Of a DNA stretch of 64,000 bases, positions 1-64,000 are shown piece after piece (position 1 is the stretch's first letter; each line of letters opens with the position of its first letter). Source of the stretch: Solwaraspora sp. WMMD406 (lineage in GTDB: Bacteria; Actinomycetota; Actinomycetes; Mycobacteriales; Micromonosporaceae); NCBI RefSeq assembly GCF_029626025.1, contig NZ_JARUBF010000001.1, positions 3,720,001 to 3,784,000 on the forward strand. Direction: 5' to 3'. A program made the position numbers and the translations under genes. Below the pieces are notes generated by a model. That model was not told where the DNA came from, made no database searches, and saw nothing but the letters and a program-made list of their open reading frames with translations.

Positions 1-891
1 CCGGTCACCGCCGACGACCCTGAGCCGGCGAACGTCGCTGGCGTGTGGATGAGCCCGAAGCTGTCCGAGAACGGCCCGGGCCTGGACCCCTCCGACGCGG
101 ACCGGTGGACCCGGGTGTGGAGCGTGTTGGACTACGAACCGGACCCGATCATCGCACGCACCTACGGGCTGGGTGGCCTCGCCTCCTACGGCGGCTACCT
201 CTACTGGGGCACCATGCACGTGCCGCTGAAGTCCACCACTGTGCACCTGGCCGTCTACCCACCCACCGACGAGCAGGGTGTCCGTGACTCGGTTCGCAAC
301 ACCCAGCGCGCGATCGGCATTTTCCGGGGCAGCTTCAAGGGCCACGGCCACGGCCATCACGGCCACACATCCGGTGGACCCGGCCACGGTGGACCCGGGC
401 ACGGCCACGGCCAGCGGATCGACCTGCTGTACGGCGCGGCTGAACTTCCCGCCTACGATCCGGCGGCCGCCGACGGCGCCGGCGCCTGGGCCACGGTGCC
501 GACGGGCTACACCCCGCTGTACGGGGCGTCCGGATTCGACAACCCGTTCCTCAACTACACCTGGAAGATGGTGGTGGCCGGTGGCCGGCTCTACGTCGGC
601 ACCATGGACTGGAGCTACATGGCCAAGGAACTGGCGGACGCGCCGGAGCTGCCCGAGGAGCTTCCGTACGGTGCCGACCTGTGGATGTTCGAGTCTCCGC
701 ACCGGGCGGCGACCGCCGTGGACACGAGCGGACTCGGAAATTATCTCAATTACGGGGTCCGCAGCATGGTGGTGGACGGGTCCACGGTATACCTCGGTAT
801 GGCCAACCCGATGAATCTGCGGACCGATTTGACCGACGATGTACCTGAGGGTGGTTGGGAGTTGATCAAGTTGACTCCCAAGCACCACTGA
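1..891 (+). CDS. Uncharacterised propeller-like protein, C-terminal part
   Basis: The reading frame is open from base 1, so the true start lies left of the window; the first internal ATG is at 43. About 297 codons are visible. I do not recognise the family. Repeated short modules such as YLYWGTM, LYVGTMDW and VYLGMANP, spaced through the chain, look like blades of a beta-propeller that reports on an object read several times. A His/Gly-rich insertion (alternating HG pairs, about bases 340-414) interrupts the fold and could bind metal or be a flexible linker. The protein ends shortly before the esterase lipoprotein gene on the same strand, 28 bases away. Function unknown. Confidence 0.6.
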   Translation, partial: PVTADDPEPANVAGVWMSPKLSENGPGLDPSDADRWTRVWSVLDYEPDPIIARTYGLGGLASYGGYLYWGTMHVPLKSTTVHLAVYPPTDEQGVRDSVRNTQRAIGIFRGSFKGHGHGHHGHTSGGPGHGGPGHGHGQRIDLLYGAAELPAYDPAAADGAGAWATVPTGYTPLYGASGFDNPFLNYTWKMVVAGGRLYVGTMDWSYMAKELADAPELPEELPYGADLWMFESPHRAATAVDTSGLGNYLNYGVRSMVVDGSTVYLGMANPMNLRTDLTDDVPEGGWELIKLTPKHH

Positions 892-919
892 CCACGTAAC
901 GACCGAAAGTAGGTAGGCG

Positions 920-1987
920 ATGGCACGGTACCGGCACCGGCTGGTGGCTCCTGTCCTGATGGGCGCGCTTGTCGCGCTGATCGCGGGCTGCACCTCGGTG
1001 CCGGACCGGGCGTCGCCGTCGTCGCCGTCGTCGCCGTCGGTATCGCCGGAATCGTCCGCGCCGGACGACTCCGGCGACACCGGCGATGACGGTCGACCGG
1101 ATACCGGCGACCCGGCCGGCCGGCCGGCCGACCTGCCGCCGGCCGGCTCGTCGGAGCAGACGATCACCGTCGACGGCTACGAGCGGACCTTCCGTCTCTA
1201 CCGGCCCGGTGGTCTGGCCGAGGACACCCCGGCACCGTTGCTCGTCATGCTGCACGGTGTGCTCGGCACCGGCCAGCAGGCCGAGTCGTGGTACGGCTGG
1301 AACGCGGTCGCCGACCGGGAGGGGTTCGTGGTCGCCTACCCGGACGCGCGCAACCGCGCCTGGGCGGTGACCGACGAGTGCTGCGGCGCGTCTGCCCGGG
1401 ACGGGATCGACGACGCCGGGTTCGTCCTGGCCGTGGTGGAATCCCTGCGGCAGCGGATGACCCTCGACCCGGACCGGCTCTACCTGTCGGGGATCTCCAA
1501 CGGCGGAATGCTCGCCTACAAGCTGGTCTGCGAATCCTCGGTGTTCGCGGCGGTGGCGGTGGTGGCCACGACCATGCTCACCGACTGCTCGGCCGCCGTA
1601 CCGATCTCCGTCCTACACATTCACGGCACCGCTGACGACACGATCCCCTACACCGGCGGTACGGGCCGGCGGGAGGGCGCGTCCCGGGGCCGGGTGCCGG
1701 ACACGGTCGACGGCCCGCCGGTGCCGGATCTGGTCCGCCGATGGCAGCGGATCGACGACTGCGCTCCGGCCCAGACCCGTACCGAGGCGACGGTGACCAC
1801 GTCGACCGCCTCCTGCCCGGGTGGCCGCGACGTCACGCTGATCACCATCGACGGCGCCGGCCACCAGTGGCCCGGTTCGTCGCCCGGCGCGGCCAGCCGG
1901 CTGCTCGGGCTGGATCCGCCCGCGACCGAAATCGACGCCACCACCACCAGTTGGAATTTCCTCGCCGCCCACGCCAAGCCGGCGTGA
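920..1987 (+). CDS. Lipoprotein esterase of the PHB-depolymerase / feruloyl-esterase family
   Basis: 355 aa. A lipoprotein signal ends at a lipobox with Cys24 (LIAGC), followed by a Ser/Pro/Asp-rich linker (about residues 25-80), so the enzyme is expected to be anchored outside the membrane. The alpha/beta-hydrolase fold carries the oxyanion region LLVMLHG, the nucleophile elbow GISNGG with Ser193, a candidate acid in HGTADDTIPY and the histidine in GAGHQWPG. A CCG motif after AWAV is typical of the LpqC/poly(3-hydroxybutyrate) depolymerase-like family. Such enzymes hydrolyse short polyester or phenolic esters; the substrate here cannot be deduced. The gene sits alone between a propeller-like gene and an ABC transporter. 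Confidence 0.85.
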   Translation: MARYRHRLVAPVLMGALVALIAGCTSVPDRASPSSPSSPSVSPESSAPDDSGDTGDDGRPDTGDPAGRPADLPPAGSSEQTITVDGYERTFRLYRPGGLAEDTPAPLLVMLHGVLGTGQQAESWYGWNAVADREGFVVAYPDARNRAWAVTDECCGASARDGIDDAGFVLAVVESLRQRMTLDPDRLYLSGISNGGMLAYKLVCESSVFAAVAVVATTMLTDCSAAVPISVLHIHGTADDTIPYTGGTGRREGASRGRVPDTVDGPPVPDLVRRWQRIDDCAPAQTRTEATVTTSTASCPGGRDVTLITIDGAGHQWPGSSPGAASRLLGLDPPATEIDATTTSWNFLAAHAKPA

Positions 1988-2050
1988 CCCGCAAGCCGGC
2001 CCGCCCCCGTCGAGCGACCTGATCGAACCGCCCACCCAGGAGAGGCCCAG

Positions 2051-3316
2051 ATGCCGAACACCGCCCCTGACCCTACGGTCGAGGTCGTTGACCTGGTCAA
2101 ACGTTTCCCTGGTCAGGACCGCAACGCGATCGACGGGCTGTCGTTCCAGGTGCCCGTCGGTGAGGTCTTCGGGCTGCTGGGCCCGAACGGGGCGGGCAAG
2201 TCGACCACGGTCGGCGTGCTCACCACGACGATCCGCGCCACCAGCGGCACCGCCCGGGTGGACGGGGTGGACGTGTCGCGGCACCCGGTGGCGGCCCGCA
2301 CCCGGTTCGCCGTCGTGCCCCAGTACAACAACCTCGATCGCGCGCTGACCCCCCGACAGAACCTGCTCTACCACGCCGCCTACCACGGGGTGTCCCGCGC
2401 CGAGCGGCAGCAGCGCGCGCAACGCCTGCTGACCGAGTTCGGCCTGGAGAAGCAGGCCGACGCCCGGGTCGACTTCTTCTCCGGTGGGATGGCCCAACGG
2501 CTGATGATCGCCCGGGCGCTGATGCACGACCCCCGGGTTTTGTTCCTCGACGAGCCGACCAACGGCCTCGAACCGCAGGCCCGGCTGCTGATCCGTACCC
2601 GCATCCGGCAGCTGCGGGAACGCGGGGTCACCGTCGTGTTGACCAGCCACGAGATGGCCGAGGTGGCGGAACTGGTCGACCGGGTCGCGATCGTGGACCA
2701 CGGGCGGCTGCTCACTCTGGACACCCCGGCCAACCTGGTTCGCCAGATCGCCGGGCGGTCGACGCTCGACCTGGTGGTGGTGCCCGGGGCGGGCGACGAG
2801 GCGGGGTCGGTGGTGGACGCGCTGCGGGACATCGAGGGTGTCCGCAGCGCGGAACTGACCGGCGGAGGTGGACCGGTCGCCGGACCGCCCGGTCAGCGGG
2901 CCGGCGGCAACGGGCTCGCGGCACTCGCAGCCGCCGGATCGGATCCGCGGATCGCGGCGAAGATCGCGGCGGCCCGTTCCGACCCCCGGATCGCGGCACG
3001 GCTCGCCGCAGCCGCCGGCGCCGGTGTCGGCGCCGACACCGGCGCGGGTGCCGGTGCCAATGGTGGCGCGAGCGGTCGGGCCGGCGGCGCCGGGGGTGCG
3101 GCCGCTGTCACGACCGCGTCCGGGGCCGCCGCACCGACCGGTGAGCATGCCGGGTCGTGTCGGTTGCGCCTGCACCTGGACGCCGACCCGGCCGGGGTGC
3201 TGGGTCCGGCGCTGGCCGTGCTGAGCGCTCGTTCGGCCCGACTCGTAGACGTGCACATCGGGCGGCCGGGCCTGGAGGACATCTTCCTCACCCTGACCGG
3301 GAAGGACATCCGTTGA
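2051..3316 (+). CDS. ABC transporter ATP-binding protein, DrrA type
   Basis: 421 aa, preceded by AGGAG. The nucleotide-binding domain has Walker A GPNGAGKST (about residues 44-52), Q-loop VVPQYNN, signature FSGGMAQR, Walker B LFLDEPTNG and switch His in LTSHEMAE. The C-terminus ends with LEDIFLTLTG, typical of daunorubicin-resistance (DrrA) ATPases that pair with one small permease, encoded next with a four-base overlap. Odd: between about residues 270 and 375 there is a long Ala/Gly-rich insertion with an internal near-repeat (SDPRIAAKIAAA then SDPRIAARLAAA), making the protein roughly 100 residues longer than usual. Probable drug or lipid exporter; substrate unknown. Confidence 0.92.
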   Translation: MPNTAPDPTVEVVDLVKRFPGQDRNAIDGLSFQVPVGEVFGLLGPNGAGKSTTVGVLTTTIRATSGTARVDGVDVSRHPVAARTRFAVVPQYNNLDRALTPRQNLLYHAAYHGVSRAERQQRAQRLLTEFGLEKQADARVDFFSGGMAQRLMIARALMHDPRVLFLDEPTNGLEPQARLLIRTRIRQLRERGVTVVLTSHEMAEVAELVDRVAIVDHGRLLTLDTPANLVRQIAGRSTLDLVVVPGAGDEAGSVVDALRDIEGVRSAELTGGGGPVAGPPGQRAGGNGLAALAAAGSDPRIAAKIAAARSDPRIAARLAAAAGAGVGADTGAGAGANGGASGRAGGAGGAAAVTTASGAAAPTGEHAGSCRLRLHLDADPAGVLGPALAVLSARSARLVDVHIGRPGLEDIFLTLTGKDIR

Positions 3317-4173
3317 CCCTCGCCGATACCGCTGATACCGCCGACGCCGCACCCCCCGCCGACTCCGCAGGTCCGCGCCGTACCGGCACCGGGCCGGCCC
3401 GCCCACCGGTGGCCCGGGCGTTCGCCGCCATCGTCTGGCGTGACCTGTTCGTCGCCGGCAAGGACCTCTGGTTCCTGCTCGCCCAGGTGCTGATGACGCC
3501 CCTGTTCATGCTCTTCATCTTCACCCGGGTGCTGACCATGCAGGGGATCGTCGGCGTCGGATTCGCCGACATCCTGTTGCCCGGCACGGTGGCGCTCGCG
3601 ACGTTCACCACGTCGCTGCAGAGCGTCGCCGTACCACTGGTCAAGGAGTTCGGCTTCACCCGGGAGATCGAGGACCGGCTGCTGTCGCCGTTGCCGACCG
3701 CCCTGGTCGCCGTGGGCAAACTGGTGGTCGCCACGCTGCGCGGTCTGCTCGCCGCGGTGCTGGTCTATCCGGTGGGTGCGCTCGTCGTGGGCACGGCACC
3801 CGGCCGATGGTCGTCGGTGCCGCTCGCGTTGCTGATCGTCCTGCTGGCCGGTTGGGTCGGCGCCGCGCTGGGAATGACGCTGGCGACGGTGCTGCCGCTG
3901 CAGCGCATCCAGGCGACGTTCTCGCTGTTCATCACGCCGATCATCTGGACCGGCTGCGTGCACTACCCGTGGCAGCGGCTGGCGGAGATGCCGTGGTTCC
4001 AGGTCGCCACCGCGATCAACCCGATGACGTACGCCGCCGAAGGGCTGCGGGCGGCGCTGGCACCGCACGTTACCCACCTTCCGGTCTGGGTGTGCCTGCT
4101 GGTGCTGGGCGCGGTCGCCACCGTCGCCACGGTGGCCGCGCTCCGGACGTTCACCCGGCGGGCGATCAGGTGA
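3313..4173 (+). CDS. ABC-2 type permease, DrrB type
   Basis: 286 aa if started at TTG 3313, which overlaps the stop of the ATPase gene (TTGA) and places a short hydrophilic tail before the membrane part; no other start fits the coupling as well. The protein begins with an Asp/Ala/Pro-rich segment, then WRDLFVAGKDLWFLLAQ and about six membrane helices. The motif region with FGFTREIEDRLLSPLP is the usual ABC-2 permease signature. It forms the membrane half of the exporter with the preceding ATPase. Its 3' end overlaps the convergent amidohydrolase gene by eight bases, leaving no room for a separate terminator. Confidence 0.9.
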   Translation: MTLADTADTADAAPPADSAGPRRTGTGPARPPVARAFAAIVWRDLFVAGKDLWFLLAQVLMTPLFMLFIFTRVLTMQGIVGVGFADILLPGTVALATFTTSLQSVAVPLVKEFGFTREIEDRLLSPLPTALVAVGKLVVATLRGLLAAVLVYPVGALVVGTAPGRWSSVPLALLIVLLAGWVGAALGMTLATVLPLQRIQATFSLFITPIIWTGCVHYPWQRLAEMPWFQVATAINPMTYAAEGLRAALAPHVTHLPVWVCLLVLGAVATVATVAALRTFTRRAIR

Positions 4174-5116
4174 TGCGGTAGATCCGCTGGGCGTTGCCGG
4201 CGAAGACGGCGCGACGCTGCGACTCGGACAGCCCGGCGCACGCCGCGTGCACCACGCCCAGCCATCGTCGGTAGCCGGTGGCCAGGGTCGCCACCGGCCA
4301 GTCCCCGCCGAACAGGCACCGGTCCGGCCCGAACACGGCTAGGGCGTGGGCCAGGTACGGCACCAGGTCGGCACCGCGCCAGCCGGTTCCCGCCTCGGTG
4401 GCCAGGCCGGACAGTTTGCAGACGACGTTGGGCAGCTGGGCCAGCCGGGCCAGTTCGTCGCGCCAGCCCGGACCCGGTCCACCCGGCATATCGTCGGGTT
4501 CATCGGCGTCGTCCGGTCCGGTCGACTCGGTGGCGACCGGCGGCTTGCCGAGGTGGTCGAGGACGAAGGTCACCTCGGGCACCTGCGCGACCAGGCTGGT
4601 CACCTCGGCCAGTTGATGGTGCCGGACGCACAGGTCGAAGGTGAGTCCGCAGTCGCGCAGCAGCCGTACGCCGCGCAGAAAGGCGTCGGTGCGCAGGAAG
4701 CCCGCCGGCTCGTCCTGGACGTTACGCCGGATCCCGGTCACCAGCGGGTGAGCGCGGAGCGCGGCTAGGCGGTCGGCGGCCCGGTCGCCGTGTTCGACCG
4801 GCAGGTGAGCTACGACAGCCTGGAGCGATGGCCAGTCGGCGGCGAGCTGTTCGATCCACCGCACCTCGTCGTGGGCGCGGGCGTCGCTGCGCCCGGCTTC
4901 GACGACGACCGCCGCGTCCAGACGGAATCCGCTGGTCGCCAGGTTGGCGGTAGCGGTGGTCAGGTCGGCCGGCAGGTAGCTGCGCCGCAACGCCGGCACC
5001 TGCCGCAGCCACGGATACTCGAACCGGTCCGGATCCCACAGATGCAGATGCGCGTCGACGACCGGGATGGGCGTGTCAGGTCGTGATCCGGTGGTCTGCT
5101 GCGTTCCAGAGGGCAT
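4166..5116 (-). CDS. Amidohydrolase family 2 (lactonase-like TIM barrel)
   Basis: 316 aa. The N-terminus contains VVDAHLHLWDPDRFEYPWL, the hallmark of the amidohydrolase-2 family that includes L-fuconolactonase and related sugar-lactone and pyrone hydrolases. Other family features are TGIRRNVQDEP, FDLCVRHHQL, FVLDHLGKPP and the late LFGGDWPVATL with the conserved aspartate, so the metal- or proton-relay site seems complete. A loop of Pro/Asp/Gly residues (VATESTGPDDADEPDDMPGG) is inserted in the second half. It is transcribed alone, facing the ABC exporter genes. A hydrolytic role on a lactone is likely; the exact substrate is not readable. Confidence 0.85.
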   Translation of the reverse strand: MPSGTQQTTGSRPDTPIPVVDAHLHLWDPDRFEYPWLRQVPALRRSYLPADLTTATANLATSGFRLDAAVVVEAGRSDARAHDEVRWIEQLAADWPSLQAVVAHLPVEHGDRAADRLAALRAHPLVTGIRRNVQDEPAGFLRTDAFLRGVRLLRDCGLTFDLCVRHHQLAEVTSLVAQVPEVTFVLDHLGKPPVATESTGPDDADEPDDMPGGPGPGWRDELARLAQLPNVVCKLSGLATEAGTGWRGADLVPYLAHALAVFGPDRCLFGGDWPVATLATGYRRWLGVVHAACAGLSESQRRAVFAGNAQRIYRIT

Positions 5117-5370
5117 TCCGCTCCCGAATGGCGTGTCCGATGATCGACGGTCCGACGGCGAGTCCGGGCCACCTCGATCCTGGACCAGATCGGTCAGTGG
5201 GTAAAGGGGAGGTTGATCACCACAAGATGGTGACTTAATGAGTTAAAAGATGGCATGTCACGTTACGGTCAGTTCCAGGATTCGGCGTACGGCTGCTGGC
5301 CGACCCGACGGTCGAGACCTTCTCTGACCGGTCGGCGCGGTCGGCTGATCGTGGTTGGTGGAGGTCGGTC

Positions 5371-7464
5371 ATGGCGGAGCGGACCAGCGTCGAGAAGTCA
5401 CCGTCGCGGCCGACCGTACGGCCCGAGACACCCGGCACCAGCAGATACCCGGGACCGGTACGCCGTACCGTCGCCGGCGACTCGCTTGCCCGGCTGCTGC
5501 GGACCACCGACGCCAAGCAGATCGGCCTGCTCTACCTCGCCACCTCGTTCGGGTACTTCGTCGCCGGCGGCGTGATGGCGCTGCTGATGCGGGCCGAACT
5601 GGCCCGTCCCGGGATGCAGCTGCTCTCCCCGGAGCAGTACAACCAGCTGTTCACCATGCACGGCACGATCATGATGCTGCTGTTCGCCACCCCGCTGGTG
5701 TTCGGGTTCGCCAACTATCTGGTGCCGTTGCAGATCGGCGCCCCGGACGTGTCGTTCCCCCGGCTCAACGCCCTGGCGTACTGGCTCTACCTGTTCGGCG
5801 GGCTGTTGGTGATGGGCGGGTTCCTGACCCCGGGCGGCGCACCCGACTTCGGCTGGTTCGCGTACACGCCGTTGAGCCTGAGCGAGCACACCCCCGGCGT
5901 CGGTGCCAACATGTGGATCGTCGGACTGGTGGTCTCCGGCCTCGGAACGATCCTCGGCTCGGTGAATCTGATCGCCACCATCCTGACGCTGCGGGCTCCC
6001 GGGATGACGATGTTCCGGATGCCGATCTTCACCTGGAACATCCTGATCACCGCGCTGCTGGTGATCCTGGTGTTCCCGCTGCTGGCCGCCGCCCTGCTGG
6101 CGCTGCTCGCCGACCGGCTGCTCGGCGCGCACGTCTACGCTCCGGCCACAGGTGGTCCGCTGCTGTGGCAGCACCTGTTCTGGTTCTTCGGCCACCCCGA
6201 GGTGTACATCGTCGCGCTGCCGTTCTTCGGCATCATCAGCGAGATCATCCCGGTCTTCTCCCGCAAACCGATCTTCGGCTACAAGGGCCTGGTCGCCGCG
6301 ACGATCGCGATCGCGGCGCTGTCGATGAGCGTCTGGGCGCACCACATGTTCGGCACCGGGCAGGTGCTGCTGCCGTTCTTCTCGCTGCTCAGCTTCCTCA
6401 TCGCCGTCCCCACCGGGATCAAGTTCTTCAACTGGATCGGCACCATGTGGAAGGGGCAACTGACCTTCGAGACCCCGATGCTGTTCGCCGTCGGCTTCCT
6501 GGTGACCTTCCTGCTCGGCGGGTTGACCGGGGTACTGCTGGCCAGCCCGCCGATCGACTTCCAGGTCACCGACACCTACTTCGTGGTGGCGCACTTTCAC
6601 TACGTGCTGTTCGGCACGATCGTGTTCGCCGCGTTCGGCGGCATCTACTTCTGGTTCCCCAAGATGACCGGTCGACTGCTCGACGAGCGACTCGGCAGGG
6701 TGCACTTCTGGACGATGTTCATCGGGTTCCACCTGACGTTCCTGGTCCACCACTGGCTCGGCAGCGAGGGCTTTCCCCGCCGGTACGCCGACTACCTGCC
6801 GACCGACGGCTTCACCACGCTGAACACGATCTCCACGATCGGCTCTTTCGTCCTCGGCACCTCCACGCTGTTCTTCATCTGGAACGTCTGGAAGTCGTAC
6901 CGCTTCGGCGAGCGGGTCGTCGTCCACGATCCGTGGGGCTTCGGCAACTCGCTGGAATGGGCCACCACCTGCCCGCCGCCGCTGCGTAACTTCGACCAGC
7001 TGCCCCGGATCCGGTCGGAACGGCCCGCCTTCGAGGCCAAGTACGGCACGTTCGTCGCGGATCTCGGCCGGGACCTGCCACAACGTGACACCGAACCGCC
7101 GCAGCATCTCGTCGACGAACTGCGCCGCGAGGACGGCGGTGGCCGACCCGCACCGGCCGGTGCCGCCCGAGGGCCGGCCGAGGTGTCCACCTTCCGACCG
7201 GATCCGGTGTCGGGTGCTCGGGCGGTCCAGGTGCCGCCCCTGGCGGAGGTACGTCGGCCGAGCTTCGAACACACCACTGAGCCAGAGGACTTCCTCGGCG
7301 CACAACGCGGACCGCAGGAGCGCCGTTGGCGGCTTCCTTCCGCTGGCCCGGGATCCGCCGGCCCGGGCTCCAGCGGCCCGGGCTCCAGCGGGCCGGGATT
7401 CGACCCGGACCCGGCCGCCGACGACGGACCGGACGCCGACCCGGCGACTGATCGCAACGACTGA
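5371..7464 (+). CDS. ctaD: Cytochrome c oxidase subunit I with extended C-terminal tail
   Basis: 697 aa; start ATG preceded by GGAGG. Subunit I of the aa3-type respiratory oxidase, about twelve membrane helices. Ligand motifs are intact: HGTIMML for low-spin haem, WFFGHPEVY (His275, cross-linked Tyr279) and His324-His325 for CuB, and His408/His410 in HFHY for the haems. Residues up to about 560 match the family; the last 130 or so are an extra hydrophilic tail rich in Pro, Gly, Asp and Arg with a [13 protein letters not shown] run. No subunit II, III or haem-copper assembly gene lies nearby, so this is an isolated, possibly second, copy. A 13-base tandem repeat straddles its stop codon. Confidence 0.96.
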
Positions 7465-7496
7465 TCGCAACGACTGATCGGAGGGACTGATCGGGT
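7445..7496. repeat. Four tandem copies of a 13-base unit
   Basis: The unit CGACTGATCGCAA occurs exactly at 7445-7457 and 7458-7470, followed by two imperfect copies at 7471-7483 and 7484-7496. The ctaD stop codon (7462-7464) falls inside the second copy, so copy-number change would alter the tail of the oxidase. Confidence 0.85.
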
Positions 7497-7794
7497 CGGG
7501 ACGTCGGGGGTGTAGCCATCGATGACGTCGGGTACCCGTATATTTCGTGGGTTCGCGCCGTCGACGCCGGCGCGATGGCGTTTCGGCCCGCCACCGGTCC
7601 ATGACCGGCCGTACGACAAGGGGCGTCCGCGCGCCCGGCGGATGGACGGGCGGACCGTCGGGCGGATCATGGCGTCGGGCGGCCCACGGTGCGGCCGGTA
7701 GCCGCGAAGGTGAACCCCGGACACCGATTCTTCGTTGGTGGGGATATGGCACCGAGGCGGGCGGCGCCGGTGACCATTCGGTGACGGAGGAACA
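7497..7794. other. Intergenic region between ctaD and the phosphatidyltransferase gene
   Basis: About 300 bases without a convincing gene on either strand. Apart from the repeat at its left edge I see no strong hairpin or palindrome. It should contain the promoter of the downstream gene; GGAGG at 7786-7790 is that gene's ribosome binding site. Confidence 0.5.
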
Positions 7795-8526
7795 GTGACG
7801 GTAGACGTACGCAACGAGACGGTCCGGTCGGCCCACGCGCCGACGATCGGGCTACTGGTCCAGCTCGGCCTGCTGACAGCGCTCGCGGGCACGGTCGGAC
7901 TCGGCGTCGCGGGCTGGCTGGCGGCGCTGGCGTACGGCGTGGCGACCTGGGCGCTGCTCACCCGGGCGCTGCAACGCTCCGACGTGGCCGGTTGGGGGCC
8001 GGCGGACACCGTCACCCTGGCGCGCGGCACGCTGGTCGGGGTGGTGACCGCGCTGGTCGCCGACTCGTTCTTCGACCCGGTCCCCGTCGCGCTGCTGGTC
8101 GCGCTCGCAGCGGTCGCGTTGGCCATGGACGGCGTCGACGGTCAGGTTGCCCGCCGCACCGGTACGTCGTCGCGGCTCGGCGCCCGGTTCGACATGGAGA
8201 CCGATTCGGCGCTGGTGTTGGTGCTCAGCGTGTTCGTGGCGGTCTCGGTCGGCTGGTGGGTGCTGGCGATCGGGGCGTTCCGCTACGTCTTCGCGGCAGC
8301 CGCCCGAGCCTGGCCCTGGCTGCGGGCACCGCTGCCGCCGAGGTACGGACGCAAGGTGGTGGCCGCTGCCCAGGGCATCGCGTTGGTGGTTGCCAGCGCG
8401 GGTGTCTTCCCGGTCGGCTGGACGGCCGTCGGGCTAGCTGCGGCGTTGGCGACGTTGATCTGGTCCTTCGGCCGCGACGTGCACTGGCTGTGGCGTACCC
8501 GGGCGTCGGTCACCAGCCCGTGGTGA
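7795..8526 (+). CDS. CDP-alcohol phosphatidyltransferase
   Basis: 243 aa, GTG start with GGAGG four bases upstream. An integral membrane enzyme with about six helices. The family motif D-x2-DG-x2-AR-x8-G-x3-D-x3-D is complete from Asp112 onward (DGVDGQVAR ... LGARFDMETD), binding the CDP head group and divalent metal. These enzymes transfer a phosphatidyl or related group from a CDP-linked donor to an alcohol such as inositol phosphate or glycerol phosphate; the acceptor is not deducible. The coding end overlaps the convergent FkbM-type gene by 17 bases. Confidence 0.9.
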   Translation: MTVDVRNETVRSAHAPTIGLLVQLGLLTALAGTVGLGVAGWLAALAYGVATWALLTRALQRSDVAGWGPADTVTLARGTLVGVVTALVADSFFDPVPVALLVALAAVALAMDGVDGQVARRTGTSSRLGARFDMETDSALVLVLSVFVAVSVGWWVLAIGAFRYVFAAAARAWPWLRAPLPPRYGRKVVAAAQGIALVVASAGVFPVGWTAVGLAAALATLIWSFGRDVHWLWRTRASVTSPW

Positions 8527-9430
8527 CCGGCCCTTCGGTGTCCCGTCCATCATTGACCGACTTTTCGGTGACCGACCGCGTGGCGGCCGACCGCGTGGCG
8601 GTCGCCGACCGGACCGCGTAGACGTCACCGGAGTTGGCGGCGTGTGGCAATGACCGCAGGTGCGTGGCCATCTCGGCTTCCGGCAGCCAGCGGTCGAAGG
8701 TCAACCGCTGACTTTCGCCGAGCGCCACGTCGAACCGGTAGTCGCCGAGCTCCGCGAGCCGCCGCAGGCACTCCAGCGCGGCCTCCCGCTGGATGGTGGT
8801 GAACTCGAACGAGAGCGCGGGCAGAGCGTCGGTCAGACCCGCGAGCACCGCCGCTTCGAAACCCTCGACGTCGATCTTGGTGAAGGCTGGTCGGCCGTGG
8901 TCGGCGATCAGCTGGTCCAACGTGGTCGACGGTACGTCGATCCGGCCGTCCCACACCTGGTCCTCCCAGCCACCGGCCCCGTCGGCGGCGGCGACGAAGG
9001 TGGCCGACGCGGTGGAGACCGTCGGGTTGGCCGAGTTGACGTACATCTCGACCGTTCCCGGCCGGTCGCCGCAGGCAGCCTCGACCACCGTGACCAGGGG
9101 ATCGCCGTCGTACAGCGCGCGGATCGCCTGGGCGCACAGCGGCTGTGGTTCCACCGCCACCACTCGGGCACCGAGCCGGCGGAAGCTGCCGATCCGGTCG
9201 CCGACGTGCGCGCCGATGTCGAAAACCAAGCCGCCGGGGCGGACGAAGCGGCCGTACAGCCGGTCCATCGCGGCGTCGCGGACCGGGTCCTGGTAGTAGA
9301 ACTCCAGCGAGCGGCGCAGCTCGGCCATCGCGGGATCCGCGAGCAGCACGGCCAACGACGCCGGCGGTCCCGGCGCGGCACCGCTCGGATCGGTCGGATG
9401 GGTCGGATGGGTCGGATCGGTCGAGGTCAC
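8510..9430 (-). CDS. FkbM-family SAM-dependent methyltransferase
   Basis: 306 aa, GTG start. A class I methyltransferase fold: SAM-binding motif FDIGAHVGDR, acidic loop VAVEPQP, and the FkbM signature TKIDVEGFEAAVLAGL. Members are usually O-methyltransferases acting on sugars or natural products. The N-terminus carries a short repeat (THPTHPTDPS, from a 10-base unit) and the C-terminus a Thr/Ser/Arg-rich tail, both probably disordered. It begins 28 bases after the acylase-acetyltransferase fusion on the same strand, so it may be the last gene of the siderophore operon; whether it modifies the siderophore is inference. Confidence 0.8.
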   Translation of the reverse strand: MTSTDPTHPTHPTDPSGAAPGPPASLAVLLADPAMAELRRSLEFYYQDPVRDAAMDRLYGRFVRPGGLVFDIGAHVGDRIGSFRRLGARVVAVEPQPLCAQAIRALYDGDPLVTVVEAACGDRPGTVEMYVNSANPTVSTASATFVAAADGAGGWEDQVWDGRIDVPSTTLDQLIADHGRPAFTKIDVEGFEAAVLAGLTDALPALSFEFTTIQREAALECLRRLAELGDYRFDVALGESQRLTFDRWLPEAEMATHLRSLPHAANSGDVYAVRSATATRSAATRSVTEKSVNDGRDTEGPVTTGW

Positions 9431-9457
9431 CGCCAGATGGTACGCCGGGCGGTGGCC

Positions 9458-12241
9458 TCAGCCACCGGAGACGAACCGTTCGCGGGTGAGAAACGCCAGC
9501 TGGGCGCGCTTGTCGGCCAGGTCGAGCTGGGCGTCGAAGACGAACCCGAGCCGCTGCCACCGGCGCAGCGCGCGGTCGTTGCGCACGTCGGGCTCGACCA
9601 CGATCCGGGTACGGGTGGGATCGGCGAACAGGTAGCGGTTCAACGCCCCGGCCAGCGTACCGGTGAACCCGGCGATCGGCGGCTCGGCGGCGGCCAGGAA
9701 CAGGTGGATTCCGATGTCGCCCGGCGCGACCGGATAGTGCTCGCCGAGTGGATCCTCGGCCGGCTCGTAGGTCTGGAAGATGCCGACCGGCACCTCGTCG
9801 ATCCGCATCAGATAGGCGTGGTGGGTTTCCAGGCCGTCGATGAACTCGTAGACCTCGCCGACCTCGGCGCGGGAGTACGTCGTCATGCCCCAGAACCGGG
9901 CGCGGGGCTCGGTGACCCACCGGTGCACCAGGTCCAGGTGTGCACGGGGGTCGAGCACGACCAGATCGAACCGCCCGATCCCGGCCAGGGTCTCCGCGTA
10001 CACGGTGGCGAGCATCGTGGCGTCGGCCGGGTCGGCTGGGTCGGCCGGTGTCCACCGTACCGGGGCCACCGGGATCAGCCCGCCGGCCGCCCACAGCGGC
10101 AGCTGGTCGGCGAAGTGCCGGTCGTCGGGCCGCCCCGAGGCGCCGAACGGGACGATCCACCGGCTGGCCGCCCGGTCGCCGAGGTCCCACACGTAGCGGG
10201 CGACCGGACCCCGCCAGCAGACGTCGGAGACACCCGGGACGCTCGACGTGGCCAGCACGCAGTTGCTGTCACCGCCGAGCGGCACCGGCGTCGGCAGCGC
10301 ACCGGCCGCCGGATCGTCGGCCGCGTCGGCGGAGTCGGGGAACACCCGGATCGGGTGCAGGACGTGCCGCCGCCCCCACGGCTCGGCCGCTGCGCCAGGT
10401 ACGGAACCCGACTCCCGCTCGGCCGCCGTGCTCGCGGCCACCTCGGCGAGGGCGGCCACCGCGACCGGCTCCACCCGCCCACCGAGTCGGTGCAGTCCGT
10501 CCACCACCTGATCGAGCGCCAGCCCGATGCGCGCCGTCGGATCGGTCCACGGCGCGAACAGCTCGTCGAAACCGGTCGGGGTCCGCAGCGGACGCAGGCA
10601 CTGCTCGTCGGCCAGCCGCCGGACCAGGGCACCTCGCCACGCGGCGTACGCTCCGGCGTCGGTGCTGTCGGCGGCCATCCGCCCGTCCCAGTCGCGCAGC
10701 TGGTCGCGTAGGTGACGGACGGCCGCGGGGTGGTCGGTGAGGTCGAGTCGGTCCAGCAGTCGTCGCGTGACGGTGCGCGCCGTGTGGTCGTCGACGTGTA
10801 CCTGGGCCGGGTCGACACCGGCGGTGACCAGCTCACGGATCCGGCGGGCCCGATGCGGTGGGGCGAAGTCGACCCCGAGCGCCTCGGTGTCGTCGCGTCG
10901 CCGGTCGTTGGCGTTGACCGCCAGGTCGGACACGGTGTCGACGGGTGTCGCGGCGTAGCCGGGCCGCCAGGCGTACCGGGGATCCCAAGCTGGCACCGGG
11001 ATCCGTCGGCATGTCTCGTCGCGGACCGGGACGCGGCCGGCGACGAGCCGGCGGACCGCGCCGGACCGGTCGGCGACCAGCACACTGTTGACCGGTTCCA
11101 CCCAGTGCCGCAGCGCGGCCACCACGTCGTCGACGGCGCGGGCCCGTAGCAGCGGCAGCAGCGCGTCGAAGCCCAACGCCGCGTCCACCCGGCTGGGGGT
11201 GCGGAGACTGATCCCCGCGTCGCCGCCCGGGTCGAGGTCGATGACCGGGCCGCGTGCGGTCTCGATGACGTCGATCTCGACGTCGGACCCGCCACGTACC
11301 GCGATCCGCTCCACGTGGCGGGGCACGGCGGCCCAGCCGGTCGCGTCCCGGGCCAGCAGTTGCCCGTCGACCCGGCGGAACTGTTCCCGGTACAGGTCCT
11401 GGTAGTCGGCCATCGCGTTGGTGATCGCCCAGGCGACGTCGCCGGCGTGCCCGAAGTGCGGCAGCCCGGGTACGCCCGGGAAGGCCAACCCGATCACGTC
11501 GAACTCGGGGCAGCTGAGCTGTACCTGCTGGTAGACGTTGGGCAGTTCGATGATCCGGTGCGGGTCGCCGGCGATCACCGGTGCTCCGCCGTCGGCCCGG
11601 TCTCCGGTGACCACCCAGGCGTTGCTGCCCGATCCGGCCGGCCCTTCCATGGTGAACAGGTCTATGGCGTCCGGCCCGAGGGTGGCGCTGACGTGTGCCC
11701 GCCACAGCTTGTTGCCGAAGGTGCCGAACAGCATGTGCTGGACCAGGAAGATCCCGAGTGGCGTCCAGGGCTGCCACGGCTGCGGCCGGGTGCCGGACGC
11801 GGCGAACTCCGGCGAGGCCGCGGCCGCCGCCGGCAGGGCGTCGTTGACGCCGTCGACGTAGGCGCCGACCCAGCGGCGGGTGGCGGGTTCGAGGCGGTGG
11901 AAGCACCGCCGGGCGGTGTCGTCGAGACGCACCCGGCGGGCGAACCGGTCCCAGCTGACCTCGGTCGGGCCGAGGCGGCTGGCGAGGGTGCCTTCGGAGC
12001 GCCAGTGTTCGACTTCGATCTGCCAGGCCCGGTCGGTGGCGGCGGTGTGCCCCTGCAGGTAGGCCAGGTCGTCGACGGTGCCGGCCCACAGGTGCGGTAC
12101 GCCGTACCTGTCGCGGTGCACCAGCCCGGTCGCCGCGCGGGACGTGTGATCGGTAGCCGTCCGCGACGCCTGATCAGGTCCCGGCGGGGACGTCTGATCG
12201 GTCCCCGGCGGAGTCGCCTGAGGGGACGTGTGTGTCGTCAC
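9458..12241 (-). CDS. Penicillin acylase fused to AlcB/IucB-type N-acyltransferase
   Basis: 927 aa from GTG 12241, which overlaps the desD stop (GTGA). Residues about 45-740 are an Ntn-hydrolase of the penicillin acylase family: RDRYGVPHLWA, the autocleavage nucleophile Ser206 in GSGSNAWVV, IAGDPHR and AINTNAM-like AWAITNAMADYQD. Residues about 745-927 are a GNAT domain of the hydroxylysine acetyltransferase type (RARFWGM, EHYPVAPGDIGIHLF, RIVVEPDVRN), close in pattern to desC upstream. No signal peptide is visible, unlike most acylases, so it should act in the cytoplasm. The first 45 residues are a degenerate Thr/Pro/Asp repeat. Predicted role: removing or exchanging acyl groups on hydroxamate siderophore units. 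After self-processing the acyltransferase would stay attached to the beta chain. Confidence 0.88.
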   Translation of the reverse strand: MTTHTSPQATPPGTDQTSPPGPDQASRTATDHTSRAATGLVHRDRYGVPHLWAGTVDDLAYLQGHTAATDRAWQIEVEHWRSEGTLASRLGPTEVSWDRFARRVRLDDTARRCFHRLEPATRRWVGAYVDGVNDALPAAAAASPEFAASGTRPQPWQPWTPLGIFLVQHMLFGTFGNKLWRAHVSATLGPDAIDLFTMEGPAGSGSNAWVVTGDRADGGAPVIAGDPHRIIELPNVYQQVQLSCPEFDVIGLAFPGVPGLPHFGHAGDVAWAITNAMADYQDLYREQFRRVDGQLLARDATGWAAVPRHVERIAVRGGSDVEIDVIETARGPVIDLDPGGDAGISLRTPSRVDAALGFDALLPLLRARAVDDVVAALRHWVEPVNSVLVADRSGAVRRLVAGRVPVRDETCRRIPVPAWDPRYAWRPGYAATPVDTVSDLAVNANDRRRDDTEALGVDFAPPHRARRIRELVTAGVDPAQVHVDDHTARTVTRRLLDRLDLTDHPAAVRHLRDQLRDWDGRMAADSTDAGAYAAWRGALVRRLADEQCLRPLRTPTGFDELFAPWTDPTARIGLALDQVVDGLHRLGGRVEPVAVAALAEVAASTAAERESGSVPGAAAEPWGRRHVLHPIRVFPDSADAADDPAAGALPTPVPLGGDSNCVLATSSVPGVSDVCWRGPVARYVWDLGDRAASRWIVPFGASGRPDDRHFADQLPLWAAGGLIPVAPVRWTPADPADPADATMLATVYAETLAGIGRFDLVVLDPRAHLDLVHRWVTEPRARFWGMTTYSRAEVGEVYEFIDGLETHHAYLMRIDEVPVGIFQTYEPAEDPLGEHYPVAPGDIGIHLFLAAAEPPIAGFTGTLAGALNRYLFADPTRTRIVVEPDVRNDRALRRWQRLGFVFDAQLDLADKRAQLAFLTRERFVSGG
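12130..12235. repeat. Degenerate repeat at the start of the acylase fusion
   Basis: Related units of about 30 bases containing TGATCGGT and CCCGGCGG recur, coding for a Thr/Asp/Pro-rich leader (TDQTSPPGPDQASRTATDHT). Probably a flexible linker. Confidence 0.6.
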
Positions 12242-14004
12242 GAGGTCGTCACCAGCGCGGGTGCGATCGGGTTGTCCTGGGTGCCCGCGTAGATCAGCGA
12301 CCCGGACTGGTCGGTGAGGTCGACCATCTGCAGTGTGTTGCGCAGCTGCAGCCGGTTGAGGCAGGAGTGCCGGAAGGTCGGCACGAACAGGTCGAGCCGG
12401 TCCCGCAGCTCCGGATGGTCGGCGCCGTGCTCGCGGACGCAGTCGGCGACCAGCCGCCAGAACGTCACCGCCGGCAGCACCTGGTCGGAGTCGAGGATGG
12501 CGGCGAGGAAGCGCAGGAAGCCGTCGAACACGTCGGTGAAGATGGCCAGGACCCGGAAGTCGTCGTCCACCGGCATCCGGATCCGTTCGACGGCGTCCGG
12601 CAGTGCCCGGTCGTGCATGGCGACGACCTCTTCGCCGATGTCCTTCATGAACACCCGGACTGGTACGTGGCCGTCCAGCACCAGGATCAGGTTCTCCCCG
12701 TGCGGCATGAACGCCAGGTCGTAGCGGAGCAGGCAGTGCAGCAGCGGACGCAGGTACGCCCGCAGGTACGTGGTCACCCACTGCTCGGCCGGCAGGCCCG
12801 ACGCGGCGATCATCGCGGTGACCAGGTGGTCGCCGGCGCGGTCGCGGTGCAGCAGGCTGGCCATGGTGGCCAGCCGCTGACCGGGGCCGATGCGGGGCAC
12901 CGGGCTTTCCCGCCACAGCGCGGCGAGCATCCGCTGGTACGCCGAGACCGGCCCGCCGCTGCGGTGGTACGCGTCGCCGGTGTAGCCGACCGAGGCGAGT
13001 TCCCGCAGCACCTCGAACCCGCAGTCGCGCAGCGTGTCGTCTCCGGTGACCAGGTCGGCGACCCAGTCGTTGATGGGGGGAGTGGCCCGCATGTACGCCG
13101 GGGAGAGCCCGCGCATGAAGCCCATGTTCTGGATGGACAGCGCGGTCTTGACATAGTGCCGGTGCGGGTGGTCCAGGTTGAAGAAGGTCCGGATCGACTG
13201 CTGGGCGCGGTAGCGGTCGGGTCCGGTGCCGACCGGGACGATGGCGCGGGCGGCCACGTCGGCGGCGAAGGTGACGCCGACCTTGTGTTCCCACTGCCAG
13301 GGATGCACCGGCAGATACCGGTAGCCGGCGGGGTCGAGGCCGAGGTCGCGGAGCCGGTCGGCGAACCGCCGCAGCGTCTCGGGGCCGAGTTCGGCGGCGT
13401 AGTGGGCCTGTTCGTCGACGCCCCGGCCGGCGGTGAAGGTGCTCAGGTCGGTGCGGACCGCCAGCCACACCAGGTGCACCGGGGCGCCGGCCTCCGGGGC
13501 GTACGCGGCGTGGTCGGCCAGCCCGAAGCCGATCCGACCGTTGTTGGCCACGAACAGCGGGTGGCCCTCGGTCATCGCCGACTCGATGGTCTGGAAGTCG
13601 GCGTCGACCAGCTCGGCGGCGGTGTGCCGCTGGTGGTGGTGCTTCCAGGCGGATCCGGCGAGGGTGGCGCTGATCTCCTCCAGGTAGGTGCCGAGCAGCT
13701 TCGGCGGGATGCCCAGTACGTCCCGTAGTTCGATCACCAGGTCGAGGGCGTCGAGTGGCGCCGGTTCCCCGTCGACGTCGCGTACCAGCGTGGCGGCGTC
13801 GATCATCCAGTGCTCCAGGGCGTACCGGCGGGCCTGGAACCGGTAGCTGACCCGGTCGCTGGTCGCCAGCTGCCAGCCGGTGCCGTCCGGTGCCGGTGTC
13901 GGCGTGATCAGCCGTTCGTGGCTGAACTCGGCGATCGCCTTGGCGACCAGGCGACGGTGGGCGGCGGCCATCGCCGTCGGGTTGAGGTACGCCGGTGGGT
14001 TCAA
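12238..14004 (-). CDS. desD: NRPS-independent siderophore synthetase
   Basis: 588 aa. IucA/IucC-family ligase that adenylates a carboxylate of N-hydroxy-N-succinyl-cadaverine and condenses units into desferrioxamine chains and rings. Visible family motifs are EGHPLFVANNGRIGFG, YLPVHPWQWEHKV, the ATP-site region SIQNMGFMRGLSP and FMPHGENLILVLDG. Length is normal for the family. The start overlaps the stop of the preceding desC-like gene by four bases and its stop overlaps the acylase-fusion start, so all are translationally coupled. Expression should follow the iron box ahead of desA. Confidence 0.95.
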   Translation of the reverse strand: MNPPAYLNPTAMAAAHRRLVAKAIAEFSHERLITPTPAPDGTGWQLATSDRVSYRFQARRYALEHWMIDAATLVRDVDGEPAPLDALDLVIELRDVLGIPPKLLGTYLEEISATLAGSAWKHHHQRHTAAELVDADFQTIESAMTEGHPLFVANNGRIGFGLADHAAYAPEAGAPVHLVWLAVRTDLSTFTAGRGVDEQAHYAAELGPETLRRFADRLRDLGLDPAGYRYLPVHPWQWEHKVGVTFAADVAARAIVPVGTGPDRYRAQQSIRTFFNLDHPHRHYVKTALSIQNMGFMRGLSPAYMRATPPINDWVADLVTGDDTLRDCGFEVLRELASVGYTGDAYHRSGGPVSAYQRMLAALWRESPVPRIGPGQRLATMASLLHRDRAGDHLVTAMIAASGLPAEQWVTTYLRAYLRPLLHCLLRYDLAFMPHGENLILVLDGHVPVRVFMKDIGEEVVAMHDRALPDAVERIRMPVDDDFRVLAIFTDVFDGFLRFLAAILDSDQVLPAVTFWRLVADCVREHGADHPELRDRLDLFVPTFRHSCLNRLQLRNTLQMVDLTDQSGSLIYAGTQDNPIAPALVTTS

Positions 14005-14579
14005 CGGGGCTCCTTGCCGAGCGGGCTGGCGGCGAACTCGGCCCGGGTGCAGAAGCTGAGCCGGGCGCGTTTGTCGGAGAGCTGGATCAGCCGGTCGACC
14101 ACGAAACCGGCTTCGGCGTTCTTGGCCGCGATGGCTTCGTTGCGTACGTCGGGTTCGACGACGACCCGCTGGTGGGCCGGTTCGGCGAAGATGAACGTCA
14201 TGACCGCGCGCATCACCGTCGAGGTCAACCGGTGCAGCGGGCGGTCCGGGGGCGCCACCAGGACGTGCATTCCGACGTCGCCGGGTGCCACCGGGTAGTG
14301 GGTGGCGAGTTCACTGTGCGCCGGGTCGTACGTTTCGGTGAGGAACAGCGGTACGTCGTCGAGCCGGCCGAGCCAGGCGTGGTGGTGCGGGTTGGCGACG
14401 ATCCGTTCGTACTCCCGTCGGACGGCGTCGAGGTCGGCGTCGGGCATGCCCCAGAAGATCGACCGGGGATGGGTGATCCAGGCGTGTAGCAGGGTCGCGT
14501 GGCGCTCGACGTCCAGTGGCTCGACGGTCACCGTACCCAGTGGGGTGGTCGACGCGAAGACGGTCGTGGGGGTGGTCAT
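14001..14579 (-). CDS. desC: N-hydroxycadaverine acyltransferase
   Basis: 192 aa. A single GNAT domain of the AlcB/IucB siderophore type: HPRSIFWGMPDADLDAVRR, HYPVAPGDVGMHVLVAPP and HQRVVVEPDVRNEAIAAKNAEAG, ending with DKRARLSFCTRAEF. It transfers an acyl group (acetyl or succinyl in known DesC enzymes) from CoA to hydroxylated cadaverine, the step between desB and desD. Overlaps both neighbours by four bases. The fusion protein at 9458-12241 carries a second, related domain, so the operon encodes two acyltransferases with possibly different acyl choice. Confidence 0.93.
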   Translation of the reverse strand: MTTPTTVFASTTPLGTVTVEPLDVERHATLLHAWITHPRSIFWGMPDADLDAVRREYERIVANPHHHAWLGRLDDVPLFLTETYDPAHSELATHYPVAPGDVGMHVLVAPPDRPLHRLTSTVMRAVMTFIFAEPAHQRVVVEPDVRNEAIAAKNAEAGFVVDRLIQLSDKRARLSFCTRAEFAASPLGKEPR

Positions 14580-16006
14580 CGGCTGAGCGCCTCCTGCCCG
14601 ACCCGGCTGGCGACGGCCTCCGCCACGGGGTCGTCGAGCTGGCCGGCCGCCGGGGCGTCGAGTTGGCCGGCCGCCGGGGCGTTGTGGGGGACCTGGTCGG
14701 CGGCGGGGTCGTCGCCGTCGTCGGGGAGTGCCCCGAAGTGCTGGAACGCGATCTGTCGCTCGACCGGGTAGACCTCGCGGCCGAGCATAGTCGCGATGAT
14801 GACCGAGTTGCGGTACGGGCCCATGCCGAGGTCGGGCGCGGTCAGGCTGTGGGTGTGCTCCTCGGCGTTCTGCACGAAGATCTCGCTGTCCGCGTGGTCG
14901 ATGGTGTAGCCGAGGGCGACGTCGTAGCGTCCCCGCGCGTCCCAGCGGATCCGGTCGCGGACCGGGTCGAGGAAGTTCGGGGCGGCCGGTCGGTAGCCGG
15001 TCGCCAGCACCAGCCCTTCGGTGGTGAGGCCGAAGTCGCGGCCCTGCTCCTGGTGGCGCAGCCGCAGCCGGTACCGGCCGGCGTCGGCGTCCCAGCTCGC
15101 CGAGGTCAGCGCGGTGTCGGTCAACAACGTCGTCGGCAACGGGCCGGCGACGTCCTTGCGGTAGAGAGTGTCGAAGATGGTGTCGACCAGGTCGCCGCTG
15201 ATTCCCTTGTAGAGGCTGCGCTGGTCGCGGTTGAGCCGGTCACGACGGTCGGCCGGCAGCGCCCGGAAGTAGCGGACGTATTCCGGTGAGGTCATCTCCA
15301 GGGTGAGTTTGGTGTACTCCATCGGGAAGAACCGGGGGGAGCGGGTGACCCAGTTGAGCTGGTAGCCGGTCTGGTCGATGTCCTCGAGCAGATCGAGGTA
15401 GATCTCGGCGGCACTCTGGCCGCTGCCAACGACGGTGATCGACCGCAGCTGGCGCAGCGCGTCCTTGTTGGGCAGATACTGGGCACTATGGATCGCGGGG
15501 CCGGGCAGGTCGCGGGCCGACTCCGGCAGGTGTGGCACGGTGCCGATACCCAGGACCAGCCGTCGGGCGTGCATCGTCTCGGTCGCGCCGGTCGCCGCCC
15601 GGCGAACCCGGACCCGGTAGTGGCCGGCGGTGGCGTCGTAGTCGACCCGTTCGACCCGGTGACCGAAGCGGACGGTCGGCAGCTGCGCTGCCGCCCACCG
15701 GCAGTACGCGTCGTACTCGGCCCGCAGCGGGTAGAAGTTCTCCCGGATGTAGAAGCGGTACAGCCGGCCGGTCTGTTTGAGGTAGTTGAGGAACGAGAAC
15801 GGCGACGTCGGATCGGCCATGGTCACCAGGTCGGCCAGGAACGGCACCTGGATGCTCACGCCGTCGATCATCAGCCCGGGGTGCCAGGCGAACTCGTCGC
15901 GCTGTTCCAGGAACACCCCGTCGAGTTCGGCGATCGGGGCGGTCAGGCAGGCCAGGCCGAGGTTGAACGGGCCGAGTCCGACGGCGACGAAGTCATACGT
16001 TCGCAT
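14576..16006 (-). CDS. desB: Cadaverine/lysine N-monooxygenase
   Basis: 476 aa. Flavin-dependent N-hydroxylase of the IucD/PvdA/DesB family: FAD motif GLGPFNLGLACL near the N-terminus, substrate segment EFAWHPGLMIDGVSIQVPFLADL, NADPH motif VVGSGQSAAEIYLDLL and the late ATGYRPAAPNFLDPV. It hydroxylates the free amine of cadaverine in desferrioxamine assembly. The last 45 residues form a low-complexity tail containing an exact peptide duplication (APAAGQLD twice), encoded by a 24-base tandem repeat. The start overlaps the end of desA by 14 bases. Confidence 0.95.
   Translation of the reverse strand: MRTYDFVAVGLGPFNLGLACLTAPIAELDGVFLEQRDEFAWHPGLMIDGVSIQVPFLADLVTMADPTSPFSFLNYLKQTGRLYRFYIRENFYPLRAEYDAYCRWAAAQLPTVRFGHRVERVDYDATAGHYRVRVRRAATGATETMHARRLVLGIGTVPHLPESARDLPGPAIHSAQYLPNKDALRQLRSITVVGSGQSAAEIYLDLLEDIDQTGYQLNWVTRSPRFFPMEYTKLTLEMTSPEYVRYFRALPADRRDRLNRDQRSLYKGISGDLVDTIFDTLYRKDVAGPLPTTLLTDTALTSASWDADAGRYRLRLRHQEQGRDFGLTTEGLVLATGYRPAAPNFLDPVRDRIRWDARGRYDVALGYTIDHADSEIFVQNAEEHTHSLTAPDLGMGPYRNSVIIATMLGREVYPVERQIAFQHFGALPDDGDDPAADQVPHNAPAAGQLDAPAAGQLDDPVAEAVASRVGQEALSR
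14633..14680. repeat. 24-base tandem duplication inside desB
   Basis: Two copies, 14633-14656 and 14657-14680, differ at one base and keep the frame, duplicating the peptide APAAGQLD near the DesB C-terminus. Confidence 0.85.
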
Positions 16007-17531
16007 TGGCGCGTACCTCCGGTACGACGGATGTCGGTGCGACCAACGCGGCCCGCTGCCATTCCTCGTCGAGCAGGTCCTGCCCGGTACGGCGGATCAG
16101 GCTGATGACCTGTCGTAGGTCTTCGCCGGTGGTGTTGGGGTTGAGCAGGGTGAACTTGAGCCAGTAGTGCCCGCCGATGGTGGTGCCGGCGATGATCGCC
16201 GCCCCTTCGGCGAACAGCCGGTCCCGCAGCTGGGGCATCAGCCGGTCGCAGTCGGCGACCGGCAGCCAGGCCGGTCGGTAGCGGAACAGTACGGTGCTCA
16301 GCGTCGGTGTGGTCGCGACTTCGAAGTCGAGGTCGTCGACGAGGCAGCCGTACGCCTCCCGGGCCAGGTCGACGACCCGGTCGAACATCTCGCCGAGCTG
16401 GTCGGCGCCGATGGTGCGCAGCGTCATCCACAGCTTCAACGCGTCGAACCGGCGGGTGGTCTGCAGGCTCTTGTCGACCTGGTTGGGCACGGTCGCCGTA
16501 CGCGGGTTGAGGTAGTCGGCGTGGACGGCGATCCGGCACATGACGGTCGCGTCCCGGACCACGATGGCGCTGGAGCTGACCGGCTGGAAGAAGCTCTTGT
16601 GGAAGTCGACGGTGACCGAGTCGGCGAGCTCGATGCCGTCGAGCAGGTGCCGTCGGCGTCGGGACACCAGCAGCCCGCAGCCGTACGCCGCGTCGACGTG
16701 CAGCCAGATGCCCTGCGTACGGCAGAGGTCGCCGATCGCGCCGAGCGGGTCGACGCAGCCCCGGTCGGTGGTGCCGGCGGTGGCGACGACCGCCATCGGC
16801 AGGCCACCTCCGGCGCGTACCTGGTCGATCGCGGCGGCCAGCGCGAGGGGGTTCATCCGTCCGGTGCCGTCGGTGGCGACCGGGACGACCGCGTCGGCGG
16901 CCAGTCCGAGCAGGCCGGCGGATTTGCCGACGCTGAAGTGGCTTTCGGCGGTGGCCAGGATGCGCAGCCGGGGTAGCAGGGTGCCCCGGTCGACCGGTTT
17001 GCTGGCGTCGACCTGCTGGCTGGCGTCGACCTGCTGGTCGGCCAGGCATTGTTCCCGGGCGAGGAGCAGGCCGTGTAGGTTGGACTGGGTGCCTCCGCTG
17101 GTGAAGACGCCGTCGGCGCCGGGTCCGAACCCGATGCGGCCGGCGGTCCAGTCGATCATCCGGCGTTCGATGAGGGTGCCGGCGCTGCTCTGGTCCCAGG
17201 TGTCGACCGAGGAGTTGACCGCGGCGAGCAGCAGTTCGGCGCTGAGCGCGGGCAGGGCCACCGGGCAGTTGAGGTGGGCCAGGTAGGTGGGTTCGTGGAA
17301 CCAGATCGCGTGGTCGAGGTAGAGGTTGGCGATCTCGTCGAGCGCGGCGCCGGTGACGCCGAGCGGGGCGTCGAGGTCGATGGTGTCGACCATCGCCTGC
17401 AGCTGGTGGACGCTCGCGCCGGAGTACGGTTGGCGGACCGCGCGTACGCGGTCGGCGAGGACAGCCACGGTCTGGTCGATGCTGGACACGTAGGCGTCCA
17501 CCGTGTGCCGGCCGAACAGATGTGGGTACAT
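15993..17531 (-). CDS. desA: Lysine decarboxylase, PLP-dependent
   Basis: 512 aa. Group II pyridoxal-phosphate decarboxylase: HMP-like substrate region GGTQSNLHGLLLARE, LHVDAAYGCGLLVS and the lysine-binding motif SVTVDFHKSFFQP. It converts lysine to cadaverine, the first step of desferrioxamine synthesis. I choose ATG 17531, which has GGAGGGG just upstream, over ATG 17555, which has no ribosome site and lies inside the iron operator. A loop carries the duplicated peptide QQVDAS from an 18-base repeat (17002-17037). First gene of the operon desA-desB-desC-desD-acylase fusion. Confidence 0.94.
   Translation of the reverse strand: MYPHLFGRHTVDAYVSSIDQTVAVLADRVRAVRQPYSGASVHQLQAMVDTIDLDAPLGVTGAALDEIANLYLDHAIWFHEPTYLAHLNCPVALPALSAELLLAAVNSSVDTWDQSSAGTLIERRMIDWTAGRIGFGPGADGVFTSGGTQSNLHGLLLAREQCLADQQVDASQQVDASKPVDRGTLLPRLRILATAESHFSVGKSAGLLGLAADAVVPVATDGTGRMNPLALAAAIDQVRAGGGLPMAVVATAGTTDRGCVDPLGAIGDLCRTQGIWLHVDAAYGCGLLVSRRRRHLLDGIELADSVTVDFHKSFFQPVSSSAIVVRDATVMCRIAVHADYLNPRTATVPNQVDKSLQTTRRFDALKLWMTLRTIGADQLGEMFDRVVDLAREAYGCLVDDLDFEVATTPTLSTVLFRYRPAWLPVADCDRLMPQLRDRLFAEGAAIIAGTTIGGHYWLKFTLLNPNTTGEDLRQVISLIRRTGQDLLDEEWQRAALVAPTSVVPEVRANANV
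17002..17037. repeat. 18-base tandem duplication inside desA
   Basis: CTGGCGTCGACCTGCTGG occurs twice head to tail and in frame, giving QQVDASQQVDAS in a surface loop of the decarboxylase. Confidence 0.85.
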
Positions 17532-17554
17532 GGACCCCTCCAAGACCGCCTCCA

Positions 17555-17573
17555 TAAGGGTAACCTAACCTAA
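17555..17573. promoter_or_regulatory. Iron box (IdeR/DmdR operator) between desA and the reductase gene
   Basis: Read on the minus strand the site is TTAGGTTAGGTTACCCTTA, matching 15 of 19 positions of the actinobacterial iron-box consensus TTAGGTTAGGCTCACCTAA. It lies 24 bases before the desA start and 28 before the divergent reductase start, so an iron-loaded repressor could silence both directions. Confidence 0.88.
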
Positions 17574-17600
17574 CTCAAGGCGAGGCTACTGGGAGGGCCG

Positions 17601-18311
17601 GTGAAACGGAACTGGGAAGGGCTGGTTCTCAAGGCGTTGGGGGGCCGGGACTTCCGTCTCACGGTCCTGCGCCATGAGGCGGTCAACGGGCACTACCAGC
17701 GCATACGCGTGAACGACGGGGGTTTGCTGGCCAGTTGTGAGCTGCATCCCACCATGTGGATTCGGCTCTGGTTCGACAACGACGGACGTCCCCACCAGCG
17801 GGCATATACGCTCGTCGACCCGGATCCGGTCGGCGGTGAGTTCAGCCTGGAGTTCGCCATTCACGACGGCTGCGCCGCCCGCTGGGTGCAGCAGGTCACG
17901 GTCGGTGACACCATCGAAGCCACCGTGCAGGGCAGCGCCTTCGCGTTGCCCGATCCGCCGCCGGCGCAGCTGTACGTCGTGGGCGACCCGGCGTCGCTGC
18001 CGGCGGTGAACAGCCTGCTGGACGCCGCCGAAAAGGTACCGGCCGCCCTGTGGCTGGAGTACCAGCACGACGGCGAGCGCGAGCTACCGCTGCGGACCCG
18101 CCCCGACGACCAGGTCACCTGGGTGCCCCGGCGCGACGGCGGTCAGCACCTGGTCGACACCGTACGCTCGGCGCTGCCGGCCGTGACCGACGCGCTCTAC
18201 TGGGTGGCCTGCGAGGCGCGCAGCACCCGGGCGATCACCCGGCACCTACGCCGTGACCTCGGCGTCGACAAGCGACGGGTGTCGGCGCTCGGCTACTGGA
18301 ACGCCGGATGA
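17601..18311 (+). CDS. Siderophore-interacting protein (ferric-siderophore reductase)
   Basis: 236 aa, GTG start behind GGGAGGG. An FAD/NAD(P)H-binding protein of the ViuB/SIP family: flavin motif RAYTLVDPD, then EFAIHDGCAARW, the reductase-like segment LYVVGDPASLPAVNSLLD and the closing tail RHLRRDLGVDKRRVSALGYW. It releases iron from imported ferric siderophores by reduction in the cytoplasm. Divergent from desA across a shared iron box and coupled to the following MFS gene by a four-base overlap, so uptake and release are co-controlled with synthesis. Confidence 0.93.
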   Translation: MKRNWEGLVLKALGGRDFRLTVLRHEAVNGHYQRIRVNDGGLLASCELHPTMWIRLWFDNDGRPHQRAYTLVDPDPVGGEFSLEFAIHDGCAARWVQQVTVGDTIEATVQGSAFALPDPPPAQLYVVGDPASLPAVNSLLDAAEKVPAALWLEYQHDGERELPLRTRPDDQVTWVPRRDGGQHLVDTVRSALPAVTDALYWVACEARSTRAITRHLRRDLGVDKRRVSALGYWNAG

Positions 18312-19630
18312 ACCCGGGCGAGACGACGGGGCGGCCGGACCAGGCCGATGGGCCCGGTGCCCGGCTCGACCCGCCGCGTGCGCGGCTGGGCACGCTGACC
18401 GCGCTGTACGTCACCCAGTTCCTGGGGTTCGGCTTCATCACCATCGGGTTGTCCAGCATCCTGCGGGCCGGCGGGACGTCCCTGGACACCCTGGCCCTGC
18501 TCAACCTGATCGGGCTGATCTGGCCGGTCAAGTTCCTCTGGGCACCGATCCTGGACCGGTACGGGCCACGCCGGGGCGGGCACTACCGGTCCTGGCTGCT
18601 GGTGCTGCAGAGCGGCATGGTGCTGGCCCTGCTGGCGCTGCTCGCGACCGATCCGGCCACCGGGCGGATCGGCCCGATCGTCGCCATCTGCGCGGCGTTC
18701 GTGTTCCTGTCGGCGACCCAGGACATCGCCGCCGACGCGGTCGCGGTGCGGCTGCTGTCCGAACGTGTCCGGGGCGCGGGCAACGGGATCCAGGTCGCGG
18801 CCAGCTACGTGGGCAACATCCTCGGCGGTGGTGCGTGCGTGGTCGTCTACGACCGGTACGGCTGGCCGGCGGCGATCGGGCTGCTGGCCGGGTTGACCGC
18901 TGTCGGCCTGGTGGTCGTCTGGCGGTTCCGCGAACCGGACCGGGTGGCCCGACCGGTCGACGCCCGGCAGGCGTACGGTGCCCTGCTGTCGGTGCTCGGC
19001 CAGCCCGGCTGCCGTAATTGGGCGCTGGGCGTGGTTCCGTTGCTTTACGTCGGGGCGGGTGCGGCGTACGCGATGGTCACGCCGTCGCTGGTCGACGCGG
19101 GCTGGTCGCTGCAACGGATCGGTTTCGTCACCGGCATCGTGACCAGTGTGCCGGCGGTGATCGCCGGTCTGGTCGCCGGTGGCCTGGTCGCCCGGATCGG
19201 GCGGGCCGGTGTCCTGGTGCTGGGCGGGGTCAGTTTGGCCGGTGCGACGCTGCTGCTGTTGCCGCTGCTCACCGGCCGAGCCCCGGCCGGGTTCACCACT
19301 GTCGCGCTCTGCTTTTTCATGGCCGCCTACACGGTCGCGAACGTGGCGCTCTACACGGTCAACATGGACTACTCGCGACCGGTCACCGGCGGTACCGATT
19401 TCACCGTGCTGTCATCGTTCGGCCTGATCTGTTCCTACCTGGCCGGCGCGGTCGCGTTGGCGACCGCGGCCCGGGTCGGCTACCCGGCCGTCGCGGTCGC
19501 CGCGATCGTCCTGATGGTCGCCGGGGTCGGCCTCGGCGTGCGCCACCAGCGGCGCCATCCACGCCGGCCGGAAACCGTGGAGACCGTGGTACGGGTGCCG
19601 TCCGAGCCGCTGCACAAGGTCCCCGGCTGA
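18308..19630 (+). CDS. MFS transporter, RhtX/FptX-like siderophore carrier
   Basis: 440 aa with about twelve membrane helices after a hydrophilic N-terminus. The pattern TALYVTQFLGFGFITIG, KFLWAPILDRYG, ATQDIAADAVAVRLL and NGIQVAASYVGNILGGG is that of the AmpG/RhtX branch, whose siderophore members import ferric chelates through the inner membrane. Translationally coupled to the reductase gene upstream. Because the operon also makes a siderophore, an export role is the alternative. No binding-protein-dependent siderophore ABC system is in the window, so this is the only transporter in the iron region. Confidence 0.82.
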   Translation: MNPGETTGRPDQADGPGARLDPPRARLGTLTALYVTQFLGFGFITIGLSSILRAGGTSLDTLALLNLIGLIWPVKFLWAPILDRYGPRRGGHYRSWLLVLQSGMVLALLALLATDPATGRIGPIVAICAAFVFLSATQDIAADAVAVRLLSERVRGAGNGIQVAASYVGNILGGGACVVVYDRYGWPAAIGLLAGLTAVGLVVVWRFREPDRVARPVDARQAYGALLSVLGQPGCRNWALGVVPLLYVGAGAAYAMVTPSLVDAGWSLQRIGFVTGIVTSVPAVIAGLVAGGLVARIGRAGVLVLGGVSLAGATLLLLPLLTGRAPAGFTTVALCFFMAAYTVANVALYTVNMDYSRPVTGGTDFTVLSSFGLICSYLAGAVALATAARVGYPAVAVAAIVLMVAGVGLGVRHQRRHPRRPETVETVVRVPSEPLHKVPG

Positions 19631-19660
19631 CGTGCCGCCGATGCGTCCGGCCGTCGCCGC

Positions 19661-20233
19661 TCAGAAGGGCAGCGGTCGGACGAACATCGCGTGCGCCCGC
19701 CAGCCGGGGAACGGCACGAGGTCGCCGACGTGCTGCCAGCCGCGGATCCGCATGCTGCGTTGCACCTTGACGTTGGTGTCGGCCACGGCCAGTGAGACCC
19801 GTTCCTCGGTACGGCTGGCCAGCAACTCCGACAGCAGCTGGAGGCCGATCTGGTGGCGTTGGAACTCGGGCAGCACGAACGCCTCGCAGACCGCGAAGGT
19901 GCGTCCGTCCCATTCGCGGACCAGTTCCGGATCGGTGTCGGTGTGCAGGTCGCGCCACCAGAGGGTTTCCGGCGGGAGCGGGCAGCCCATCACGGTTCCG
20001 ACCATCCGGTCGTCGACGTAGCCGACGGTGGCCGCGAAGCCGGGTGCCTGGGCGGTCCACTCCAGACGTTGTTCGACCGACGGCTCGGTGTGGTCGATCA
20101 GGTGCAGGTCGGTGGCGTGCACCTGCCGGTAGATCGCGGCCAGTTCGGTGATGTCGACCTGATCGGTCAACCGGACCCGTTGCTGCGGTGCTGCGGTCCC
20201 GGCGGTGGCGTGCTGCGCGTCGACGACGGCCAT
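19661..20233 (-). CDS. GNAT-family acetyltransferase under iron control
   Basis: 190 aa; ATG with GGAGGG upstream. A GNAT domain (about residues 60-185) with CEAFVLPEFQRHQIGLQLLSE as the acetyl-CoA loop. The N-terminal 20 residues look disordered. An iron box lies immediately upstream (20246-20264), so this gene probably belongs to the iron-starvation response and could add a third acyl modification to siderophore metabolism. The substrate is unknown; it is not of the AlcB type. Confidence 0.8.
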   Translation of the reverse strand: MAVVDAQHATAGTAAPQQRVRLTDQVDITELAAIYRQVHATDLHLIDHTEPSVEQRLEWTAQAPGFAATVGYVDDRMVGTVMGCPLPPETLWWRDLHTDTDPELVREWDGRTFAVCEAFVLPEFQRHQIGLQLLSELLASRTEERVSLAVADTNVKVQRSMRIRGWQHVGDLVPFPGWRAHAMFVRPLPF

Positions 20234-20245
20234 CGTTCTCCCTCC

Positions 20246-20264
20246 AGAGGTTAGCCTAACCTAA
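20246..20264. promoter_or_regulatory. Second iron box, overlapping the end of the GT87 gene
   Basis: Minus-strand sequence TTAGGTTAGGCTAACCTCT matches 16 of 19 consensus iron-box positions. It sits 13 bases before the GNAT start and overlaps the last codons of the upstream glycosyltransferase gene, so the promoter must lie inside that gene's 3' end. Confidence 0.88.
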
Positions 20265-21537
20265 TAGCGGGATCGGGTTTCCGCAACGTCACCTGATCCC
20301 GGCCGGGCCCACCGTCCGTACCGGACTCGACGTGTCGCCGGAGCAACCGCCGCAGGCCGATGCCGGTCGCCGCGACCACGACCGCGTTGCGGACCGCCAG
20401 CAGGATGGTGCCCGGCCAGGCCGGCTCCGCGATCACGTCACCGTAGAACCAGGGGAAGTAGGCGGCGGTCAGCGCGGTGGCCAGCACGATCAGCGCGCAC
20501 GGCACCCGTTGCGTGGTGTCGCGGCGGGTGAGACAGACCGCCGCCAACGCGATCAACCAGAGCAGGTACTGCGGCGAGAACACCCGACTCGTCACCACCG
20601 CGACCAGCACGGCCAGCAACGCCAGGTCGAACCCGACCGTCGCGGTCCAGTCGATCCACCGCCCCCTGGTCAACCACCACAGGCCCAGCCCGGCCAGGCC
20701 GGCGAGCGTCGCCACCGGCAACACGACGGTCACCGCGCCCACCGCCGCCGCGTCGAGTTCCATCGCGCCGTACACGTAGTCGACGGTGATCGTCGGATCC
20801 CACAGCCGGGCCACCATCAGCGGGGTGGCCCCGACCGACTCGACCTGCAGACCCCGGTCGACCTGGTTGCCGGAGAACCCGGACCAGGCGTCCGCATAGA
20901 GTACGGTCAGCACCGTCCCCAACCCGACCAGCGCGGCGACGAAGCCGACCAGCATCGGCCGCAGCCCCCGTACCGGTCTGGCGGTGATCAGCAGCAGCGC
21001 CGGCCACACCTTGGCCAACGTGCCGACCGCGACGAGCGCGCCGGCGAGCCCCGGCCGGCGTACCGTCGCGGCCAGGGCGACGACCGCCACGGCGGTGACG
21101 AAGATGTCGTACCGGCCGTAGGTCAGCAGGTTGAGCAGCGGTACGGCCAGCACCCAGCACCAGACGCCGAGCAGCCGGCCGCCGCCGCGAGCCAGCCGGA
21201 GCAGGGCACCGAGGATCACCAGGTCGGCGGCCATCGCGAACAGGACGAACACCGCGGTGTAGGCGGTGACCGTCTTGCCGGCCAGCAACCGTACGGCGGT
21301 GAACAGCACGGCCGCGCCCGGCGGGTATTGCCACATCGGATCGTCGGCCGGCACCTGACCACGCAGCAGCGGGCCGCTCCAGTCGCGGTAGAACGCCACG
21401 TCGGCGAAGACCCCGCCGACGTCCAGCCCGGGGACGACCTCGGTCGCGACCAGCAGCAGTACGGTCCGGGAGGCCAGCCAGGTGCCGACGACCGCCCCGA
21501 TCGCCCACGACCGACGTCGAAAACCCATGATCGTCAC
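20251..21537 (-). CDS. GT87-like polyprenyl-linked mannosyltransferase, membrane protein
   Basis: 428 aa, GTG start (an ATG three codons later is the alternative). About ten to twelve hydrophobic helices. The first loop carries FADVAFYRDWSGPLLRG and QYPPGAA, followed by GRYDIFVTAVAV, AKVWPALLL and VFSPQYLLWL, the pattern of the GT87/DUF2029 family of actinobacterial alpha-mannosyltransferases that use polyprenyl-phosphate sugars. The acidic residues of the first outer loop would be catalytic. It likely works on cell-envelope glycans. Its stop codon lies inside the iron box of the next gene. Confidence 0.82.
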   Translation of the reverse strand: MTIMGFRRRSWAIGAVVGTWLASRTVLLLVATEVVPGLDVGGVFADVAFYRDWSGPLLRGQVPADDPMWQYPPGAAVLFTAVRLLAGKTVTAYTAVFVLFAMAADLVILGALLRLARGGGRLLGVWCWVLAVPLLNLLTYGRYDIFVTAVAVVALAATVRRPGLAGALVAVGTLAKVWPALLLITARPVRGLRPMLVGFVAALVGLGTVLTVLYADAWSGFSGNQVDRGLQVESVGATPLMVARLWDPTITVDYVYGAMELDAAAVGAVTVVLPVATLAGLAGLGLWWLTRGRWIDWTATVGFDLALLAVLVAVVTSRVFSPQYLLWLIALAAVCLTRRDTTQRVPCALIVLATALTAAYFPWFYGDVIAEPAWPGTILLAVRNAVVVAATGIGLRRLLRRHVESGTDGGPGRDQVTLRKPDPAIRLG

Positions 21538-21564
21538 TCTACAGTGGTCGACCGCTCCGGCGGC

Positions 21565-22995
21565 TCAGGGCGTCGGTGCCGGCGGCGGCGTCCACAGTGC
21601 TGGCCCCGGCCGACCGCGCAGCACCCGCAGCACCACCGACGGCCGGGCCAGGGTCGAGATCGGAGCCACCAGGTGCAGCACGTCGGTCAACACCCGGGCC
21701 ACGTACGGGTCCCGGTTGGCCACGTCGGCCGCGCGGTCCAGATACCAGCGGGACAACCGGCTGCCCTGTTGCGGCACCGCGCCGACCGTCGTCGGGTAGC
21801 GCGCGTCGGCACCGGTGGCGATCAGCCACGCGGTCTCGCTGCCCGCCGCCAACCGCGCCTGCGCCGCCCGGCCGAACACCCCGGGATGCTCCCGCAAATG
21901 CGCGGCGAGCGCCACACCGGACTGGGCGGCCACGCTCATTCCCTGGCCGTAGACCGGATTGAAGGTGCAGGCCGCGTCGCCGACGACCACGAAACCCTCC
22001 GGCCACCGGGACATCGACTCGTAGCGCCGCCGGTGGTTGGCCGTGCTGCGGTAACCATAAATCGGCGAATCCGGGCGCGCGTCTGAAATCGCCTCGTACA
22101 GCACCGGGCTGCGCATCCCCCGGACGAACTCCAGGAACCCGGCCTCGTCGGTCGGTGGCTGGTCGTCGCCCATCCCGCCGAGCGTCACCATCCACCGGTC
22201 GTCCTCGATCGGATAGAGCACCCCGCCCCGCGAATCGTGCGGTGCCCGCGGCATCAGCACGATGTTCTTCCAGCCGTCGGCCACCCCCGCCGGCAGGACG
22301 TACCGACGGCTCGCGTAGCCGAGCCCGGATTCGATCCGGCTCTCCGCCGGTTCGCCGTACCCGAGTTCGGCCAGCCAGCGAGGCGTACGCGACGCGCGTC
22401 CGCTGGCGTCGACCACCAGATCGGCGGCCAGCGACACCTCCTCCGATCCGCTCCCGGCCGGCCGGTCGCCGTCCGACCTGGTCTCGGCCGGTCGGTCGCC
22501 GGGCGACCTGGATCCAGCCGGCCGCAGCCGTACGCCGGCGATCGCGTCCCCGGCCGGGATCAACCCGACGGCCTCGTGGCCGTCGAGGAACCGGACCGTC
22601 GGCTCGGCGGCCAGCCGCCGCCGGACGACCCAGTCGAGCAGTTCCCGGCTGACCCCGACCAGCTGATGCGTCGGCGGGAACCGTTCCCGCCACCCGGTCG
22701 GGGTCAGATACAGCACGTCGGTGGGGGCGGCCACCGGCACCGCGCCCCGCTCGTGCAGCTCGGCGATCAGCCCGGGAAACAGCTCGTCCAGCGCCCGCTG
22801 ACCGGCGGTGATCAGGACGTGCAGGTGGTGGGCCTGCGGCACACCCGTGCGGATCTCGGGGCCGTCCGGGAACCGGTCCCGGTCGACCACGGTCACCCGC
22901 TCGACGTGATCGACGAGAGCACGCGCGGCACACAGCCCGGCGAGGCTGGCACCGATCACGACTGCATGCGCTGGCTTACGTACGGAACGAGACAT
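21565..22995 (-). CDS. FAD-dependent monooxygenase / epoxidase-like oxidoreductase
   Basis: 476 aa. Rossmann FAD motif VIGASLAGLCAARAL at the N-terminus and the second FAD motif EGFVVVGDAACTFNPVYGQGMS; DASGRASRTPRWL is the DG-type motif of group A flavin hydroxylases. Family members hydroxylate or epoxidise natural products. A linker at about residues 170-190 contains a degenerate repeat (SPGDRPAETRSDGDRPAGS). It follows the GT87 gene with 27 bases between them on the same strand, so they may be cotranscribed, but no obvious shared pathway is visible. Confidence 0.82.
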   Translation of the reverse strand: MSRSVRKPAHAVVIGASLAGLCAARALVDHVERVTVVDRDRFPDGPEIRTGVPQAHHLHVLITAGQRALDELFPGLIAELHERGAVPVAAPTDVLYLTPTGWRERFPPTHQLVGVSRELLDWVVRRRLAAEPTVRFLDGHEAVGLIPAGDAIAGVRLRPAGSRSPGDRPAETRSDGDRPAGSGSEEVSLAADLVVDASGRASRTPRWLAELGYGEPAESRIESGLGYASRRYVLPAGVADGWKNIVLMPRAPHDSRGGVLYPIEDDRWMVTLGGMGDDQPPTDEAGFLEFVRGMRSPVLYEAISDARPDSPIYGYRSTANHRRRYESMSRWPEGFVVVGDAACTFNPVYGQGMSVAAQSGVALAAHLREHPGVFGRAAQARLAAGSETAWLIATGADARYPTTVGAVPQQGSRLSRWYLDRAADVANRDPYVARVLTDVLHLVAPISTLARPSVVLRVLRGRPGPALWTPPPAPTP

Positions 22996-23052
22996 TCCTC
23001 CATGGTGGCCGACCGTCGGTCCGGCCGTCGTGCCCGGTCGCCGACGTCGACC

Positions 23053-24642
23053 TCAGCGGTGCAGCCGGCGATACACCGGTGCCAACCGCCGGTGCAGGTC
23101 CCGGTAGATGTCGAAGATCTCGTCGTAGCGGGCCCGGTGCGCCGCCGTCGGGGAGTAGACGTCGGCGTGCCGGATCAACGCCGGAACGTCGGCGAAGGAG
23201 ATCGCCCCGGTGCCGACCGCGCCGATCCAGCCGGCGCCGCGCGCGTTGACCGCCACCGGATTCGCGTCGCGTCGGACCTCGATGCCCAGGACGTCGGCGA
23301 AGATCTGGCACCAGGCCGCCGAGCGGGCACCGCCGCCGGTGATCGTCAGCGAGGTCACCGGGGAGCCGAGGAACCGGTCGACCGCCCCGGCCAACCAGCG
23401 GGTGTTGAGCGCGACCCCTTCGAACACCGCCCGCAGCAGGTCGGAGCGGTTGGTGTCCAGCGAGATGTTGAGAAACGCCGCCCGCAGGTGCGGATCGTCC
23501 ACCGGCGCGCGTTCGCCGTACAACCAGGGGGTGTAGAGCACACCGTTGGCGCCGGCCGGCACCGTCGGGATGATCACGTCGAAGGCGTCGAAGATGGACC
23601 CTTCGTCACGGCTGAGGTGGCCGGCGCCGACCAGCGGATCGTCGTACTCGACGATCTTCTCCTTCAGCCAGGTCAGGTTGGCGCCGGCGGTGGCCTGCAA
23701 CGCGGTCATCAGATAGCGGTCGGGGACAGCGCACGGCACCGACGCGATCTGGGCGAACACGTCGGTCTTCTTGGCCGGGACGTGGGCCGCGATCCACGAC
23801 GAGGTGCCTAGGTAGAGGTGCGGGTCGTTGTCGGCGGTCGTCCCCGCGCCGACCGCCGCTGCCGTGTTGTCGATCGCGCCGGCCACCACCCGTACCGTCT
23901 CCGGCAGGCCCAGATGCGCGGCGGCCGGCGGACACAGCGTGCCGATCACCTCCGTACAGGCCACGATCGGCGGCAACTTGTCCGCGTCGATGCCGCAGTC
24001 GGCGACCAGGGCCGGCGAGTAGCGGATGTCGCCGGGCCGGCGGTTGTCGGTCACCCAGGAGGTCAGGATCGAATCGGCGGTGGCCACCGTGCGGCCGGTC
24101 AGCTTGAGGTTGAGCCAGTCGAGCGCGTTGAGGAACGTCGCCGTCCGCTCGTAGACGTGCGGCAGTTCGTCGCGGACCAGCAGCATGTGCGCCGCCGGGT
24201 CCTTGCCGGTGGTGGACGGCATGCCGCCGGTGAGCCGCAGCCAGCGGGCGATCCGCCGGACCGACAGTCCGCCGTACGCCGGGAAGCCGCCGAACTGTCG
24301 ACGCAGGTTGCCGGCTCCGCGCATGTCCAGCCAGGTGATGCACGGGGTCAACGTCTCGCCGGCGGCGTCGACGGCGATCGTTGCCTCGCCCTGGGTGGAG
24401 CAGCAGAGCGTGCCGACCGCCCGCAGCTGGTCGGGATGGTCCCGGCCGAGGTCGGCGACGACGGCCGCCAGCGCGTCCCACCACGTCTGCGGATCCTGTT
24501 CGGCGCCGCCGCCGGGCAGCACCCGCAACGGCAGCGGCCGCTGCGCCCAGCCGGTGACGGTGCCGTCGGCGGCGACCAGCGCCGCCTTCATCCCGGAGGT
24601 GCCCAGGTCGACGGCGAGGACCTGCGGCGGTACGGCCGGCAC
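23053..24642 (-). CDS. FGGY-family carbohydrate kinase (xylulokinase-like)
   Basis: 529 aa, GTG start. N-terminal LAVDLGTSGMKAALV binds phosphate; AEQDPQTWWDAL, CITWLDMRG, LGTSSWIAAHVPAK and SLTITGGGARSAAWCQIFADVLG complete the two actin-like domains. The pattern resembles xylulokinase and autoinducer/erythritol kinases, so the substrate is an open-chain sugar or polyol. It is encoded four bases after the aldolase-aminotransferase fusion, so kinase and aldolase probably act in sequence: phosphorylation, then retro-aldol cleavage. Confidence 0.88.
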   Translation of the reverse strand: MPAVPPQVLAVDLGTSGMKAALVAADGTVTGWAQRPLPLRVLPGGGAEQDPQTWWDALAAVVADLGRDHPDQLRAVGTLCCSTQGEATIAVDAAGETLTPCITWLDMRGAGNLRRQFGGFPAYGGLSVRRIARWLRLTGGMPSTTGKDPAAHMLLVRDELPHVYERTATFLNALDWLNLKLTGRTVATADSILTSWVTDNRRPGDIRYSPALVADCGIDADKLPPIVACTEVIGTLCPPAAAHLGLPETVRVVAGAIDNTAAAVGAGTTADNDPHLYLGTSSWIAAHVPAKKTDVFAQIASVPCAVPDRYLMTALQATAGANLTWLKEKIVEYDDPLVGAGHLSRDEGSIFDAFDVIIPTVPAGANGVLYTPWLYGERAPVDDPHLRAAFLNISLDTNRSDLLRAVFEGVALNTRWLAGAVDRFLGSPVTSLTITGGGARSAAWCQIFADVLGIEVRRDANPVAVNARGAGWIGAVGTGAISFADVPALIRHADVYSPTAAHRARYDEIFDIYRDLHRRLAPVYRRLHR

Positions 24643-24646
24643 CGGG

Positions 24647-26926
24647 TCAGACTCCCTCGACCTGCGCGAACACCTGGTCGAACCGGTCCAGGGCGGTGTC
24701 GATCACCTCGTCGGTGTCGGCCATCGACGTGTACATCCGGGAGCCGGCCAGGGTGATCACCCCGTGCGCGGTGTACGCCGCGCCCATCTGCTCCATCAGC
24801 CGCTTGCGGGCCTTGTTCTCCTTGAGCAGCTTGATCGGGTTGCGCATGTCCATCAGCATCACCCCGCTGCACTCCAGGTGGACGATGGATCCCTGGTTGT
24901 AGGCCACGTACGGCAGACCGTACCGGTCGATCAGCCGTTGCAGCCCCCGGGTCAGCCGGTCACCGGCGCGCCCGGCGATCACCGGCGCGTTGGTCCGGGC
25001 CAGCTCGGCGATCGCGAAGTACCCGGCCGCGCAGGACAGCGGGTTGGCCGACAGGGTGCCGCCGACCTGGATGTGCGCGCCGCTGCGGCCGTCCAGCCCG
25101 GAACCGAACACCGCCATCACGTCGGCCCGGCCGCCCACCCCGCCGGCCATCGGGTAGCCGCCGGCGACCGCCTTGCCGAGCACCGTCAGATCCGGGGTGA
25201 CGCCGAAATAGCCGGCGGCCCCGCCCAGGCCGAGCCGGAAGCCGGTCACCACCTCGTCGAAGACCAGCAGCGCGCCGAACTCGTCGCACAGCTGGCGGAC
25301 CTTGGCGTTGAAGTCGTAGGGGACCGGCCGGGTGCCGGACTCCGGGCCGAGCGGTTCGACGATCACCGCCGCCGTACCGCCCCGGACCCGGTTCTCGATC
25401 AGCTTGCGGCGCAGCTGGCCCAGGTCGTGCGGAAACGCCTCGCGGGTGCTGTTGGTGGCGCCGAACGGGATGCCCTTGGCGTTCATCCGGTAGGTCCCGG
25501 GCACCCGCAGGCCGTACACCATGGTGTCGGACCAGCCGTGATAGGCGCCGCCGACCTTGATCACCATGTTCTTGCCGGTGAACGCCCGCGCCCCGCGTAC
25601 GGCGGCCATCACCGCCTCGGTGCCGGAGCCCAGCGACCGGTACATCTCGACGTGCGGCAGGTAGCGGTGGATGATCTCGGCCAGCTTGAGTTCGTACTCG
25701 TGGAACAGTCCGGTGACCGGGCCGGATTCGCGGATCACCTCGGCCACCTGGTCGTTGACCGGGCCGTAGTTGCTGCCGAGGATCGTCGGGCCGCCGGCCT
25801 GCAGGAAGTCGATGTAGGTGTTGCCGTCGCGGTCGGTCAGGTAGGCCCCGTCGGCTTTGTCGATGGTGAGCGGGAACGGATAGTTGAACGCCAGGTTGTG
25901 CTGCACCCCGCCGGGGATGCGGCGTTTCGCCCGGTCGGTGACCTCCTTGCTGGCCCGGCACCGGTCGTCGAAGTAGCCTAGGACGTCGAGCAGCGCGTCG
26001 TGCCGCAGTCCGCGCAGCGGCTGGGCGACCAGCGCCTTGAGCCGGCGCATCGTGTCGTCCACGTCGAGATACGCACTGATCGCGTACCCGAGTCGGGCCG
26101 ATTCGCCGCCCGGTGTCTCGGCGGTCGTCGTGTCGGCGGCCGCCGTCTCGTGCCGCTGTTGGCCGGCGGCGGCGATCTGGGCGGCCAGTGCGTCGGCGCT
26201 CGGCAGCTGTTCGTCGGCCGGTACCCGTACCGGCGGCACGGCGTCGGTGATCTGCGCGCCGATCCGTTTCTCGTCGGCCCGCAACTTGGTGAAGGCGATC
26301 TCCCGGATCGCCGTCGGGATCGTATACACCTTGCCGGCCTCGCTGGTCAACGCCATCAGATAGGCGATGGAGACCTTCTCCAGCAGCGCCATGTTGAACA
26401 CTGCCCGGTCCGGGTCGGTGCCCAACGCCACCACCCCGTGGTTGGCGATGATGAACGCGTTGTCGCCGGAAGCGACCTTCTTCTGCACGTTGCGGGCCAG
26501 CCAACCGGTGCCAGACGGGGCGTAGTCGACGATCGCCACCTCCCGGCCGAGGAAGCGGACCTGCTCGTCGGTGAGCGCCGGGATCGGTGTACGCAGGAAC
26601 GCCAACGCCGACGCGTACGGCTGGTGGGTGTGCACGACCGCGTTGACGTCGGGCCGCTGCCGGTAGATGTTGGCGTGCATCCCGGCCTCGATCGACGGGG
26701 CGAGCGCGGTGCCGGCGTCGTCGGGGACGTGCGTGCCGTCGAAGTCGACCAGGCAGATGTCCTCGACCCGCATCTTGTCGTAGTCGTAGTTGCTCGGCGT
26801 CACCGCGTAGAGCCGGTGGCCGGGAACGCGGACCGAGACGTTGCCCTCGGTGGCCTTGAGATAGCCGCGCGCCAGCATGGTCCGGCACATGTCGACGACG
26901 TGCTGACGGGAGGTGCGATGCTGCAC
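24647..26926 (-). CDS. Class II aldolase fused to class III aminotransferase
   Basis: 759 aa, GTG start behind GGAGGAG. Residues 1-230 are a fuculose-phosphate-aldolase/adducin domain with the zinc site His99, His101 and His163 and acidic Glu80 (SIEAGMH). A linker to about 310 follows, then a full PLP aminotransferase related to glutamate-1-semialdehyde aminomutase (GSGTEAVMAAVRGARAFTG, AYHGWSDT, LLVFDEVVTGFR, Lys585 in GKAVAGGYPMAGG). I know of no standard enzyme with this order. A plausible scheme is cleavage of a sugar phosphate and transamination of the released aldehyde or its precursor. The gene starts a two-gene operon with the kinase, divergent from a PucR-type regulator. Confidence 0.88.
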   Translation of the reverse strand: MQHRTSRQHVVDMCRTMLARGYLKATEGNVSVRVPGHRLYAVTPSNYDYDKMRVEDICLVDFDGTHVPDDAGTALAPSIEAGMHANIYRQRPDVNAVVHTHQPYASALAFLRTPIPALTDEQVRFLGREVAIVDYAPSGTGWLARNVQKKVASGDNAFIIANHGVVALGTDPDRAVFNMALLEKVSIAYLMALTSEAGKVYTIPTAIREIAFTKLRADEKRIGAQITDAVPPVRVPADEQLPSADALAAQIAAAGQQRHETAAADTTTAETPGGESARLGYAISAYLDVDDTMRRLKALVAQPLRGLRHDALLDVLGYFDDRCRASKEVTDRAKRRIPGGVQHNLAFNYPFPLTIDKADGAYLTDRDGNTYIDFLQAGGPTILGSNYGPVNDQVAEVIRESGPVTGLFHEYELKLAEIIHRYLPHVEMYRSLGSGTEAVMAAVRGARAFTGKNMVIKVGGAYHGWSDTMVYGLRVPGTYRMNAKGIPFGATNSTREAFPHDLGQLRRKLIENRVRGGTAAVIVEPLGPESGTRPVPYDFNAKVRQLCDEFGALLVFDEVVTGFRLGLGGAAGYFGVTPDLTVLGKAVAGGYPMAGGVGGRADVMAVFGSGLDGRSGAHIQVGGTLSANPLSCAAGYFAIAELARTNAPVIAGRAGDRLTRGLQRLIDRYGLPYVAYNQGSIVHLECSGVMLMDMRNPIKLLKENKARKRLMEQMGAAYTAHGVITLAGSRMYTSMADTDEVIDTALDRFDQVFAQVEGV

Positions 26927-27027
26927 GGGATCTCCTCCGACCGGGCTGGACGCTGGGGCGCACCGCTATCGTCGCCGTCGAATGGGTGGCGATCATCGTC
27001 TCGCCGACAGCGGAAAACCGCCGCCGA

Positions 27028-27060
27028 TTTGTCACCGCGTGACAAACGCGCCGTGACAAA
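27028..27060. promoter_or_regulatory. Palindromic operator with a third half-site
   Basis: TTTGTCAC (27028-27035) and GTGACAAA (27039-27046) form a perfect inverted repeat around CGC; another GTGACAAA follows at 27053-27060. The site sits in the 142-base gap between the fusion operon and the regulator gene and ends eight bases before the regulator's GTG, so autoregulation together with control of the operon is likely. Confidence 0.7.
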
Positions 27061-27068
27061 CTGGCCCG

Positions 27069-28268
27069 GTGGGTGCGGCTTCGCTCTCCTCGACCCCCTG
27101 GCACCGGTTGCCCGCCGACCTGGTGCCGGCGATGCGCCCCCGCCTGCCTGCGGTCGTCGACGCGGTCTCTGTGGCGGTGACCGAGGCGACCCCGACCTTC
27201 GCCGCGATCGACGACGACAAGCTGCGCCGTGACGTCCGTACCGCCGTCGCCGTCGCCCTGGAGCGCTTCCTCGACCTGGTCGGCACCGAGGACCCGGCGC
27301 TGCCGTCCCCGGTCCGGGAGGTCTTCGTCGCGTTGGGGGCCGCCGAGGCCCGCGAGGACCGTGGCCCGGAGGCGCTGTTGGCGGCGCTGCGGGTCGCGGG
27401 CCGGCTGATGCTACGGGAGGTCTGCGAATCGCTCGCCCGGGTCCGGGCGGTCGACACCGCGCTGCTCGTCGACCTCGCCGACGCGGTCAGCGCGTACGTC
27501 GACGAGCTGGCCGCCGCCAGCACCGACGGCTTCGCCCGGCAGGTCCGGGAGCAGGCCGGCGAGCGGGACCGCCGTCGCCGGCAGCTGGCCGAACTGCTGC
27601 TGCGGGGCGGGGCACCGGCCGCCGAGGTCGTCGCCGCCGCGACCGCCGTCGGCTGGCCCCAGCCGGACGCGGTGGTGCCGGTGGTCCTGCCGCTGGAACA
27701 CGCCCGGGACGCCCGGCTGCGCTTCGCCGCCGACGGGATCGTGGCCGAACGCGGCCGCGACGCCGTCCTGCTGCTGCCGGCCGGTCCCCGTACCGACCGG
27801 TCGGTCCTCACCGACGCGCTGCGCGGGCGGGGCGCGGCGGTGGGGCCGCCGCTGGGCTGGGCCGAGGTGCCGCAGGCGGTACGCCTGGCCGAGCTGGCCG
27901 CCGCGCTCGTGACGCCCACAGCTGGTCCGGTCTTCGCCGTCGACCACCTCGCCACCCTGGCCGTACGCGGGGAGCCGGGTGCCCTGGCGGTGCTCGCCGC
28001 CCACCGGCTCGCGCCGTTCGCCGGGCTGCGCACCAGCCAACGCGACGCACTGCTGACCACCCTGCACAGCTGGCTACGGCACTGGGGCTCCCGGGCGGCG
28101 GTGTCGGCCGACCTGTTCGTCCATCCGCAGACGGTCAGCTACCGGATCCGACGCCTGCGGGAACTGCTCGGCGACGACCTGGACGATCCGGATATCCGCT
28201 TCGCACTTCTCCTGGTCCTGGCGGCCCGGCACCGCACCGCGCCGGCCAGCGGCGACTCGCACAGGTGA
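27069..28268 (+). CDS. PucR/CdaR-type transcriptional regulator
   Basis: 399 aa. The C-terminus holds the PucR helix-turn-helix (ADLFVHPQTVSYRIRRLRELLGD ... DPDIRFALLLVLAAR), preceded by a GGDEF-like degenerate region. The N-terminal 200 residues are helical and could sense a ligand. GTG 27069 has no clear ribosome site and lies just after an operator half-site, so the message may be leaderless or the start may be the later ATG near 27132. Divergent from the aldolase-aminotransferase/kinase operon, which it most likely controls. Confidence 0.85.
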   Translation: MGAASLSSTPWHRLPADLVPAMRPRLPAVVDAVSVAVTEATPTFAAIDDDKLRRDVRTAVAVALERFLDLVGTEDPALPSPVREVFVALGAAEAREDRGPEALLAALRVAGRLMLREVCESLARVRAVDTALLVDLADAVSAYVDELAAASTDGFARQVREQAGERDRRRRQLAELLLRGGAPAAEVVAAATAVGWPQPDAVVPVVLPLEHARDARLRFAADGIVAERGRDAVLLLPAGPRTDRSVLTDALRGRGAAVGPPLGWAEVPQAVRLAELAAALVTPTAGPVFAVDHLATLAVRGEPGALAVLAAHRLAPFAGLRTSQRDALLTTLHSWLRHWGSRAAVSADLFVHPQTVSYRIRRLRELLGDDLDDPDIRFALLLVLAARHRTAPASGDSHR

Positions 28269-28308
28269 CACACAGGAAGCGGAAAGTGCCGACACAGCGG
28301 GCCTGCGC

Positions 28309-29058
28309 ATGATCGGAACCATGACGATGGCGAACGCCCAGTCCCGCGTCGAGCTGCGCCGCCCCGACGGCAGTCCGCTGCGGGTCCTGGTGGTGGACGA
28401 CGAACCCGCCCTGGCCGAACTACTGACCATGGCGCTGCGCTACGAAGGCTGGGATGTGCGTGGCGTCGGCGACGGCACGGCCGCCGTCCGTACCGCCCGC
28501 GAGTTCCGCCCCGACGCCGTCGTCCTGGACATCATGCTGCCCGACGTCGACGGCCTGGAGGTGCTCCGGCGGCTGCGCTCCGACGCGCCGGAACTGCCGG
28601 TGCTGTTCCTCACCGCCAAGGACGCGGTGGAGGACCGGGTCGTCGGACTGACCGCCGGCGGCGACGACTACGTCACCAAACCGTTCAGCCTGGAGGAGGT
28701 CGTGGCCCGGCTGCGCGGGCTGATGCGCCGGGCCGCGCGGACCGGCCCGCAGTCCGACGCGGTCCTGACCGTCGGCGATCTCACCCTCGACGAGGAGAGC
28801 CACGAGGTACGCCGGGCCGGTGACCTGATCACCCTCACCGCCACCGAATTCGAGCTGCTGCGTTATCTGATGCGCAACCCGCGCCGGGTGCTGAGCAAGG
28901 CGCAGATCCTGGACCGGGTGTGGAACTACGACTTCGGCGGGCAGGCGAACGTCGTCGAGCTGTACATCTCGTACCTGCGCAAGAAGCTCGACGCCGGCCG
29001 CCCACCGATGATCCACACCATGCGCGGCGTCGGTTATGTCCTCAAACCCGCCGACTGA
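28309..29058 (+). CDS. OmpR-family response regulator
   Basis: 249 aa. Receiver domain with the acidic pair in LVVDDEPALAE, phospho-acceptor Asp in VVLDIMLPDVDG and Lys in LTAKDAVEDR; then a winged helix (LTATEFELLRYLMRNPRRVLSK, NVVELYISYLRKKLD). Pairs with the sensor kinase that overlaps it by 23 bases. The target genes are unknown; the arrangement resembles TcrX/PhoP-type actinobacterial systems. A second ATG four codons in is possible as start. Confidence 0.94.
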   Translation: MIGTMTMANAQSRVELRRPDGSPLRVLVVDDEPALAELLTMALRYEGWDVRGVGDGTAAVRTAREFRPDAVVLDIMLPDVDGLEVLRRLRSDAPELPVLFLTAKDAVEDRVVGLTAGGDDYVTKPFSLEEVVARLRGLMRRAARTGPQSDAVLTVGDLTLDEESHEVRRAGDLITLTATEFELLRYLMRNPRRVLSKAQILDRVWNYDFGGQANVVELYISYLRKKLDAGRPPMIHTMRGVGYVLKPAD

Positions 29059-30616
29059 CCGGGCCGGCCAGCGCTGGCGTGGCTGGTGGCGTGCGCGGCG
29101 GCGTAGGCGGTGGCGTCGCCCGGGCGGCTGGTCGCTGCGGGCCCGGCTGGTGGCCGCGATGCTCACCCTGCTCGCCGCCGCCTGCCTGGTGGTCGGGGCC
29201 ACCACCGCGATCACCCTGCACGACGCCCTGTACGGGCGGATCGACGCCCAACTCGACGCCGCCGCGACCCGGGCACCCCGTGGCTTCGACCCGTTCCTCC
29301 CGGCATATCCGACGCTCCCGCAGCCGCCGACCGGCGGGGCCGGTGTCGACTGTGATCCGTACCGGGATCCGGGCTTTCCCTCCGGCCAGGTGATCGGCAC
29401 CCTCGCGGCCCGGATCTGCGGTGCCGAGGTCAGCGTACGGGTGCTGCTCGACCAGGGGGAGGACCAGCCGGACCTGAGCGCCTTCGACAGGGCGCTGCGC
29501 GCCGTACCGGTGGCTGGCGGACCCCGGACCCTCGACCTGGGTGAGCTGGGCGACTACCGGGTGGTCGCGCAGCGTCTGCCCGATGGTGCGGTCCTCGTCA
29601 CCGGCCTGCCGCTGGCCGACACCCAGGCCACTCTCTATCTCGTCGTCGGCACCGTCGCGCTGGTGACGGTCACGGTGCTGCTGCTGGTCGGGATCGCCGG
29701 CACCGCGCTGGTCCGCCGCGAGTTGCGTCCGTTGTCGGCGATGGCCGCCACCGCCGGCCGGGTCTCGGAGCTGCGGCTGGACCGGGGCGAGGTGGTGCTG
29801 CCGGACCGGGTCGACGTCGCCGACACCGATCCCGGCACCGAGGTCGGCCGGGTCGGCGCGGCGCTCAACCGGATGCTGGACCACGTCGGCCACGCCCTCG
29901 CCGCCCGGCACGCCAGCGAGACCCAGGTACGCCAGTTCGTCGCCGACGCCAGCCACGAGCTGCGCACCCCGCTCGCGGCGATTCGCGGGTACGCCGAACT
30001 CAGCCGGCGCAGTGGCCTGGCCGCGCCGCCGGAGCTCGCCCACGTGCTGCGACGGGTCGAGTCCGAGGCGCAGCGGATGACCCTGCTGGTGGAGGATCTG
30101 CTGTTGCTGGCCCGCCTCGACGCCGGCCGGCCGCTGGAGCGGCAGCCGATCGACCTGACCATGCTGGTGGTCGACGCGGTCAGCGACGCGCACGTCACCA
30201 GCCCGGACCACGACTGGCGGCTCGACCTGCCGCCCGAGCCGGTGACCGTGGTCGGTGACCCGGCCCGGCTGCAGCAGGTGTTGGTCAACCTGCTGGCCAA
30301 CGCGCATACCCACACCCCGGAAGGCACCACCGTCACGGTCGCCGTGGCCGTGGAGCCGGGAACCGTCGTGTTGCGGATCGTCGACACCGGACCGGGCATC
30401 CCGGCCGAGTTGCTGCCGCACGTGTTCGAACGGTTCGCCCGGGGTGACAGCTCCCGGTCGAGGGCGGCCGGCAGCACCGGACTCGGGCTGGCCATCGTGC
30501 ACGCGGTGGTGACGGCGCACGGCGGTACGGTCACGGTCGACAGCGTGCCGGGTCGGACCGAGTTCACCGTACGGCTGCCCGGGCCGCCGACGTCGGAGCC
30601 GGCCGCCGACCGCTGA
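29036..30616 (+). CDS. Sensor histidine kinase
   Basis: 526 aa, ATG inside the end of the regulator gene. An Arg/Trp-rich cytoplasmic start leads to a first membrane helix (about residues 38-60), an extracellular sensor of about 150 residues with two cysteines, a second helix near 210-230, HAMP, the HisKA box with the phospho-acceptor His in DASHELRTPLAAIRGYAE, and an ATPase domain (NLLANAHTHTPEG, DTGPGIP, GSTGLGLAIV). Complete and of normal length. Expected to phosphorylate the response regulator encoded just upstream in response to an envelope signal. Confidence 0.94.
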   Translation: MSSNPPTDRAGQRWRGWWRARRRRRWRRPGGWSLRARLVAAMLTLLAAACLVVGATTAITLHDALYGRIDAQLDAAATRAPRGFDPFLPAYPTLPQPPTGGAGVDCDPYRDPGFPSGQVIGTLAARICGAEVSVRVLLDQGEDQPDLSAFDRALRAVPVAGGPRTLDLGELGDYRVVAQRLPDGAVLVTGLPLADTQATLYLVVGTVALVTVTVLLLVGIAGTALVRRELRPLSAMAATAGRVSELRLDRGEVVLPDRVDVADTDPGTEVGRVGAALNRMLDHVGHALAARHASETQVRQFVADASHELRTPLAAIRGYAELSRRSGLAAPPELAHVLRRVESEAQRMTLLVEDLLLLARLDAGRPLERQPIDLTMLVVDAVSDAHVTSPDHDWRLDLPPEPVTVVGDPARLQQVLVNLLANAHTHTPEGTTVTVAVAVEPGTVVLRIVDTGPGIPAELLPHVFERFARGDSSRSRAAGSTGLGLAIVHAVVTAHGGTVTVDSVPGRTEFTVRLPGPPTSEPAADR

Positions 30617-30784
30617 TCTCCTTCCTCCTTTGCCTGCCGGCACGCGCGGGTGCACAAGACGAATTGTGGCTCGTTGCGCTCCAGCCTGGACTGTCGGCCA
30701 CCAAAGACGGGAAGATGGCGCGGAGGAAACGCAGCCGTCGCCCGACGGTAGTCGATCCGGACGCGACTCGAAGGAGCGGGAATA

Positions 30785-31567
30785 GTGAGCAACAATGGTG
30801 TTCCACGAACCCTGAGATATCTTCGCGCGGCCAACGGCGGTCTGACCCAGGAACAGTTGGCACAGCGGCTGCACGTGTCGACGTCCTTGATCGCCAAGTT
30901 CGAGACGGGGCGACAGATCCCGAGGCCCGACACGGCGAAGAAGATCGACGACCTGTTCGGCAGCGCGCCGTTGATCGACGAGACGGCCGCCGAGGCCCGC
31001 CGGACCGCAGCGCCGGACTGGTTCCGGCCGCTGGCCGAGGTGGAGAAGGAAGCACTGACGCTTCGCCAGTTCGAGCCGAACGTCATCCCCGGGTTGCTGC
31101 AGACCGAGGAGTACGCGCGGGCGATCTTGCGCAGCGGCACGCTGACCCCGGCGAAGGCCGACGAATACCTGGCCGTGCGGATGGCCCGACAGTCCGACGT
31201 GTTCGGTCAGGACGACCCGCCGGTCTGCCAGTTCATCATCGACGAGAACGGCTTACGGCGCGGTGACCCGATGATCCTGCGCCCTCAGCTCGAACACCTC
31301 GCCGAGGTGGGAACCGATCCGCGCGTCCTCATCCAGGTCGCGCCGGCCAGCGCCGGGTGGCATCCCGGGCAGAACGGCCAACTGACGTTGGCGTCGTTGC
31401 GGGACGGCTCGTCGGTGGGCTTCGTCGACGACCAACTCGCCGGCCGGTTGGTGACCGACCCCGAGCTGGTTGCTGATCTTGAACATGCCTGGCAGGCTAT
31501 TTCTGGCGTCGCGCTGCCTTGCGACCAGTCGAGAGACCTGATCATGAAGTTGGTGAAGGAGCTATGA
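30785..31567 (+). CDS. XRE-family regulator with DUF5753 domain
   Basis: 260 aa, GTG start behind AAGGAG. N-terminal helix-turn-helix (LTQEQLAQRLHVSTSLIAKFETGRQIP) followed by the DUF5753 domain characteristic of actinomycete regulators (PNVIPGLLQTEEYARAILR, VCQFIIDENGLRR, VLIQVAPASAGWHPGQNG). These occur in many copies per genome with a small DUF397 partner, found here directly downstream with a four-base overlap. The pair has been likened to toxin-antitoxin or developmental control modules; the role of this copy is not readable. Confidence 0.92.
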   Translation: MSNNGVPRTLRYLRAANGGLTQEQLAQRLHVSTSLIAKFETGRQIPRPDTAKKIDDLFGSAPLIDETAAEARRTAAPDWFRPLAEVEKEALTLRQFEPNVIPGLLQTEEYARAILRSGTLTPAKADEYLAVRMARQSDVFGQDDPPVCQFIIDENGLRRGDPMILRPQLEHLAEVGTDPRVLIQVAPASAGWHPGQNGQLTLASLRDGSSVGFVDDQLAGRLVTDPELVADLEHAWQAISGVALPCDQSRDLIMKLVKEL

Positions 31568-31740
31568 CTCAACCAGCGTGGCGCAAGTCCAGCCGGAGCA
31601 ACGGCTCGACCAGCAACTGTGTCGAGGTGGCCGACAACCTGCCGGGCCGGGTGTTGGTCCGGGACACCAAGGACCGTAGCGGCGGCACTCTGACCTTCGC
31701 CCCGTCCGCGTGGCGTTCGTTCGTCGAGGCGGCAAAGTAG
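31564..31740 (+). CDS. DUF397 small protein
   Basis: 58 aa. ATG 31564 overlaps the stop of the XRE gene (ATGA), which fixes the start. Family features are WRKSSRSNGSTSNCVEVAD, VRDTKDRSGGTLTF and SAWRSFVEAAK. DUF397 proteins are encoded next to XRE-DUF5753 regulators and are thought to act with them, possibly as antagonists. Two hairpins follow the stop. Confidence 0.93.
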   Translation: MTQPAWRKSSRSNGSTSNCVEVADNLPGRVLVRDTKDRSGGTLTFAPSAWRSFVEAAK

Positions 31741-31762
31741 CACCGCTGACGGCCTGACGTCT

Positions 31763-31818
31763 CCCGCTGTGGCGGGACAGTCGATGAGCGCCGGCCCTGC
31801 TTCTGCGGGGTCGGCGCT
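31763..31818 (+). terminator. Hairpins after the XRE-DUF397 pair
   Basis: A small stem CCCGC/GCGGG (31763-31776) and a larger one with arms beginning AGCGCCGGCCC at 31787 and ending GGGGTCGGCGCT at 31818. No long T-run follows, as is common in actinomycetes. Likely terminator. Confidence 0.6.
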
Positions 31819-32031
31819 TCGCTTGTTGGCTGGTGTGGTTGCCGTCTGGTTTTGGCTGGTTTCTTGGCTTCTGGGGGCTAGCCGTTGATCGGGTCAGGCG
31901 TTTCGGTGGCCCGTCGATCATCCACTGTGGCCGGTTGCTGTTGGTGAGTTTTGGGGGTGTTTTCTGGTTGAGTGGTGGGTTTGTGGTGGCTGTTTGTGTT
32001 GATCGTTTACAGGTGTCGGGGGTGGTGTTTA
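31819..32031. other. G/T-rich non-coding stretch left of the IS5 element
   Basis: About 210 bases with no convincing gene. The plus strand is rich in G and T, as is the 5' part of the Rhs gene beyond the insertion, so this is probably the original upstream region of that gene, now separated from it by the element. Confidence 0.5.
32029..32031. repeat. Target-site duplication TTA, left copy
   Basis: TTA directly abuts the left inverted repeat; the same triplet abuts the right end at 32926-32928. Confidence 0.7.
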
Positions 32032-32040
32032 GACCGTGTG

Positions 32041-32540
32041 TCAGTAGGGGTTGTTGCTGGTCAACAGGTTGAGTCGGTCGGCGCGGCGGTAGCAGATCAG
32101 AGCGCATGCCAGGTGGAGGAATCCGAGGTAGTGGGAAGCCTTGCGGTCGTAGCGGCGGACCAGCCGTCGGAACCGGGTCATCCACTCGAGGCAGCGTTCG
32201 ATGACGTAGCGGTGCCGGCCCAGCCGCTTCGACGACTCGACGCCCTTGCGCGCGATCCGTGCGACGATGCCGCGTGCGCGCAGCAGGTCGCGGCATTCGG
32301 GGTAGTCGTAGCCCTTGTCGCCGTGGAGTTTGCCCGGTCGTCGACGCGGCCGGCCGACCGGTTGACGCACTGGTGTGACGCCGTCGACCATGTCCTCGAG
32401 CATCCGGTGGTCGTTGAGGTTCGCGGCGGAGACACCCACGTGCAGCGGCAACCCGCCCCGGTCGCTCATGGCGTGGATCTTGGAGCCGGGCTTGCCCCGG
32501 TCCACCGGGCTGGGCCCGGTCAGGTCCCCCTTTTCACCGC
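32041..32540 (-). CDS. IS5-family transposase, C-terminal frame (orfB)
   Basis: About 165 codons from the frameshift zone to TGA at 32041, which is inside the left inverted repeat. It carries SKIHAMSDRGGLPLHVGVSAAN, the second catalytic Asp in GDKGYDYPECRDLL and the Glu in YVIERCLEWMTRFRRLVRRYD. There is no credible independent start; expression is expected through -1 frameshifting from orfA, as in several IS5 subgroups. Confidence 0.88.
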
Positions 32541-32873
32541 GCGTACGTGCATGCTGTCGACACTCACCCTCGACCAGTCGATCCGCCCGGCCGCGCCGAG
32601 GACATCGAGCGTCGCCCGGTGCAGGGCGGTCATCACCCCGGCCTCGACCCATTCGGCGAACCGGCGGTGCGCGGTTCGCCAGTGGACCGGGAACGAGGCG
32701 GGCAGCTTGCGCCACGAGCAGCCGGACTCCAGTACGTACAGGATCGCCGCGAGCATCGCCCGGTCATCGGTCCGCCGCCGGCCGCCGCCCTGGTGCCTTT
32801 CCGGGTGCGGCGGCAGCAACGGCCGCGCGAGGTGCCACAACGCGTCGGGGCAGTACTTCTCCACGTCATCCAC
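32520..32873 (-). CDS. IS5-family transposase, N-terminal frame (orfA)
   Basis: 117 aa. Contains the DUF4096-like N-terminal part (DALWHLARPLLPPHPERHQGGGRR, AILYVLESGCSWRKLPASF) and the first catalytic aspartate in RVSVDSMHVRA. It stops with TGA at 32520-32522, nine bases after a slippery run (on the coding strand AAAAGGGGG, 32534-32526). A -1 slip there enters the second frame and gives the complete DDE enzyme. Alone, this frame could yield only a truncated protein. Confidence 0.9.
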   Translation of the reverse strand: MDDVEKYCPDALWHLARPLLPPHPERHQGGGRRRTDDRAMLAAILYVLESGCSWRKLPASFPVHWRTAHRRFAEWVEAGVMTALHRATLDVLGAAGRIDWSRVSVDSMHVRAVKRGT

Positions 32874-32968
32874 ACCACGTCAACGAATGACCTTGAACTT
32901 CAACAACCCCAAACGACACACGGTCTTAGGGTCGCGGGGCAGGTCAGGTGCTGTTTTCCTTTCGTTAG

Positions 32969-35900
32969 GTGGGTGTGATGTCGGGTCGTGGTGGTGGGTT
33001 CGGGTGGTGGGTCGGGGTTCGTGGTCGGGTGGCGGTGGTGACGGTGGTGGTGGTGTCGGCGTCGTTGTTGGCGGCGCCGGGGGTGGTGGCGGCTCCGGTG
33101 GGGTCGGCGGGGGATCCGGGGGTGGGGCAGCGGTCGGTGCCGGTGTCGGAGGCGAGGGTCGCGGCTGGGGCTGGGGTTGAGCCGGGGTTGCCGGGGTTCG
33201 TGCCGCGTGAGCCGGTGTGGCCGGTGGCGGTGTCTGGTGTGGTGGATGTGCCGGCGGTCGATTCGGTGCCGGTGGGTGGGTCGGGGTTCGCGGTGGGTCC
33301 GGCGCCGTCGGTCGAGGGTGGTTCGGCTGGCCGGCCGGGGTCCGGGTCGGGGGCTGGGGATGGTTCTGGGTCGGTGTCGCGGGTGGGTGTGGAGGTGTTG
33401 GATCGGTCGGTGGCGGTGTCGGCGGGTGTGTCGGGTGTGTTGTTCCGGGTGGTGCGGGCGGATGGTGGGTTGGTGGCGGGTCGGGTGGGTGTGGAGGTGG
33501 ACACGTCGGGGTTTTCGGGGGCGTTTGGTGGGGATTGGGGTGCGCGGTTGGGGGTGGTGGCGTTTCCGGGGTGTGTGGTGACGTCGCCGGAGGGTGTGGG
33601 GTGTGGGGTGGGGCGGCCGGTGGTGTCGTCGCGGTTGGATAACGGGTCGGGTGTGGTGTCGGCGGTGGTGGAGGCGGTGCCGGGGGTGGATCAGGTGCGG
33701 CGGGGTGGGGTGTTCGCGGGGTTGGGGGAGTCGTCGACATTGTCGTCGGGTGGTGCGGTGGTGTTCGCGGTGACGGGGGTGCAGTCGGGGGAGACGGGGG
33801 ATTTCACGAAGACGCCGTTGTCGGTGTCGGCGGAGTGGTCGTCGGGTGGGTCGTCGGGGGATTTCGGGTGGTCGTACGGGATGGGTGTGCCGCCGGTGCC
33901 GGGTGGGTTGGAGCCGCAGGTGGGGTTGGGGTACAGCTCGGGTGGGGTGGACGGGCAGACGGCGGGTCGGAATGTGCAGGCGGGTGCGGTGGGTGAGGGG
34001 TGGGATCTGCGGGCGGGTGGTTATATCGAGCGGGCGTACAGGTCGTGTGCGGATGATCTGGAGAATCCGGCGCACTATACGGAGGCGAACGGGGATTTGT
34101 GTTGGCGGTTGCCGAATCTGCGGTTGGTGTGGGGTGGGAAGTCGACGGAGTTGGTGCGGGACGGGTCGGGCAGGTGGCGGTTGGCGGATGATGACGGGGA
34201 GATGGTGCAGGCGTTCGCGGGGTCGAACAACGGGGATCAGGGCGACTTGCCGTCGAACACGGGTGAGTATTGGCGGTTGACGACGCAGGACGGCACGCAG
34301 TATTACTTCGGGTTGGAGACGGTGCCGGGCAATGTGCAGACGAATTCGACGGCGACGGTGCGGGTGCGGGCGAACAATCAGGGTGAGCCGTGTTTCGACC
34401 TGGGTGGGTTCGCGGTGTCGTCGTGTTGGCAGGCGTGGCGGTGGTCTCTGTCGTATGTGGTGGATGTGCACGGGAACGCGATGGCGTATTTCTATGAGAA
34501 GGAGGTGCAGCGGTCGGGGTTCGGCGCGGGTGGGACGCAGTCGTATGACCGGGCGGTCCGGTTGACGCGGATCGATTACGGGGTGACGGCGTCGACGGGG
34601 TTCGCGGGTGATCCGCCGGCGCGGGTGGAGTTCACCTGGTCGGACCGGTGTGTGTCGTCGTGCGGGAGCGCGCCGTCGTCGCCTGCGGCGGCGAACTGGC
34701 CGGACACGCCGTGGGATCTGTACTGCGGGGTGTCGGCGTCGTCGTGTCCGTCGAATCCGGCGCCGTCGTTCTGGTCGGACAAGCGGTTGACGTCGGTGTC
34801 GACGTCGGTGCGGACGGGGCCGGGGGCGAACCGGCGGGTGGTGGATTCGTGGGTGTTGGAGCAGTTGTTCCCGGCGACGGGGAACAGCACGTCGGCGGCG
34901 TTGTGGTTGCAGTCGATCACCCGGACGGGGTCGTCGCGGACGCCGGCGGTGGTGTTGCCGCAGGTGCGGTTCGGGGGGACGCGGCGGGATCAGCGGGCTG
35001 ATTATGATCCGAACGCGGGGATGGCGCAGCCGCGGAAGTATCGGGTGTCGCAGGTGTTCACCGAGACGGGTGGCCGGATCGACGTCACGTATCTGAGTCC
35101 GGGGTCGGGGTGTCAGTTCGGCGGTAGCTTTCCGGATCCGGACAACAACATCCACCGCTGTTTTCCGAAGTATTGGAAGCCGGAGGACAACAGCGCGGGG
35201 TTCGGGTGGTGGAACAAGTACATCGTGACGCGGGTGGTGGAGAACGATCTGGTGGGTGGGTCACCGCCGGTGGTGCACGACTACCAGTACACGTTGGGCT
35301 CGGCGTCGGGGTCGGCGCAGGTGTTGTGGGGGCACGAGAACGGGGCGGCGGTCTACAGCAGTTCGTTGCCGTACCGGTCGTGGTCGGATTGGCGGGGTTA
35401 CACCGACGTGACGACGACGGTCGGCCCGACGAGCGGCGGCATGCGGTCGCAGACGCGACGGGTCTACTTCCGGGGGCTGAGCTTCGATCTCACGGACACG
35501 GGTGAGGACCGGGTGTCGACGGTGAGCAACTCGCTGTCCGAGGTGGTCCGGGACGACCTGTGGCGGCGGGGTCAGCTGTTGGAGGAGATCGTCTTCGACG
35601 GGGCCGGCGGTATCCCGCTGTCGAAGTCGGTGTACACGGTCGAGGGCTGGCAGACCGGGGCACGGACCTACCCGGCGCATTGGGCGGTGCCGACGGTGCA
35701 CCATTCGGTGCTCGTCCGGGTCGGGGTGGAACGGCATTTCACGTGGGTGACCGACACGGCGAGTTGGCGGGAGTCCGAGACGGAGCATTCGTGGCATCAG
35801 ACGTTCGGCTACCGCACCGAACTGTCCGATCTCGGTGACCCGACCGTCACCACTGATGACCGCTGTACCCGTACCTGGTACAGCAGCAACATCAACACCA

Positions 35901-36046
35901 ACCTGTATCTGGTGGGGGTGGCGAACCGGACCCAGCTCGCGGAGGGTCCCTGCAAGGTGGCGCCGACGTCCGGGCAGGTGTTGTCGGAGTCGCGGGTGTT
36001 CCACGACCACGCCACCACCCACGGCGCGGCCCCGACGAAGGGGGGT
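32969..36046 (+). pseudogene. Rhs/YD-repeat toxin gene, 5' half, cut by an IS110-type insertion
   Basis: About 1025 codons from GTG 32969 (or ATG 32978) to the break. An N-terminal Sec-type signal (GRVAVVTVVVVSASLLAAPG) is followed by a Val/Gly/Ser-rich segment and then the typical secreted actinobacterial RHS N-terminal region (WSYGMGVPPVPGGLEPQ, VGLGYSSGGVDGQT, CADDLENPAHYTEANGDLCW). Homology-like sequence ends at THGAAPTKG; the codons after that run into the transposase's 3' flank. The same protein resumes at 39871 (VTRVEQVADFTGGS). This half uses mostly G-ending codons, unlike the 3' half. A fragment ending at about 36166 could still be translated. Confidence 0.85.
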
Positions 36047-37379
36047 GTCCCTATGGGTTCTGTCAAGCAGCGAGGCGGGGTTCGTCCGCCGGTTTGGGCT
36101 GGTATGGCCGTTGGGTGCGGAGCATGGCGTGGAGGACGTCGACGCGGCGGCGGGCGAGGCAGATGAGGGCGGCGTTGTGTTTCTTGCCCTCAGCGCGTTT
36201 GCGGTCGTAGTAGGCGCGGCTGAGCGGGTCGGCGAGAGCGGCGAACGCGGACAGGAAGAACGCGCGTTTCAGCTGCTTGTTGCCGCCCTTGGGTGGGTGT
36301 TCGCCACGGATGCTGGTGCCGGAGCGGCGGGTGACCGGGGCCAGGCCGGCGTAGGCGGCCAGGTGGCCGGGGGTGGGGAACGAGGTGCCGTCGCCGACTT
36401 CGAGCAGGATGCGGGCCGCGGTCCTGACGCCGATGCCGGGCATCGAGGTCAGGACCGGGGCAAGAGGGTGCGCATCAAGCATCCCTTCGACCTGTTCGGC
36501 GACCTGGTCGCGTTGGCGCAGCAGGTCACGCAGGTTGTCGGCGAGTCGGGGAAGGACGGTCTCGGCGGCGGTGGTGCCGGGAACCACGACGGTCTGCGCG
36601 TCGAGCGCGGTGAAGATCTGGTCGACCAGGCGGGCGCCCATGCGTGGCGCGCGGGCCTTGACGATCTCGGTGAGTTTCGCCCGGCCTGCCTTGCGGATGC
36701 CGGTGGGTCCGCCGCACCGCGAGATGGCTTCCAGGACGGCGGGGTGCTGCAGTTTCGGGCCGAGGACGCGTTCCAGGGGTGGGTGGATCTGGGTGAGCAG
36801 GCCCCGGATGCGGTTGGCGACGCGGGTGACCTCGCCGGCGAGGTCGTCGTCGTAGCCGACCATCACCTCCAGCTCGGCCAGGGCGTCGTCGCCGGTGTCG
36901 ACCCGGCGCAGGGTGTGGGGCAGGGTGCGGGCGGCGTCGGCGATGACGTAGGCGTCGCGGGCGTCGGTCTTCGCGGTGCCGGGGTGCAGGTCGGCCAGGC
37001 GGCGCATGACCAGACCGGGCAGGTAGGCGACCTGGTGGCCGCAGGCGCGGGCGACCGCGACGGGCAGCGCGCCGATCGAGGCGGGCTGGTCGACCACGGC
37101 CAGGATCTGGCCGTGCCGGGCGAGTTTGTCGAACAGTTTCCGCAGCCCGGTTTCGGTGTTGGGCAGCGTCGCGTCGTGCAGCCGCTTGCCGTCGCGGTTC
37201 AACGCGACCGCGTGGTGTCCTTCCTTGCCGACGTCGAGTCCGATGAAGACGCCGAACCCGTCGTGCACAGCTTGCCTCCTCACGGCGATGGCCTGGCTCG
37301 GCCGCTGGTCATAGCGTCGGACTGCCGGCATCCACGTTACGGAGAGACCTACCCCACGACGGGGTGGCCGGGTCCCTAT
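36046..37379 (-). mobile_element. IS110-family element A (approximate limits)
   Basis: Contains one IS110 transposase gene. The octamer GTCCCTAT occurs at 36047-36054 and 37372-37379, about 1.3 kb apart, a normal element length, and may mark the two ends; the true borders are uncertain because this family lacks inverted repeats. The left copy lies right at the Rhs break. Confidence 0.5.
36063..37268 (-). CDS. IS110-family transposase A
   Basis: 401 aa from GTG 37268, preceded by GAGGAG at eight bases. DEDD catalytic domain at the N-terminus (FIGLDVGKEGHHAVALN, AKTDARDAYVIADAART) and the Transposase_20 domain near the C-terminus (SMPGIGVRTAARILLEVGD, YAGLAPVTRRSGTSIRGE) with the serine nucleophile. 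Complete and uninterrupted. An upstream in-frame extension to 37454 is rejected for lack of a ribosome site. IS110 enzymes recombine target and donor guided by a bridge RNA from the element's non-coding end. Confidence 0.94.
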   Translation of the reverse strand: MHDGFGVFIGLDVGKEGHHAVALNRDGKRLHDATLPNTETGLRKLFDKLARHGQILAVVDQPASIGALPVAVARACGHQVAYLPGLVMRRLADLHPGTAKTDARDAYVIADAARTLPHTLRRVDTGDDALAELEVMVGYDDDLAGEVTRVANRIRGLLTQIHPPLERVLGPKLQHPAVLEAISRCGGPTGIRKAGRAKLTEIVKARAPRMGARLVDQIFTALDAQTVVVPGTTAAETVLPRLADNLRDLLRQRDQVAEQVEGMLDAHPLAPVLTSMPGIGVRTAARILLEVGDGTSFPTPGHLAAYAGLAPVTRRSGTSIRGEHPPKGGNKQLKRAFFLSAFAALADPLSRAYYDRKRAEGKKHNAALICLARRRVDVLHAMLRTQRPYQPKPADEPRLAA

Positions 37380-37540
37380 CAGCGGTCCGCCGACGCCACC
37401 CGGCTCGGCGACAACACCCCCCGGATCATGCGTACGACAGGGGCATTCAGTCATACCGAGCCGGGCGACCGAGCAGTCCCCGGCTGGGGACGATCAAAAA
37501 GACCTCCGATCTCCGGAAGCGTCAAGTCGTCGGTTCGCCG
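37269..37540 (-). other. Non-coding end of IS110 element A, candidate bridge-RNA region
   Basis: 272 bases upstream of the transposase without a gene. In IS110-group elements this side encodes the structured guide RNA. Several complementary GC-rich stretches are visible (for example GCCGGGG and GCCCGGC near 37455-37490), but I cannot fold it by eye with confidence. Confidence 0.35.
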
Positions 37541-38176
37541 TCAGGTGATGAACTGGAAGATCTTGCCGGTCTCCAGCGGCTGTGGGGTGCCGGTGAAGCG
37601 GTGAACGCCGACGGAGAACAGCACGTCGTCGGGTGCGGTGAAAGCCTGTTCGGCGAACCCTGCGTCGGCCAGCCACCTTCGGACCGCCGGTGTCAGGTCG
37701 GGTGCTCGTCGTGTCCTGGTCCAGATCACTGTGGCGTCGGCAGCGCAGATCTGCGGCAGCGCGTGAATGGTGGTGTGGGCGTCGGCGTCGCTGATGTTGC
37801 CCAGGACGCCTGCCATGATGACCAGGTCGGCGGGCACCGCCTGCCGGTATGAGGCGAGGTCACCGGCGTCGGCCTGCCCGACGGTCACCGTGTCGAGGCC
37901 TTCGGCGATTGCTCGGGTCCGGGCCGCGGCGACGTTGCGCGGTTCGTACTCGAGCAGCGTGGCGCTGACTCGCACGGCGTCCTGGCGCGACGCCAGCACG
38001 GTGAGAATGTCGTGACCTTGGCCGGCGCACATGCTGAGCACGGACACCGGTTCGCCAGGTCGCTCATCGAGCCACGCGGCGATGTGCTGCTGGACCAGCT
38101 TCAGTCGGCGTGCCAGGGGCGAGCCGGGGTCGGTGTAAGGGCTGTGCCAGGCGTACCAGTCCTTGCCGTCGTTCAT
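37541..38176 (-). CDS. Class I SAM-dependent methyltransferase between two IS110 elements
   Basis: 211 aa from ATG 38176 (DWYAWHSPYTDPGSPLARRL is a typical start of this small family). SAM motif SVLSMCAGQGHDIL, acidic loop LLEYEPRN, and the motif VPADLVIMAGVLGNISDAD. Substrate unknown. An alternative GTG at 38200 overlaps the stop of transposase B (GTGA), so translation could be coupled to the transposase. It lies inside the DNA that splits the Rhs gene and may be a passenger of the element or a remnant of host DNA. Confidence 0.8.
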   Translation of the reverse strand: MNDGKDWYAWHSPYTDPGSPLARRLKLVQQHIAAWLDERPGEPVSVLSMCAGQGHDILTVLASRQDAVRVSATLLEYEPRNVAAARTRAIAEGLDTVTVGQADAGDLASYRQAVPADLVIMAGVLGNISDADAHTTIHALPQICAADATVIWTRTRRAPDLTPAVRRWLADAGFAEQAFTAPDDVLFSVGVHRFTGTPQPLETGKIFQFIT

Positions 38177-38196
38177 GGGCGCCGAGTTTGCCAGTG

Positions 38197-39438
38197 TCAC
38201 TGCGCAGCGGCGGGTGCGGGCATGCCGATCGTGGGGAAGGCCTTGCCGGGGTGGTAGAGCTGTCCTGTTGCGAGGCAGTGGTGCAGGCAGCCGAGGAGCC
38301 GGTTGAACAGGTGGCGTAGTGCGGCGGGATGTCGGTCGCCGTGGTCGCGGCGGCGCTGGTAGTGCTGTTTGGCGGGTTCGGCGTGGGTAGCGGCGACGAA
38401 GGCCCACAGATATCCGGCGGCGGCGAGCCGATCGTTCTTCACCTTGCGGTGGGTGATGGAGATGCTGCGCCCGGACGCGCGGGTGACCGGGGCCGCGCCG
38501 GCGTAGGCCTTCAGAGCGCGGGCATCGGCGAACCGGGCGCGGTCGTCGCCGATCTCGGCCAGAACGCGGGCACCGGTCACGTCGGCCAGACCGGGGAAGC
38601 TTGTCACGATCGCGTGGTCCGGGTGCTGGCGGAACGCTTCGCTGGCGGCCTCGGCAAGCGAATCAACACTGGCGCATTCGACGTTCAGCGTCGCGAGCAG
38701 TGCCAGCGCCTGGATGCCCATGGCTTCCTCCACGACGTCCGGCTGACGCAGTTGCGGACGGCGCAGCGCCTGCTGCAGCTCGGCGGCCAGGTCCTCGACG
38801 CCACGCCGTCGGCCGCCGCGGCGTAGGGCGGCGGCGATCCGAGTTGTGGACAGCTTCGCCGCAGCTGCGGGCGTGGATGCGGCGGCCAGCACCGCACGGG
38901 CGTCCGCGCTGGTCAGGTTGCCCTTCCTGCCGTTGAACGCGGCGAGGAACGTGGGGAAGTACTCCCGCAGCAGTGACCGCAGCTCGTTCGAGGCCCGGGT
39001 TCGCCGCCAGGTGGCGTCCTGGTGGGCCCGGGCCAGCACCGCGACCGCCTGAACCAGTTCGCTGTCGTGCGGCAGCGGCCGGTGAGCGTGGGCGTCGGTG
39101 CGCAGGATGTTGGCCAGCACCACCGCGTCGGCGTGGTCGGACTTCTTGCGTGACACCGAGTGCCGCTCCCGGTAGCGGGCCACCGCCATCGGGTTGATCG
39201 AGTACACCCGCCGCCCACTTACGCGCAGCGCCGCGACCAGCAGGCCACGCGGGGTCTCGATCGCCACCGGGATCGGCTCCTCGGCGCTGTCACCGGCGGC
39301 GGCCAGCATCTCGACCAGCGTGGTGAATCCGTCCACGTCGTCGCCGATGCGACCCTTGGCAACCAGGCGACCGTGCTCGTCGACCAGGGCAATATCGTGA
39401 TGCCGTTCTGACCAGTCGATGCCGCAGTACACCGCCAA
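38197..39438 (-). CDS. IS110-family transposase B
   Basis: 413 aa from TTG 39438 (GTG 39432 is equally possible; GGGAGGAG lies upstream). DEDD domain (YCGIDWSERHHDIALVDEHG, KKSDHADAVVLANILRTD) and Transposase_20 domain (SFPGLADVTGARVLAEIGDD, YAGAAPVTRASGRSISITH). Distinct in sequence from transposase A, so two different elements landed here. Its 3' end abuts the methyltransferase start. Confidence 0.94.
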   Translation of the reverse strand: MAVYCGIDWSERHHDIALVDEHGRLVAKGRIGDDVDGFTTLVEMLAAAGDSAEEPIPVAIETPRGLLVAALRVSGRRVYSINPMAVARYRERHSVSRKKSDHADAVVLANILRTDAHAHRPLPHDSELVQAVAVLARAHQDATWRRTRASNELRSLLREYFPTFLAAFNGRKGNLTSADARAVLAAASTPAAAAKLSTTRIAAALRRGGRRRGVEDLAAELQQALRRPQLRQPDVVEEAMGIQALALLATLNVECASVDSLAEAASEAFRQHPDHAIVTSFPGLADVTGARVLAEIGDDRARFADARALKAYAGAAPVTRASGRSISITHRKVKNDRLAAAGYLWAFVAATHAEPAKQHYQRRRDHGDRHPAALRHLFNRLLGCLHHCLATGQLYHPGKAFPTIGMPAPAAAQ

Positions 39439-39864
39439 CTCCTACTCCTCCCTCGCCTGCCCATCGGGCATGCAACCCTGGCGGAAACGCGCGGCGCCCT
39501 AATGACGAGGCTCTGTGGCCTACCCTCCGATGAGCCGTTCGCGATCCCAGCGACCCGCACGGTCCCGGTCTTCGCAGTAAGAGCTCGTCGGCTCCCGGTA
39601 TGCGAGGTGTTCGCCGTGCGGGCGGGCTGCAACCACGATCAACATCCTGCCCAAGGTCACGAGGTGGTCCGGCACCGCCGAGATCCGCCGGTCTTGCACG
39701 AGACCTGACACGGTCCAGAGGTGTGCAGGCGTGAACTCAGCGAGCCGGACCACCACACGAACGACTCGCCGAGCCCACGCTGCCGATCTTTTTGGAGACC
39801 TCAAGGGCCGGGTAACGGGCAGGCATCCCGTGGTCCACGGCGGGCCGTTCGGGATTCATTAGGT
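39439..39864 (-). other. Non-coding region right of IS110 transposase B
   Basis: About 425 bases without a convincing gene, between the transposase and the resumed Rhs coding sequence. It should contain the right end of element B and possibly its bridge RNA. The inverted stretch CCCGTGGTCCACGG near 39827-39840 is the clearest hairpin. I cannot place the exact border with the Rhs gene, which resumes by 39871. Confidence 0.4.
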
Positions 39865-42800
39865 AACGAGGTGACCCGTGTCGAGCAGGTCGCCGACTTC
39901 ACCGGTGGGAGTCCGGACTGGGTGATGGTCGCCACCGCCGACTACGACACGTGGGGCCGGATCGAGGTGGCGGGTGACGCCCTGGGCCGGGAGACGACCA
40001 CGACCTACGTCCACAACAACAACGACCTGCTCGGCACCGTGATCACGACGAACCCGGCCGGCCACGAGACGACGGTCACCCTGGACACCACCCGTGGGCT
40101 GCCGACCAGCGCGGTCGACGCGAACGACAAGACGACCACGGCGTGGCTCGACGCTCTCGGCCGGCTCACCCACGTGTGGGCACCCGAACGCGGCACCAAC
40201 GAGACTCCGGACACCGAATACGTGTACACCGTCTCCCTGACGGCGCCGGCGACGATCCAGACCAAAACGTTGAGCCCCACGGGCGGTGTGGTGTCCGCGT
40301 TCGACATCTCCGACGGGCTGCTCCGCCCCCGCCAGACCCAGGCGACCGCCCCGGACGGCAAACGGACCATCGTCGACACCCGGTACGACGGCCGGGGCCT
40401 GCCGGTCAAGACGTCGACGTTCTACAACAACGCCTCGGGTCCGACCGGGACGCTGGTCGGTTTCGCCGACACCGCTGTCGACACCCAGACCCGCACCGTG
40501 TACGACGGCGCCGGGCGGGCGACCCGGGACCAGTTCTGGTCGGCTGACAGCCTGCAGTGGGAGACCGTGACCGGCTACGGCGGTGACCGGGTCACCGTCA
40601 CCCCACCCGCCGGCGGCACCCCCACCACCACCCTCCTCGATGTCCGGGGCCGGCTGACCCACCTACGGCAGCACGACGGCGCCACCACGGCAACCGCGTT
40701 CCAGGAGACCAGCTACGGCTACAACCTGCGCGACGAACTGACCTCGGTCACCGACCCCGCCGACAACCAATGGACCTACGACTACGACCTGCTCGGCCGC
40801 CGCTGGCAGACCATCGACCCGGACGCGGGCACCTCGACCAGCGTCTACGACAACGCCGGGCAGCTGGTCACCACCACCGACGGCCGGGGCGAAACCCTCT
40901 GGTACGGCTACGACACCCTCGGCCGCCCCACCGAACTCCGCGACGACAACCCCACCGGCACCCTGCGGGCCTCCTGGCTCTACGACACCTTGGGAGCCGG
41001 TCTGCTGACCTCGTCCAGCCGGCATATCGGCGCCGACACCTACACCAGTGCGGTCACCGCCTACGACGACGGCTACCGACCCCTCGGCACCACCGTCACC
41101 ATCCCCGCCGCCGAGACCGGACTCGCCGGCACCTACACCACCAGCCACAGCTACCACGACAACGGCGCCCCTGAAACCACCACCATCCCCGCCGTCGGCG
41201 GCCTCCCCGCCGAAACAATCGAATACGGCTACCACACCGCCTCCGGCCTACCCACCACCCTCACCACCGAAAACGACACCTACGTCGCCGCGACCAGCTA
41301 CCACTACGACGGCCAGATCGCCCAACGCATCCTCGGCACCGGCGCCGACCGGGTACGGGTCTCCTCACCAGTCGAGCCCGGCACCCGCCGCCTCGCCGCC
41401 TCCCAGGTCGACACCGAACACCCCACGACCCCGAACACCTGGGACGACGCGGCCACCACCACCTACACCTACGACCCCGCCGGCAACATCACCTCCATGG
41501 CCGGGAAAACAGCAGGTGTCGCGGACCAGACCGAATGCTTCATCTACGACAACTTCCGACGCCTCACCGACGCCTGGACCCAGACCACCGCCCCCTGCAC
41601 CACCCCCCAACGGACCGGCGCCGACCCTTACCGGCAGCAATGGGAATACGACGACGCCACCGGCAACCGGGAAACCGAAACCACCTGGACGGCGACCGGA
41701 TCCACCACCGCCACCTACACCTACCCCACCCCCACCAGCCCCCACCCGCACGCCGTCGACGAGGTCGACTACGACGGTGAGACCACCCGCACCGACACCT
41801 TCACCTACACGACGGGCGGGCACACCGAGCAGCGGACCGTCGACGGTGTCACCCAAACCCTCTACTGGGACGCGGAGGGCCGTCTCGCCGCGACCACGCA
41901 GACCGGCCTCGACACCACCTACGTCTACGACACCTCAGGCAACCGGCTCCTCCGCCGCGACGCCACCGGCACCACCCTCTACCTCGGCCACACCGAACTC
42001 CGCCGCACCAACGCCAACGGCCAGATCGACGGCACCCGCTACTACCACCACAACGGTGCCACCGTCGCCGTCCGCACCGTCACCGGCCTCACCTGGCTGA
42101 TCCCCGACCACCACGGCACCCACCAGATCGCCATCGACCCCACCACCCTCGACCTCACCCACCGCCGCACCCTGCCCTTCGGCGACACCCGTGGCACTGC
42201 ACCCACCAACTGGCCCGGCGACAAAGGCTTCGTCGGCGGAACCAAGGACCCCACGGGCCTGACTCACATAGGCGCACGCCAGTACGATCCCGCCCTCGGT
42301 CGGTTCATCTCCGTGGATCCCATCATGGATCTGGGCGATCCGCAGTCGATGAATGGCTACGCATACGCAGGAAACAGCCCGATTTCGTTTAGCGATGCCG
42401 ATGGCCTCCGTCGAATCGAAGTGGCTGGGGCCGGAGGAGGGGCCGCCGCGGCTCGAGGCGGAGGTGTCACGTTCGGCCTTGGAGGCGCACCTCGCCCCAG
42501 CGCTGCCAGACGAGCCGCCGCGGCCAGGCCGCCAGCACCGGCACGCGGAAGCTCCATCTCGAGCTCCCTCACAACACAGGAACTCAAGGCTCTCCGTCAA
42601 CAAGGCCAAAGTAAGGCTGCGCCTTCTCGGCCCACCAAGCCGACCCCCAGAAATACCAGCACTGGCGCAAGCAAGAAGTCGACCAATGTGCCGGCCAAGG
42701 TCGGGGGGCAGACCGTCAAGCATAGGTCGGATACGCAGACGCAAATCAAAGATATCTCTGTTGCTGAAGATGGGCCCATCCAAGGACTTTACGTTCCTCA

Positions 42801-43659
42801 AAACAGCCCCAGTCGCTCTTGTGGTCCTGGCAACAGCTTCGCTCCTGGAACACCCGTCCTTCTCGCCAACGGCACCACCAAACCAATCGAACAGATCAAA
42901 ATCGGCGACACCGTCCTCGCCACTGACCCTGAAACCGGCGAGACCGCCCCCAAACAAGTTACCGACACCATCACCGGTCACGGCGACAAGAACCTCGTCT
43001 CCGTCACCCTCCAAACCGGCGACAACGAGCCGACCGCCACCCTCGTCGCCACCGACAAACACCCCTTCTGGGTCCCCGAACTCCAGGAATGGGTCGACGC
43101 GACCAACCTAAAAGCAGGCCAACTACTACAAACCTCGGCCGGCACCTGGGTCCAGATCAGCGCCGTCCGCCAATGGACCGAAACCCGCACCGTCCACAAC
43201 CTCACCGTCGCCGACATCCACACGTACTATGTGCTCGCCGGGGACACGCCCGTCCTGGTCCACAACTGCGGAACGACGGATTTCTTTACGGTCCAGGGTG
43301 CGGATGACGCTGCTCGTCTCGGTTCTGGAGGGCATCCCTTCCCGACCGCGCCTGAGCGAGCGCACTTTGGTCCGGGTGTGTACGCGTGGGGTCGTGAAGC
43401 GGAGGTAGTCGCGTACGCCGCCAACAAGCCGGGCGCCCAAATCATGCGATTCTCCATCGACAACAGAGCGCTGGCCGGGCTTAGGCAAGCGCATCTTGGG
43501 ACGATGTCGGATGATGCGGCGACAGCCTTCATGGAGCAGAATAGCCTCTTGTGGGGCGGCAACGCTGGGCATGGGCTCGACTACATCTCCAGACCCACTG
43601 CCAGGGGAACCGAACACTTCTTTTCATCGGGGATCTTCGACTTATTGGGATTCGGGTGA
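39865..43659 (+). pseudogene. Rhs/YD-repeat toxin gene, 3' half with Hint and toxin tip
   Basis: About 1262 codons resuming at GTG 39871 (VTRVEQVADF). Many YD repeats (YDTWGRIE, YDLLGRRWQ, YDTLGRPTEL) build the shell; the RHS core ends at YDPALGRFISVDP and NGYAYAGNSPISFSDADG (to about 42405). A linker leads to a pretoxin Hint domain (FAPGTPVLLANGTTKPIEQ to LVHNC at 43269) that would self-cleave. The 129-residue tip after it (FGPGVYAWGREAEVVAYA, IMRFSIDN) looks like an ADP-ribosyltransferase-type fold; this is a weak call. Codons end mostly in C. Cut off from its signal sequence by the IS110 insertion, so secretion is doubtful. Confidence 0.82.
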
Positions 43660-44111
43660 TGGACTTGGGTAGCACATACACCTACAGAGTGCTTCGTTCG
43701 TCGTGGGGAATCTTTATCTCAATCACGGCTGATGCGTTCAAGGGCGAGGGGGGCAGCGATGGTGCTGTCCCCCTCGGGGAAGGCGTCTTCCTTGCGGATG
43801 CCACACAAGGTGCCGGACTTTCGCGCGACGTTATGGACATGCTCGCGAGAGGGCTAGGGCTGCTTTCGACTGAGATTGCATCGACCGGCTCGGGGGAGCG
43901 AATAACGGTTGTGGTCCAAGAAATTAGATATAACGATTGTGACTTTCAGGAGGAAGGGCTCGCGGCGGCGATACACGGCTGGGCTATTGCTGAGTTTGGG
44001 CTTCCCAAGAGAGATATCGCCGTCACTTTTGACAGGGAGGCAAATCGGTACGTATTCGATTTGCCGAATCCTGGCGATACGGCTAAACCCGCATCACCGA
44101 CAAATACGTGA
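43659..44111 (+). CDS. Candidate immunity protein of the Rhs toxin
   Basis: 150 aa; ATG overlaps the toxin stop (TGATG arrangement, four shared bases). I do not recognise the family. It is mostly short strands and helices, acidic, soluble, with no signal. Position immediately after the toxin tip, same strand and overlap make immunity the obvious role. Codon use is clearly less GC-rich than the surrounding genome (for instance AAATTAGATATAACG near 43920), as is the toxin tip, which fits a cassette exchanged as a unit. Confidence 0.72.
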   Translation: MDLGSTYTYRVLRSSWGIFISITADAFKGEGGSDGAVPLGEGVFLADATQGAGLSRDVMDMLARGLGLLSTEIASTGSGERITVVVQEIRYNDCDFQEEGLAAAIHGWAIAEFGLPKRDIAVTFDREANRYVFDLPNPGDTAKPASPTNT

Positions 44112-44153
44112 ATCAGACGTTCTCTTAGTGAATCAGTGCTGCGAGGTAGATGT

Positions 44154-45026
44154 TCAGGAATTGCTGGCGGTCCTCGCTGCGGTGAGGAGCAATTCTCGCG
44201 ACTCGTCCTCGCTCAGGCAGGCCGAGCGGATGTTGTCGTAGGCTTGGGCGTACAGGTCGACTTCGGTCTGCTTGTCGAGGAAGAGCGCGCCGGTGAGCAT
44301 CTCGTGGTGGACGATGGTGGGTTCACTCGCATCGGGGAAGTCGAGGATGGTGAAGGGCGTGCAGGTTGCCGTACCGGCAGGTAGTCCTGCGGCAAACGGC
44401 AGGACGCGGACCGAGACGTTGGGTAGTTGGCCTGCGTCGACGACCCGGCGCAGTTGGTCTGCCATGATCTCGGGCGTTCCCACCGTACGAAGCAGTGCGG
44501 ATTCGTCGAGGACGACGTCGACATCTGGCGGCGTCGGATAAATCCGGGTCAGAACGCTCGCCCGAGCGAGTTGGGCAGTGACAACGTCGTAAGTGACGTG
44601 CGCGTTGCTGACATTCGCATCGATGACCGTGGTGGCGTACTCCTTGGTCTGTAGCAGGCCGGGGATGAGTTGGATGTGGAAGATGCGCAACCGACTCGCG
44701 GTCTCCTCGAACCCCGCGTAGACGTCGAACCCCGGCGGCAGGCTGGCGTAGTCGTGCCACCAGCCTTTCTCCCGGGTTTTGGCGGCGAGGCCGACGAGCG
44801 CCTCGGTCATCGAGGGTTCAGCGCCGTAAAGTTCGCAGAGCAGCGCCACGTCCTCTGCGCGCACCGGCATTTCGCCGCGCTCCATCCGGTACAGCTTGAT
44901 TGCCGGCCACCGCAACATGCCAGCCGGCGATGTCGGCGACACGTGGTCCTGCCGTTCGCGGAGTCTGCGTAGCTCCTGGCCGAGCCGGCGGCGCGGCACC
45001 GACGAGTTCGAGATGGGTGCGGTCAC
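44154..45026 (-). CDS. XRE-type regulator with DUF5753, no DUF397 partner
   Basis: 290 aa from GTG 45026, behind GGGAGA; upstream in-frame codons lack a ribosome site. The helix-turn-helix is diverged (LGQELRRLRERQDHVSP ... IKLYRMERGEMPVRAED) and may recognise DNA differently. The DUF5753 part is normal (WWHDYASLPPGFDVYAGFEE, LIPGLLQTKEYATTVI, DVVLDESALLRTVG). No small DUF397 gene follows it. It ends 42 bases from the convergent immunity gene and is divergent from the next regulator. Confidence 0.88.
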   Translation of the reverse strand: MTAPISNSSVPRRRLGQELRRLRERQDHVSPTSPAGMLRWPAIKLYRMERGEMPVRAEDVALLCELYGAEPSMTEALVGLAAKTREKGWWHDYASLPPGFDVYAGFEETASRLRIFHIQLIPGLLQTKEYATTVIDANVSNAHVTYDVVTAQLARASVLTRIYPTPPDVDVVLDESALLRTVGTPEIMADQLRRVVDAGQLPNVSVRVLPFAAGLPAGTATCTPFTILDFPDASEPTIVHHEMLTGALFLDKQTEVDLYAQAYDNIRSACLSEDESRELLLTAARTASNS

Positions 45027-45171
45027 CGTTGGTCTCCCTGTGTGCGCATGTCGTGATCTGCGAAGCCACACAGTAGGAGCCGGGACGGGACGTTGAAACG
45101 TCCCAGCGGACGTTATTGCCGCCACATTAGTGGCCCTGAAACGTCCCTATCGTGTCCGGTACCGTGGCGGT

Positions 45172-45921
45172 GTGAGTCAACGTCTGCGTTCCGCGATGCT
45201 GCGAGCCCAACTGGACAGCGCAGCCCTGGCCGCTGCGGTGGGCGTTGACGTCAAGACCGTCAACCGTTGGCTCACCGGCCGGATCCCGCACCAACGCACC
45301 CGGCTGGCGGTTGCGGACGCACTCGGGGAAGACGAGGCCGATCTCTGGCCACGCGTGCGGCCGGACCTGGCCGCTGGAGCGGACAGCACCGCCGAGGTCG
45401 TCGGTGCCTACGCACACCGGGCCGACATTCCACACCAGGTGTGGACCTCGCTGTTGGCCGGCGCGACCAAGCAGATCGACCTGCTCGGCTACGCGTACCC
45501 GTTCATCATGGAGATGCTGCCGGACACGATGAACCGCATCGTCGACAAGTGCGCCAGCGGTGCCCGGGTCCGGATGGCGTTCGCCGACCCGGACTGCCCG
45601 CACGTCGCTGAACGCGACGACCTCGAACAGATCGGCGGTACGCTACCCGGTCGCATTCGCAACGCGCTCAACTTCTGCGAACCGCTGCATGATGTGCCTG
45701 GTGTCCGTATCGGTCTGCACGGCGTGCACCTGTACAACTCGGTCTTTCGTTTCGACCACCAGATGATCGTCACTCCACACCTGTACCGGGCGCGCGGCTA
45801 CCAGCATCCGGCCCTGCACCTGCGGGAGCTGTCGCCGCACGGGATCTTCGCCGCGTACGCCGACCAGTTCGAACAGGTCTGGCAGACCTGCACCCCGTAC
45901 CCGCCGCAGGAGGTGTCGTGA
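45172..45921 (+). CDS. HTH protein with DUF5919 domain
   Basis: 249 aa from GTG 45172. N-terminal helix-turn-helix (LRSAMLRAQLDSAALAAAVGVDVKTVNRWLTG) followed by a domain with VRMAFADPDC, GVRIGLHGVHLYNSVFRFDHQMIVTPHLY that recalls phospholipase-D-like folds with an incomplete catalytic motif (H-x-x-x-Y, D-H-x-M). This architecture is common and unexplained in actinomycetes. Coupled by GTGA overlap to a NUDIX hydrolase, so the two probably act together, perhaps in nucleotide signalling. Confidence 0.85.
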   Translation: MSQRLRSAMLRAQLDSAALAAAVGVDVKTVNRWLTGRIPHQRTRLAVADALGEDEADLWPRVRPDLAAGADSTAEVVGAYAHRADIPHQVWTSLLAGATKQIDLLGYAYPFIMEMLPDTMNRIVDKCASGARVRMAFADPDCPHVAERDDLEQIGGTLPGRIRNALNFCEPLHDVPGVRIGLHGVHLYNSVFRFDHQMIVTPHLYRARGYQHPALHLRELSPHGIFAAYADQFEQVWQTCTPYPPQEVS

Positions 45922-46391
45922 CCCGCCGCCGGGACCACTACCGCGACCCGGACGCGCCCAGCGCCAACAGCATCGTTCCCGGCGGATCCGCGATCGTCAC
46001 CGACGATCGCGGGCGGGTGCTGATGCAGCGTCGCGCCGACTCCGGCAACTGGTCACTGCCCGGCGGCACGATGGACGTCGGTGAAACGCTGCAGCAGTGC
46101 GTCATCCGTGAAGTCAGGGAGGAAACCGGTCTCGACATCGAGATCGTCGCTCTGCTCGGCGTCTACACCGACCCGGATCACGTGATCGCCTACGCCGACG
46201 GCGAAGTCCGGCAGCAGTTCAACGTCACCTATCTCGGCCGGATCGTCGGCGGCACCATCGCCGTCAGCGACGAGTCGACCGAGGTCCGGTTCGTCGACCC
46301 CGCCGACTTCGACCACCTCCCGATCCACGACACGGTACGGCTGCGCCTGCGCCACCACGCCGAACAGCGGACCACCCCGTACCTCGGATAG
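45918..46391 (+). CDS. NUDIX hydrolase
   Basis: 157 aa, GTG start inside the previous stop. The Nudix box is exact: G-x5-E-x7-REVREETGL in GGTMDVGETLQQCVIREVREETGL-type order, with GGSAIVTDDRGRVLMQRRADSGNWSLPGG ahead. Hydrolyses a nucleoside diphosphate linked to some group; the substrate cannot be told. Paired with the DUF5919 regulator. Confidence 0.93.
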   Translation: MTRRRDHYRDPDAPSANSIVPGGSAIVTDDRGRVLMQRRADSGNWSLPGGTMDVGETLQQCVIREVREETGLDIEIVALLGVYTDPDHVIAYADGEVRQQFNVTYLGRIVGGTIAVSDESTEVRFVDPADFDHLPIHDTVRLRLRHHAEQRTTPYLG

Positions 46392-46557
46392 TCGCCGGTC
46401 GGGGCCTGAACCTCGCAAAACATCGGCGGGAACCAATGCAGTCGGCTCGCCGACCAATGTGTCGGTACGGCGGTCGTCGTACCCGCCGGAGGCGACGCGG
46501 CAGCCGACCTCGCCGGGCCGGCGAGCGCCGGTGCGGATCAGTGGAGAGAGGTCACAG

Positions 46558-47316
46558 ATGGACCGTCGGGACATGCTGGGGGTGGCGACCGTCGCGGGCG
46601 CCGGACTGCTCGCCGGGGCCGTCGTGCCGGGGGCAGCGTCCGCCGCGCCAGCGAGCACGGCTACCGCGCCGGCCAGCGCCGCTGGCTGGCGCGAGCCGAC
46701 GCCGGAACACCCGCTCCGGGTGCAGATCGTCATGTTCGACGGGGCCGAGGAGCAGGACTTCATCGGCCCGTACGAGGTGTTCTCCCTCGCCGGCGGGATG
46801 AGCGGCGGTGCCGTCCAGACCACCTACGTCAACGTCGACGGGCCGCGAATGGTGACCGCCGCGTTCGGCACCAAGGTCGCCGTCGAGCACGGCTGGTCGC
46901 CCCGCGCCGCCGACATCATCGTCGTACCCGGCGGTGGGTTCCGTCGCCCGGACGGCCCGGGGATCTGGTCGGAGATCAACCGGGGTGTGCTGCCGCGTGC
47001 GCTCGCCGACGCCCGGCGACGCGGCCTGATCATCTCGTCGCTGTGCACCGGGGCGATCATCCTGGCCGCCGCCGGACTGACCACCGGCCGGCCCTGCACC
47101 ACCCACAACGGCGCCAAGGCCGAGTTGACCGCCCGAGGGGGAGTGGTCAAGAACGCCCGGGTGGTCGACGACGGCGACCTGGTGACGGCGGCCGGGATCA
47201 CCTCCGGGTTGGAACTCGCCCTGCATCTGGTCCGCCGCCGGGTCAGCGCCGACCTGGCGGTACGCGCCGAGGAGGTGCTCGAATACCAGGCGCGCGGCAC
47301 CGTCTGGACCGCGTGA
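46558..47316 (+). CDS. Exported DJ-1/PfpI-family protein
   Basis: 252 aa. ATG 46558 gives a twin-arginine-like signal (MDRRDMLGVATVAGAGLLAG) with an AxA cleavage site near residue 35, so the protein is probably secreted folded. The DJ-1/PfpI domain has IVMFDGAEEQDFIGPYEVF, DIIVVPGGGF and the nucleophile Cys163 in SSLCTGAIILAAAGL, resembling isonitrile hydratase and the amidase-like domain of AraC regulators. Enzymatic role not determined. Stands alone between a NUDIX gene and an extracellular-protein pair. Confidence 0.87.
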   Translation: MDRRDMLGVATVAGAGLLAGAVVPGAASAAPASTATAPASAAGWREPTPEHPLRVQIVMFDGAEEQDFIGPYEVFSLAGGMSGGAVQTTYVNVDGPRMVTAAFGTKVAVEHGWSPRAADIIVVPGGGFRRPDGPGIWSEINRGVLPRALADARRRGLIISSLCTGAIILAAAGLTTGRPCTTHNGAKAELTARGGVVKNARVVDDGDLVTAAGITSGLELALHLVRRRVSADLAVRAEEVLEYQARGTVWTA

Positions 47317-47518
47317 CGGCAGCGTTTCCGATCGGATTCCCCGCCGTATCGCCTTAACGATTGTTCGGTATGAGCAAAAAGGTATGTCACGCTGCCCTTG
47401 ACCGGACACTTCGGACGCCGCACGCTCATCACAAGAGTCGATCCCCCGGGCCGTAGGCGCGACCCCGCCTGCCCTGCCGCGCGGATCGGCGGACGCAGCG
47501 ACGGCAGGGGAGGCCCGG

Positions 47519-48856
47519 ATGCGTACCCGATGGACGACAGCGGCGGTCACACTGGCGATGGTCGGCGGCCTGCTCGCCGGCCTGCCCGGCGCGTCGATGG
47601 CACACGACCCGGACACGCCGGCCGGGCGCGCCACGGCGGTCGAGTTCATGGCCCAACGGGAGCCGACCCAGGACCTGGCGCCGCTCGCCCAGGTCACCTG
47701 CAGCGGCGGGCAGGCCAGCGGTTACCCGTGTCGCAACGTCGACCTGCTGGCCTTCCTGCCGCTCAGCCAGATGGGCGGCAGCCAGGCCAACGACATCTGG
47801 GGCTGGACCGACTCGTCGACCGGCAAGGAGTACGCGATCGTCGGGCGCCGTAACGGCACCTCGTTCGTCGACATCTCCAACCCGGCCGCGCCGGTCTATC
47901 TCGGCAACCTGCCGGCCTACCAGAACCGGACGGCGATCTGGCGCGACATCAAGGTGTACCGCAACCACGCCTTCATCGTCGCTGACGTCAGCGGGCACGG
48001 CATGCAGGTGTTCGACCTGACCCGGCTGCGCACGGTCACCAGCCCGCAGACGTTCACCGCAAACGCGCACTACAGCCGGTTCGGCAACTCGCACAACATC
48101 GCGATCAACGAGCAGACCGGCTACGCGTACGCGGTCGGGTCGAACACCTGCAGCGGTGGCCCGCACATGATCAACATCGCGAATCCGACCTCGCCGGTCT
48201 ACGCCGGCTGCGTCAGTTCCGACGGCTACACCCACGACACCCAGTGCGTCGTCTACCGTGGACCGGACAGCGCATACACCGGGCGGGAGATCTGCGTCAA
48301 CTCCAACGAGGACACCGTCACCATCGTCGACGTGACCTCCAAGTCGAGCCCACGCCAGATCGTCCGGGCGTCGTACTCCGGCCGGCAGTACACCCACCAG
48401 GGCTGGCTCACCGACAACCACCGCTACTTCCTGCTCGACGACGAACTCGACGAGACCCGACGCGGCGGCGGCACCAAGACCTTCGTCTTCGACCTGTACG
48501 ACCTCGACGCGCCCCGGCACATCGGCACCCACACCTCGTCGGCGGCGGCCACCGACCACAACCAGTACGTCAAGGGCAACTACAGCTACCAGGCCAACTA
48601 CCGGGCCGGGCTGCGCATCCTGGACCTGCGCAACGTCTCCAGCGGTACGTTGACCGAAGCCGGCTACTTCGACATCTACCCGTCGAGTAACACCGCCTCG
48701 ATGAACGGGGCGTGGAGCGTCTACCCGTACTTCGCCAGTGGCACCGTCGTGGTCTCCGGGATCGAGCAGGGCCTGTTCGTCCTGCGCCCGAACCTGCCGA
48801 CCATGATGTCGGCGGCAGACCGGCCGGTGACCGTCGACCGTCGGATCCCCGCCTGA
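47519..48856 (+). CDS. Secreted choice-of-anchor B / LVIVD-repeat protein
   Basis: 445 aa with a signal peptide (MRTRWTTAAVTLAMVGGLLAG ... ASMA). Repeated modules of the type FVDISNPAAPVYLGNLP, MINIANPTSPVYAGC and IVDVTSKSSPRQIV form a beta-propeller of LVIVD repeats. His/Asp-rich blades (VSGHGMQVFD, NSHNIAIN, TDHNQYV) may bind metal. Extracellular function unknown. The next gene starts within its stop codon, so the two products are linked. Confidence 0.85.
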   Translation: MRTRWTTAAVTLAMVGGLLAGLPGASMAHDPDTPAGRATAVEFMAQREPTQDLAPLAQVTCSGGQASGYPCRNVDLLAFLPLSQMGGSQANDIWGWTDSSTGKEYAIVGRRNGTSFVDISNPAAPVYLGNLPAYQNRTAIWRDIKVYRNHAFIVADVSGHGMQVFDLTRLRTVTSPQTFTANAHYSRFGNSHNIAINEQTGYAYAVGSNTCSGGPHMINIANPTSPVYAGCVSSDGYTHDTQCVVYRGPDSAYTGREICVNSNEDTVTIVDVTSKSSPRQIVRASYSGRQYTHQGWLTDNHRYFLLDDELDETRRGGGTKTFVFDLYDLDAPRHIGTHTSSAAATDHNQYVKGNYSYQANYRAGLRILDLRNVSSGTLTEAGYFDIYPSSNTASMNGAWSVYPYFASGTVVVSGIEQGLFVLRPNLPTMMSAADRPVTVDRRIPA

Positions 48857-49815
48857 TGACCGTCGGATCCACCCGTCGACCGATCCCGCCGGCCGCGACG
48901 CCAGCGGGGTCGGTCGACCCGTCATCCGCGTCCCCTGACCTACCGGCCGCCGACCCGTCCGCGCCTACCAGCCGATCCGGCGGGGGCCTGCGGGTCGGGG
49001 TCGTCGCCCTGTTCGTGGTGCTCGCGGCGGCGGCCTTCGTCGCCGGCCGGGCGACCGCCCCCGCCGGCACCCCCGCCCGAAGCGCCGGAGCCAGCCCCGC
49101 CCACGCCGGCCACGACGTCGGCGGACTCAGCGTGACCCAGTCCGGCTACACCCTCGTGCTGTCCGGCGCACCGACCGCCGCCGGTGTCCCCGGCGAACTC
49201 GCGTTCCAGATCACCGGCCCCGACGGCCAGCCGGTCACCGCGTACCAGCGCAACCACGAACGTGACCTGCACCTGGTGCTGGTGGGCCGCGACTTCGGCG
49301 GCTACCAGCATCTGCACCCCGCCCAAGACGCCGACGGCACGTGGCGGGTGCCGGTCACCATGCCGTCCGCCGGCAGCTACCGGGCGTTCGCCGACTTCGT
49401 CCCGGCCGGCGAGCAGACACCTGTCACCCTCGGCGTCGACCTGCTGGTCACCGGCGAGTTCACCCTCCGCGAACCGCTGCCACCCGACGAGGCGACGGTG
49501 CTGGTCGACGGCTACACGGTCACCCTCGACGGCGGGCTGCGGCCGGGGCAGGCCAGCCAGCTACTCGTCTGGCTGGGACGTGACGGGGCGTCGGTGCCGG
49601 ACCTGGAGCCCTACCTCGGCGCGTACGGACACCTGGTCGCCGTACGCCACGGTGACCTCGGCTACCTGCACGTCCACCCGGCACCCGCGACCGCCCCCAG
49701 CTCGGTGGTGGCGTTCGCCGTGGCGGTGCCGTCGGCCGGCACCTACCAGCTGTACTTCGAGTTCCAGCACGGGGGAGTGGTCCGCACCGCCGAGTTCACC
49801 CTCACCGCGTACTGA
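48856..49815 (+). CDS. Membrane-anchored His-containing protein, likely metal-binding
   Basis: 319 aa; ATG overlaps the preceding stop (TGATG). A Pro/Ser-rich cytoplasmic start, one membrane helix at about residues 45-65, then an extracellular part with two beta-sandwich-like halves. Each half carries a His motif (HLVLVGRDFGGYQHLHP; GYLHVHPAP), similar to copper-responsive and heavy-metal-binding secreted proteins of actinobacteria. Translation is coupled to the LVIVD protein. Function is inference; a metal-handling role is the best guess. Confidence 0.75.
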   Translation: MTVGSTRRPIPPAATPAGSVDPSSASPDLPAADPSAPTSRSGGGLRVGVVALFVVLAAAAFVAGRATAPAGTPARSAGASPAHAGHDVGGLSVTQSGYTLVLSGAPTAAGVPGELAFQITGPDGQPVTAYQRNHERDLHLVLVGRDFGGYQHLHPAQDADGTWRVPVTMPSAGSYRAFADFVPAGEQTPVTLGVDLLVTGEFTLREPLPPDEATVLVDGYTVTLDGGLRPGQASQLLVWLGRDGASVPDLEPYLGAYGHLVAVRHGDLGYLHVHPAPATAPSSVVAFAVAVPSAGTYQLYFEFQHGGVVRTAEFTLTAY

Positions 49816-49870
49816 CCGCCCCGCTCACCGGGCCCGGCGGCGGGACGACCGGCGGCGGTCCGACGGCCGT

Positions 49871-49906
49871 CGGCGGTACGGGTACGACCTCGTACCCGTA
49901 CCGCCG
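49871..49906. terminator. Perfect 17-base-pair hairpin between convergent genes
   Basis: Arms CGGCGGTACGGGTACGA (49871-49887) and its exact complement (49890-49906) with a two-base CC centre. Lies between the stop codons of the genes ending at 49815 and 49947, so it probably ends transcription in both directions. Confidence 0.85.
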
Positions 49907-49946
49907 TCACCGGCCCGGCCCACCGCGCCGCCTGCGCCGCCGCGCC

Positions 49947-50798
49947 TCAGGCCGCGGTGATCAGCCGCAGCGTCTCGTCCAGGTAGCGGCGCGACGCCAG
50001 CAGCCGGGGATGCGGATCACCGGTACCGCAGTACTCCACACTCACCGCGTCACAGCGTCCGGAGTCGACCAGCGAGCGCAGCCAACGATGGTTGTCCACC
50101 TCGCCGCCGGCGGCGTCCACCGAGAAGTCCGCCACGCCGCCCCGAACCACGCAGTTCTTGAGATGGAAGTAGACCGGCCAGTCGTCGAGCACACCGAGGA
50201 TCCCTGGTTCGCGGTCGGCGACACTCAACGCCGCCGCGTTGCTGGGGTCGACGGTGACGGTCATCCCGGGACGGTCGACGCGGCGCAGCAGCCGGGCGGT
50301 CGCCGCCGCCGTGTCGTGCACCGTGTTCGGATGGATCTCCACCCCGATCCGGACACCGCGGCCGGCGGCGTGCTCGGCCACCTCCTGGTAGGCGGCCGCG
50401 ACCCGGTCGTAGTCGTCGTCGGTGGCGATCGCGCTGCCGTTGCGCCGCCAGTCCTCGTCCCACCGTGCGGCGTCGTGCACCAGCCAGCCGCCGGAGCCGT
50501 TGATCATCGGCACGCCGGTCGCCGCGCACGCGTCGATGATCGAACGGACCCGATCGATGGTGGCCCGCCGTACCCGCTCGTCCCGGTCGGCGAACATGCC
50601 CCAGTAGCCGGCGCATTCCACCGCCAGGCCGGCCTGCCGGGCCTGCTCGACCGCCCGGACCAGCTCCGCGCCCGGATCCGCGCTGTCGAAATGGCAGGCG
50701 GCCAGCTCGACCGCCGGCCAGCCCTGTAGCCGGGCCACCCGGAACACGTGCTCGCGCGGATAGTCGCGCAGCGCGTAGCTGTGCAGCACGGGCCGCAC
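49947..50798 (-). CDS. TIM-barrel sugar isomerase/epimerase
   Basis: 283 aa from GTG 50798, one base after the upstream stop. Xylose-isomerase-like fold: SYALRDYPREHVFRVARLQGWPAVELAACHF, metal ligands in VEIHPNTVHDT, TVTVDPSNAAAL and YFHLKNCV, and SVEYCGTGDPHP at the end. Related to IolE/inosose dehydratases and sugar epimerases. Last gene of the minus-strand operon; with the oxidoreductase upstream it resembles an inositol-type oxidation/epimerisation pair, which would suit a cyclitol substrate. Confidence 0.87.
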   Translation of the reverse strand: MRPVLHSYALRDYPREHVFRVARLQGWPAVELAACHFDSADPGAELVRAVEQARQAGLAVECAGYWGMFADRDERVRRATIDRVRSIIDACAATGVPMINGSGGWLVHDAARWDEDWRRNGSAIATDDDYDRVAAAYQEVAEHAAGRGVRIGVEIHPNTVHDTAAATARLLRRVDRPGMTVTVDPSNAAALSVADREPGILGVLDDWPVYFHLKNCVVRGGVADFSVDAAGGEVDNHRWLRSLVDSGRCDAVSVEYCGTGDPHPRLLASRRYLDETLRLITAA

Positions 50799-50799
50799 G

Positions 50800-51843
50800 T
50801 CAGCGCCCCGACACCGGGGCCAACGCGGCGGCCGTCCCCACCTGGATCGGTACCGGCCCGGTCGCGGTGGCGGCGACGTCGGCGATCGCGTACAGGATCT
50901 CCACGTCGGTGACACCGCGACGCAGGCTCAATTCCGGCGGTACGGGCGCACCGGCGGCGCACGCCATCAACGTCCGGTACTGGCTGACGTACGGGTCGAC
51001 GGTGACCAGTTTGGACTGGTGCCAGCCGGTGCCGTTGCAGTAGTCGACCGTACCGCCGCCGTTCATCGCCCAACCACCGTTGACCTGCAAGATGCCCTCG
51101 GTGCCCACGAGCGAGTAGCCGGACACCTCGGCCGATGCCGGTTGCTGGTCGAAGGTGAACGACGTCTCCAGGTGCAGGTACCGCTGGTCGTCGAACCACA
51201 GCGTCGCCTGCGCGTACAGCTCGGTGCGTTCTGGATCGTCGATCGGGTACGCGGTGGCCTGGCAGCGCACCGGGTCGGCGCCGAACAGGTCGACCGCCGT
51301 CAACACCGGGTAGATGCCGAGATCGGCCAGGCAGCCCAGCCCGCCCTCGCTGCGCCGGCCCCGCCAGTCGTACTTGCGCCACCCCAGCCGGGCGGCGACC
51401 ATCGCCCGCGGCTCGCCGATCGCGCCGGTCCGCACCAGCCGCGCCGCCTCGATGTTGGCGGCGTTGTGCTTGGCCATGTAACCGACCAGGGCCGTGGTGC
51501 CGGTCTCGTCGGCGGCCTCGGCGATGGCCCGGGCCGACTCGACCGTGTGCCCCAGCGGCTTGTCGACGATGGTGGGAATCCCGGCGCGCAGGGTCCGCAG
51601 CGCGTACGGCTCGTGCAGGTGGTTCGGGGTGGCGATGTGGACCGCGTCGAACCCGGTGGCGAAGAAGCGTTCCACGTCGGTGGTCAGCAGCGCGTCGGGG
51701 CAGAGGTCGGCCACCGACCGCAGGGCCAGCGGGTCCGGGTCGAGCACCGCCGCCACCCGGGCGTCCGGCATGGCGGCCAGCGCGGGGGCGAGGGCGATGC
51801 GGGTGAGCGCGCCGGCTCCTACGATGCCGATCTGGTAGACCAT
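50800..51843 (-). CDS. Gfo/Idh/MocA-family oxidoreductase
   Basis: 347 aa; ATG with AAGGAG seven bases upstream. N-terminal Rossmann fold (IGIVGAGALTRIALAPAL), conserved HIATPNHLHEPYALRTLRAG and the active-site EKP-like segment PTIVDKPLGHTV with the catalytic lysine. NAD(P)-dependent oxidation or reduction of a sugar or cyclitol hydroxyl. Overlaps the upstream glycosyltransferase by 25 bases. In a C7-cyclitol context it would adjust the oxidation state of the ring. Confidence 0.9.
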   Translation of the reverse strand: MVYQIGIVGAGALTRIALAPALAAMPDARVAAVLDPDPLALRSVADLCPDALLTTDVERFFATGFDAVHIATPNHLHEPYALRTLRAGIPTIVDKPLGHTVESARAIAEAADETGTTALVGYMAKHNAANIEAARLVRTGAIGEPRAMVAARLGWRKYDWRGRRSEGGLGCLADLGIYPVLTAVDLFGADPVRCQATAYPIDDPERTELYAQATLWFDDQRYLHLETSFTFDQQPASAEVSGYSLVGTEGILQVNGGWAMNGGGTVDYCNGTGWHQSKLVTVDPYVSQYRTLMACAAGAPVPPELSLRRGVTDVEILYAIADVAATATGPVPIQVGTAAALAPVSGR

Positions 51844-53342
51844 TGCATGCTCCTTCCAATCGATGCTGCACTGATCGACGACGATGGACTGCGGTGGGTG
51901 GTGGCGGGGACGGCGACGGCGGCATCGGCTGCCGGTTGCCGGGCCCCGTAGAGGACGTGGGTGCCGGCGTTTCCGGCGGTGTCGCTGGCGCTGGCGGCGA
52001 GGTTTCCGGCGCTGCCGGCGATGTTGCCGGCCAGGTGTCCGAGCAGAGCGTCGAGACCGTCACGCAGGCTGTCCCAGCGCCGGTCGGCCAGCGCCGGCAG
52101 GTCGTCCCGACGGTGCGGGCGGGCCGCCGGCCGGTCGCCGCGCCAGCGGCGCAACACCCGGCCGAGCAGGTCCAGCCCGACGCGGAGCTGACCGGCGTGC
52201 CCGTCGAACAGCTGTGGCAGTGTCCCGGCGTCGGCGGCGGCCCGCAGCATCTGGTAGCCGAACGCCACCTCGTCCGGGTTGATCAACACACCGGTCCCGC
52301 CGCCGGCCCAGGACAGCCGGGTCTGGCACCACGCCCCGTCGGACCAGTGCAGGACGTGCAGTCCGGGTGCCAGCACCCCCGCCCGGGACAGGGCACCGGC
52401 CAGCCAGGCGTGGTCGTACCCCCACGCGTACTGCTGCGATCTGGTGGCCCCGGGAGTGTCCCGTGCTTCGTCGGCGACCAGCGCGGCGGGCACGGACCAC
52501 AGCTCGCCGAGTCGGGACAGCATCGCCATCGCCAGCATGTCCTCGCTGCTGCCGTACGGTGTGTCCGGGTAGAACAGCGGACCCCGCCGCCGTACGTGGT
52601 CGAGGACCGGCGCCTGACGGGTCAACAGGCCGACGGTCCTGCCGGTGACCAGGGAGCCGAACGCGGTCACCGACAGCAGGTCGTACCGTCCGTCGTGGAC
52701 CGCCCCGGCCAGCCGCCGTGGCCGGCCGTGGCCGGCCGTCGCACCGCTTGCCAGCCACTGGCCGGGGTCGGCCACCGGCACCACCCGGGGGCAGGCGGCG
52801 ACGGCCCGCGCGGTCCGGTCCAGGACCCCGGTCAGCGCGGGCAGCGCGTCCGGTGCCAGCGCCGTGTCGTCGTCGAGGAACAGCAGGTGGCGCCGGCGGA
52901 CCGGCGAGCTGTCCGGCAGCGCGGCCAGCGCGTCGAGCCCGGCGTCACGGGCGGCCGCGGCGGTGTACCGCGACCGCCCGCCGATCGACCGGGCGGTGCC
53001 GGCGGCGGTGGCGTCGACGATCAGGTACGGCCGGCCGGTGCCGGCCAGGTAGCTGCCGATCTGCCCGGCGGCGGCAGCGGTCAGCCCGTTGTCGACGACC
53101 ACGAACGAGACCGGCCCGGTGGCGGAGCGCGCGACGCTGTCCAGACACCGCCGTAGCCTGGCCACCCGATCGCCGACGACCGGCGAGTAGGTCGGCACCA
53201 GCACGGTCACCCCGTCCGCCGCGCCGTCGCGGTGGCTGGCGGCACCTCCGCCGCCGGCCACCGCTGCGGCCGGTCCCGCGTCGCCGGCCACCGCTGCGGC
53301 CGGTCCCGGCCGACACATCAGCTGGAAGTATGTCGGGTCCAT
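51819..53342 (-). CDS. GT2-like glycosyltransferase
   Basis: 507 aa. GT-A fold with VTVLVPTYSP, FVVVDNG and the metal motif LLFLDDDTALAPDA; later GSSEDMLAMAML and the trailing helical region. No membrane segments are obvious. The N-terminus has a duplicated peptide (PAAAVAGDAG / PAAAVAGGGG) from a 30-base tandem repeat at 53253-53308, and the C-terminus is Ala/Ser-rich. It likely adds a sugar to the cluster's product, before or as it is exported by the ABC system encoded next to it. Donor and acceptor unknown. Confidence 0.82.
   Translation of the reverse strand: MDPTYFQLMCRPGPAAAVAGDAGPAAAVAGGGGAASHRDGAADGVTVLVPTYSPVVGDRVARLRRCLDSVARSATGPVSFVVVDNGLTAAAAGQIGSYLAGTGRPYLIVDATAAGTARSIGGRSRYTAAAARDAGLDALAALPDSSPVRRRHLLFLDDDTALAPDALPALTGVLDRTARAVAACPRVVPVADPGQWLASGATAGHGRPRRLAGAVHDGRYDLLSVTAFGSLVTGRTVGLLTRQAPVLDHVRRRGPLFYPDTPYGSSEDMLAMAMLSRLGELWSVPAALVADEARDTPGATRSQQYAWGYDHAWLAGALSRAGVLAPGLHVLHWSDGAWCQTRLSWAGGGTGVLINPDEVAFGYQMLRAAADAGTLPQLFDGHAGQLRVGLDLLGRVLRRWRGDRPAARPHRRDDLPALADRRWDSLRDGLDALLGHLAGNIAGSAGNLAASASDTAGNAGTHVLYGARQPAADAAVAVPATTHRSPSSSISAASIGRSMQWSTRSAS
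53253..53308. repeat. 30-base tandem duplication in the glycosyltransferase N-terminus
   Basis: The segment beginning GCCGGCCACCGCTGCGGCCG at 53253 is repeated at 53283, giving two copies of PAAAVAG in frame. Confidence 0.75.
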
Positions 53343-53350
53343 CGCCTGAC

Positions 53351-54172
53351 CTACTGGTAACGGCTGATGAAGCCGCGCCGCTGGAACGTGCGCAGCATGG
53401 CCGAGGTGAAGACCAGCGCGAGCGTCATGAACACCACGGTCGCGAACGCCGCGACACCCAGCTGCCCCCAGGTCGCGCCGTCACCGGTCATCGCCGCCCG
53501 AGCCGCGTCGAACACGTACCGGGGCGGCAGCAGCGCCGACAGCGGCTGCAGGAAGCCGGGCAGCACGCTCGTCGGATACAGCGCCCCGGACAGCGGCAGG
53601 ACCACGAACAGCAGCCCCCAGACGAGCGCCTCGGCGGCCGCGCCGAAGCGCAGCACCAGGCCGATCACGACGAACGCCAGCGCCCAGCCGTTGAGCAGCA
53701 ACAGGGCGATCACCGGCAGGATGTCCAGCCCGATCGGTGCCAGGTCGAACCCGTACAGCACGACCGCGGCGACCGTGACCGAACTGACCCCGATCACCAC
53801 CTTGAGCATTCCCTGCAGCGCGGTGCCGGCCAGCCATTCGACCGGTCGCAGCGGGGTGGTCAGCAGACTCGGCAGCTGGCGCGACCACGCCTCTTCGTTG
53901 AACCCCGACGAGACCGCGATCTGCGCCTGGTAGACGACGTGCCACATGATGATGCCGGCGATGACGGTCAGCGCGGTACGGGTGGCACCGGTGGGTGCCT
54001 GCTGTTGCATGAACAACGCGATCGAGCCGTAGAGCACGGCGTCGACGACCGGCCAGACGACCATGTCGAACAGGCGCGGCGGGTTGCGCAGGGTGACGTG
54101 GATGTGCCGGCTGGCCACGGCGACGGTACGCCGTAGCGACGCCACCGGCGGACTCAGAGTGGTAGCGGTCAC
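53351..54172 (-). CDS. ABC-2 type permease
   Basis: 273 aa, GTG start, about six membrane helices. ABC-2 signature region SGFNEEAWSRQLPSLLTTPLRPVEWLAGTAL and a late helix GALYPTSVLPGFLQPL. Partner of the ATPase encoded four bases upstream on the same strand. Together they should export the cluster's product, giving producer self-protection. Confidence 0.9.
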   Translation of the reverse strand: MTATTLSPPVASLRRTVAVASRHIHVTLRNPPRLFDMVVWPVVDAVLYGSIALFMQQQAPTGATRTALTVIAGIIMWHVVYQAQIAVSSGFNEEAWSRQLPSLLTTPLRPVEWLAGTALQGMLKVVIGVSSVTVAAVVLYGFDLAPIGLDILPVIALLLLNGWALAFVVIGLVLRFGAAAEALVWGLLFVVLPLSGALYPTSVLPGFLQPLSALLPPRYVFDAARAAMTGDGATWGQLGVAAFATVVFMTLALVFTSAMLRTFQRRGFISRYQ

Positions 54173-54176
54173 GGGG

Positions 54177-54944
<768 letters not shown>

Positions 54945-54973
54945 CGTCGTGCTCCTTTCGCTGGTGCCGACCA

Positions 54974-55678
54974 TCAGGTCGGCTGTTGACGTGATTGCGC
55001 GGCCGTCGCCGACGCCGTGGCCGTCGCAGGCTTGGCTGTCGCCGACGCCGTGGCGGGCTGGGCCGTGGCCAGATTCGCCAGCAGCACGCCGACCTCGGCC
55101 AGGGTGGATCGGCAGGCGTCGGCCTGACTCAGTTGCACCGGCCGGTGGGTGGTGGTCACCGCGACGACTCGGCAGCCGGCCGCCCGGGCGGCGGCCACCC
55201 CGTGCGGCGCGTCCTCGACGACGACGCAGTCCTCGGGCGCCACGCCGAGCCGTCGCGCCGCGAGCAGGTATCCGTCCGGTGCCGGCTTGCCACGCTGGAC
55301 GTCTTCGTCGAAGACCGCCACCGGCGGCGGTGGCAGGCCGGCGGCGCTCATGCAACGCCGCACGAACCACTCGCTGCCGGAGGTGGCGATCGCCCACGGC
55401 ACCGCCGGCAGCGTCCGCAGGAGCGCGGCGGCGCCGTCGACCGGGCGGACCTGGCCGATCCTGGCCAGTACGGCGTGGTCCAGCGCCGCCCGTTCCCGAT
55501 CCGGGTCCAGGTGGGGCGCGACGGACCGCAAGGTGTCCGCGCTGCGCCGCCCGTACGTCTCGACCAACACCGTGGCCGGGTCCAGGCCGTGTCGCAGCGC
55601 CCAGTCACGCCAGATGTCGGCGAACAACGCGCCGGTGTCGAGCAGGACTCCGTCGACGTCGAACAGCACCGCGCGCAT
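54974..55678 (-). CDS. HAD-superfamily phosphatase / phosphoglucomutase-like
   Basis: 234 aa from ATG 55678, behind GGAGG. Motif I VLFDVDGVLLDTG (nucleophile Asp), motif II AIATSGSE, motif III Lys in RGKPAPDG, motif IV VVVEDAPHGVAAA. Belongs to the beta-phosphoglucomutase/sugar-phosphatase subfamily; C7-cyclitol pathways use such enzymes to move or remove the 7-phosphate. The last 40 residues are an Ala/Thr-rich repeat (ATASATAKPATATASAT). One base separates it from the PGI-like gene. Confidence 0.9.
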   Translation of the reverse strand: MRAVLFDVDGVLLDTGALFADIWRDWALRHGLDPATVLVETYGRRSADTLRSVAPHLDPDRERAALDHAVLARIGQVRPVDGAAALLRTLPAVPWAIATSGSEWFVRRCMSAAGLPPPPVAVFDEDVQRGKPAPDGYLLAARRLGVAPEDCVVVEDAPHGVAAARAAGCRVVAVTTTHRPVQLSQADACRSTLAEVGVLLANLATAQPATASATAKPATATASATAAQSRQQPT

Positions 55679-55679
55679 G

Positions 55680-57359
55680 TCAGCCTCCATCCGATGTGGG
55701 GTGTTCGTCGCCGTGGCTGTGGCCGTGGCCGTGGCCGTCACCGTCCGATCGGGTCGTCCCGGTGGCCGACACCGTGACCAACAGGCTCCGTCCGGCCAGG
55801 CTGCGGTGGGTGGCGGCCGCCACGTCGTGCAGCGCCTGCGAGGTGGCCCGCAGCGGATCCGTCGCGTCCGGTGCCGGGCCGGGGCCGGCGTCGACCACGA
55901 CGACCGCGGTGTGCGGATCGGGAAAGACCGCCTGAAACGAGTGGTGGTTCCAGGCGGGTCCGGTGTGGACCTCGCACCGGCGTCCGGTAGCGGCGGCGAA
56001 CGTGGCTGCCGACGGCAGGCGCTCGACCTGCCCGTACGCCACGACGTGCAGCCGGTGGATCCCGCCGCGGTCAGCCAGCCAGGCCGCCGCCAGTTGGGGC
56101 AGCGCCGCGCCGGTCGCCGCCGCGCCGAGCCCATCGGCGTCCCGGCGGCCGGTGTCGGCGGCCGGCTGCCCGGACGTCACGCCGAGCAGGCGCTTGTACG
56201 CGGTCACGTTGGTGTGTTCCACCGGCCGTAGTCCGGCCCGTAGCGCCAGGCAGGCGACGAACACCCCGGCGGTGTACATGGCGGACATCAGCCCGGCCAG
56301 TCCGACCGGATGTCGGTCGAGGTCGAGGACGACGTCCGCGTCGCCGGGGTCCGTCGCCTCGACGCGCGTCGGACCGGTCGCCACGTCCACCCACGGGCGG
56401 AACGTCGTCGACTTGCCGCACAGCACCTGGCGGCCGAGTTGCGTGAGCCACCGCCGCAGCCCGTCGCCGGCCCAGCGTGGTGGCACCAGCAAGATCCGGA
56501 CCGTACCGGTGACCGGTGCCCGGACGGCGAGCGCCGCCGCCCGGGCACCGAGACTCCGGTGGTCGCGCAGCAGGTCGCCGTACGCCGCCGGCAGCTGGTC
56601 CGGTGCGGTCAACGCGGCCGGGACCAGGAAGCCGGTGGACAGCGGAGCTCCGAGCATCGCGACATGCTCGGGGTCGCCGCCCGGTGCCAGTGGGAAGGCT
56701 CCCGGCCCGGCCCGGTCCCGCAACCAGACCACCGGCCGGTCCGTCCGGCCGGTCAGCGCGGGTGTCACCCGCGCCAGGTGGCTGGTCTCCAGTGTGCCGC
56801 CGGACGCCGAGATGGCCAGGTACGCCGACGGGGCGTGGTCGGATCGGTGGCCCACGGCGGCGCGGATGGCCTGCGGACGCAGGTCGTCGAGCACCCGTAG
56901 GTCCCGTTGGCGGGTGGGCAACTCGGCGACGGCCTGTGCCGCGAAGCTCCACCCGCCGGTGCCGAGCACCAGCACGCCGCCGGGCCACGGTCCGGCGTGG
57001 TCCGCGCGGCCCGTCAGGCCCGCGCGCACCGCCGCCACCGTACGGGCGACCTCCGGCCAGGCCGCCGGGGTGACCCAGCCGAGCCGGGGTACGCCGTCGA
57101 GCACGCACCGTTCGGTGATCAGCCGGGCAGCGGCGACGCGTCGGTCCGGGGCGACACGTCGATCCGCCACGCTCTCGCGTCCGGTCGAGGTGTCCGGGCC
57201 GGCCGTCGGCGCCGTTGCCGCCGCTCGCCGCACCGCTGACCACAGCTCGCCGGCGGACAGCTCCGCCAACGCCGCCGACTCGGTGGGCGGCGCGGCGGTG
57301 CCGGCGGGCCGCCGCCCGGTGGTCGTCCGCTCGATGGTCGTCCGTTCGACGGTCGTCAC
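55680..57359 (-). CDS. Phosphoglucose-isomerase-like SIS protein
   Basis: 559 aa, GTG start overlapping the previous gene. The sugar-isomerase fold is visible as VLVLGTGGWSFAAQAV (residues 132-138 form the phosphate loop) and SASGGTLETSHLA (184-192), matching the SIS motif of glucose-6-phosphate isomerase; EHTNVTAYKRLLG and GPAWNHHSFQAVF follow. Overall identity to normal PGI seems low, and the C-terminus ends with a His/Gly tail (HGHGHSHGDE). It could isomerise the sugar phosphate fed to the cyclase, or have been recruited to another step. Coupled to both neighbours. Confidence 0.78.
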   Translation of the reverse strand: MTTVERTTIERTTTGRRPAGTAAPPTESAALAELSAGELWSAVRRAAATAPTAGPDTSTGRESVADRRVAPDRRVAAARLITERCVLDGVPRLGWVTPAAWPEVARTVAAVRAGLTGRADHAGPWPGGVLVLGTGGWSFAAQAVAELPTRQRDLRVLDDLRPQAIRAAVGHRSDHAPSAYLAISASGGTLETSHLARVTPALTGRTDRPVVWLRDRAGPGAFPLAPGGDPEHVAMLGAPLSTGFLVPAALTAPDQLPAAYGDLLRDHRSLGARAAALAVRAPVTGTVRILLVPPRWAGDGLRRWLTQLGRQVLCGKSTTFRPWVDVATGPTRVEATDPGDADVVLDLDRHPVGLAGLMSAMYTAGVFVACLALRAGLRPVEHTNVTAYKRLLGVTSGQPAADTGRRDADGLGAAATGAALPQLAAAWLADRGGIHRLHVVAYGQVERLPSAATFAAATGRRCEVHTGPAWNHHSFQAVFPDPHTAVVVVDAGPGPAPDATDPLRATSQALHDVAAATHRSLAGRSLLVTVSATGTTRSDGDGHGHGHSHGDEHPTSDGG

Positions 57360-59521
57360 CGGGCACCGTCCCAGGCCGGGAGATCGCCAGCGGTCATCCG
57401 TCGCACGGAGTGGCCCCGCTCACTCAGGTCCACCACGACCCGCAACGCCGGCTCGCCCCCGAGTCGTCCGGTGACGGTCAGCTCGTCGAGCACCGCTGGC
57501 GCGGCGTCCAACGACACCACGTGGCTGATCAGCGGGGCGAGATCCAGCGTTCCGCCGGCGTCGGTGAAGCTCGCCTGGATCGCGGCCTGGAAGTCGTCCC
57601 GGTCGGCGCCGCGTGACCCGACGAGGACCGCCTCGCCGCCGCCCGGGAGCCGGACCGGCTGCCGCACTCCACGGCTGCGGATCGGTTGCGCCGGCAGACC
57701 CTGACCGTCCGGGGTCCGGATCACCGCCCCGGGCAGGAACCCGCCGTACAGGTGGACCGAGGCGCCGGGAGCGAGACACGGCCACAGGGTGGCGAGTGTG
57801 CGCGGGCCGGTGTCCCCGCCGGTCGTCATGATCACCGCGTCGGCGCCGGCGCCGCCGGTGCGTGCCGTGACCCAGCCGGCGAGCCGGTCGTCCAGCGTGG
57901 CGCAGTCGACCGCGTCGATCACGCCGCGATCGATGGCAGTGACCAGTCGGCCGGATCCCCGGTTGGCCAGCAGCACCTGGTCGGCGCCCCACCGCCGGGC
58001 CAGTAGCACGTGCAGCAGGCCCGACACACCGGCCCCGATGACCAGGACCCGTCGACCCTTCCACTGGTCGTGCTCACCGGCGAGGCGCATCGACCGCACC
58101 GTGCAGGCCAGTGGCTCCACCAGCACGCCGGCCGCCGTCGGTGCCGTCGGCAGCTCGATCAGCTGCCCCCGGGCGGCGAAGTGGCTGTCCCAGACCGCCA
58201 CCTGCCGGAACACTCCCGGCAGGTTGTGGCCGAGCTTGTCGTGCTCGTCGTACGGATGGTTCGGATTGACGGTGAACACCGAGCCGACCGCCGGATCGGT
58301 GACGTCCGCGCCGACCTCGACGATCCGGCCCACGCACTCGTGGCCGAGCACGCCCGGCTCACATCCGCGCTCGCCGCGCAGGATCTGCAGGTCGGTGCCG
58401 CAGATGCCGGCGTACGAGATCTCGGCGACGAATTGTTCGCGCCCACACCGGGGTCGGTCGTAGCCGCGCAGCGACACGCCGCTCGCCCCGATCGGTTTGT
58501 GCAGTTCGCGGGCCCGGTCACCGAGGCAGTCGAGGAACCGGCCCATGCCGATCAGGCTGTCGTCGTCGTCGAGCGAGGGTGAGACCAGCGCTTCGACGTC
58601 GCTGGCGGTCCAGCCGGTGAACCAGCCGCCGGTGGGCAGCAACTCCCGCAGGTGGGACCGCAGCGCGGCGAACCACGGCTCGCCGACTCCCCGGGCGAAC
58701 CCGCCCATGACGACGACCTGCCGCAGGCCCAGCTGCGCCGACAGCTGCAGCAGGTAGAGCGCCAGCGGCCGGGTGGCGGTGGCCAGCACCGCGGTGGTGA
58801 ACGCGTCGCCGTCGTTGGCGGCGGTGGCGATCGCCTCGGCCGTGATCCGCTCGGGATCCCCGGCGGTGATGGTGGCGAGCGTGGACGCCCGCCATCCGGT
58901 CGGGTCGGCGGTGGCCTGCCGTACCGTGGCGCGGACCGTGGCGGGTCCGCCGACGTACGAGCAGAGGTCGCCGGTGTTGCCGCACTCGCACCACGGCAGC
59001 TGCGCCGCTGGTGGCCCCGAACTGACCGGGACGTGTCCGACCTCGCCGCCCAGCCCGTCGGCGTCCTGCACCAGCTTCGACTCGATCGGCAACGCGTCGT
59101 CGAACACCTTGACGGCGACGCCGGTGCTGATCGTGACCAACGCGAACCGGCCCAACCGCCGGTACCGCCACGCCGCCGCCGCGATGTCGTTGGCGATCTC
59201 GATGGTGGCCCAGTCGAGCCGCTGACGCAGCGCGGCGGCCAGGTCGAATCCGGTGCTGGGTTCGTGCCAGAGCATGCTGGCGTTGCGGACGACGCCACCG
59301 GAGTCCACGGTGGCGCCGATCGCCACGCCGACGCGACGCAGCCGGTCGGGGTGGCTGGCCCGCAGCCGGTCGACCTCGGTGGCGATCCGGTCGAGGTGCC
59401 GGTCCCGCGCACCCAGTTTCGGGGTGGGGAAGCGCACCGTGCCGGGCAGCAGCGCACCGTCGCGGTGGACGCCGATCCGGGTGGTCGTTCCTCCGATGTC
59501 GACCACGATGCTGGCGGTCAT
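57356..59521 (-). CDS. ROK-family kinase fused to zinc-dependent MDR dehydrogenase
   Basis: 721 aa. Residues 1-335 are a ROK sugar kinase: DIGGTTTR (8-15), catalytic Asp112 in ANDIAAAA, and the zinc site with His163, Cys178, Cys180 and Cys187. Residues 345-721 are a medium-chain dehydrogenase: Cys374 in AGICGTD, GHECVG (393-398), cofactor motif GAGVSG (496-501); the structural-zinc cysteines are missing. In acarbose- and validamycin-type pathways the cyclitol is phosphorylated by a ROK kinase and oxidised by a dehydrogenase; here both are in one chain. Overlaps the cyclase and PGI-like genes by four bases on each side. Confidence 0.9.
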   Translation of the reverse strand: MTASIVVDIGGTTTRIGVHRDGALLPGTVRFPTPKLGARDRHLDRIATEVDRLRASHPDRLRRVGVAIGATVDSGGVVRNASMLWHEPSTGFDLAAALRQRLDWATIEIANDIAAAAWRYRRLGRFALVTISTGVAVKVFDDALPIESKLVQDADGLGGEVGHVPVSSGPPAAQLPWCECGNTGDLCSYVGGPATVRATVRQATADPTGWRASTLATITAGDPERITAEAIATAANDGDAFTTAVLATATRPLALYLLQLSAQLGLRQVVVMGGFARGVGEPWFAALRSHLRELLPTGGWFTGWTASDVEALVSPSLDDDDSLIGMGRFLDCLGDRARELHKPIGASGVSLRGYDRPRCGREQFVAEISYAGICGTDLQILRGERGCEPGVLGHECVGRIVEVGADVTDPAVGSVFTVNPNHPYDEHDKLGHNLPGVFRQVAVWDSHFAARGQLIELPTAPTAAGVLVEPLACTVRSMRLAGEHDQWKGRRVLVIGAGVSGLLHVLLARRWGADQVLLANRGSGRLVTAIDRGVIDAVDCATLDDRLAGWVTARTGGAGADAVIMTTGGDTGPRTLATLWPCLAPGASVHLYGGFLPGAVIRTPDGQGLPAQPIRSRGVRQPVRLPGGGEAVLVGSRGADRDDFQAAIQASFTDAGGTLDLAPLISHVVSLDAAPAVLDELTVTGRLGGEPALRVVVDLSERGHSVRRMTAGDLPAWDGAR

Positions 59522-61842
59522 CGCACACCTCCCACGGTACGGACCCGGTCACGCAGCTCGGCGCAGACCGTGCGCAGCAGATCGACCGGCACGTCGTCGA
59601 GCGAGTCGATGAACTCGCCGACGCCGATCGCGCTGGGGACGACCAGATGCAGCTTGCCGCCCTTGTGGGGCACGACGTCGTCGCGCAGCTTGCGCCAGAG
59701 CAGGTCCGGGTCGCACGCGTCGTCGTGGATGGGTAGTCCGGCGGCCTGGAGCAGATCGAGCAGTCGGTCCAGATCCGACCAGGACAGCTGGCCCAGGTGG
59801 GCGGCGATGGCCGACGACAGGGCCATGCCGATGGCGACGGCCTCGCCGTGCCGCAGCCGGAACCGGGTCACCGCCTCGAGCATGTGTCCGAACTCGTGGC
59901 CGAAGTCCGGCAACCGGCGTAGCTCCTCCTCGAAGGGGTTGGCTTCGAGTTGCCGCAGCATGGTGGAGATCGAGCCGTCGAGCACCGCCCGTACCTGCGG
60001 GGTGTGCACCCCGGCGGCCAGGTCGCCGTGGTGCTGCTCGATAAGCTCGAACAGCGACTTGTCGCAGACGACGCTGATCTTGATCGCCTCGGCGAGGCCG
60101 CACCGCAGTTCCGCCGCGCTCAGGGTGCGCAGGAACTCGGTGTCGCAGACGCAGGCCAGCGGTGGGTGGTAGGCGCCGAGCAGGTTCTTGTGGCCCCTGA
60201 CGTTGACGCCGACCTTGAGCCCGATCCCGGCGTCGATCATCCCGACCAGCGTGGTCGGGATCCGGACGTACGGGGTGTCGCCGTGGTACAGGTAGGCGGC
60301 GTATCCGACGATGTCCAGCACGGTGCCACCGCCGACGACGAGGATCCGGTCGTCGCCGCCGAGGCCCAGACCTTGTGCGGCGTGCAGCACCCGGCCGACC
60401 TGATCGAGGGTCTTGGCCCGGTCCGTGGCGCGGACCGGCACGATCGTGAACCGGGACAGGTAGCCGTGCGCTTGGTAGCGGGCCAGCAACCGGTGCACGG
60501 TCGCCAGCTGACGCGGGGTGTACGGGTCGACCGCGACCAGCGCTTGTCCGCCCGGTGGCAGCAGATCGGCCAGTGCCCAGCTCTCCGGGTCCATCAGCCG
60601 GTCGGCGAAGCGGACCGGGAAGCTGGCCGGTACCTGTATCTGCGAACTCGCCCGGGTCACCCGCCCCGACCGCGGCTCGCTGCGCAGCGGGTGCCGCTGT
60701 GCGCGCGACCTCCTTCTGGCCCAGCCGCTGTCGGGCACCGCTGGCAGCCCGGCCAACGTGGTCGTCAGCAGGGTCCGTTCCACGGCGACGAGCTCACCTC
60801 CGTCACCGTCGGTGGGCAGCGGCACCGCCACCGTGCCGCCGGCCACCGCGTTGCGGCTCGCCGACCAGCGCAGCACCGCCGCGCTGTCCGGCAGGGCGGT
60901 CAGTACGTCGCCGGCGATCTCCGGGTGCAGGGCGGTGGCCGTCCCGGTCAACCGCCGCAGCGCATCGGTGCCCAGCACCCCGATTCGGTGCGCGACCCGC
61001 GCGGCGAGCAGGATCGACCAGATCCGGCGCAGGTGCGCCGGTACGGCCGCCGGAGCCAGCGCGAGCCAGTCGGACCCGAGCCGCCACATGGCCTGTCCGG
61101 GTCCGATCCGGTCGACCAGGCGGACGACCGCGGCGAGAGCCTCGGCGCGGGCCTGGTCACTGGCGACGCCGTGCTGCGCCATCCGGTCCAGCACCTGGCC
61201 GTCGAGCGTGCCGAGGAGCAGCGTGGTGGCGTTGTCGGCGGCCCGAGCCGGGACGTCCGTCGGGCGGTGGGCGAGAACGGCGCGTTCGTCGACGATGACG
61301 TGGCTGGCCCGCTGCAGGGCGCTCACCGGTGCGTCGCTGAGCCCGACGCGGACGCCGTGGCCGACGGCCGCGACCGTGGCGGCGAGGTCGTGGTGGACCC
61401 GCAGGGCCGGCGTCCACCGGCGGTACGAGGCGGCGGCGACCGCGACGATCTCGCCGATGCGCGCACCGCCGACGGCCAGGAAGACGTCCCGGCGGCCCAA
61501 CTGCGCCCGGGTCGCCGCCTCGACGACGTCGTCGCAGGCACCGAGTCCTTCGGCGTCCTGGTCGGTCGCTTCGACCAGCAGGTAGTCGTCGAGCCGGCCG
61601 GCCGCGCGGGCGGCCTGGAGATAGTCGGTCAACTGCCGGGCCCGCGTCCCGGCCATCGGATCCAGGACCACGACGAGCCGCCGGGCGGGGCCCCACGCCG
61701 CCGCGAGCACGTCGTCGCCGGGGGCGAACAGGTCCGGTGCCACGTCCAGCCGGAACGACGCCGTGACCTGGGTCCGCAGACACATCAGTTGGTCGTCGAC
61801 GGCGGGGGTCGGTGTGTGGTGGGCCGATCTGATCGGGGTCAT
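59518..61842 (-). CDS. Tandem sedoheptulose-7-phosphate cyclase, first half degenerate
   Basis: 774 aa from ATG 61842, behind GGAGG. The second half (about 400-774) is a complete dehydroquinate-synthase-like cyclase: GGGTVLD (504-510), TPYVRIPTTLVGMIDAGIGLK, KNLLGAYHPP, metal ligands Glu585, His649/His653 and His665. The pattern is that of 2-epi-5-epi-valiolone-type synthases, which use sedoheptulose 7-phosphate and NAD. The first half (about 20-370) follows the same plan (LVVVLDPMAGTRARQ, VFLAVGGARIGEIVAVAA, a closing PLPTDGDGGELVAVERTLL) but lacks the metal site and glycine loop. Product assignment within the family is inference. Confidence 0.88.
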   Translation of the reverse strand: MTPIRSAHHTPTPAVDDQLMCLRTQVTASFRLDVAPDLFAPGDDVLAAAWGPARRLVVVLDPMAGTRARQLTDYLQAARAAGRLDDYLLVEATDQDAEGLGACDDVVEAATRAQLGRRDVFLAVGGARIGEIVAVAAASYRRWTPALRVHHDLAATVAAVGHGVRVGLSDAPVSALQRASHVIVDERAVLAHRPTDVPARAADNATTLLLGTLDGQVLDRMAQHGVASDQARAEALAAVVRLVDRIGPGQAMWRLGSDWLALAPAAVPAHLRRIWSILLAARVAHRIGVLGTDALRRLTGTATALHPEIAGDVLTALPDSAAVLRWSASRNAVAGGTVAVPLPTDGDGGELVAVERTLLTTTLAGLPAVPDSGWARRRSRAQRHPLRSEPRSGRVTRASSQIQVPASFPVRFADRLMDPESWALADLLPPGGQALVAVDPYTPRQLATVHRLLARYQAHGYLSRFTIVPVRATDRAKTLDQVGRVLHAAQGLGLGGDDRILVVGGGTVLDIVGYAAYLYHGDTPYVRIPTTLVGMIDAGIGLKVGVNVRGHKNLLGAYHPPLACVCDTEFLRTLSAAELRCGLAEAIKISVVCDKSLFELIEQHHGDLAAGVHTPQVRAVLDGSISTMLRQLEANPFEEELRRLPDFGHEFGHMLEAVTRFRLRHGEAVAIGMALSSAIAAHLGQLSWSDLDRLLDLLQAAGLPIHDDACDPDLLWRKLRDDVVPHKGGKLHLVVPSAIGVGEFIDSLDDVPVDLLRTVCAELRDRVRTVGGVR

Positions 61843-61901
61843 CCCGTCACCTCCGTGATCTGGCGCTCGCCGGGCCGAGAACCGGCAGCGGCCCGGCCGG
61901 G

Positions 61902-63374
61902 TCAGGCATCGGCCGGCCCGGACGTGGCGTCGTCGACCGACTTCGTCAGCAGCTCGATCAGCGGCGTGCGGGGCAGGCAGTTCTCCAGCCGGAAGGACCG
62001 CATCATCTCGTCGATGTCGCTCTCGGTCATGCCCCGGAACAGTTCGCCGAACTCCGGAAGCATGGCCTGGGAGAACAGGGTGTGCGGGATGAGCCGGTTG
62101 ATCTGGAAGTCGGCCCCCCACGGGAACGGGCACCAGTCGGGGAATTCGCGCGCGATGACAGCCCGTACCGGTTCCAGCACGTCGGCGATCCGGGCGAGGT
62201 CGCCGCCCCACAGGTCGACGGCGAGTCGGGCTTTCTTCTCCACCACCGGTCGGATCCGACGCATCCAGAGGCTGTCGGCGGCCACGGTCAACGGCGACAC
62301 CACGCCGATGTCCTTGTACCCCCAGTACACCCAGCTGGCCTGGTGCTTGTCGTAGATGTCGAGCTGGTCGGCCAGCAGATTGAGTCGCATCTGGTCCAGT
62401 TCGGCCTCGCCGGTGAACACCGCGTTGAATTCGCCGACGACGATCGGCGTACCGGTCTGCTGCATGTAGTCCACCCGGTCGAGGAAGCCACCTTCGACCG
62501 CCGCCTTGTCCCAGAACTGCACCGGCGGCTCGGCCGTGGCGCCGCTGCCTTCTTCCGGCGCGACGACGTGCATCAGCTCGAACGATCCCGGGTAGCGGCT
62601 ACCGGGCATGAATCCGGGCGGCGGGTAGTCGTGCGGCGAGTAGATGACGTTGGGCATCGGCTCGCCGAAGAAGTGGAAGTCCATCGCGTACCGGTTGCCG
62701 TCGAGGAAGATGATGTGCTTGTCGTCGACCTCGCGAATGGTTTCGACGAGCCGCCGGTATACCGGGCCGACCCGCTTGGCGGTGGGGTCGGCCGGCTCGT
62801 TGAGCGGGTTGTAGCCGATGACCCAGGGCTCGTCGCGGTAGTGCGTGGCGATGGCCCGCCACAGGTTGGCCACCCGGTCCTGGAAGTGCGGGTGCCGCCA
62901 GAAGTGGGCGACGTGGGTGGGGTTGTCGGAGTGCCAGTCTTGGTTCTGGTAGCCGGGCACCGCGTGCAGGTCCAGCATGGTACGGATGCCGTGTCGCGCA
63001 CACAGCGCGATGACCCGGTCCAGGTGACGGAAACCGTCCGGCTTGATCTCGAATGGCCGGTCGTCGCTTTCCAGGAACTTGTAGTGGAACGGTATCCGGA
63101 CCAGATTGATGCCCAGTGACGCGAGGTAGGCGGCGTCGGCTTCGGAGAAGAAGTTCTCGATGAACCGCTCGTAGAAGTATGTGGTGAGGTCCGGCCCGAG
63201 CACATGGCGGATCGCGGTTTCCTGGCCTTCCTCGTGGCCGGGGAAACCGGTGATCCAGTTCTCCATCAGCAGCCATCCGGCGAGCCCGATTCCACGGAGT
63301 ACGACCGGGTCGCCGTTGTCGTCGACGATGTGCGAGCCACTCACCTTCAGGAACGGCGTGTGCTTCGTTGACAT
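61902..63374 (-). CDS. GH5-family glycoside hydrolase, no signal peptide
   Basis: 490 aa; ATG with AGGAGG upstream. TIM-barrel cellulase-type enzyme: GIGLAGWLLMENW, LGINLVRIPFHYKF, acid/base Glu193 in YNPLNEP and nucleophile Glu315 in VVGEFNAVF. It has no secretion signal or carbohydrate-binding module, so it acts inside the cell. First gene of the ten-gene operon, 59 bases before the cyclase. It may release sugar or process the glycosylated product. Confidence 0.9.
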   Translation of the reverse strand: MSTKHTPFLKVSGSHIVDDNGDPVVLRGIGLAGWLLMENWITGFPGHEEGQETAIRHVLGPDLTTYFYERFIENFFSEADAAYLASLGINLVRIPFHYKFLESDDRPFEIKPDGFRHLDRVIALCARHGIRTMLDLHAVPGYQNQDWHSDNPTHVAHFWRHPHFQDRVANLWRAIATHYRDEPWVIGYNPLNEPADPTAKRVGPVYRRLVETIREVDDKHIIFLDGNRYAMDFHFFGEPMPNVIYSPHDYPPPGFMPGSRYPGSFELMHVVAPEEGSGATAEPPVQFWDKAAVEGGFLDRVDYMQQTGTPIVVGEFNAVFTGEAELDQMRLNLLADQLDIYDKHQASWVYWGYKDIGVVSPLTVAADSLWMRRIRPVVEKKARLAVDLWGGDLARIADVLEPVRAVIAREFPDWCPFPWGADFQINRLIPHTLFSQAMLPEFGELFRGMTESDIDEMMRSFRLENCLPRTPLIELLTKSVDDATSGPADA

Positions 63375-63405
63375 TTCCCGACACCTCCTGCTGTCCCGTC
63401 TGTTC

Positions 63406-63423
63406 GCGAACGATCTCGTTCGC
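63406..63423. promoter_or_regulatory. Inverted repeat upstream of the cyclitol operon
   Basis: GCGAACGA (63406-63413) and TCGTTCGC (63416-63423), perfect arms with a TC spacer, 32 bases before the GH5 start. Candidate operator. Confidence 0.55.
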
Positions 63424-63496
63424 TGCCGAGGACGTTAGGAGTGGCCGTGGCGCCGGCCAAGGTAGCGATCGGGTGGGCGGCATAGGTGTAGACCAA

Positions 63497-63517
63497 GGTC
63501 GTACGACCCGTACGACC
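63497..63517. promoter_or_regulatory. Second inverted repeat in the divergent gap
   Basis: GGTCGTAC (63497-63504) and GTACGACC (63510-63517) around GACCC. Lies roughly midway between the operon and the UbiA-like gene; candidate site for a repressor acting on either side. Confidence 0.5.
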
Positions 63518-63643
63518 ATCGACCGCAGGCGATGCGCAGGTCAGGCGACGCGCCGGCGGTCGGCGTTGCCAGACGATCGTCGGTGCCGGGCGTGATCGGT
63601 GCGACGAGCCGGTCGACGGCGGCGGGTCGGCGAGGAGGCGACG

Positions 63644-64000
63644 ATGAGTATCGATGCTGCTCTGGTGACTACGGCGGCGGTGCGACTGACTACGGTGGCG
63701 GTGCGACTACGCCCCAGGACGGTGGCCCTCGCCTGGTCGGAGTCCCGCCCGCTGGTGCAGGCCATGTTCCAGCTGCGGTTCATGGTCGCGGCCGTGCTCG
63801 CGGTCGCCGCCAGCGGGCTCAGCGTCCACCCGGCGCGGCTGGCGGCGGCGGCGGTGGCCTGGCTCTGTGCGACGTGGCACGTGTACCTCCTGAACGGCGT
63901 CAGTGATCGGGTCGCGGATCAGGCGAACGCCTCGCGCCGACCGGTCGCGTGTGGTCGGTTGCCCAGCGGCCACGCGACCGCGCTGCTGTCGATTCTCGCC
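63644..64000 (+). CDS. UbiA-like prenyltransferase, N-terminal part
   Basis: 119 codons to the window edge, no stop. ATG 63644 follows GGAGG. After a short N-terminal tandem duplication (TTAAVRL/TTVAVRL) come hydrophobic helices and the signature NGVSDRVADQANASRRPVA, the N-x3-D-x3-D-type metal and pyrophosphate motif of UbiA enzymes, with RP and G following as usual. It transfers or cyclises a prenyl chain in the membrane. Divergent from the GH5 operon. Confidence 0.75.
   Translation, partial: MSIDAALVTTAAVRLTTVAVRLRPRTVALAWSESRPLVQAMFQLRFMVAAVLAVAASGLSVHPARLAAAAVAWLCATWHVYLLNGVSDRVADQANASRRPVACGRLPSGHATALLSILA

What the first reader, a model, noticed from the sequence alone, without database searches (positions are those of the whole stretch)
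49947..63374. Ten-gene operon with C7-cyclitol logic in an unfamiliar arrangement
The sequence shows ten minus-strand genes with gaps of at most 59 bases and repeated four-base overlaps. Known C7-cyclitol pathways (acarbose, validamycin) use a sedoheptulose-7-phosphate cyclase, a ROK-type cyclitol kinase, dehydrogenases, a phosphatase/mutase, a glycosyltransferase and an exporter. All are here, plus a cytosolic GH5, a PGI-like protein and an inositol-style oxidoreductase/isomerase pair. No aminotransferase is present, so a non-aminated cyclitol glycoside is inferred.
Basis: partly seen in the sequence, partly recalled or inferred. Interest (0 to 1): 0.88.

Follow-up and report, generated by a model that had tools for sequence, protein, structure and literature searches.

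The report
Conserved unstudied cyclitol-making gene cluster
A ten-gene bacterial cluster, found in the same order in four genera, looks able to make and export a carbocyclic sugar mimic, but its ring-forming enzyme sits apart from the characterised ones it was compared with, so the product cannot yet be named.

Summary
Ten minus-strand genes fill 49947-63374, with junctions from -25 to +59 bases. It is no chance row: the same ten genes in the same order occur in three further genomes (G304, Micromonospora sp. KC606, Actinoallomurus soli), and a six-gene core in six Plantactinospora loci. The C7-cyclitol reading is partly supported. The cyclase is nearest ValA by sequence and fold, and the ROK half groups with kinases of other cyclase loci. 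But the cyclase forms its own clade (99/96), outside an EEVS/DDGS group (92/90) and apart from EboD, with a mixed active site in 11 of 11. So '2-epi-5-epi-valiolone' is a guess. Best guess: an exported, non-aminated C7-cyclitol glycoside made by an uncharacterised sugar phosphate cyclase lineage. No described cluster with this gene set was seen in the listings searched. New variant of a known kind.

The parts
61902..63374 (-). Cytosolic GH5 beta-glycosidase (490 aa), first gene of the operon; E193 and E315 kept
   Evidence: Pfam Cellulase 8.5e-32; best PDB chain 9ku5 'putative beta-xylosidase GE32' 6.7e-90; NEP and GEF invariant in the 7 rows aligned; no hydrophobic segment
59518..61842 (-). 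Tandem cyclase (774 aa): residues ~1-395 degenerate cyclase-like domain, ~396-774 sugar phosphate cyclase of a separate clade
   Evidence: C half: ValA 4p53 2.9e-68, DDGS 5tpr 3.1e-51, VIA Z 39.6, rmsd 2.8, 348 aligned to 4p53; N half homologous to C half, hhalign 97.7%, E 1.7e-12, 338 columns; tree; sites
57356..59521 (-). ROK kinase (1-330) fused to zinc-type medium-chain dehydrogenase (331-721)
   Evidence: Pfam ROK 2.2e-18, ADH_N 1.5e-10; one open frame in 10 of 10 loci that have it; ROK half groups with nine ROKs of cyclase loci, apart from two ROKs of its own genome, 100/99
55680..57359 (-). PGI-like two-SIS protein (559 aa), related to an actinomycete PGI type, active site altered
   Evidence: Fold: VIA Z 21.5, rmsd 3.2, 297 aligned to PGI 7ntg; hhalign 96.6%, E 6.5e-10, 428 columns; motif comparison
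54974..55678 (-). HAD hydrolase/mutase of the beta-PGM/YfbT kind (234 aa)
   Evidence: Pfam Hydrolase 9.4e-24; NCBIfam PRK11587 1.5e-40, below its cut-off; both scanned with the longer ORF 54974-56134
54177..54944 (-). ABC exporter ATPase (255 aa), DrrA/NodI-like
   Evidence: Pfam ABC_tran 5.2e-23; NCBIfam drrA 2e-40, below cut-off; both scanned with the longer ORF 54177-55397
53351..54172 (-). ABC-2 permease (273 aa)
   Evidence: Pfam ABC2_membrane 1.5e-11; four hydrophobic stretches at the threshold used
51819..53342 (-). GT2-type glycosyltransferase (up to 507 aa)
   Evidence: Pfam Glyco_tranf_2_3 9.7e-07; no membrane segment at the threshold used; present in 5 of 11 loci
50800..51843 (-). 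Gfo/Idh/MocA oxidoreductase (347 aa)
   Evidence: Pfam GFO_IDH_MocA 1.3e-17; in 11 of 11 loci
49947..50798 (-). Xylose-isomerase-like TIM-barrel isomerase/epimerase (283 aa)
   Evidence: Pfam AP_endonuc_2 3.2e-22; in 11 of 11 loci
63644..64000 (+). Divergent UbiA prenyltransferase (continues outside the window), followed by a histidine kinase/response regulator pair; optional neighbour, not core
   Evidence: Pfam UbiA 8e-31; of the other 10 loci only G304 has a UbiA hit

Best explanation
A biosynthetic operon for an exported, non-aminated C7-cyclitol (pseudosugar) glycoside. Inferred route: the C-terminal cyclase domain closes a ketose phosphate, most likely sedoheptulose 7-phosphate, to a keto-cyclitol; the degenerate N-terminal domain serves as a built-in dimer partner rather than a second active site; the ROK domain phosphorylates C7 and the fused dehydrogenase acts on the same intermediate (AcbM and AcbL logic in one chain); the PGI-like protein or the TIM-barrel isomerase does the C2 epimerisation/isomerisation that AcbO does in acarbose; Gfo/Idh reduces the ketone; HAD removes or moves the phosphate; GT2 adds a sugar and the ABC pair exports; cytosolic GH5 cleaves a beta-glycoside, for self-protection, recycling or trimming. 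Shown here: gene content, order, conservation, homology, clade, active-site states. Inferred: every substrate, every product and the order of steps.
For: Ten genes in one order in own genome, G304, Micromonospora sp. KC606 and Actinoallomurus soli. Cyclase: ValA first by sequence and fold; metal ligands Glu/His/His kept in 11 of 11; Met and Asp where the AroB rows have Lys and Asn. ROK half groups with nine ROKs of cyclase loci apart from two own-genome ROKs, 100/99. Of 15 other cyclase loci examined, ROK homologs lie near 9, zinc ADH near 6 and HAD near 4 at 1e-8 (the two EboD loci among the 15 have none), against 0 of 6 control stretches at 1e-6 for ROK, ADH and HAD (ABC ATPase hit in 2 and response regulator in 1 of the controls). 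In acarbose AcbM is ROK-like, AcbO epimerises and AcbL gives valienone 7-phosphate (PMC9200736, PMC7081202; passages). N half and PGI-like protein are under constraint: dN/dS in six pairs 0.41-0.65 (N core), 0.29-0.42 (C half); PGI-like 0.31-0.38 in five Plantactinospora pairs and 0.70 for own against G304.
Against: The cyclase lies outside the EEVS/DDGS group (own clade 99/96; that group 92/90) and carries His and Gly where all 14 EEVS/DDGS-type reference rows have Pro and Asp, so SH7P and a valiolone product are not assured. The Asp and Glu shared with EEVS are shared with EboD too. The ADH tree does not tie the dehydrogenase half to those of other cyclase loci. The 10 cluster ROKs have a C.CG...C motif that the nine other cyclase-locus ROKs lack. 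Five Plantactinospora loci with the core lack GT2, HAD and ABC hits, so glycosylation and export are not core. GH5 is present in 10 of 11 loci but has no place in the C7 pathways I read about. No nucleotidyltransferase or pseudoglycosyltransferase family matches in the ten genes.
Confidence: 0.58

Rival explanations
1. The cyclase belongs to a functionally new sugar phosphate cyclase type: it takes SH7P or another ketose phosphate to a cyclitol that is neither 2-epi-5-epi-valiolone, 2-epi-valiolone, DDG nor dehydroquinate, and the rest of the operon tailors that different ring.
For: Own clade 99/96; mixed active site in 11 of 11; no VOC-type match among the ten genes (that AcbO is of the VOC kind is recalled); EboD, another uncharacterised lineage, shares the His and Gly (PMC5133447, passages).
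Against: Metal ligands, Asp646, Met628 and Glu667 as in EEVS; closest solved structure is ValA at 39-40% identity. The branch that shuts it out of the EEVS/DDGS group has 92/90, short of the tool's starred level. The tree has no row known to be EVS, DOIS, aminoDHQS or animal EEVS, so a nearer known relative could have been missed.
Confidence: 0.27
2. A utilisation operon: GH5 frees a cyclitol or sugar from a glycoside taken up from outside, and kinase, dehydrogenases and isomerases degrade it.
For: GH5, ROK, Gfo/Idh and TIM-barrel isomerase are common in catabolic operons (recalled); GH5 is near-core; in G304 a solute-binding-protein gene lies second beyond the divergent UbiA-kinase-regulator block.
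Against: A ring-forming cyclase has no evident place in catabolism; the transporter inside the operon is of ABC-2 exporter type; no importer family matches in the ten genes.
Confidence: 0.08
3. An extra shikimate-type operon: the cyclase makes dehydroquinate.
For: His653 and Gly672 as in the two AroB rows.
Against: The genome has a separate AroB with Lys and Asn at the 628 and 646 sites; the cluster enzymes have Met and Asp there; no other shikimate gene is among the ten.
Confidence: 0.02
4. A known cluster with a known product that the library searched does not hold.
For: Most subscription papers are missing from the library; MIBiG itself could not be searched.
Against: No title or abstract start in the listings describes such a cluster, and (Plantactinospora with cyclitol) found no paper. 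The listings were capped (one search showed 15 of 20).
Confidence: 0.05

Closest known systems
Acarbose cluster (acbC, acbM, acbO, acbL, acbN, acbJ), Actinoplanes sp. SE50/110
   Same: Cyclase, ROK-like 7-kinase (AcbM), cyclitol dehydrogenase-like enzyme (AcbL), phosphatase, glycosyltransferases (passages).
   Different: Here no aminotransferase among the ten genes; kinase and dehydrogenase fused; tandem cyclase of another clade; PGI-like, TIM-barrel isomerase, Gfo/Idh and cytosolic GH5 besides. The acb sequences themselves were not compared.
Streptomyces clavuligerus plasmid cyclase cluster (NZ_CP065235.1, L058)
   Same: ROK, cyclase, ADH, HAD, a glycosyltransferase and a transporter together; cyclase, ROK, ADH and HAD match ours by sequence.
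   Different: Separate ROK and ADH genes, cyclase in the EEVS-like group, DegT aminotransferase, ribulose-phosphate 3-epimerase, MFS; no GH5, PGI or GT2 hit with our proteins.
Validamycin EEVS ValA (PDB 4p53)
   Same: Best sequence and fold match of the C domain; metal ligands, Met, Asp and Glu at the 628, 646 and 667 sites.
   Different: Pro and Asp where the cluster enzymes have His and Gly; the solved chain is 420 residues, one cyclase domain, not a tandem.
ebo operon (EboC UbiA, EboD cyclase, EboE TIM barrel)
   Same: A separate cyclase lineage, a xylose-isomerase-like TIM barrel, and in this genome and G304 a UbiA enzyme next door.
   Different: EboD is its own clade (100/100); none of our other proteins hits the two ebo loci compared (L063, L064); UbiA has no hit in the other nine loci.
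The ~549-residue PGI type of actinomycetes (recalled from tal-pgi-zwf operons; context not checked here)
   Same: Full-length profile match to the PGI-like protein.
   Different: GGRYS loop missing, Gln for the AESTGK Glu, WNHHS[FY]Q for FLHSTGQ.

Membership tests
[quoted passage not shown]
   E585, H649, H665 in 11 of 11 cluster rows
[quoted passage not shown]
   Own clade 99/96; the 12 EEVS-like and 2 DDGS rows group without it, 92/90
[quoted passage not shown] sites chosen here) | tested here: not met
   M628, D646, E667 as ValA; C581, H653, G672, K727 differ from ValA (N, P, D, R)
[quoted passage not shown]
   Needs an assay
3-dehydroquinate synthase (AroB) | Lys at the 628 site and Asn at the 646 site (K250, N268 of A. 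nidulans DHQS; numbers and roles recalled) | tested here: not met
   Met and Asp in 11 of 11; Lys and Asn in 2 of 2 AroB rows
EboD | Groups with EboD; His at the 628 site | tested here: not met
   Three EboD rows separate, 100/100; Met, not His
Glucose-6-phosphate isomerase | Two-SIS PGI fold | tested here: met
   AF2 model, mean pLDDT 70; VIA Z 21.5, rmsd 3.2, 297 aligned to 7ntg, model residues 85-399
Glucose-6-phosphate isomerase | Catalytic Glu of [AM]ES.GK and Arg of GGRYS (roles recalled) | tested here: not met
   RQ for AE in 10 of 10 full-length rows; GGRYS loop missing in the six cluster rows shown
C7-cyclitol biosynthetic gene cluster | SH7P cyclase of a characterised type with cyclitol kinase and dehydrogenase | tested here: inconclusive
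   Kinase and dehydrogenase families present; cyclase of an uncharacterised clade
C7N-aminocyclitol cluster | Aminotransferase or pseudoglycosyltransferase | tested here: not met
   No such family matches in the ten genes

The most novel reading that the evidence does not exclude
A new functional type of sugar phosphate cyclase that works as a single-chain pseudo-dimer with a dead partner domain, makes an undescribed cyclitol, and feeds a pathway in which a glucose-6-phosphate isomerase has been rebuilt into a cyclitol-phosphate epimerase (the AcbO step).
Probability: 0.22. Interest if true: 0.82.

Novelty: new variant of a known kind. Interest (0 to 1): 0.62.

Why it matters
C7 cyclitols gave acarbose and validamycin. 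This is a conserved, compact cluster family with a cyclase lineage of which I found no characterised member, so it could give a new scaffold and a new test of how sugar phosphate cyclases choose their product. The tandem with a shrinking dead half (395 to 181 residues across the loci) is a natural series for asking what the dimer partner does, and the altered PGI is a testable case of a central-metabolism enzyme recruited to secondary metabolism.

Tried and rejected
The genome-contig scan with the tandem cyclase alone found nothing (47 pattern matches, 0 confirmed), so the second scan used the GH5 alignment. PGI-like protein in plasmids: no match. Order-wide search with the PGI-like protein: 1 of 298 genomes, the own one; only four candidates per genome were scored there, so absence is weak. 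Class-wide search with the cyclase at 1e-60: 2 of 394 genomes, the own one and one with an EEVS-like cyclase.

UbiA as a core part: dropped, because of 11 loci only own and G304 have a hit. The PABA genes (PabAB, PabC) and MbtH-AMP ligase to the right: not treated as part, because they gave no hit in the other cluster loci at the thresholds used; each of those stretches is about 20-35 kb. GH5 as cluster-specific: rejected, because 11 of the 16 loci (Thermogemmatispora and other Chloroflexi, a planctomycete, Naasia) show no cyclase, ROK or PGI-like hit nearby (two of them have weak ADH hits and one an ABC ATPase hit; four of the 11 are under 9 kb). ADH tree: inconclusive, long branches meet. 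K727 as a DHQS feature: dropped, the AroB rows do not align cleanly there. In the first site table the own AroB row was misread (wrong strand) and is to be ignored; it was corrected. Between that table and the tree three short rows (L033, L035, L036) were dropped. The 'D-sedoheptulose 7-phosphate isomerase' hit of the short P. alkalitolerans PGI (E 0.00077, 19 bits against a cut-off of 320) is too weak to use. Absence of a 'GVN' string in the N halves was dropped as evidence, since several C halves have GVD there. dN/dS values are simple Nei-Gojobori counts at very high GC, so only 'below 1' is meant. A search for the GH5 relative GE32 listed papers that I did not read.
Full report
What is there. 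Ten genes on the minus strand fill 49947-63374. Transcription order: GH5, tandem cyclase, ROK-ADH fusion, PGI-like, HAD, ABC ATPase, ABC-2 permease, GT2, Gfo/Idh, TIM-barrel isomerase. Junctions run from -25 to +59 bases, with -4 at two of nine.

Is it more than a row of genes? Yes. A search of 200 genomes of the family with the 774-residue protein gave 16 genomes at E <= 1e-50; eight of these, own included, reach 1e-110 or better. A GH5-based scan of genome contigs named Plantactinospora endophytica, P. mayteni and P. alkalitolerans (their contig lengths equal those of G390, G370 and G396) and added Micromonospora sp. KC606 and Actinoallomurus soli. In all I compared 11 loci: own, G304, KC606, A. 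soli, and seven from the genus that holds those Plantactinospora genomes (6 of 7 genomes of it have a match). The full ten-gene order is in own, G304, KC606 and A. soli; A. soli belongs to another order (Streptosporangiales) than Plantactinospora (Micromonosporales). In G304 the GH5 match comes in two overlapping pieces in different frames, so that gene may be shifted or mis-sequenced. Six Plantactinospora loci have the six-gene core GH5, cyclase, ROK-ADH, PGI-like, Gfo/Idh, isomerase; of these P. alkalitolerans (L030) also has GT2 in the row and an HAD gene nearby; the seventh locus (L025, second copy in G396) has only cyclase, PGI-like, Gfo/Idh and isomerase of the core. So 10 of 11 loci have all six, G304's GH5 counted. 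In the own genus only the own genome has a match at 1e-60 (1 of 7): the spread is patchy, as expected of a horizontally moved cluster.

The cyclase. The C half (396-774) is closest to ValA both by sequence (2.9e-68) and by fold (VIA Z 39.6, rmsd 2.8, 348 aligned; DDGS 5tpr is tied at Z 39.2, rmsd 3.2, 370 aligned). But in a tree of 30 cyclases the 11 cluster proteins form their own branch (99/96), outside a group of 12 EEVS-like and 2 DDGS rows (92/90) and apart from three EboD rows (100/100). The active site agrees: the three metal ligands are kept in 11 of 11; Met628, Asp646 and Glu667 are as in EEVS (Asp and Glu also as in EboD); His653 and Gly672 are as in the two AroB and three EboD rows, where all 14 EEVS/DDGS-type rows have Pro and Asp; Cys581 replaces the Asn of ValA and DDGS, as it also does in L031 and L060. 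The published 14-site fingerprint (mentioned in PMC4426668, passages) is not spelled out in the text I could read, so these sites are my choice from the alignment. The reference set has no row known to be EVS, DOIS, aminoDHQS or animal EEVS. The own genome has a separate AroB (sites).

The N half is a cyclase too, but a degenerate one. Profile comparison aligns it with the C half over 338 columns (hhalign probability 97.7, E 1.7e-12). In that alignment, in the own row, the C half's E585 and H649 fall in gaps and H665 faces an Ala. The N half is 385-395 residues in own, G304, KC606 and A. soli, 287-342 in six Plantactinospora loci and 181 in P. alkalitolerans; with all 11 rows only the first 137 columns align with the C half (same call), so the part that would bind metal is lost first. 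Substitution counts stay below 1 (dN/dS 0.41-0.65 for the N core against 0.29-0.42 for the C half, six pairs), so it is kept for something. In the predicted model many DHQS chains align from about residue 16 to 770, that is, the first strand of the N domain sits with the C domain; sugar phosphate cyclases are dimers (recalled), and this suggests a built-in partner. Model confidence is only moderate (mean pLDDT 68, pTM 0.67), so this is inference.

The kinase-dehydrogenase fusion. ROK and zinc ADH are one open frame in 10 of 10 loci that have them. The ROK half lies with nine ROKs from other cyclase loci and apart from two ROKs of the own genome (100/99), though those two are long branches, and the 10 cluster ROKs keep a cysteine motif that the nine lack. 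The ADH tree is not informative. In acarbose, AcbM (ROK-like), AcbO and AcbL act in this part of the route (PMC9200736 and PMC7081202, passages). Other cyclase loci show the same company: of 15 examined (L031-L040, L058, L060, L061, and the ebo loci L063 and L064) ROK in 9, zinc ADH in 6, HAD in 4 at 1e-8, against none of these three in six control stretches at 1e-6 (ABC ATPase and response regulator hits do occur there).

The PGI-like protein. The window's protein has no Pfam match, but its model has the PGI fold (Z 21.5, rmsd 3.2, 297 residues), and a profile search of solved sequences finds PGI 1zzg over about 100 residues (6.1e-6). The profile matches a ~549-residue actinomycete PGI type over 428 columns (hhalign 96.6, E 6.5e-10), while the small set of canonical PGIs I had gives nothing (probability 1.2, same call). 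A copy of that type lies elsewhere in the own genome (L081). The cluster version keeps the sugar-phosphate loop SG.T.ET in 10 of 11 rows (not in A. soli) and a [NA]V..YK lysine in 10 of 10 full-length rows; it lacks the GGRYS loop in the six rows shown, has Gln where the AESTGK glutamate sits, and has WNHHS[FY]Q in 10 of 10 full-length rows where the ordinary enzyme has FLHSTGQ. In P. alkalitolerans only the first SIS domain remains, with the next gene overlapping its end. So it is not an ordinary isomerase. My guess is the 2-epimerase step on a cyclitol 7-phosphate, which is PGI-like chemistry (an enediol at C1-C2 of a 6-phosphate; recalled); the TIM-barrel isomerase is the rival for that step; a non-catalytic role is possible.

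GH5. Both catalytic glutamates are kept in the seven rows aligned and there is no export signal by hydropathy. The nearest solved chain is 9ku5, named a putative beta-xylosidase. The same GH5 clade occurs in Thermogemmatispora, other Chloroflexi, a planctomycete and Naasia without cyclase, ROK or PGI-like hits nearby (11 of 16 loci). It is near-core (10 of 11), which no C7 pathway that I read about explains.

Literature. No described cluster with this gene set was seen in the listings of searches; one search found no paper. I saw passages of PMC9200736, PMC7081202, PMC5133447, PMC4426668, PMC8599487 and PMC9946207, no whole paper. The library lacks most subscription papers and MIBiG could not be searched.

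Verdict. The row of genes is real, conserved and biosynthetic in look. 'C7 cyclitol' is the best reading but rests on a cyclase outside the characterised groups compared here. New variant of a known kind.

Noticed in passing
window 63644-64000 and L004 644-9029 (plus strand): Divergent block: UbiA prenyltransferase, histidine kinase, response regulator, an MbtH-AMP-ligase protein, and beyond two small ORFs a PabAB-like chorismate enzyme and PabC-like lyase, suggesting p-aminobenzoate supply. UbiA, kinase and regulator recur in G304; the PABA genes gave no hit there.
   Followed up: partly
window 32969-43659: What reads like an Rhs-type repeat protein in two ORFs (32969-36166 and 39721-43659, the second with an intein-like stretch), separated by two transposase-like ORFs on the minus strand (36063-37454, 38197-39438) and a methyltransferase-like ORF. 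From reading the translations only.
   Followed up: no
L061 3836-7353 (Rhizobium rhizogenes plasmid pC6.5b): Cyclase, ROK and TIM-barrel genes side by side, with a short ORF annotated as family 1 glycosylhydrolase beyond: a distant echo of the cluster's core on a plasmid.
   Followed up: no
L058 (Streptomyces clavuligerus plasmid pF1D18A): Cyclase cluster with ROK, ADH, HAD, DegT aminotransferase, 6-phosphogluconolactonase and ribulose-phosphate 3-epimerase.
   Followed up: partly
L031 and L060: Two cyclases (a genome of the window's family and Streptomyces sp. NBC_00467) form a further branch (100/100) with Cys581 and Gly652-Pro653; possibly the 2-epi-valiolone type, not tested.
   Followed up: no
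L097 5664-7693 (Micromonospora sp. KC606): Transposase-like and recombinase-like ORFs within about 7 kb of the cluster's GH5 gene, by eye, in line with mobility.
   Followed up: no
L030 and L025 (P. alkalitolerans, G396): Two copies of the cluster in one genome: one seven-gene row with shortened cyclase N domain and shortened PGI, and one four-gene row without GH5 and ROK-ADH.
   Followed up: partly
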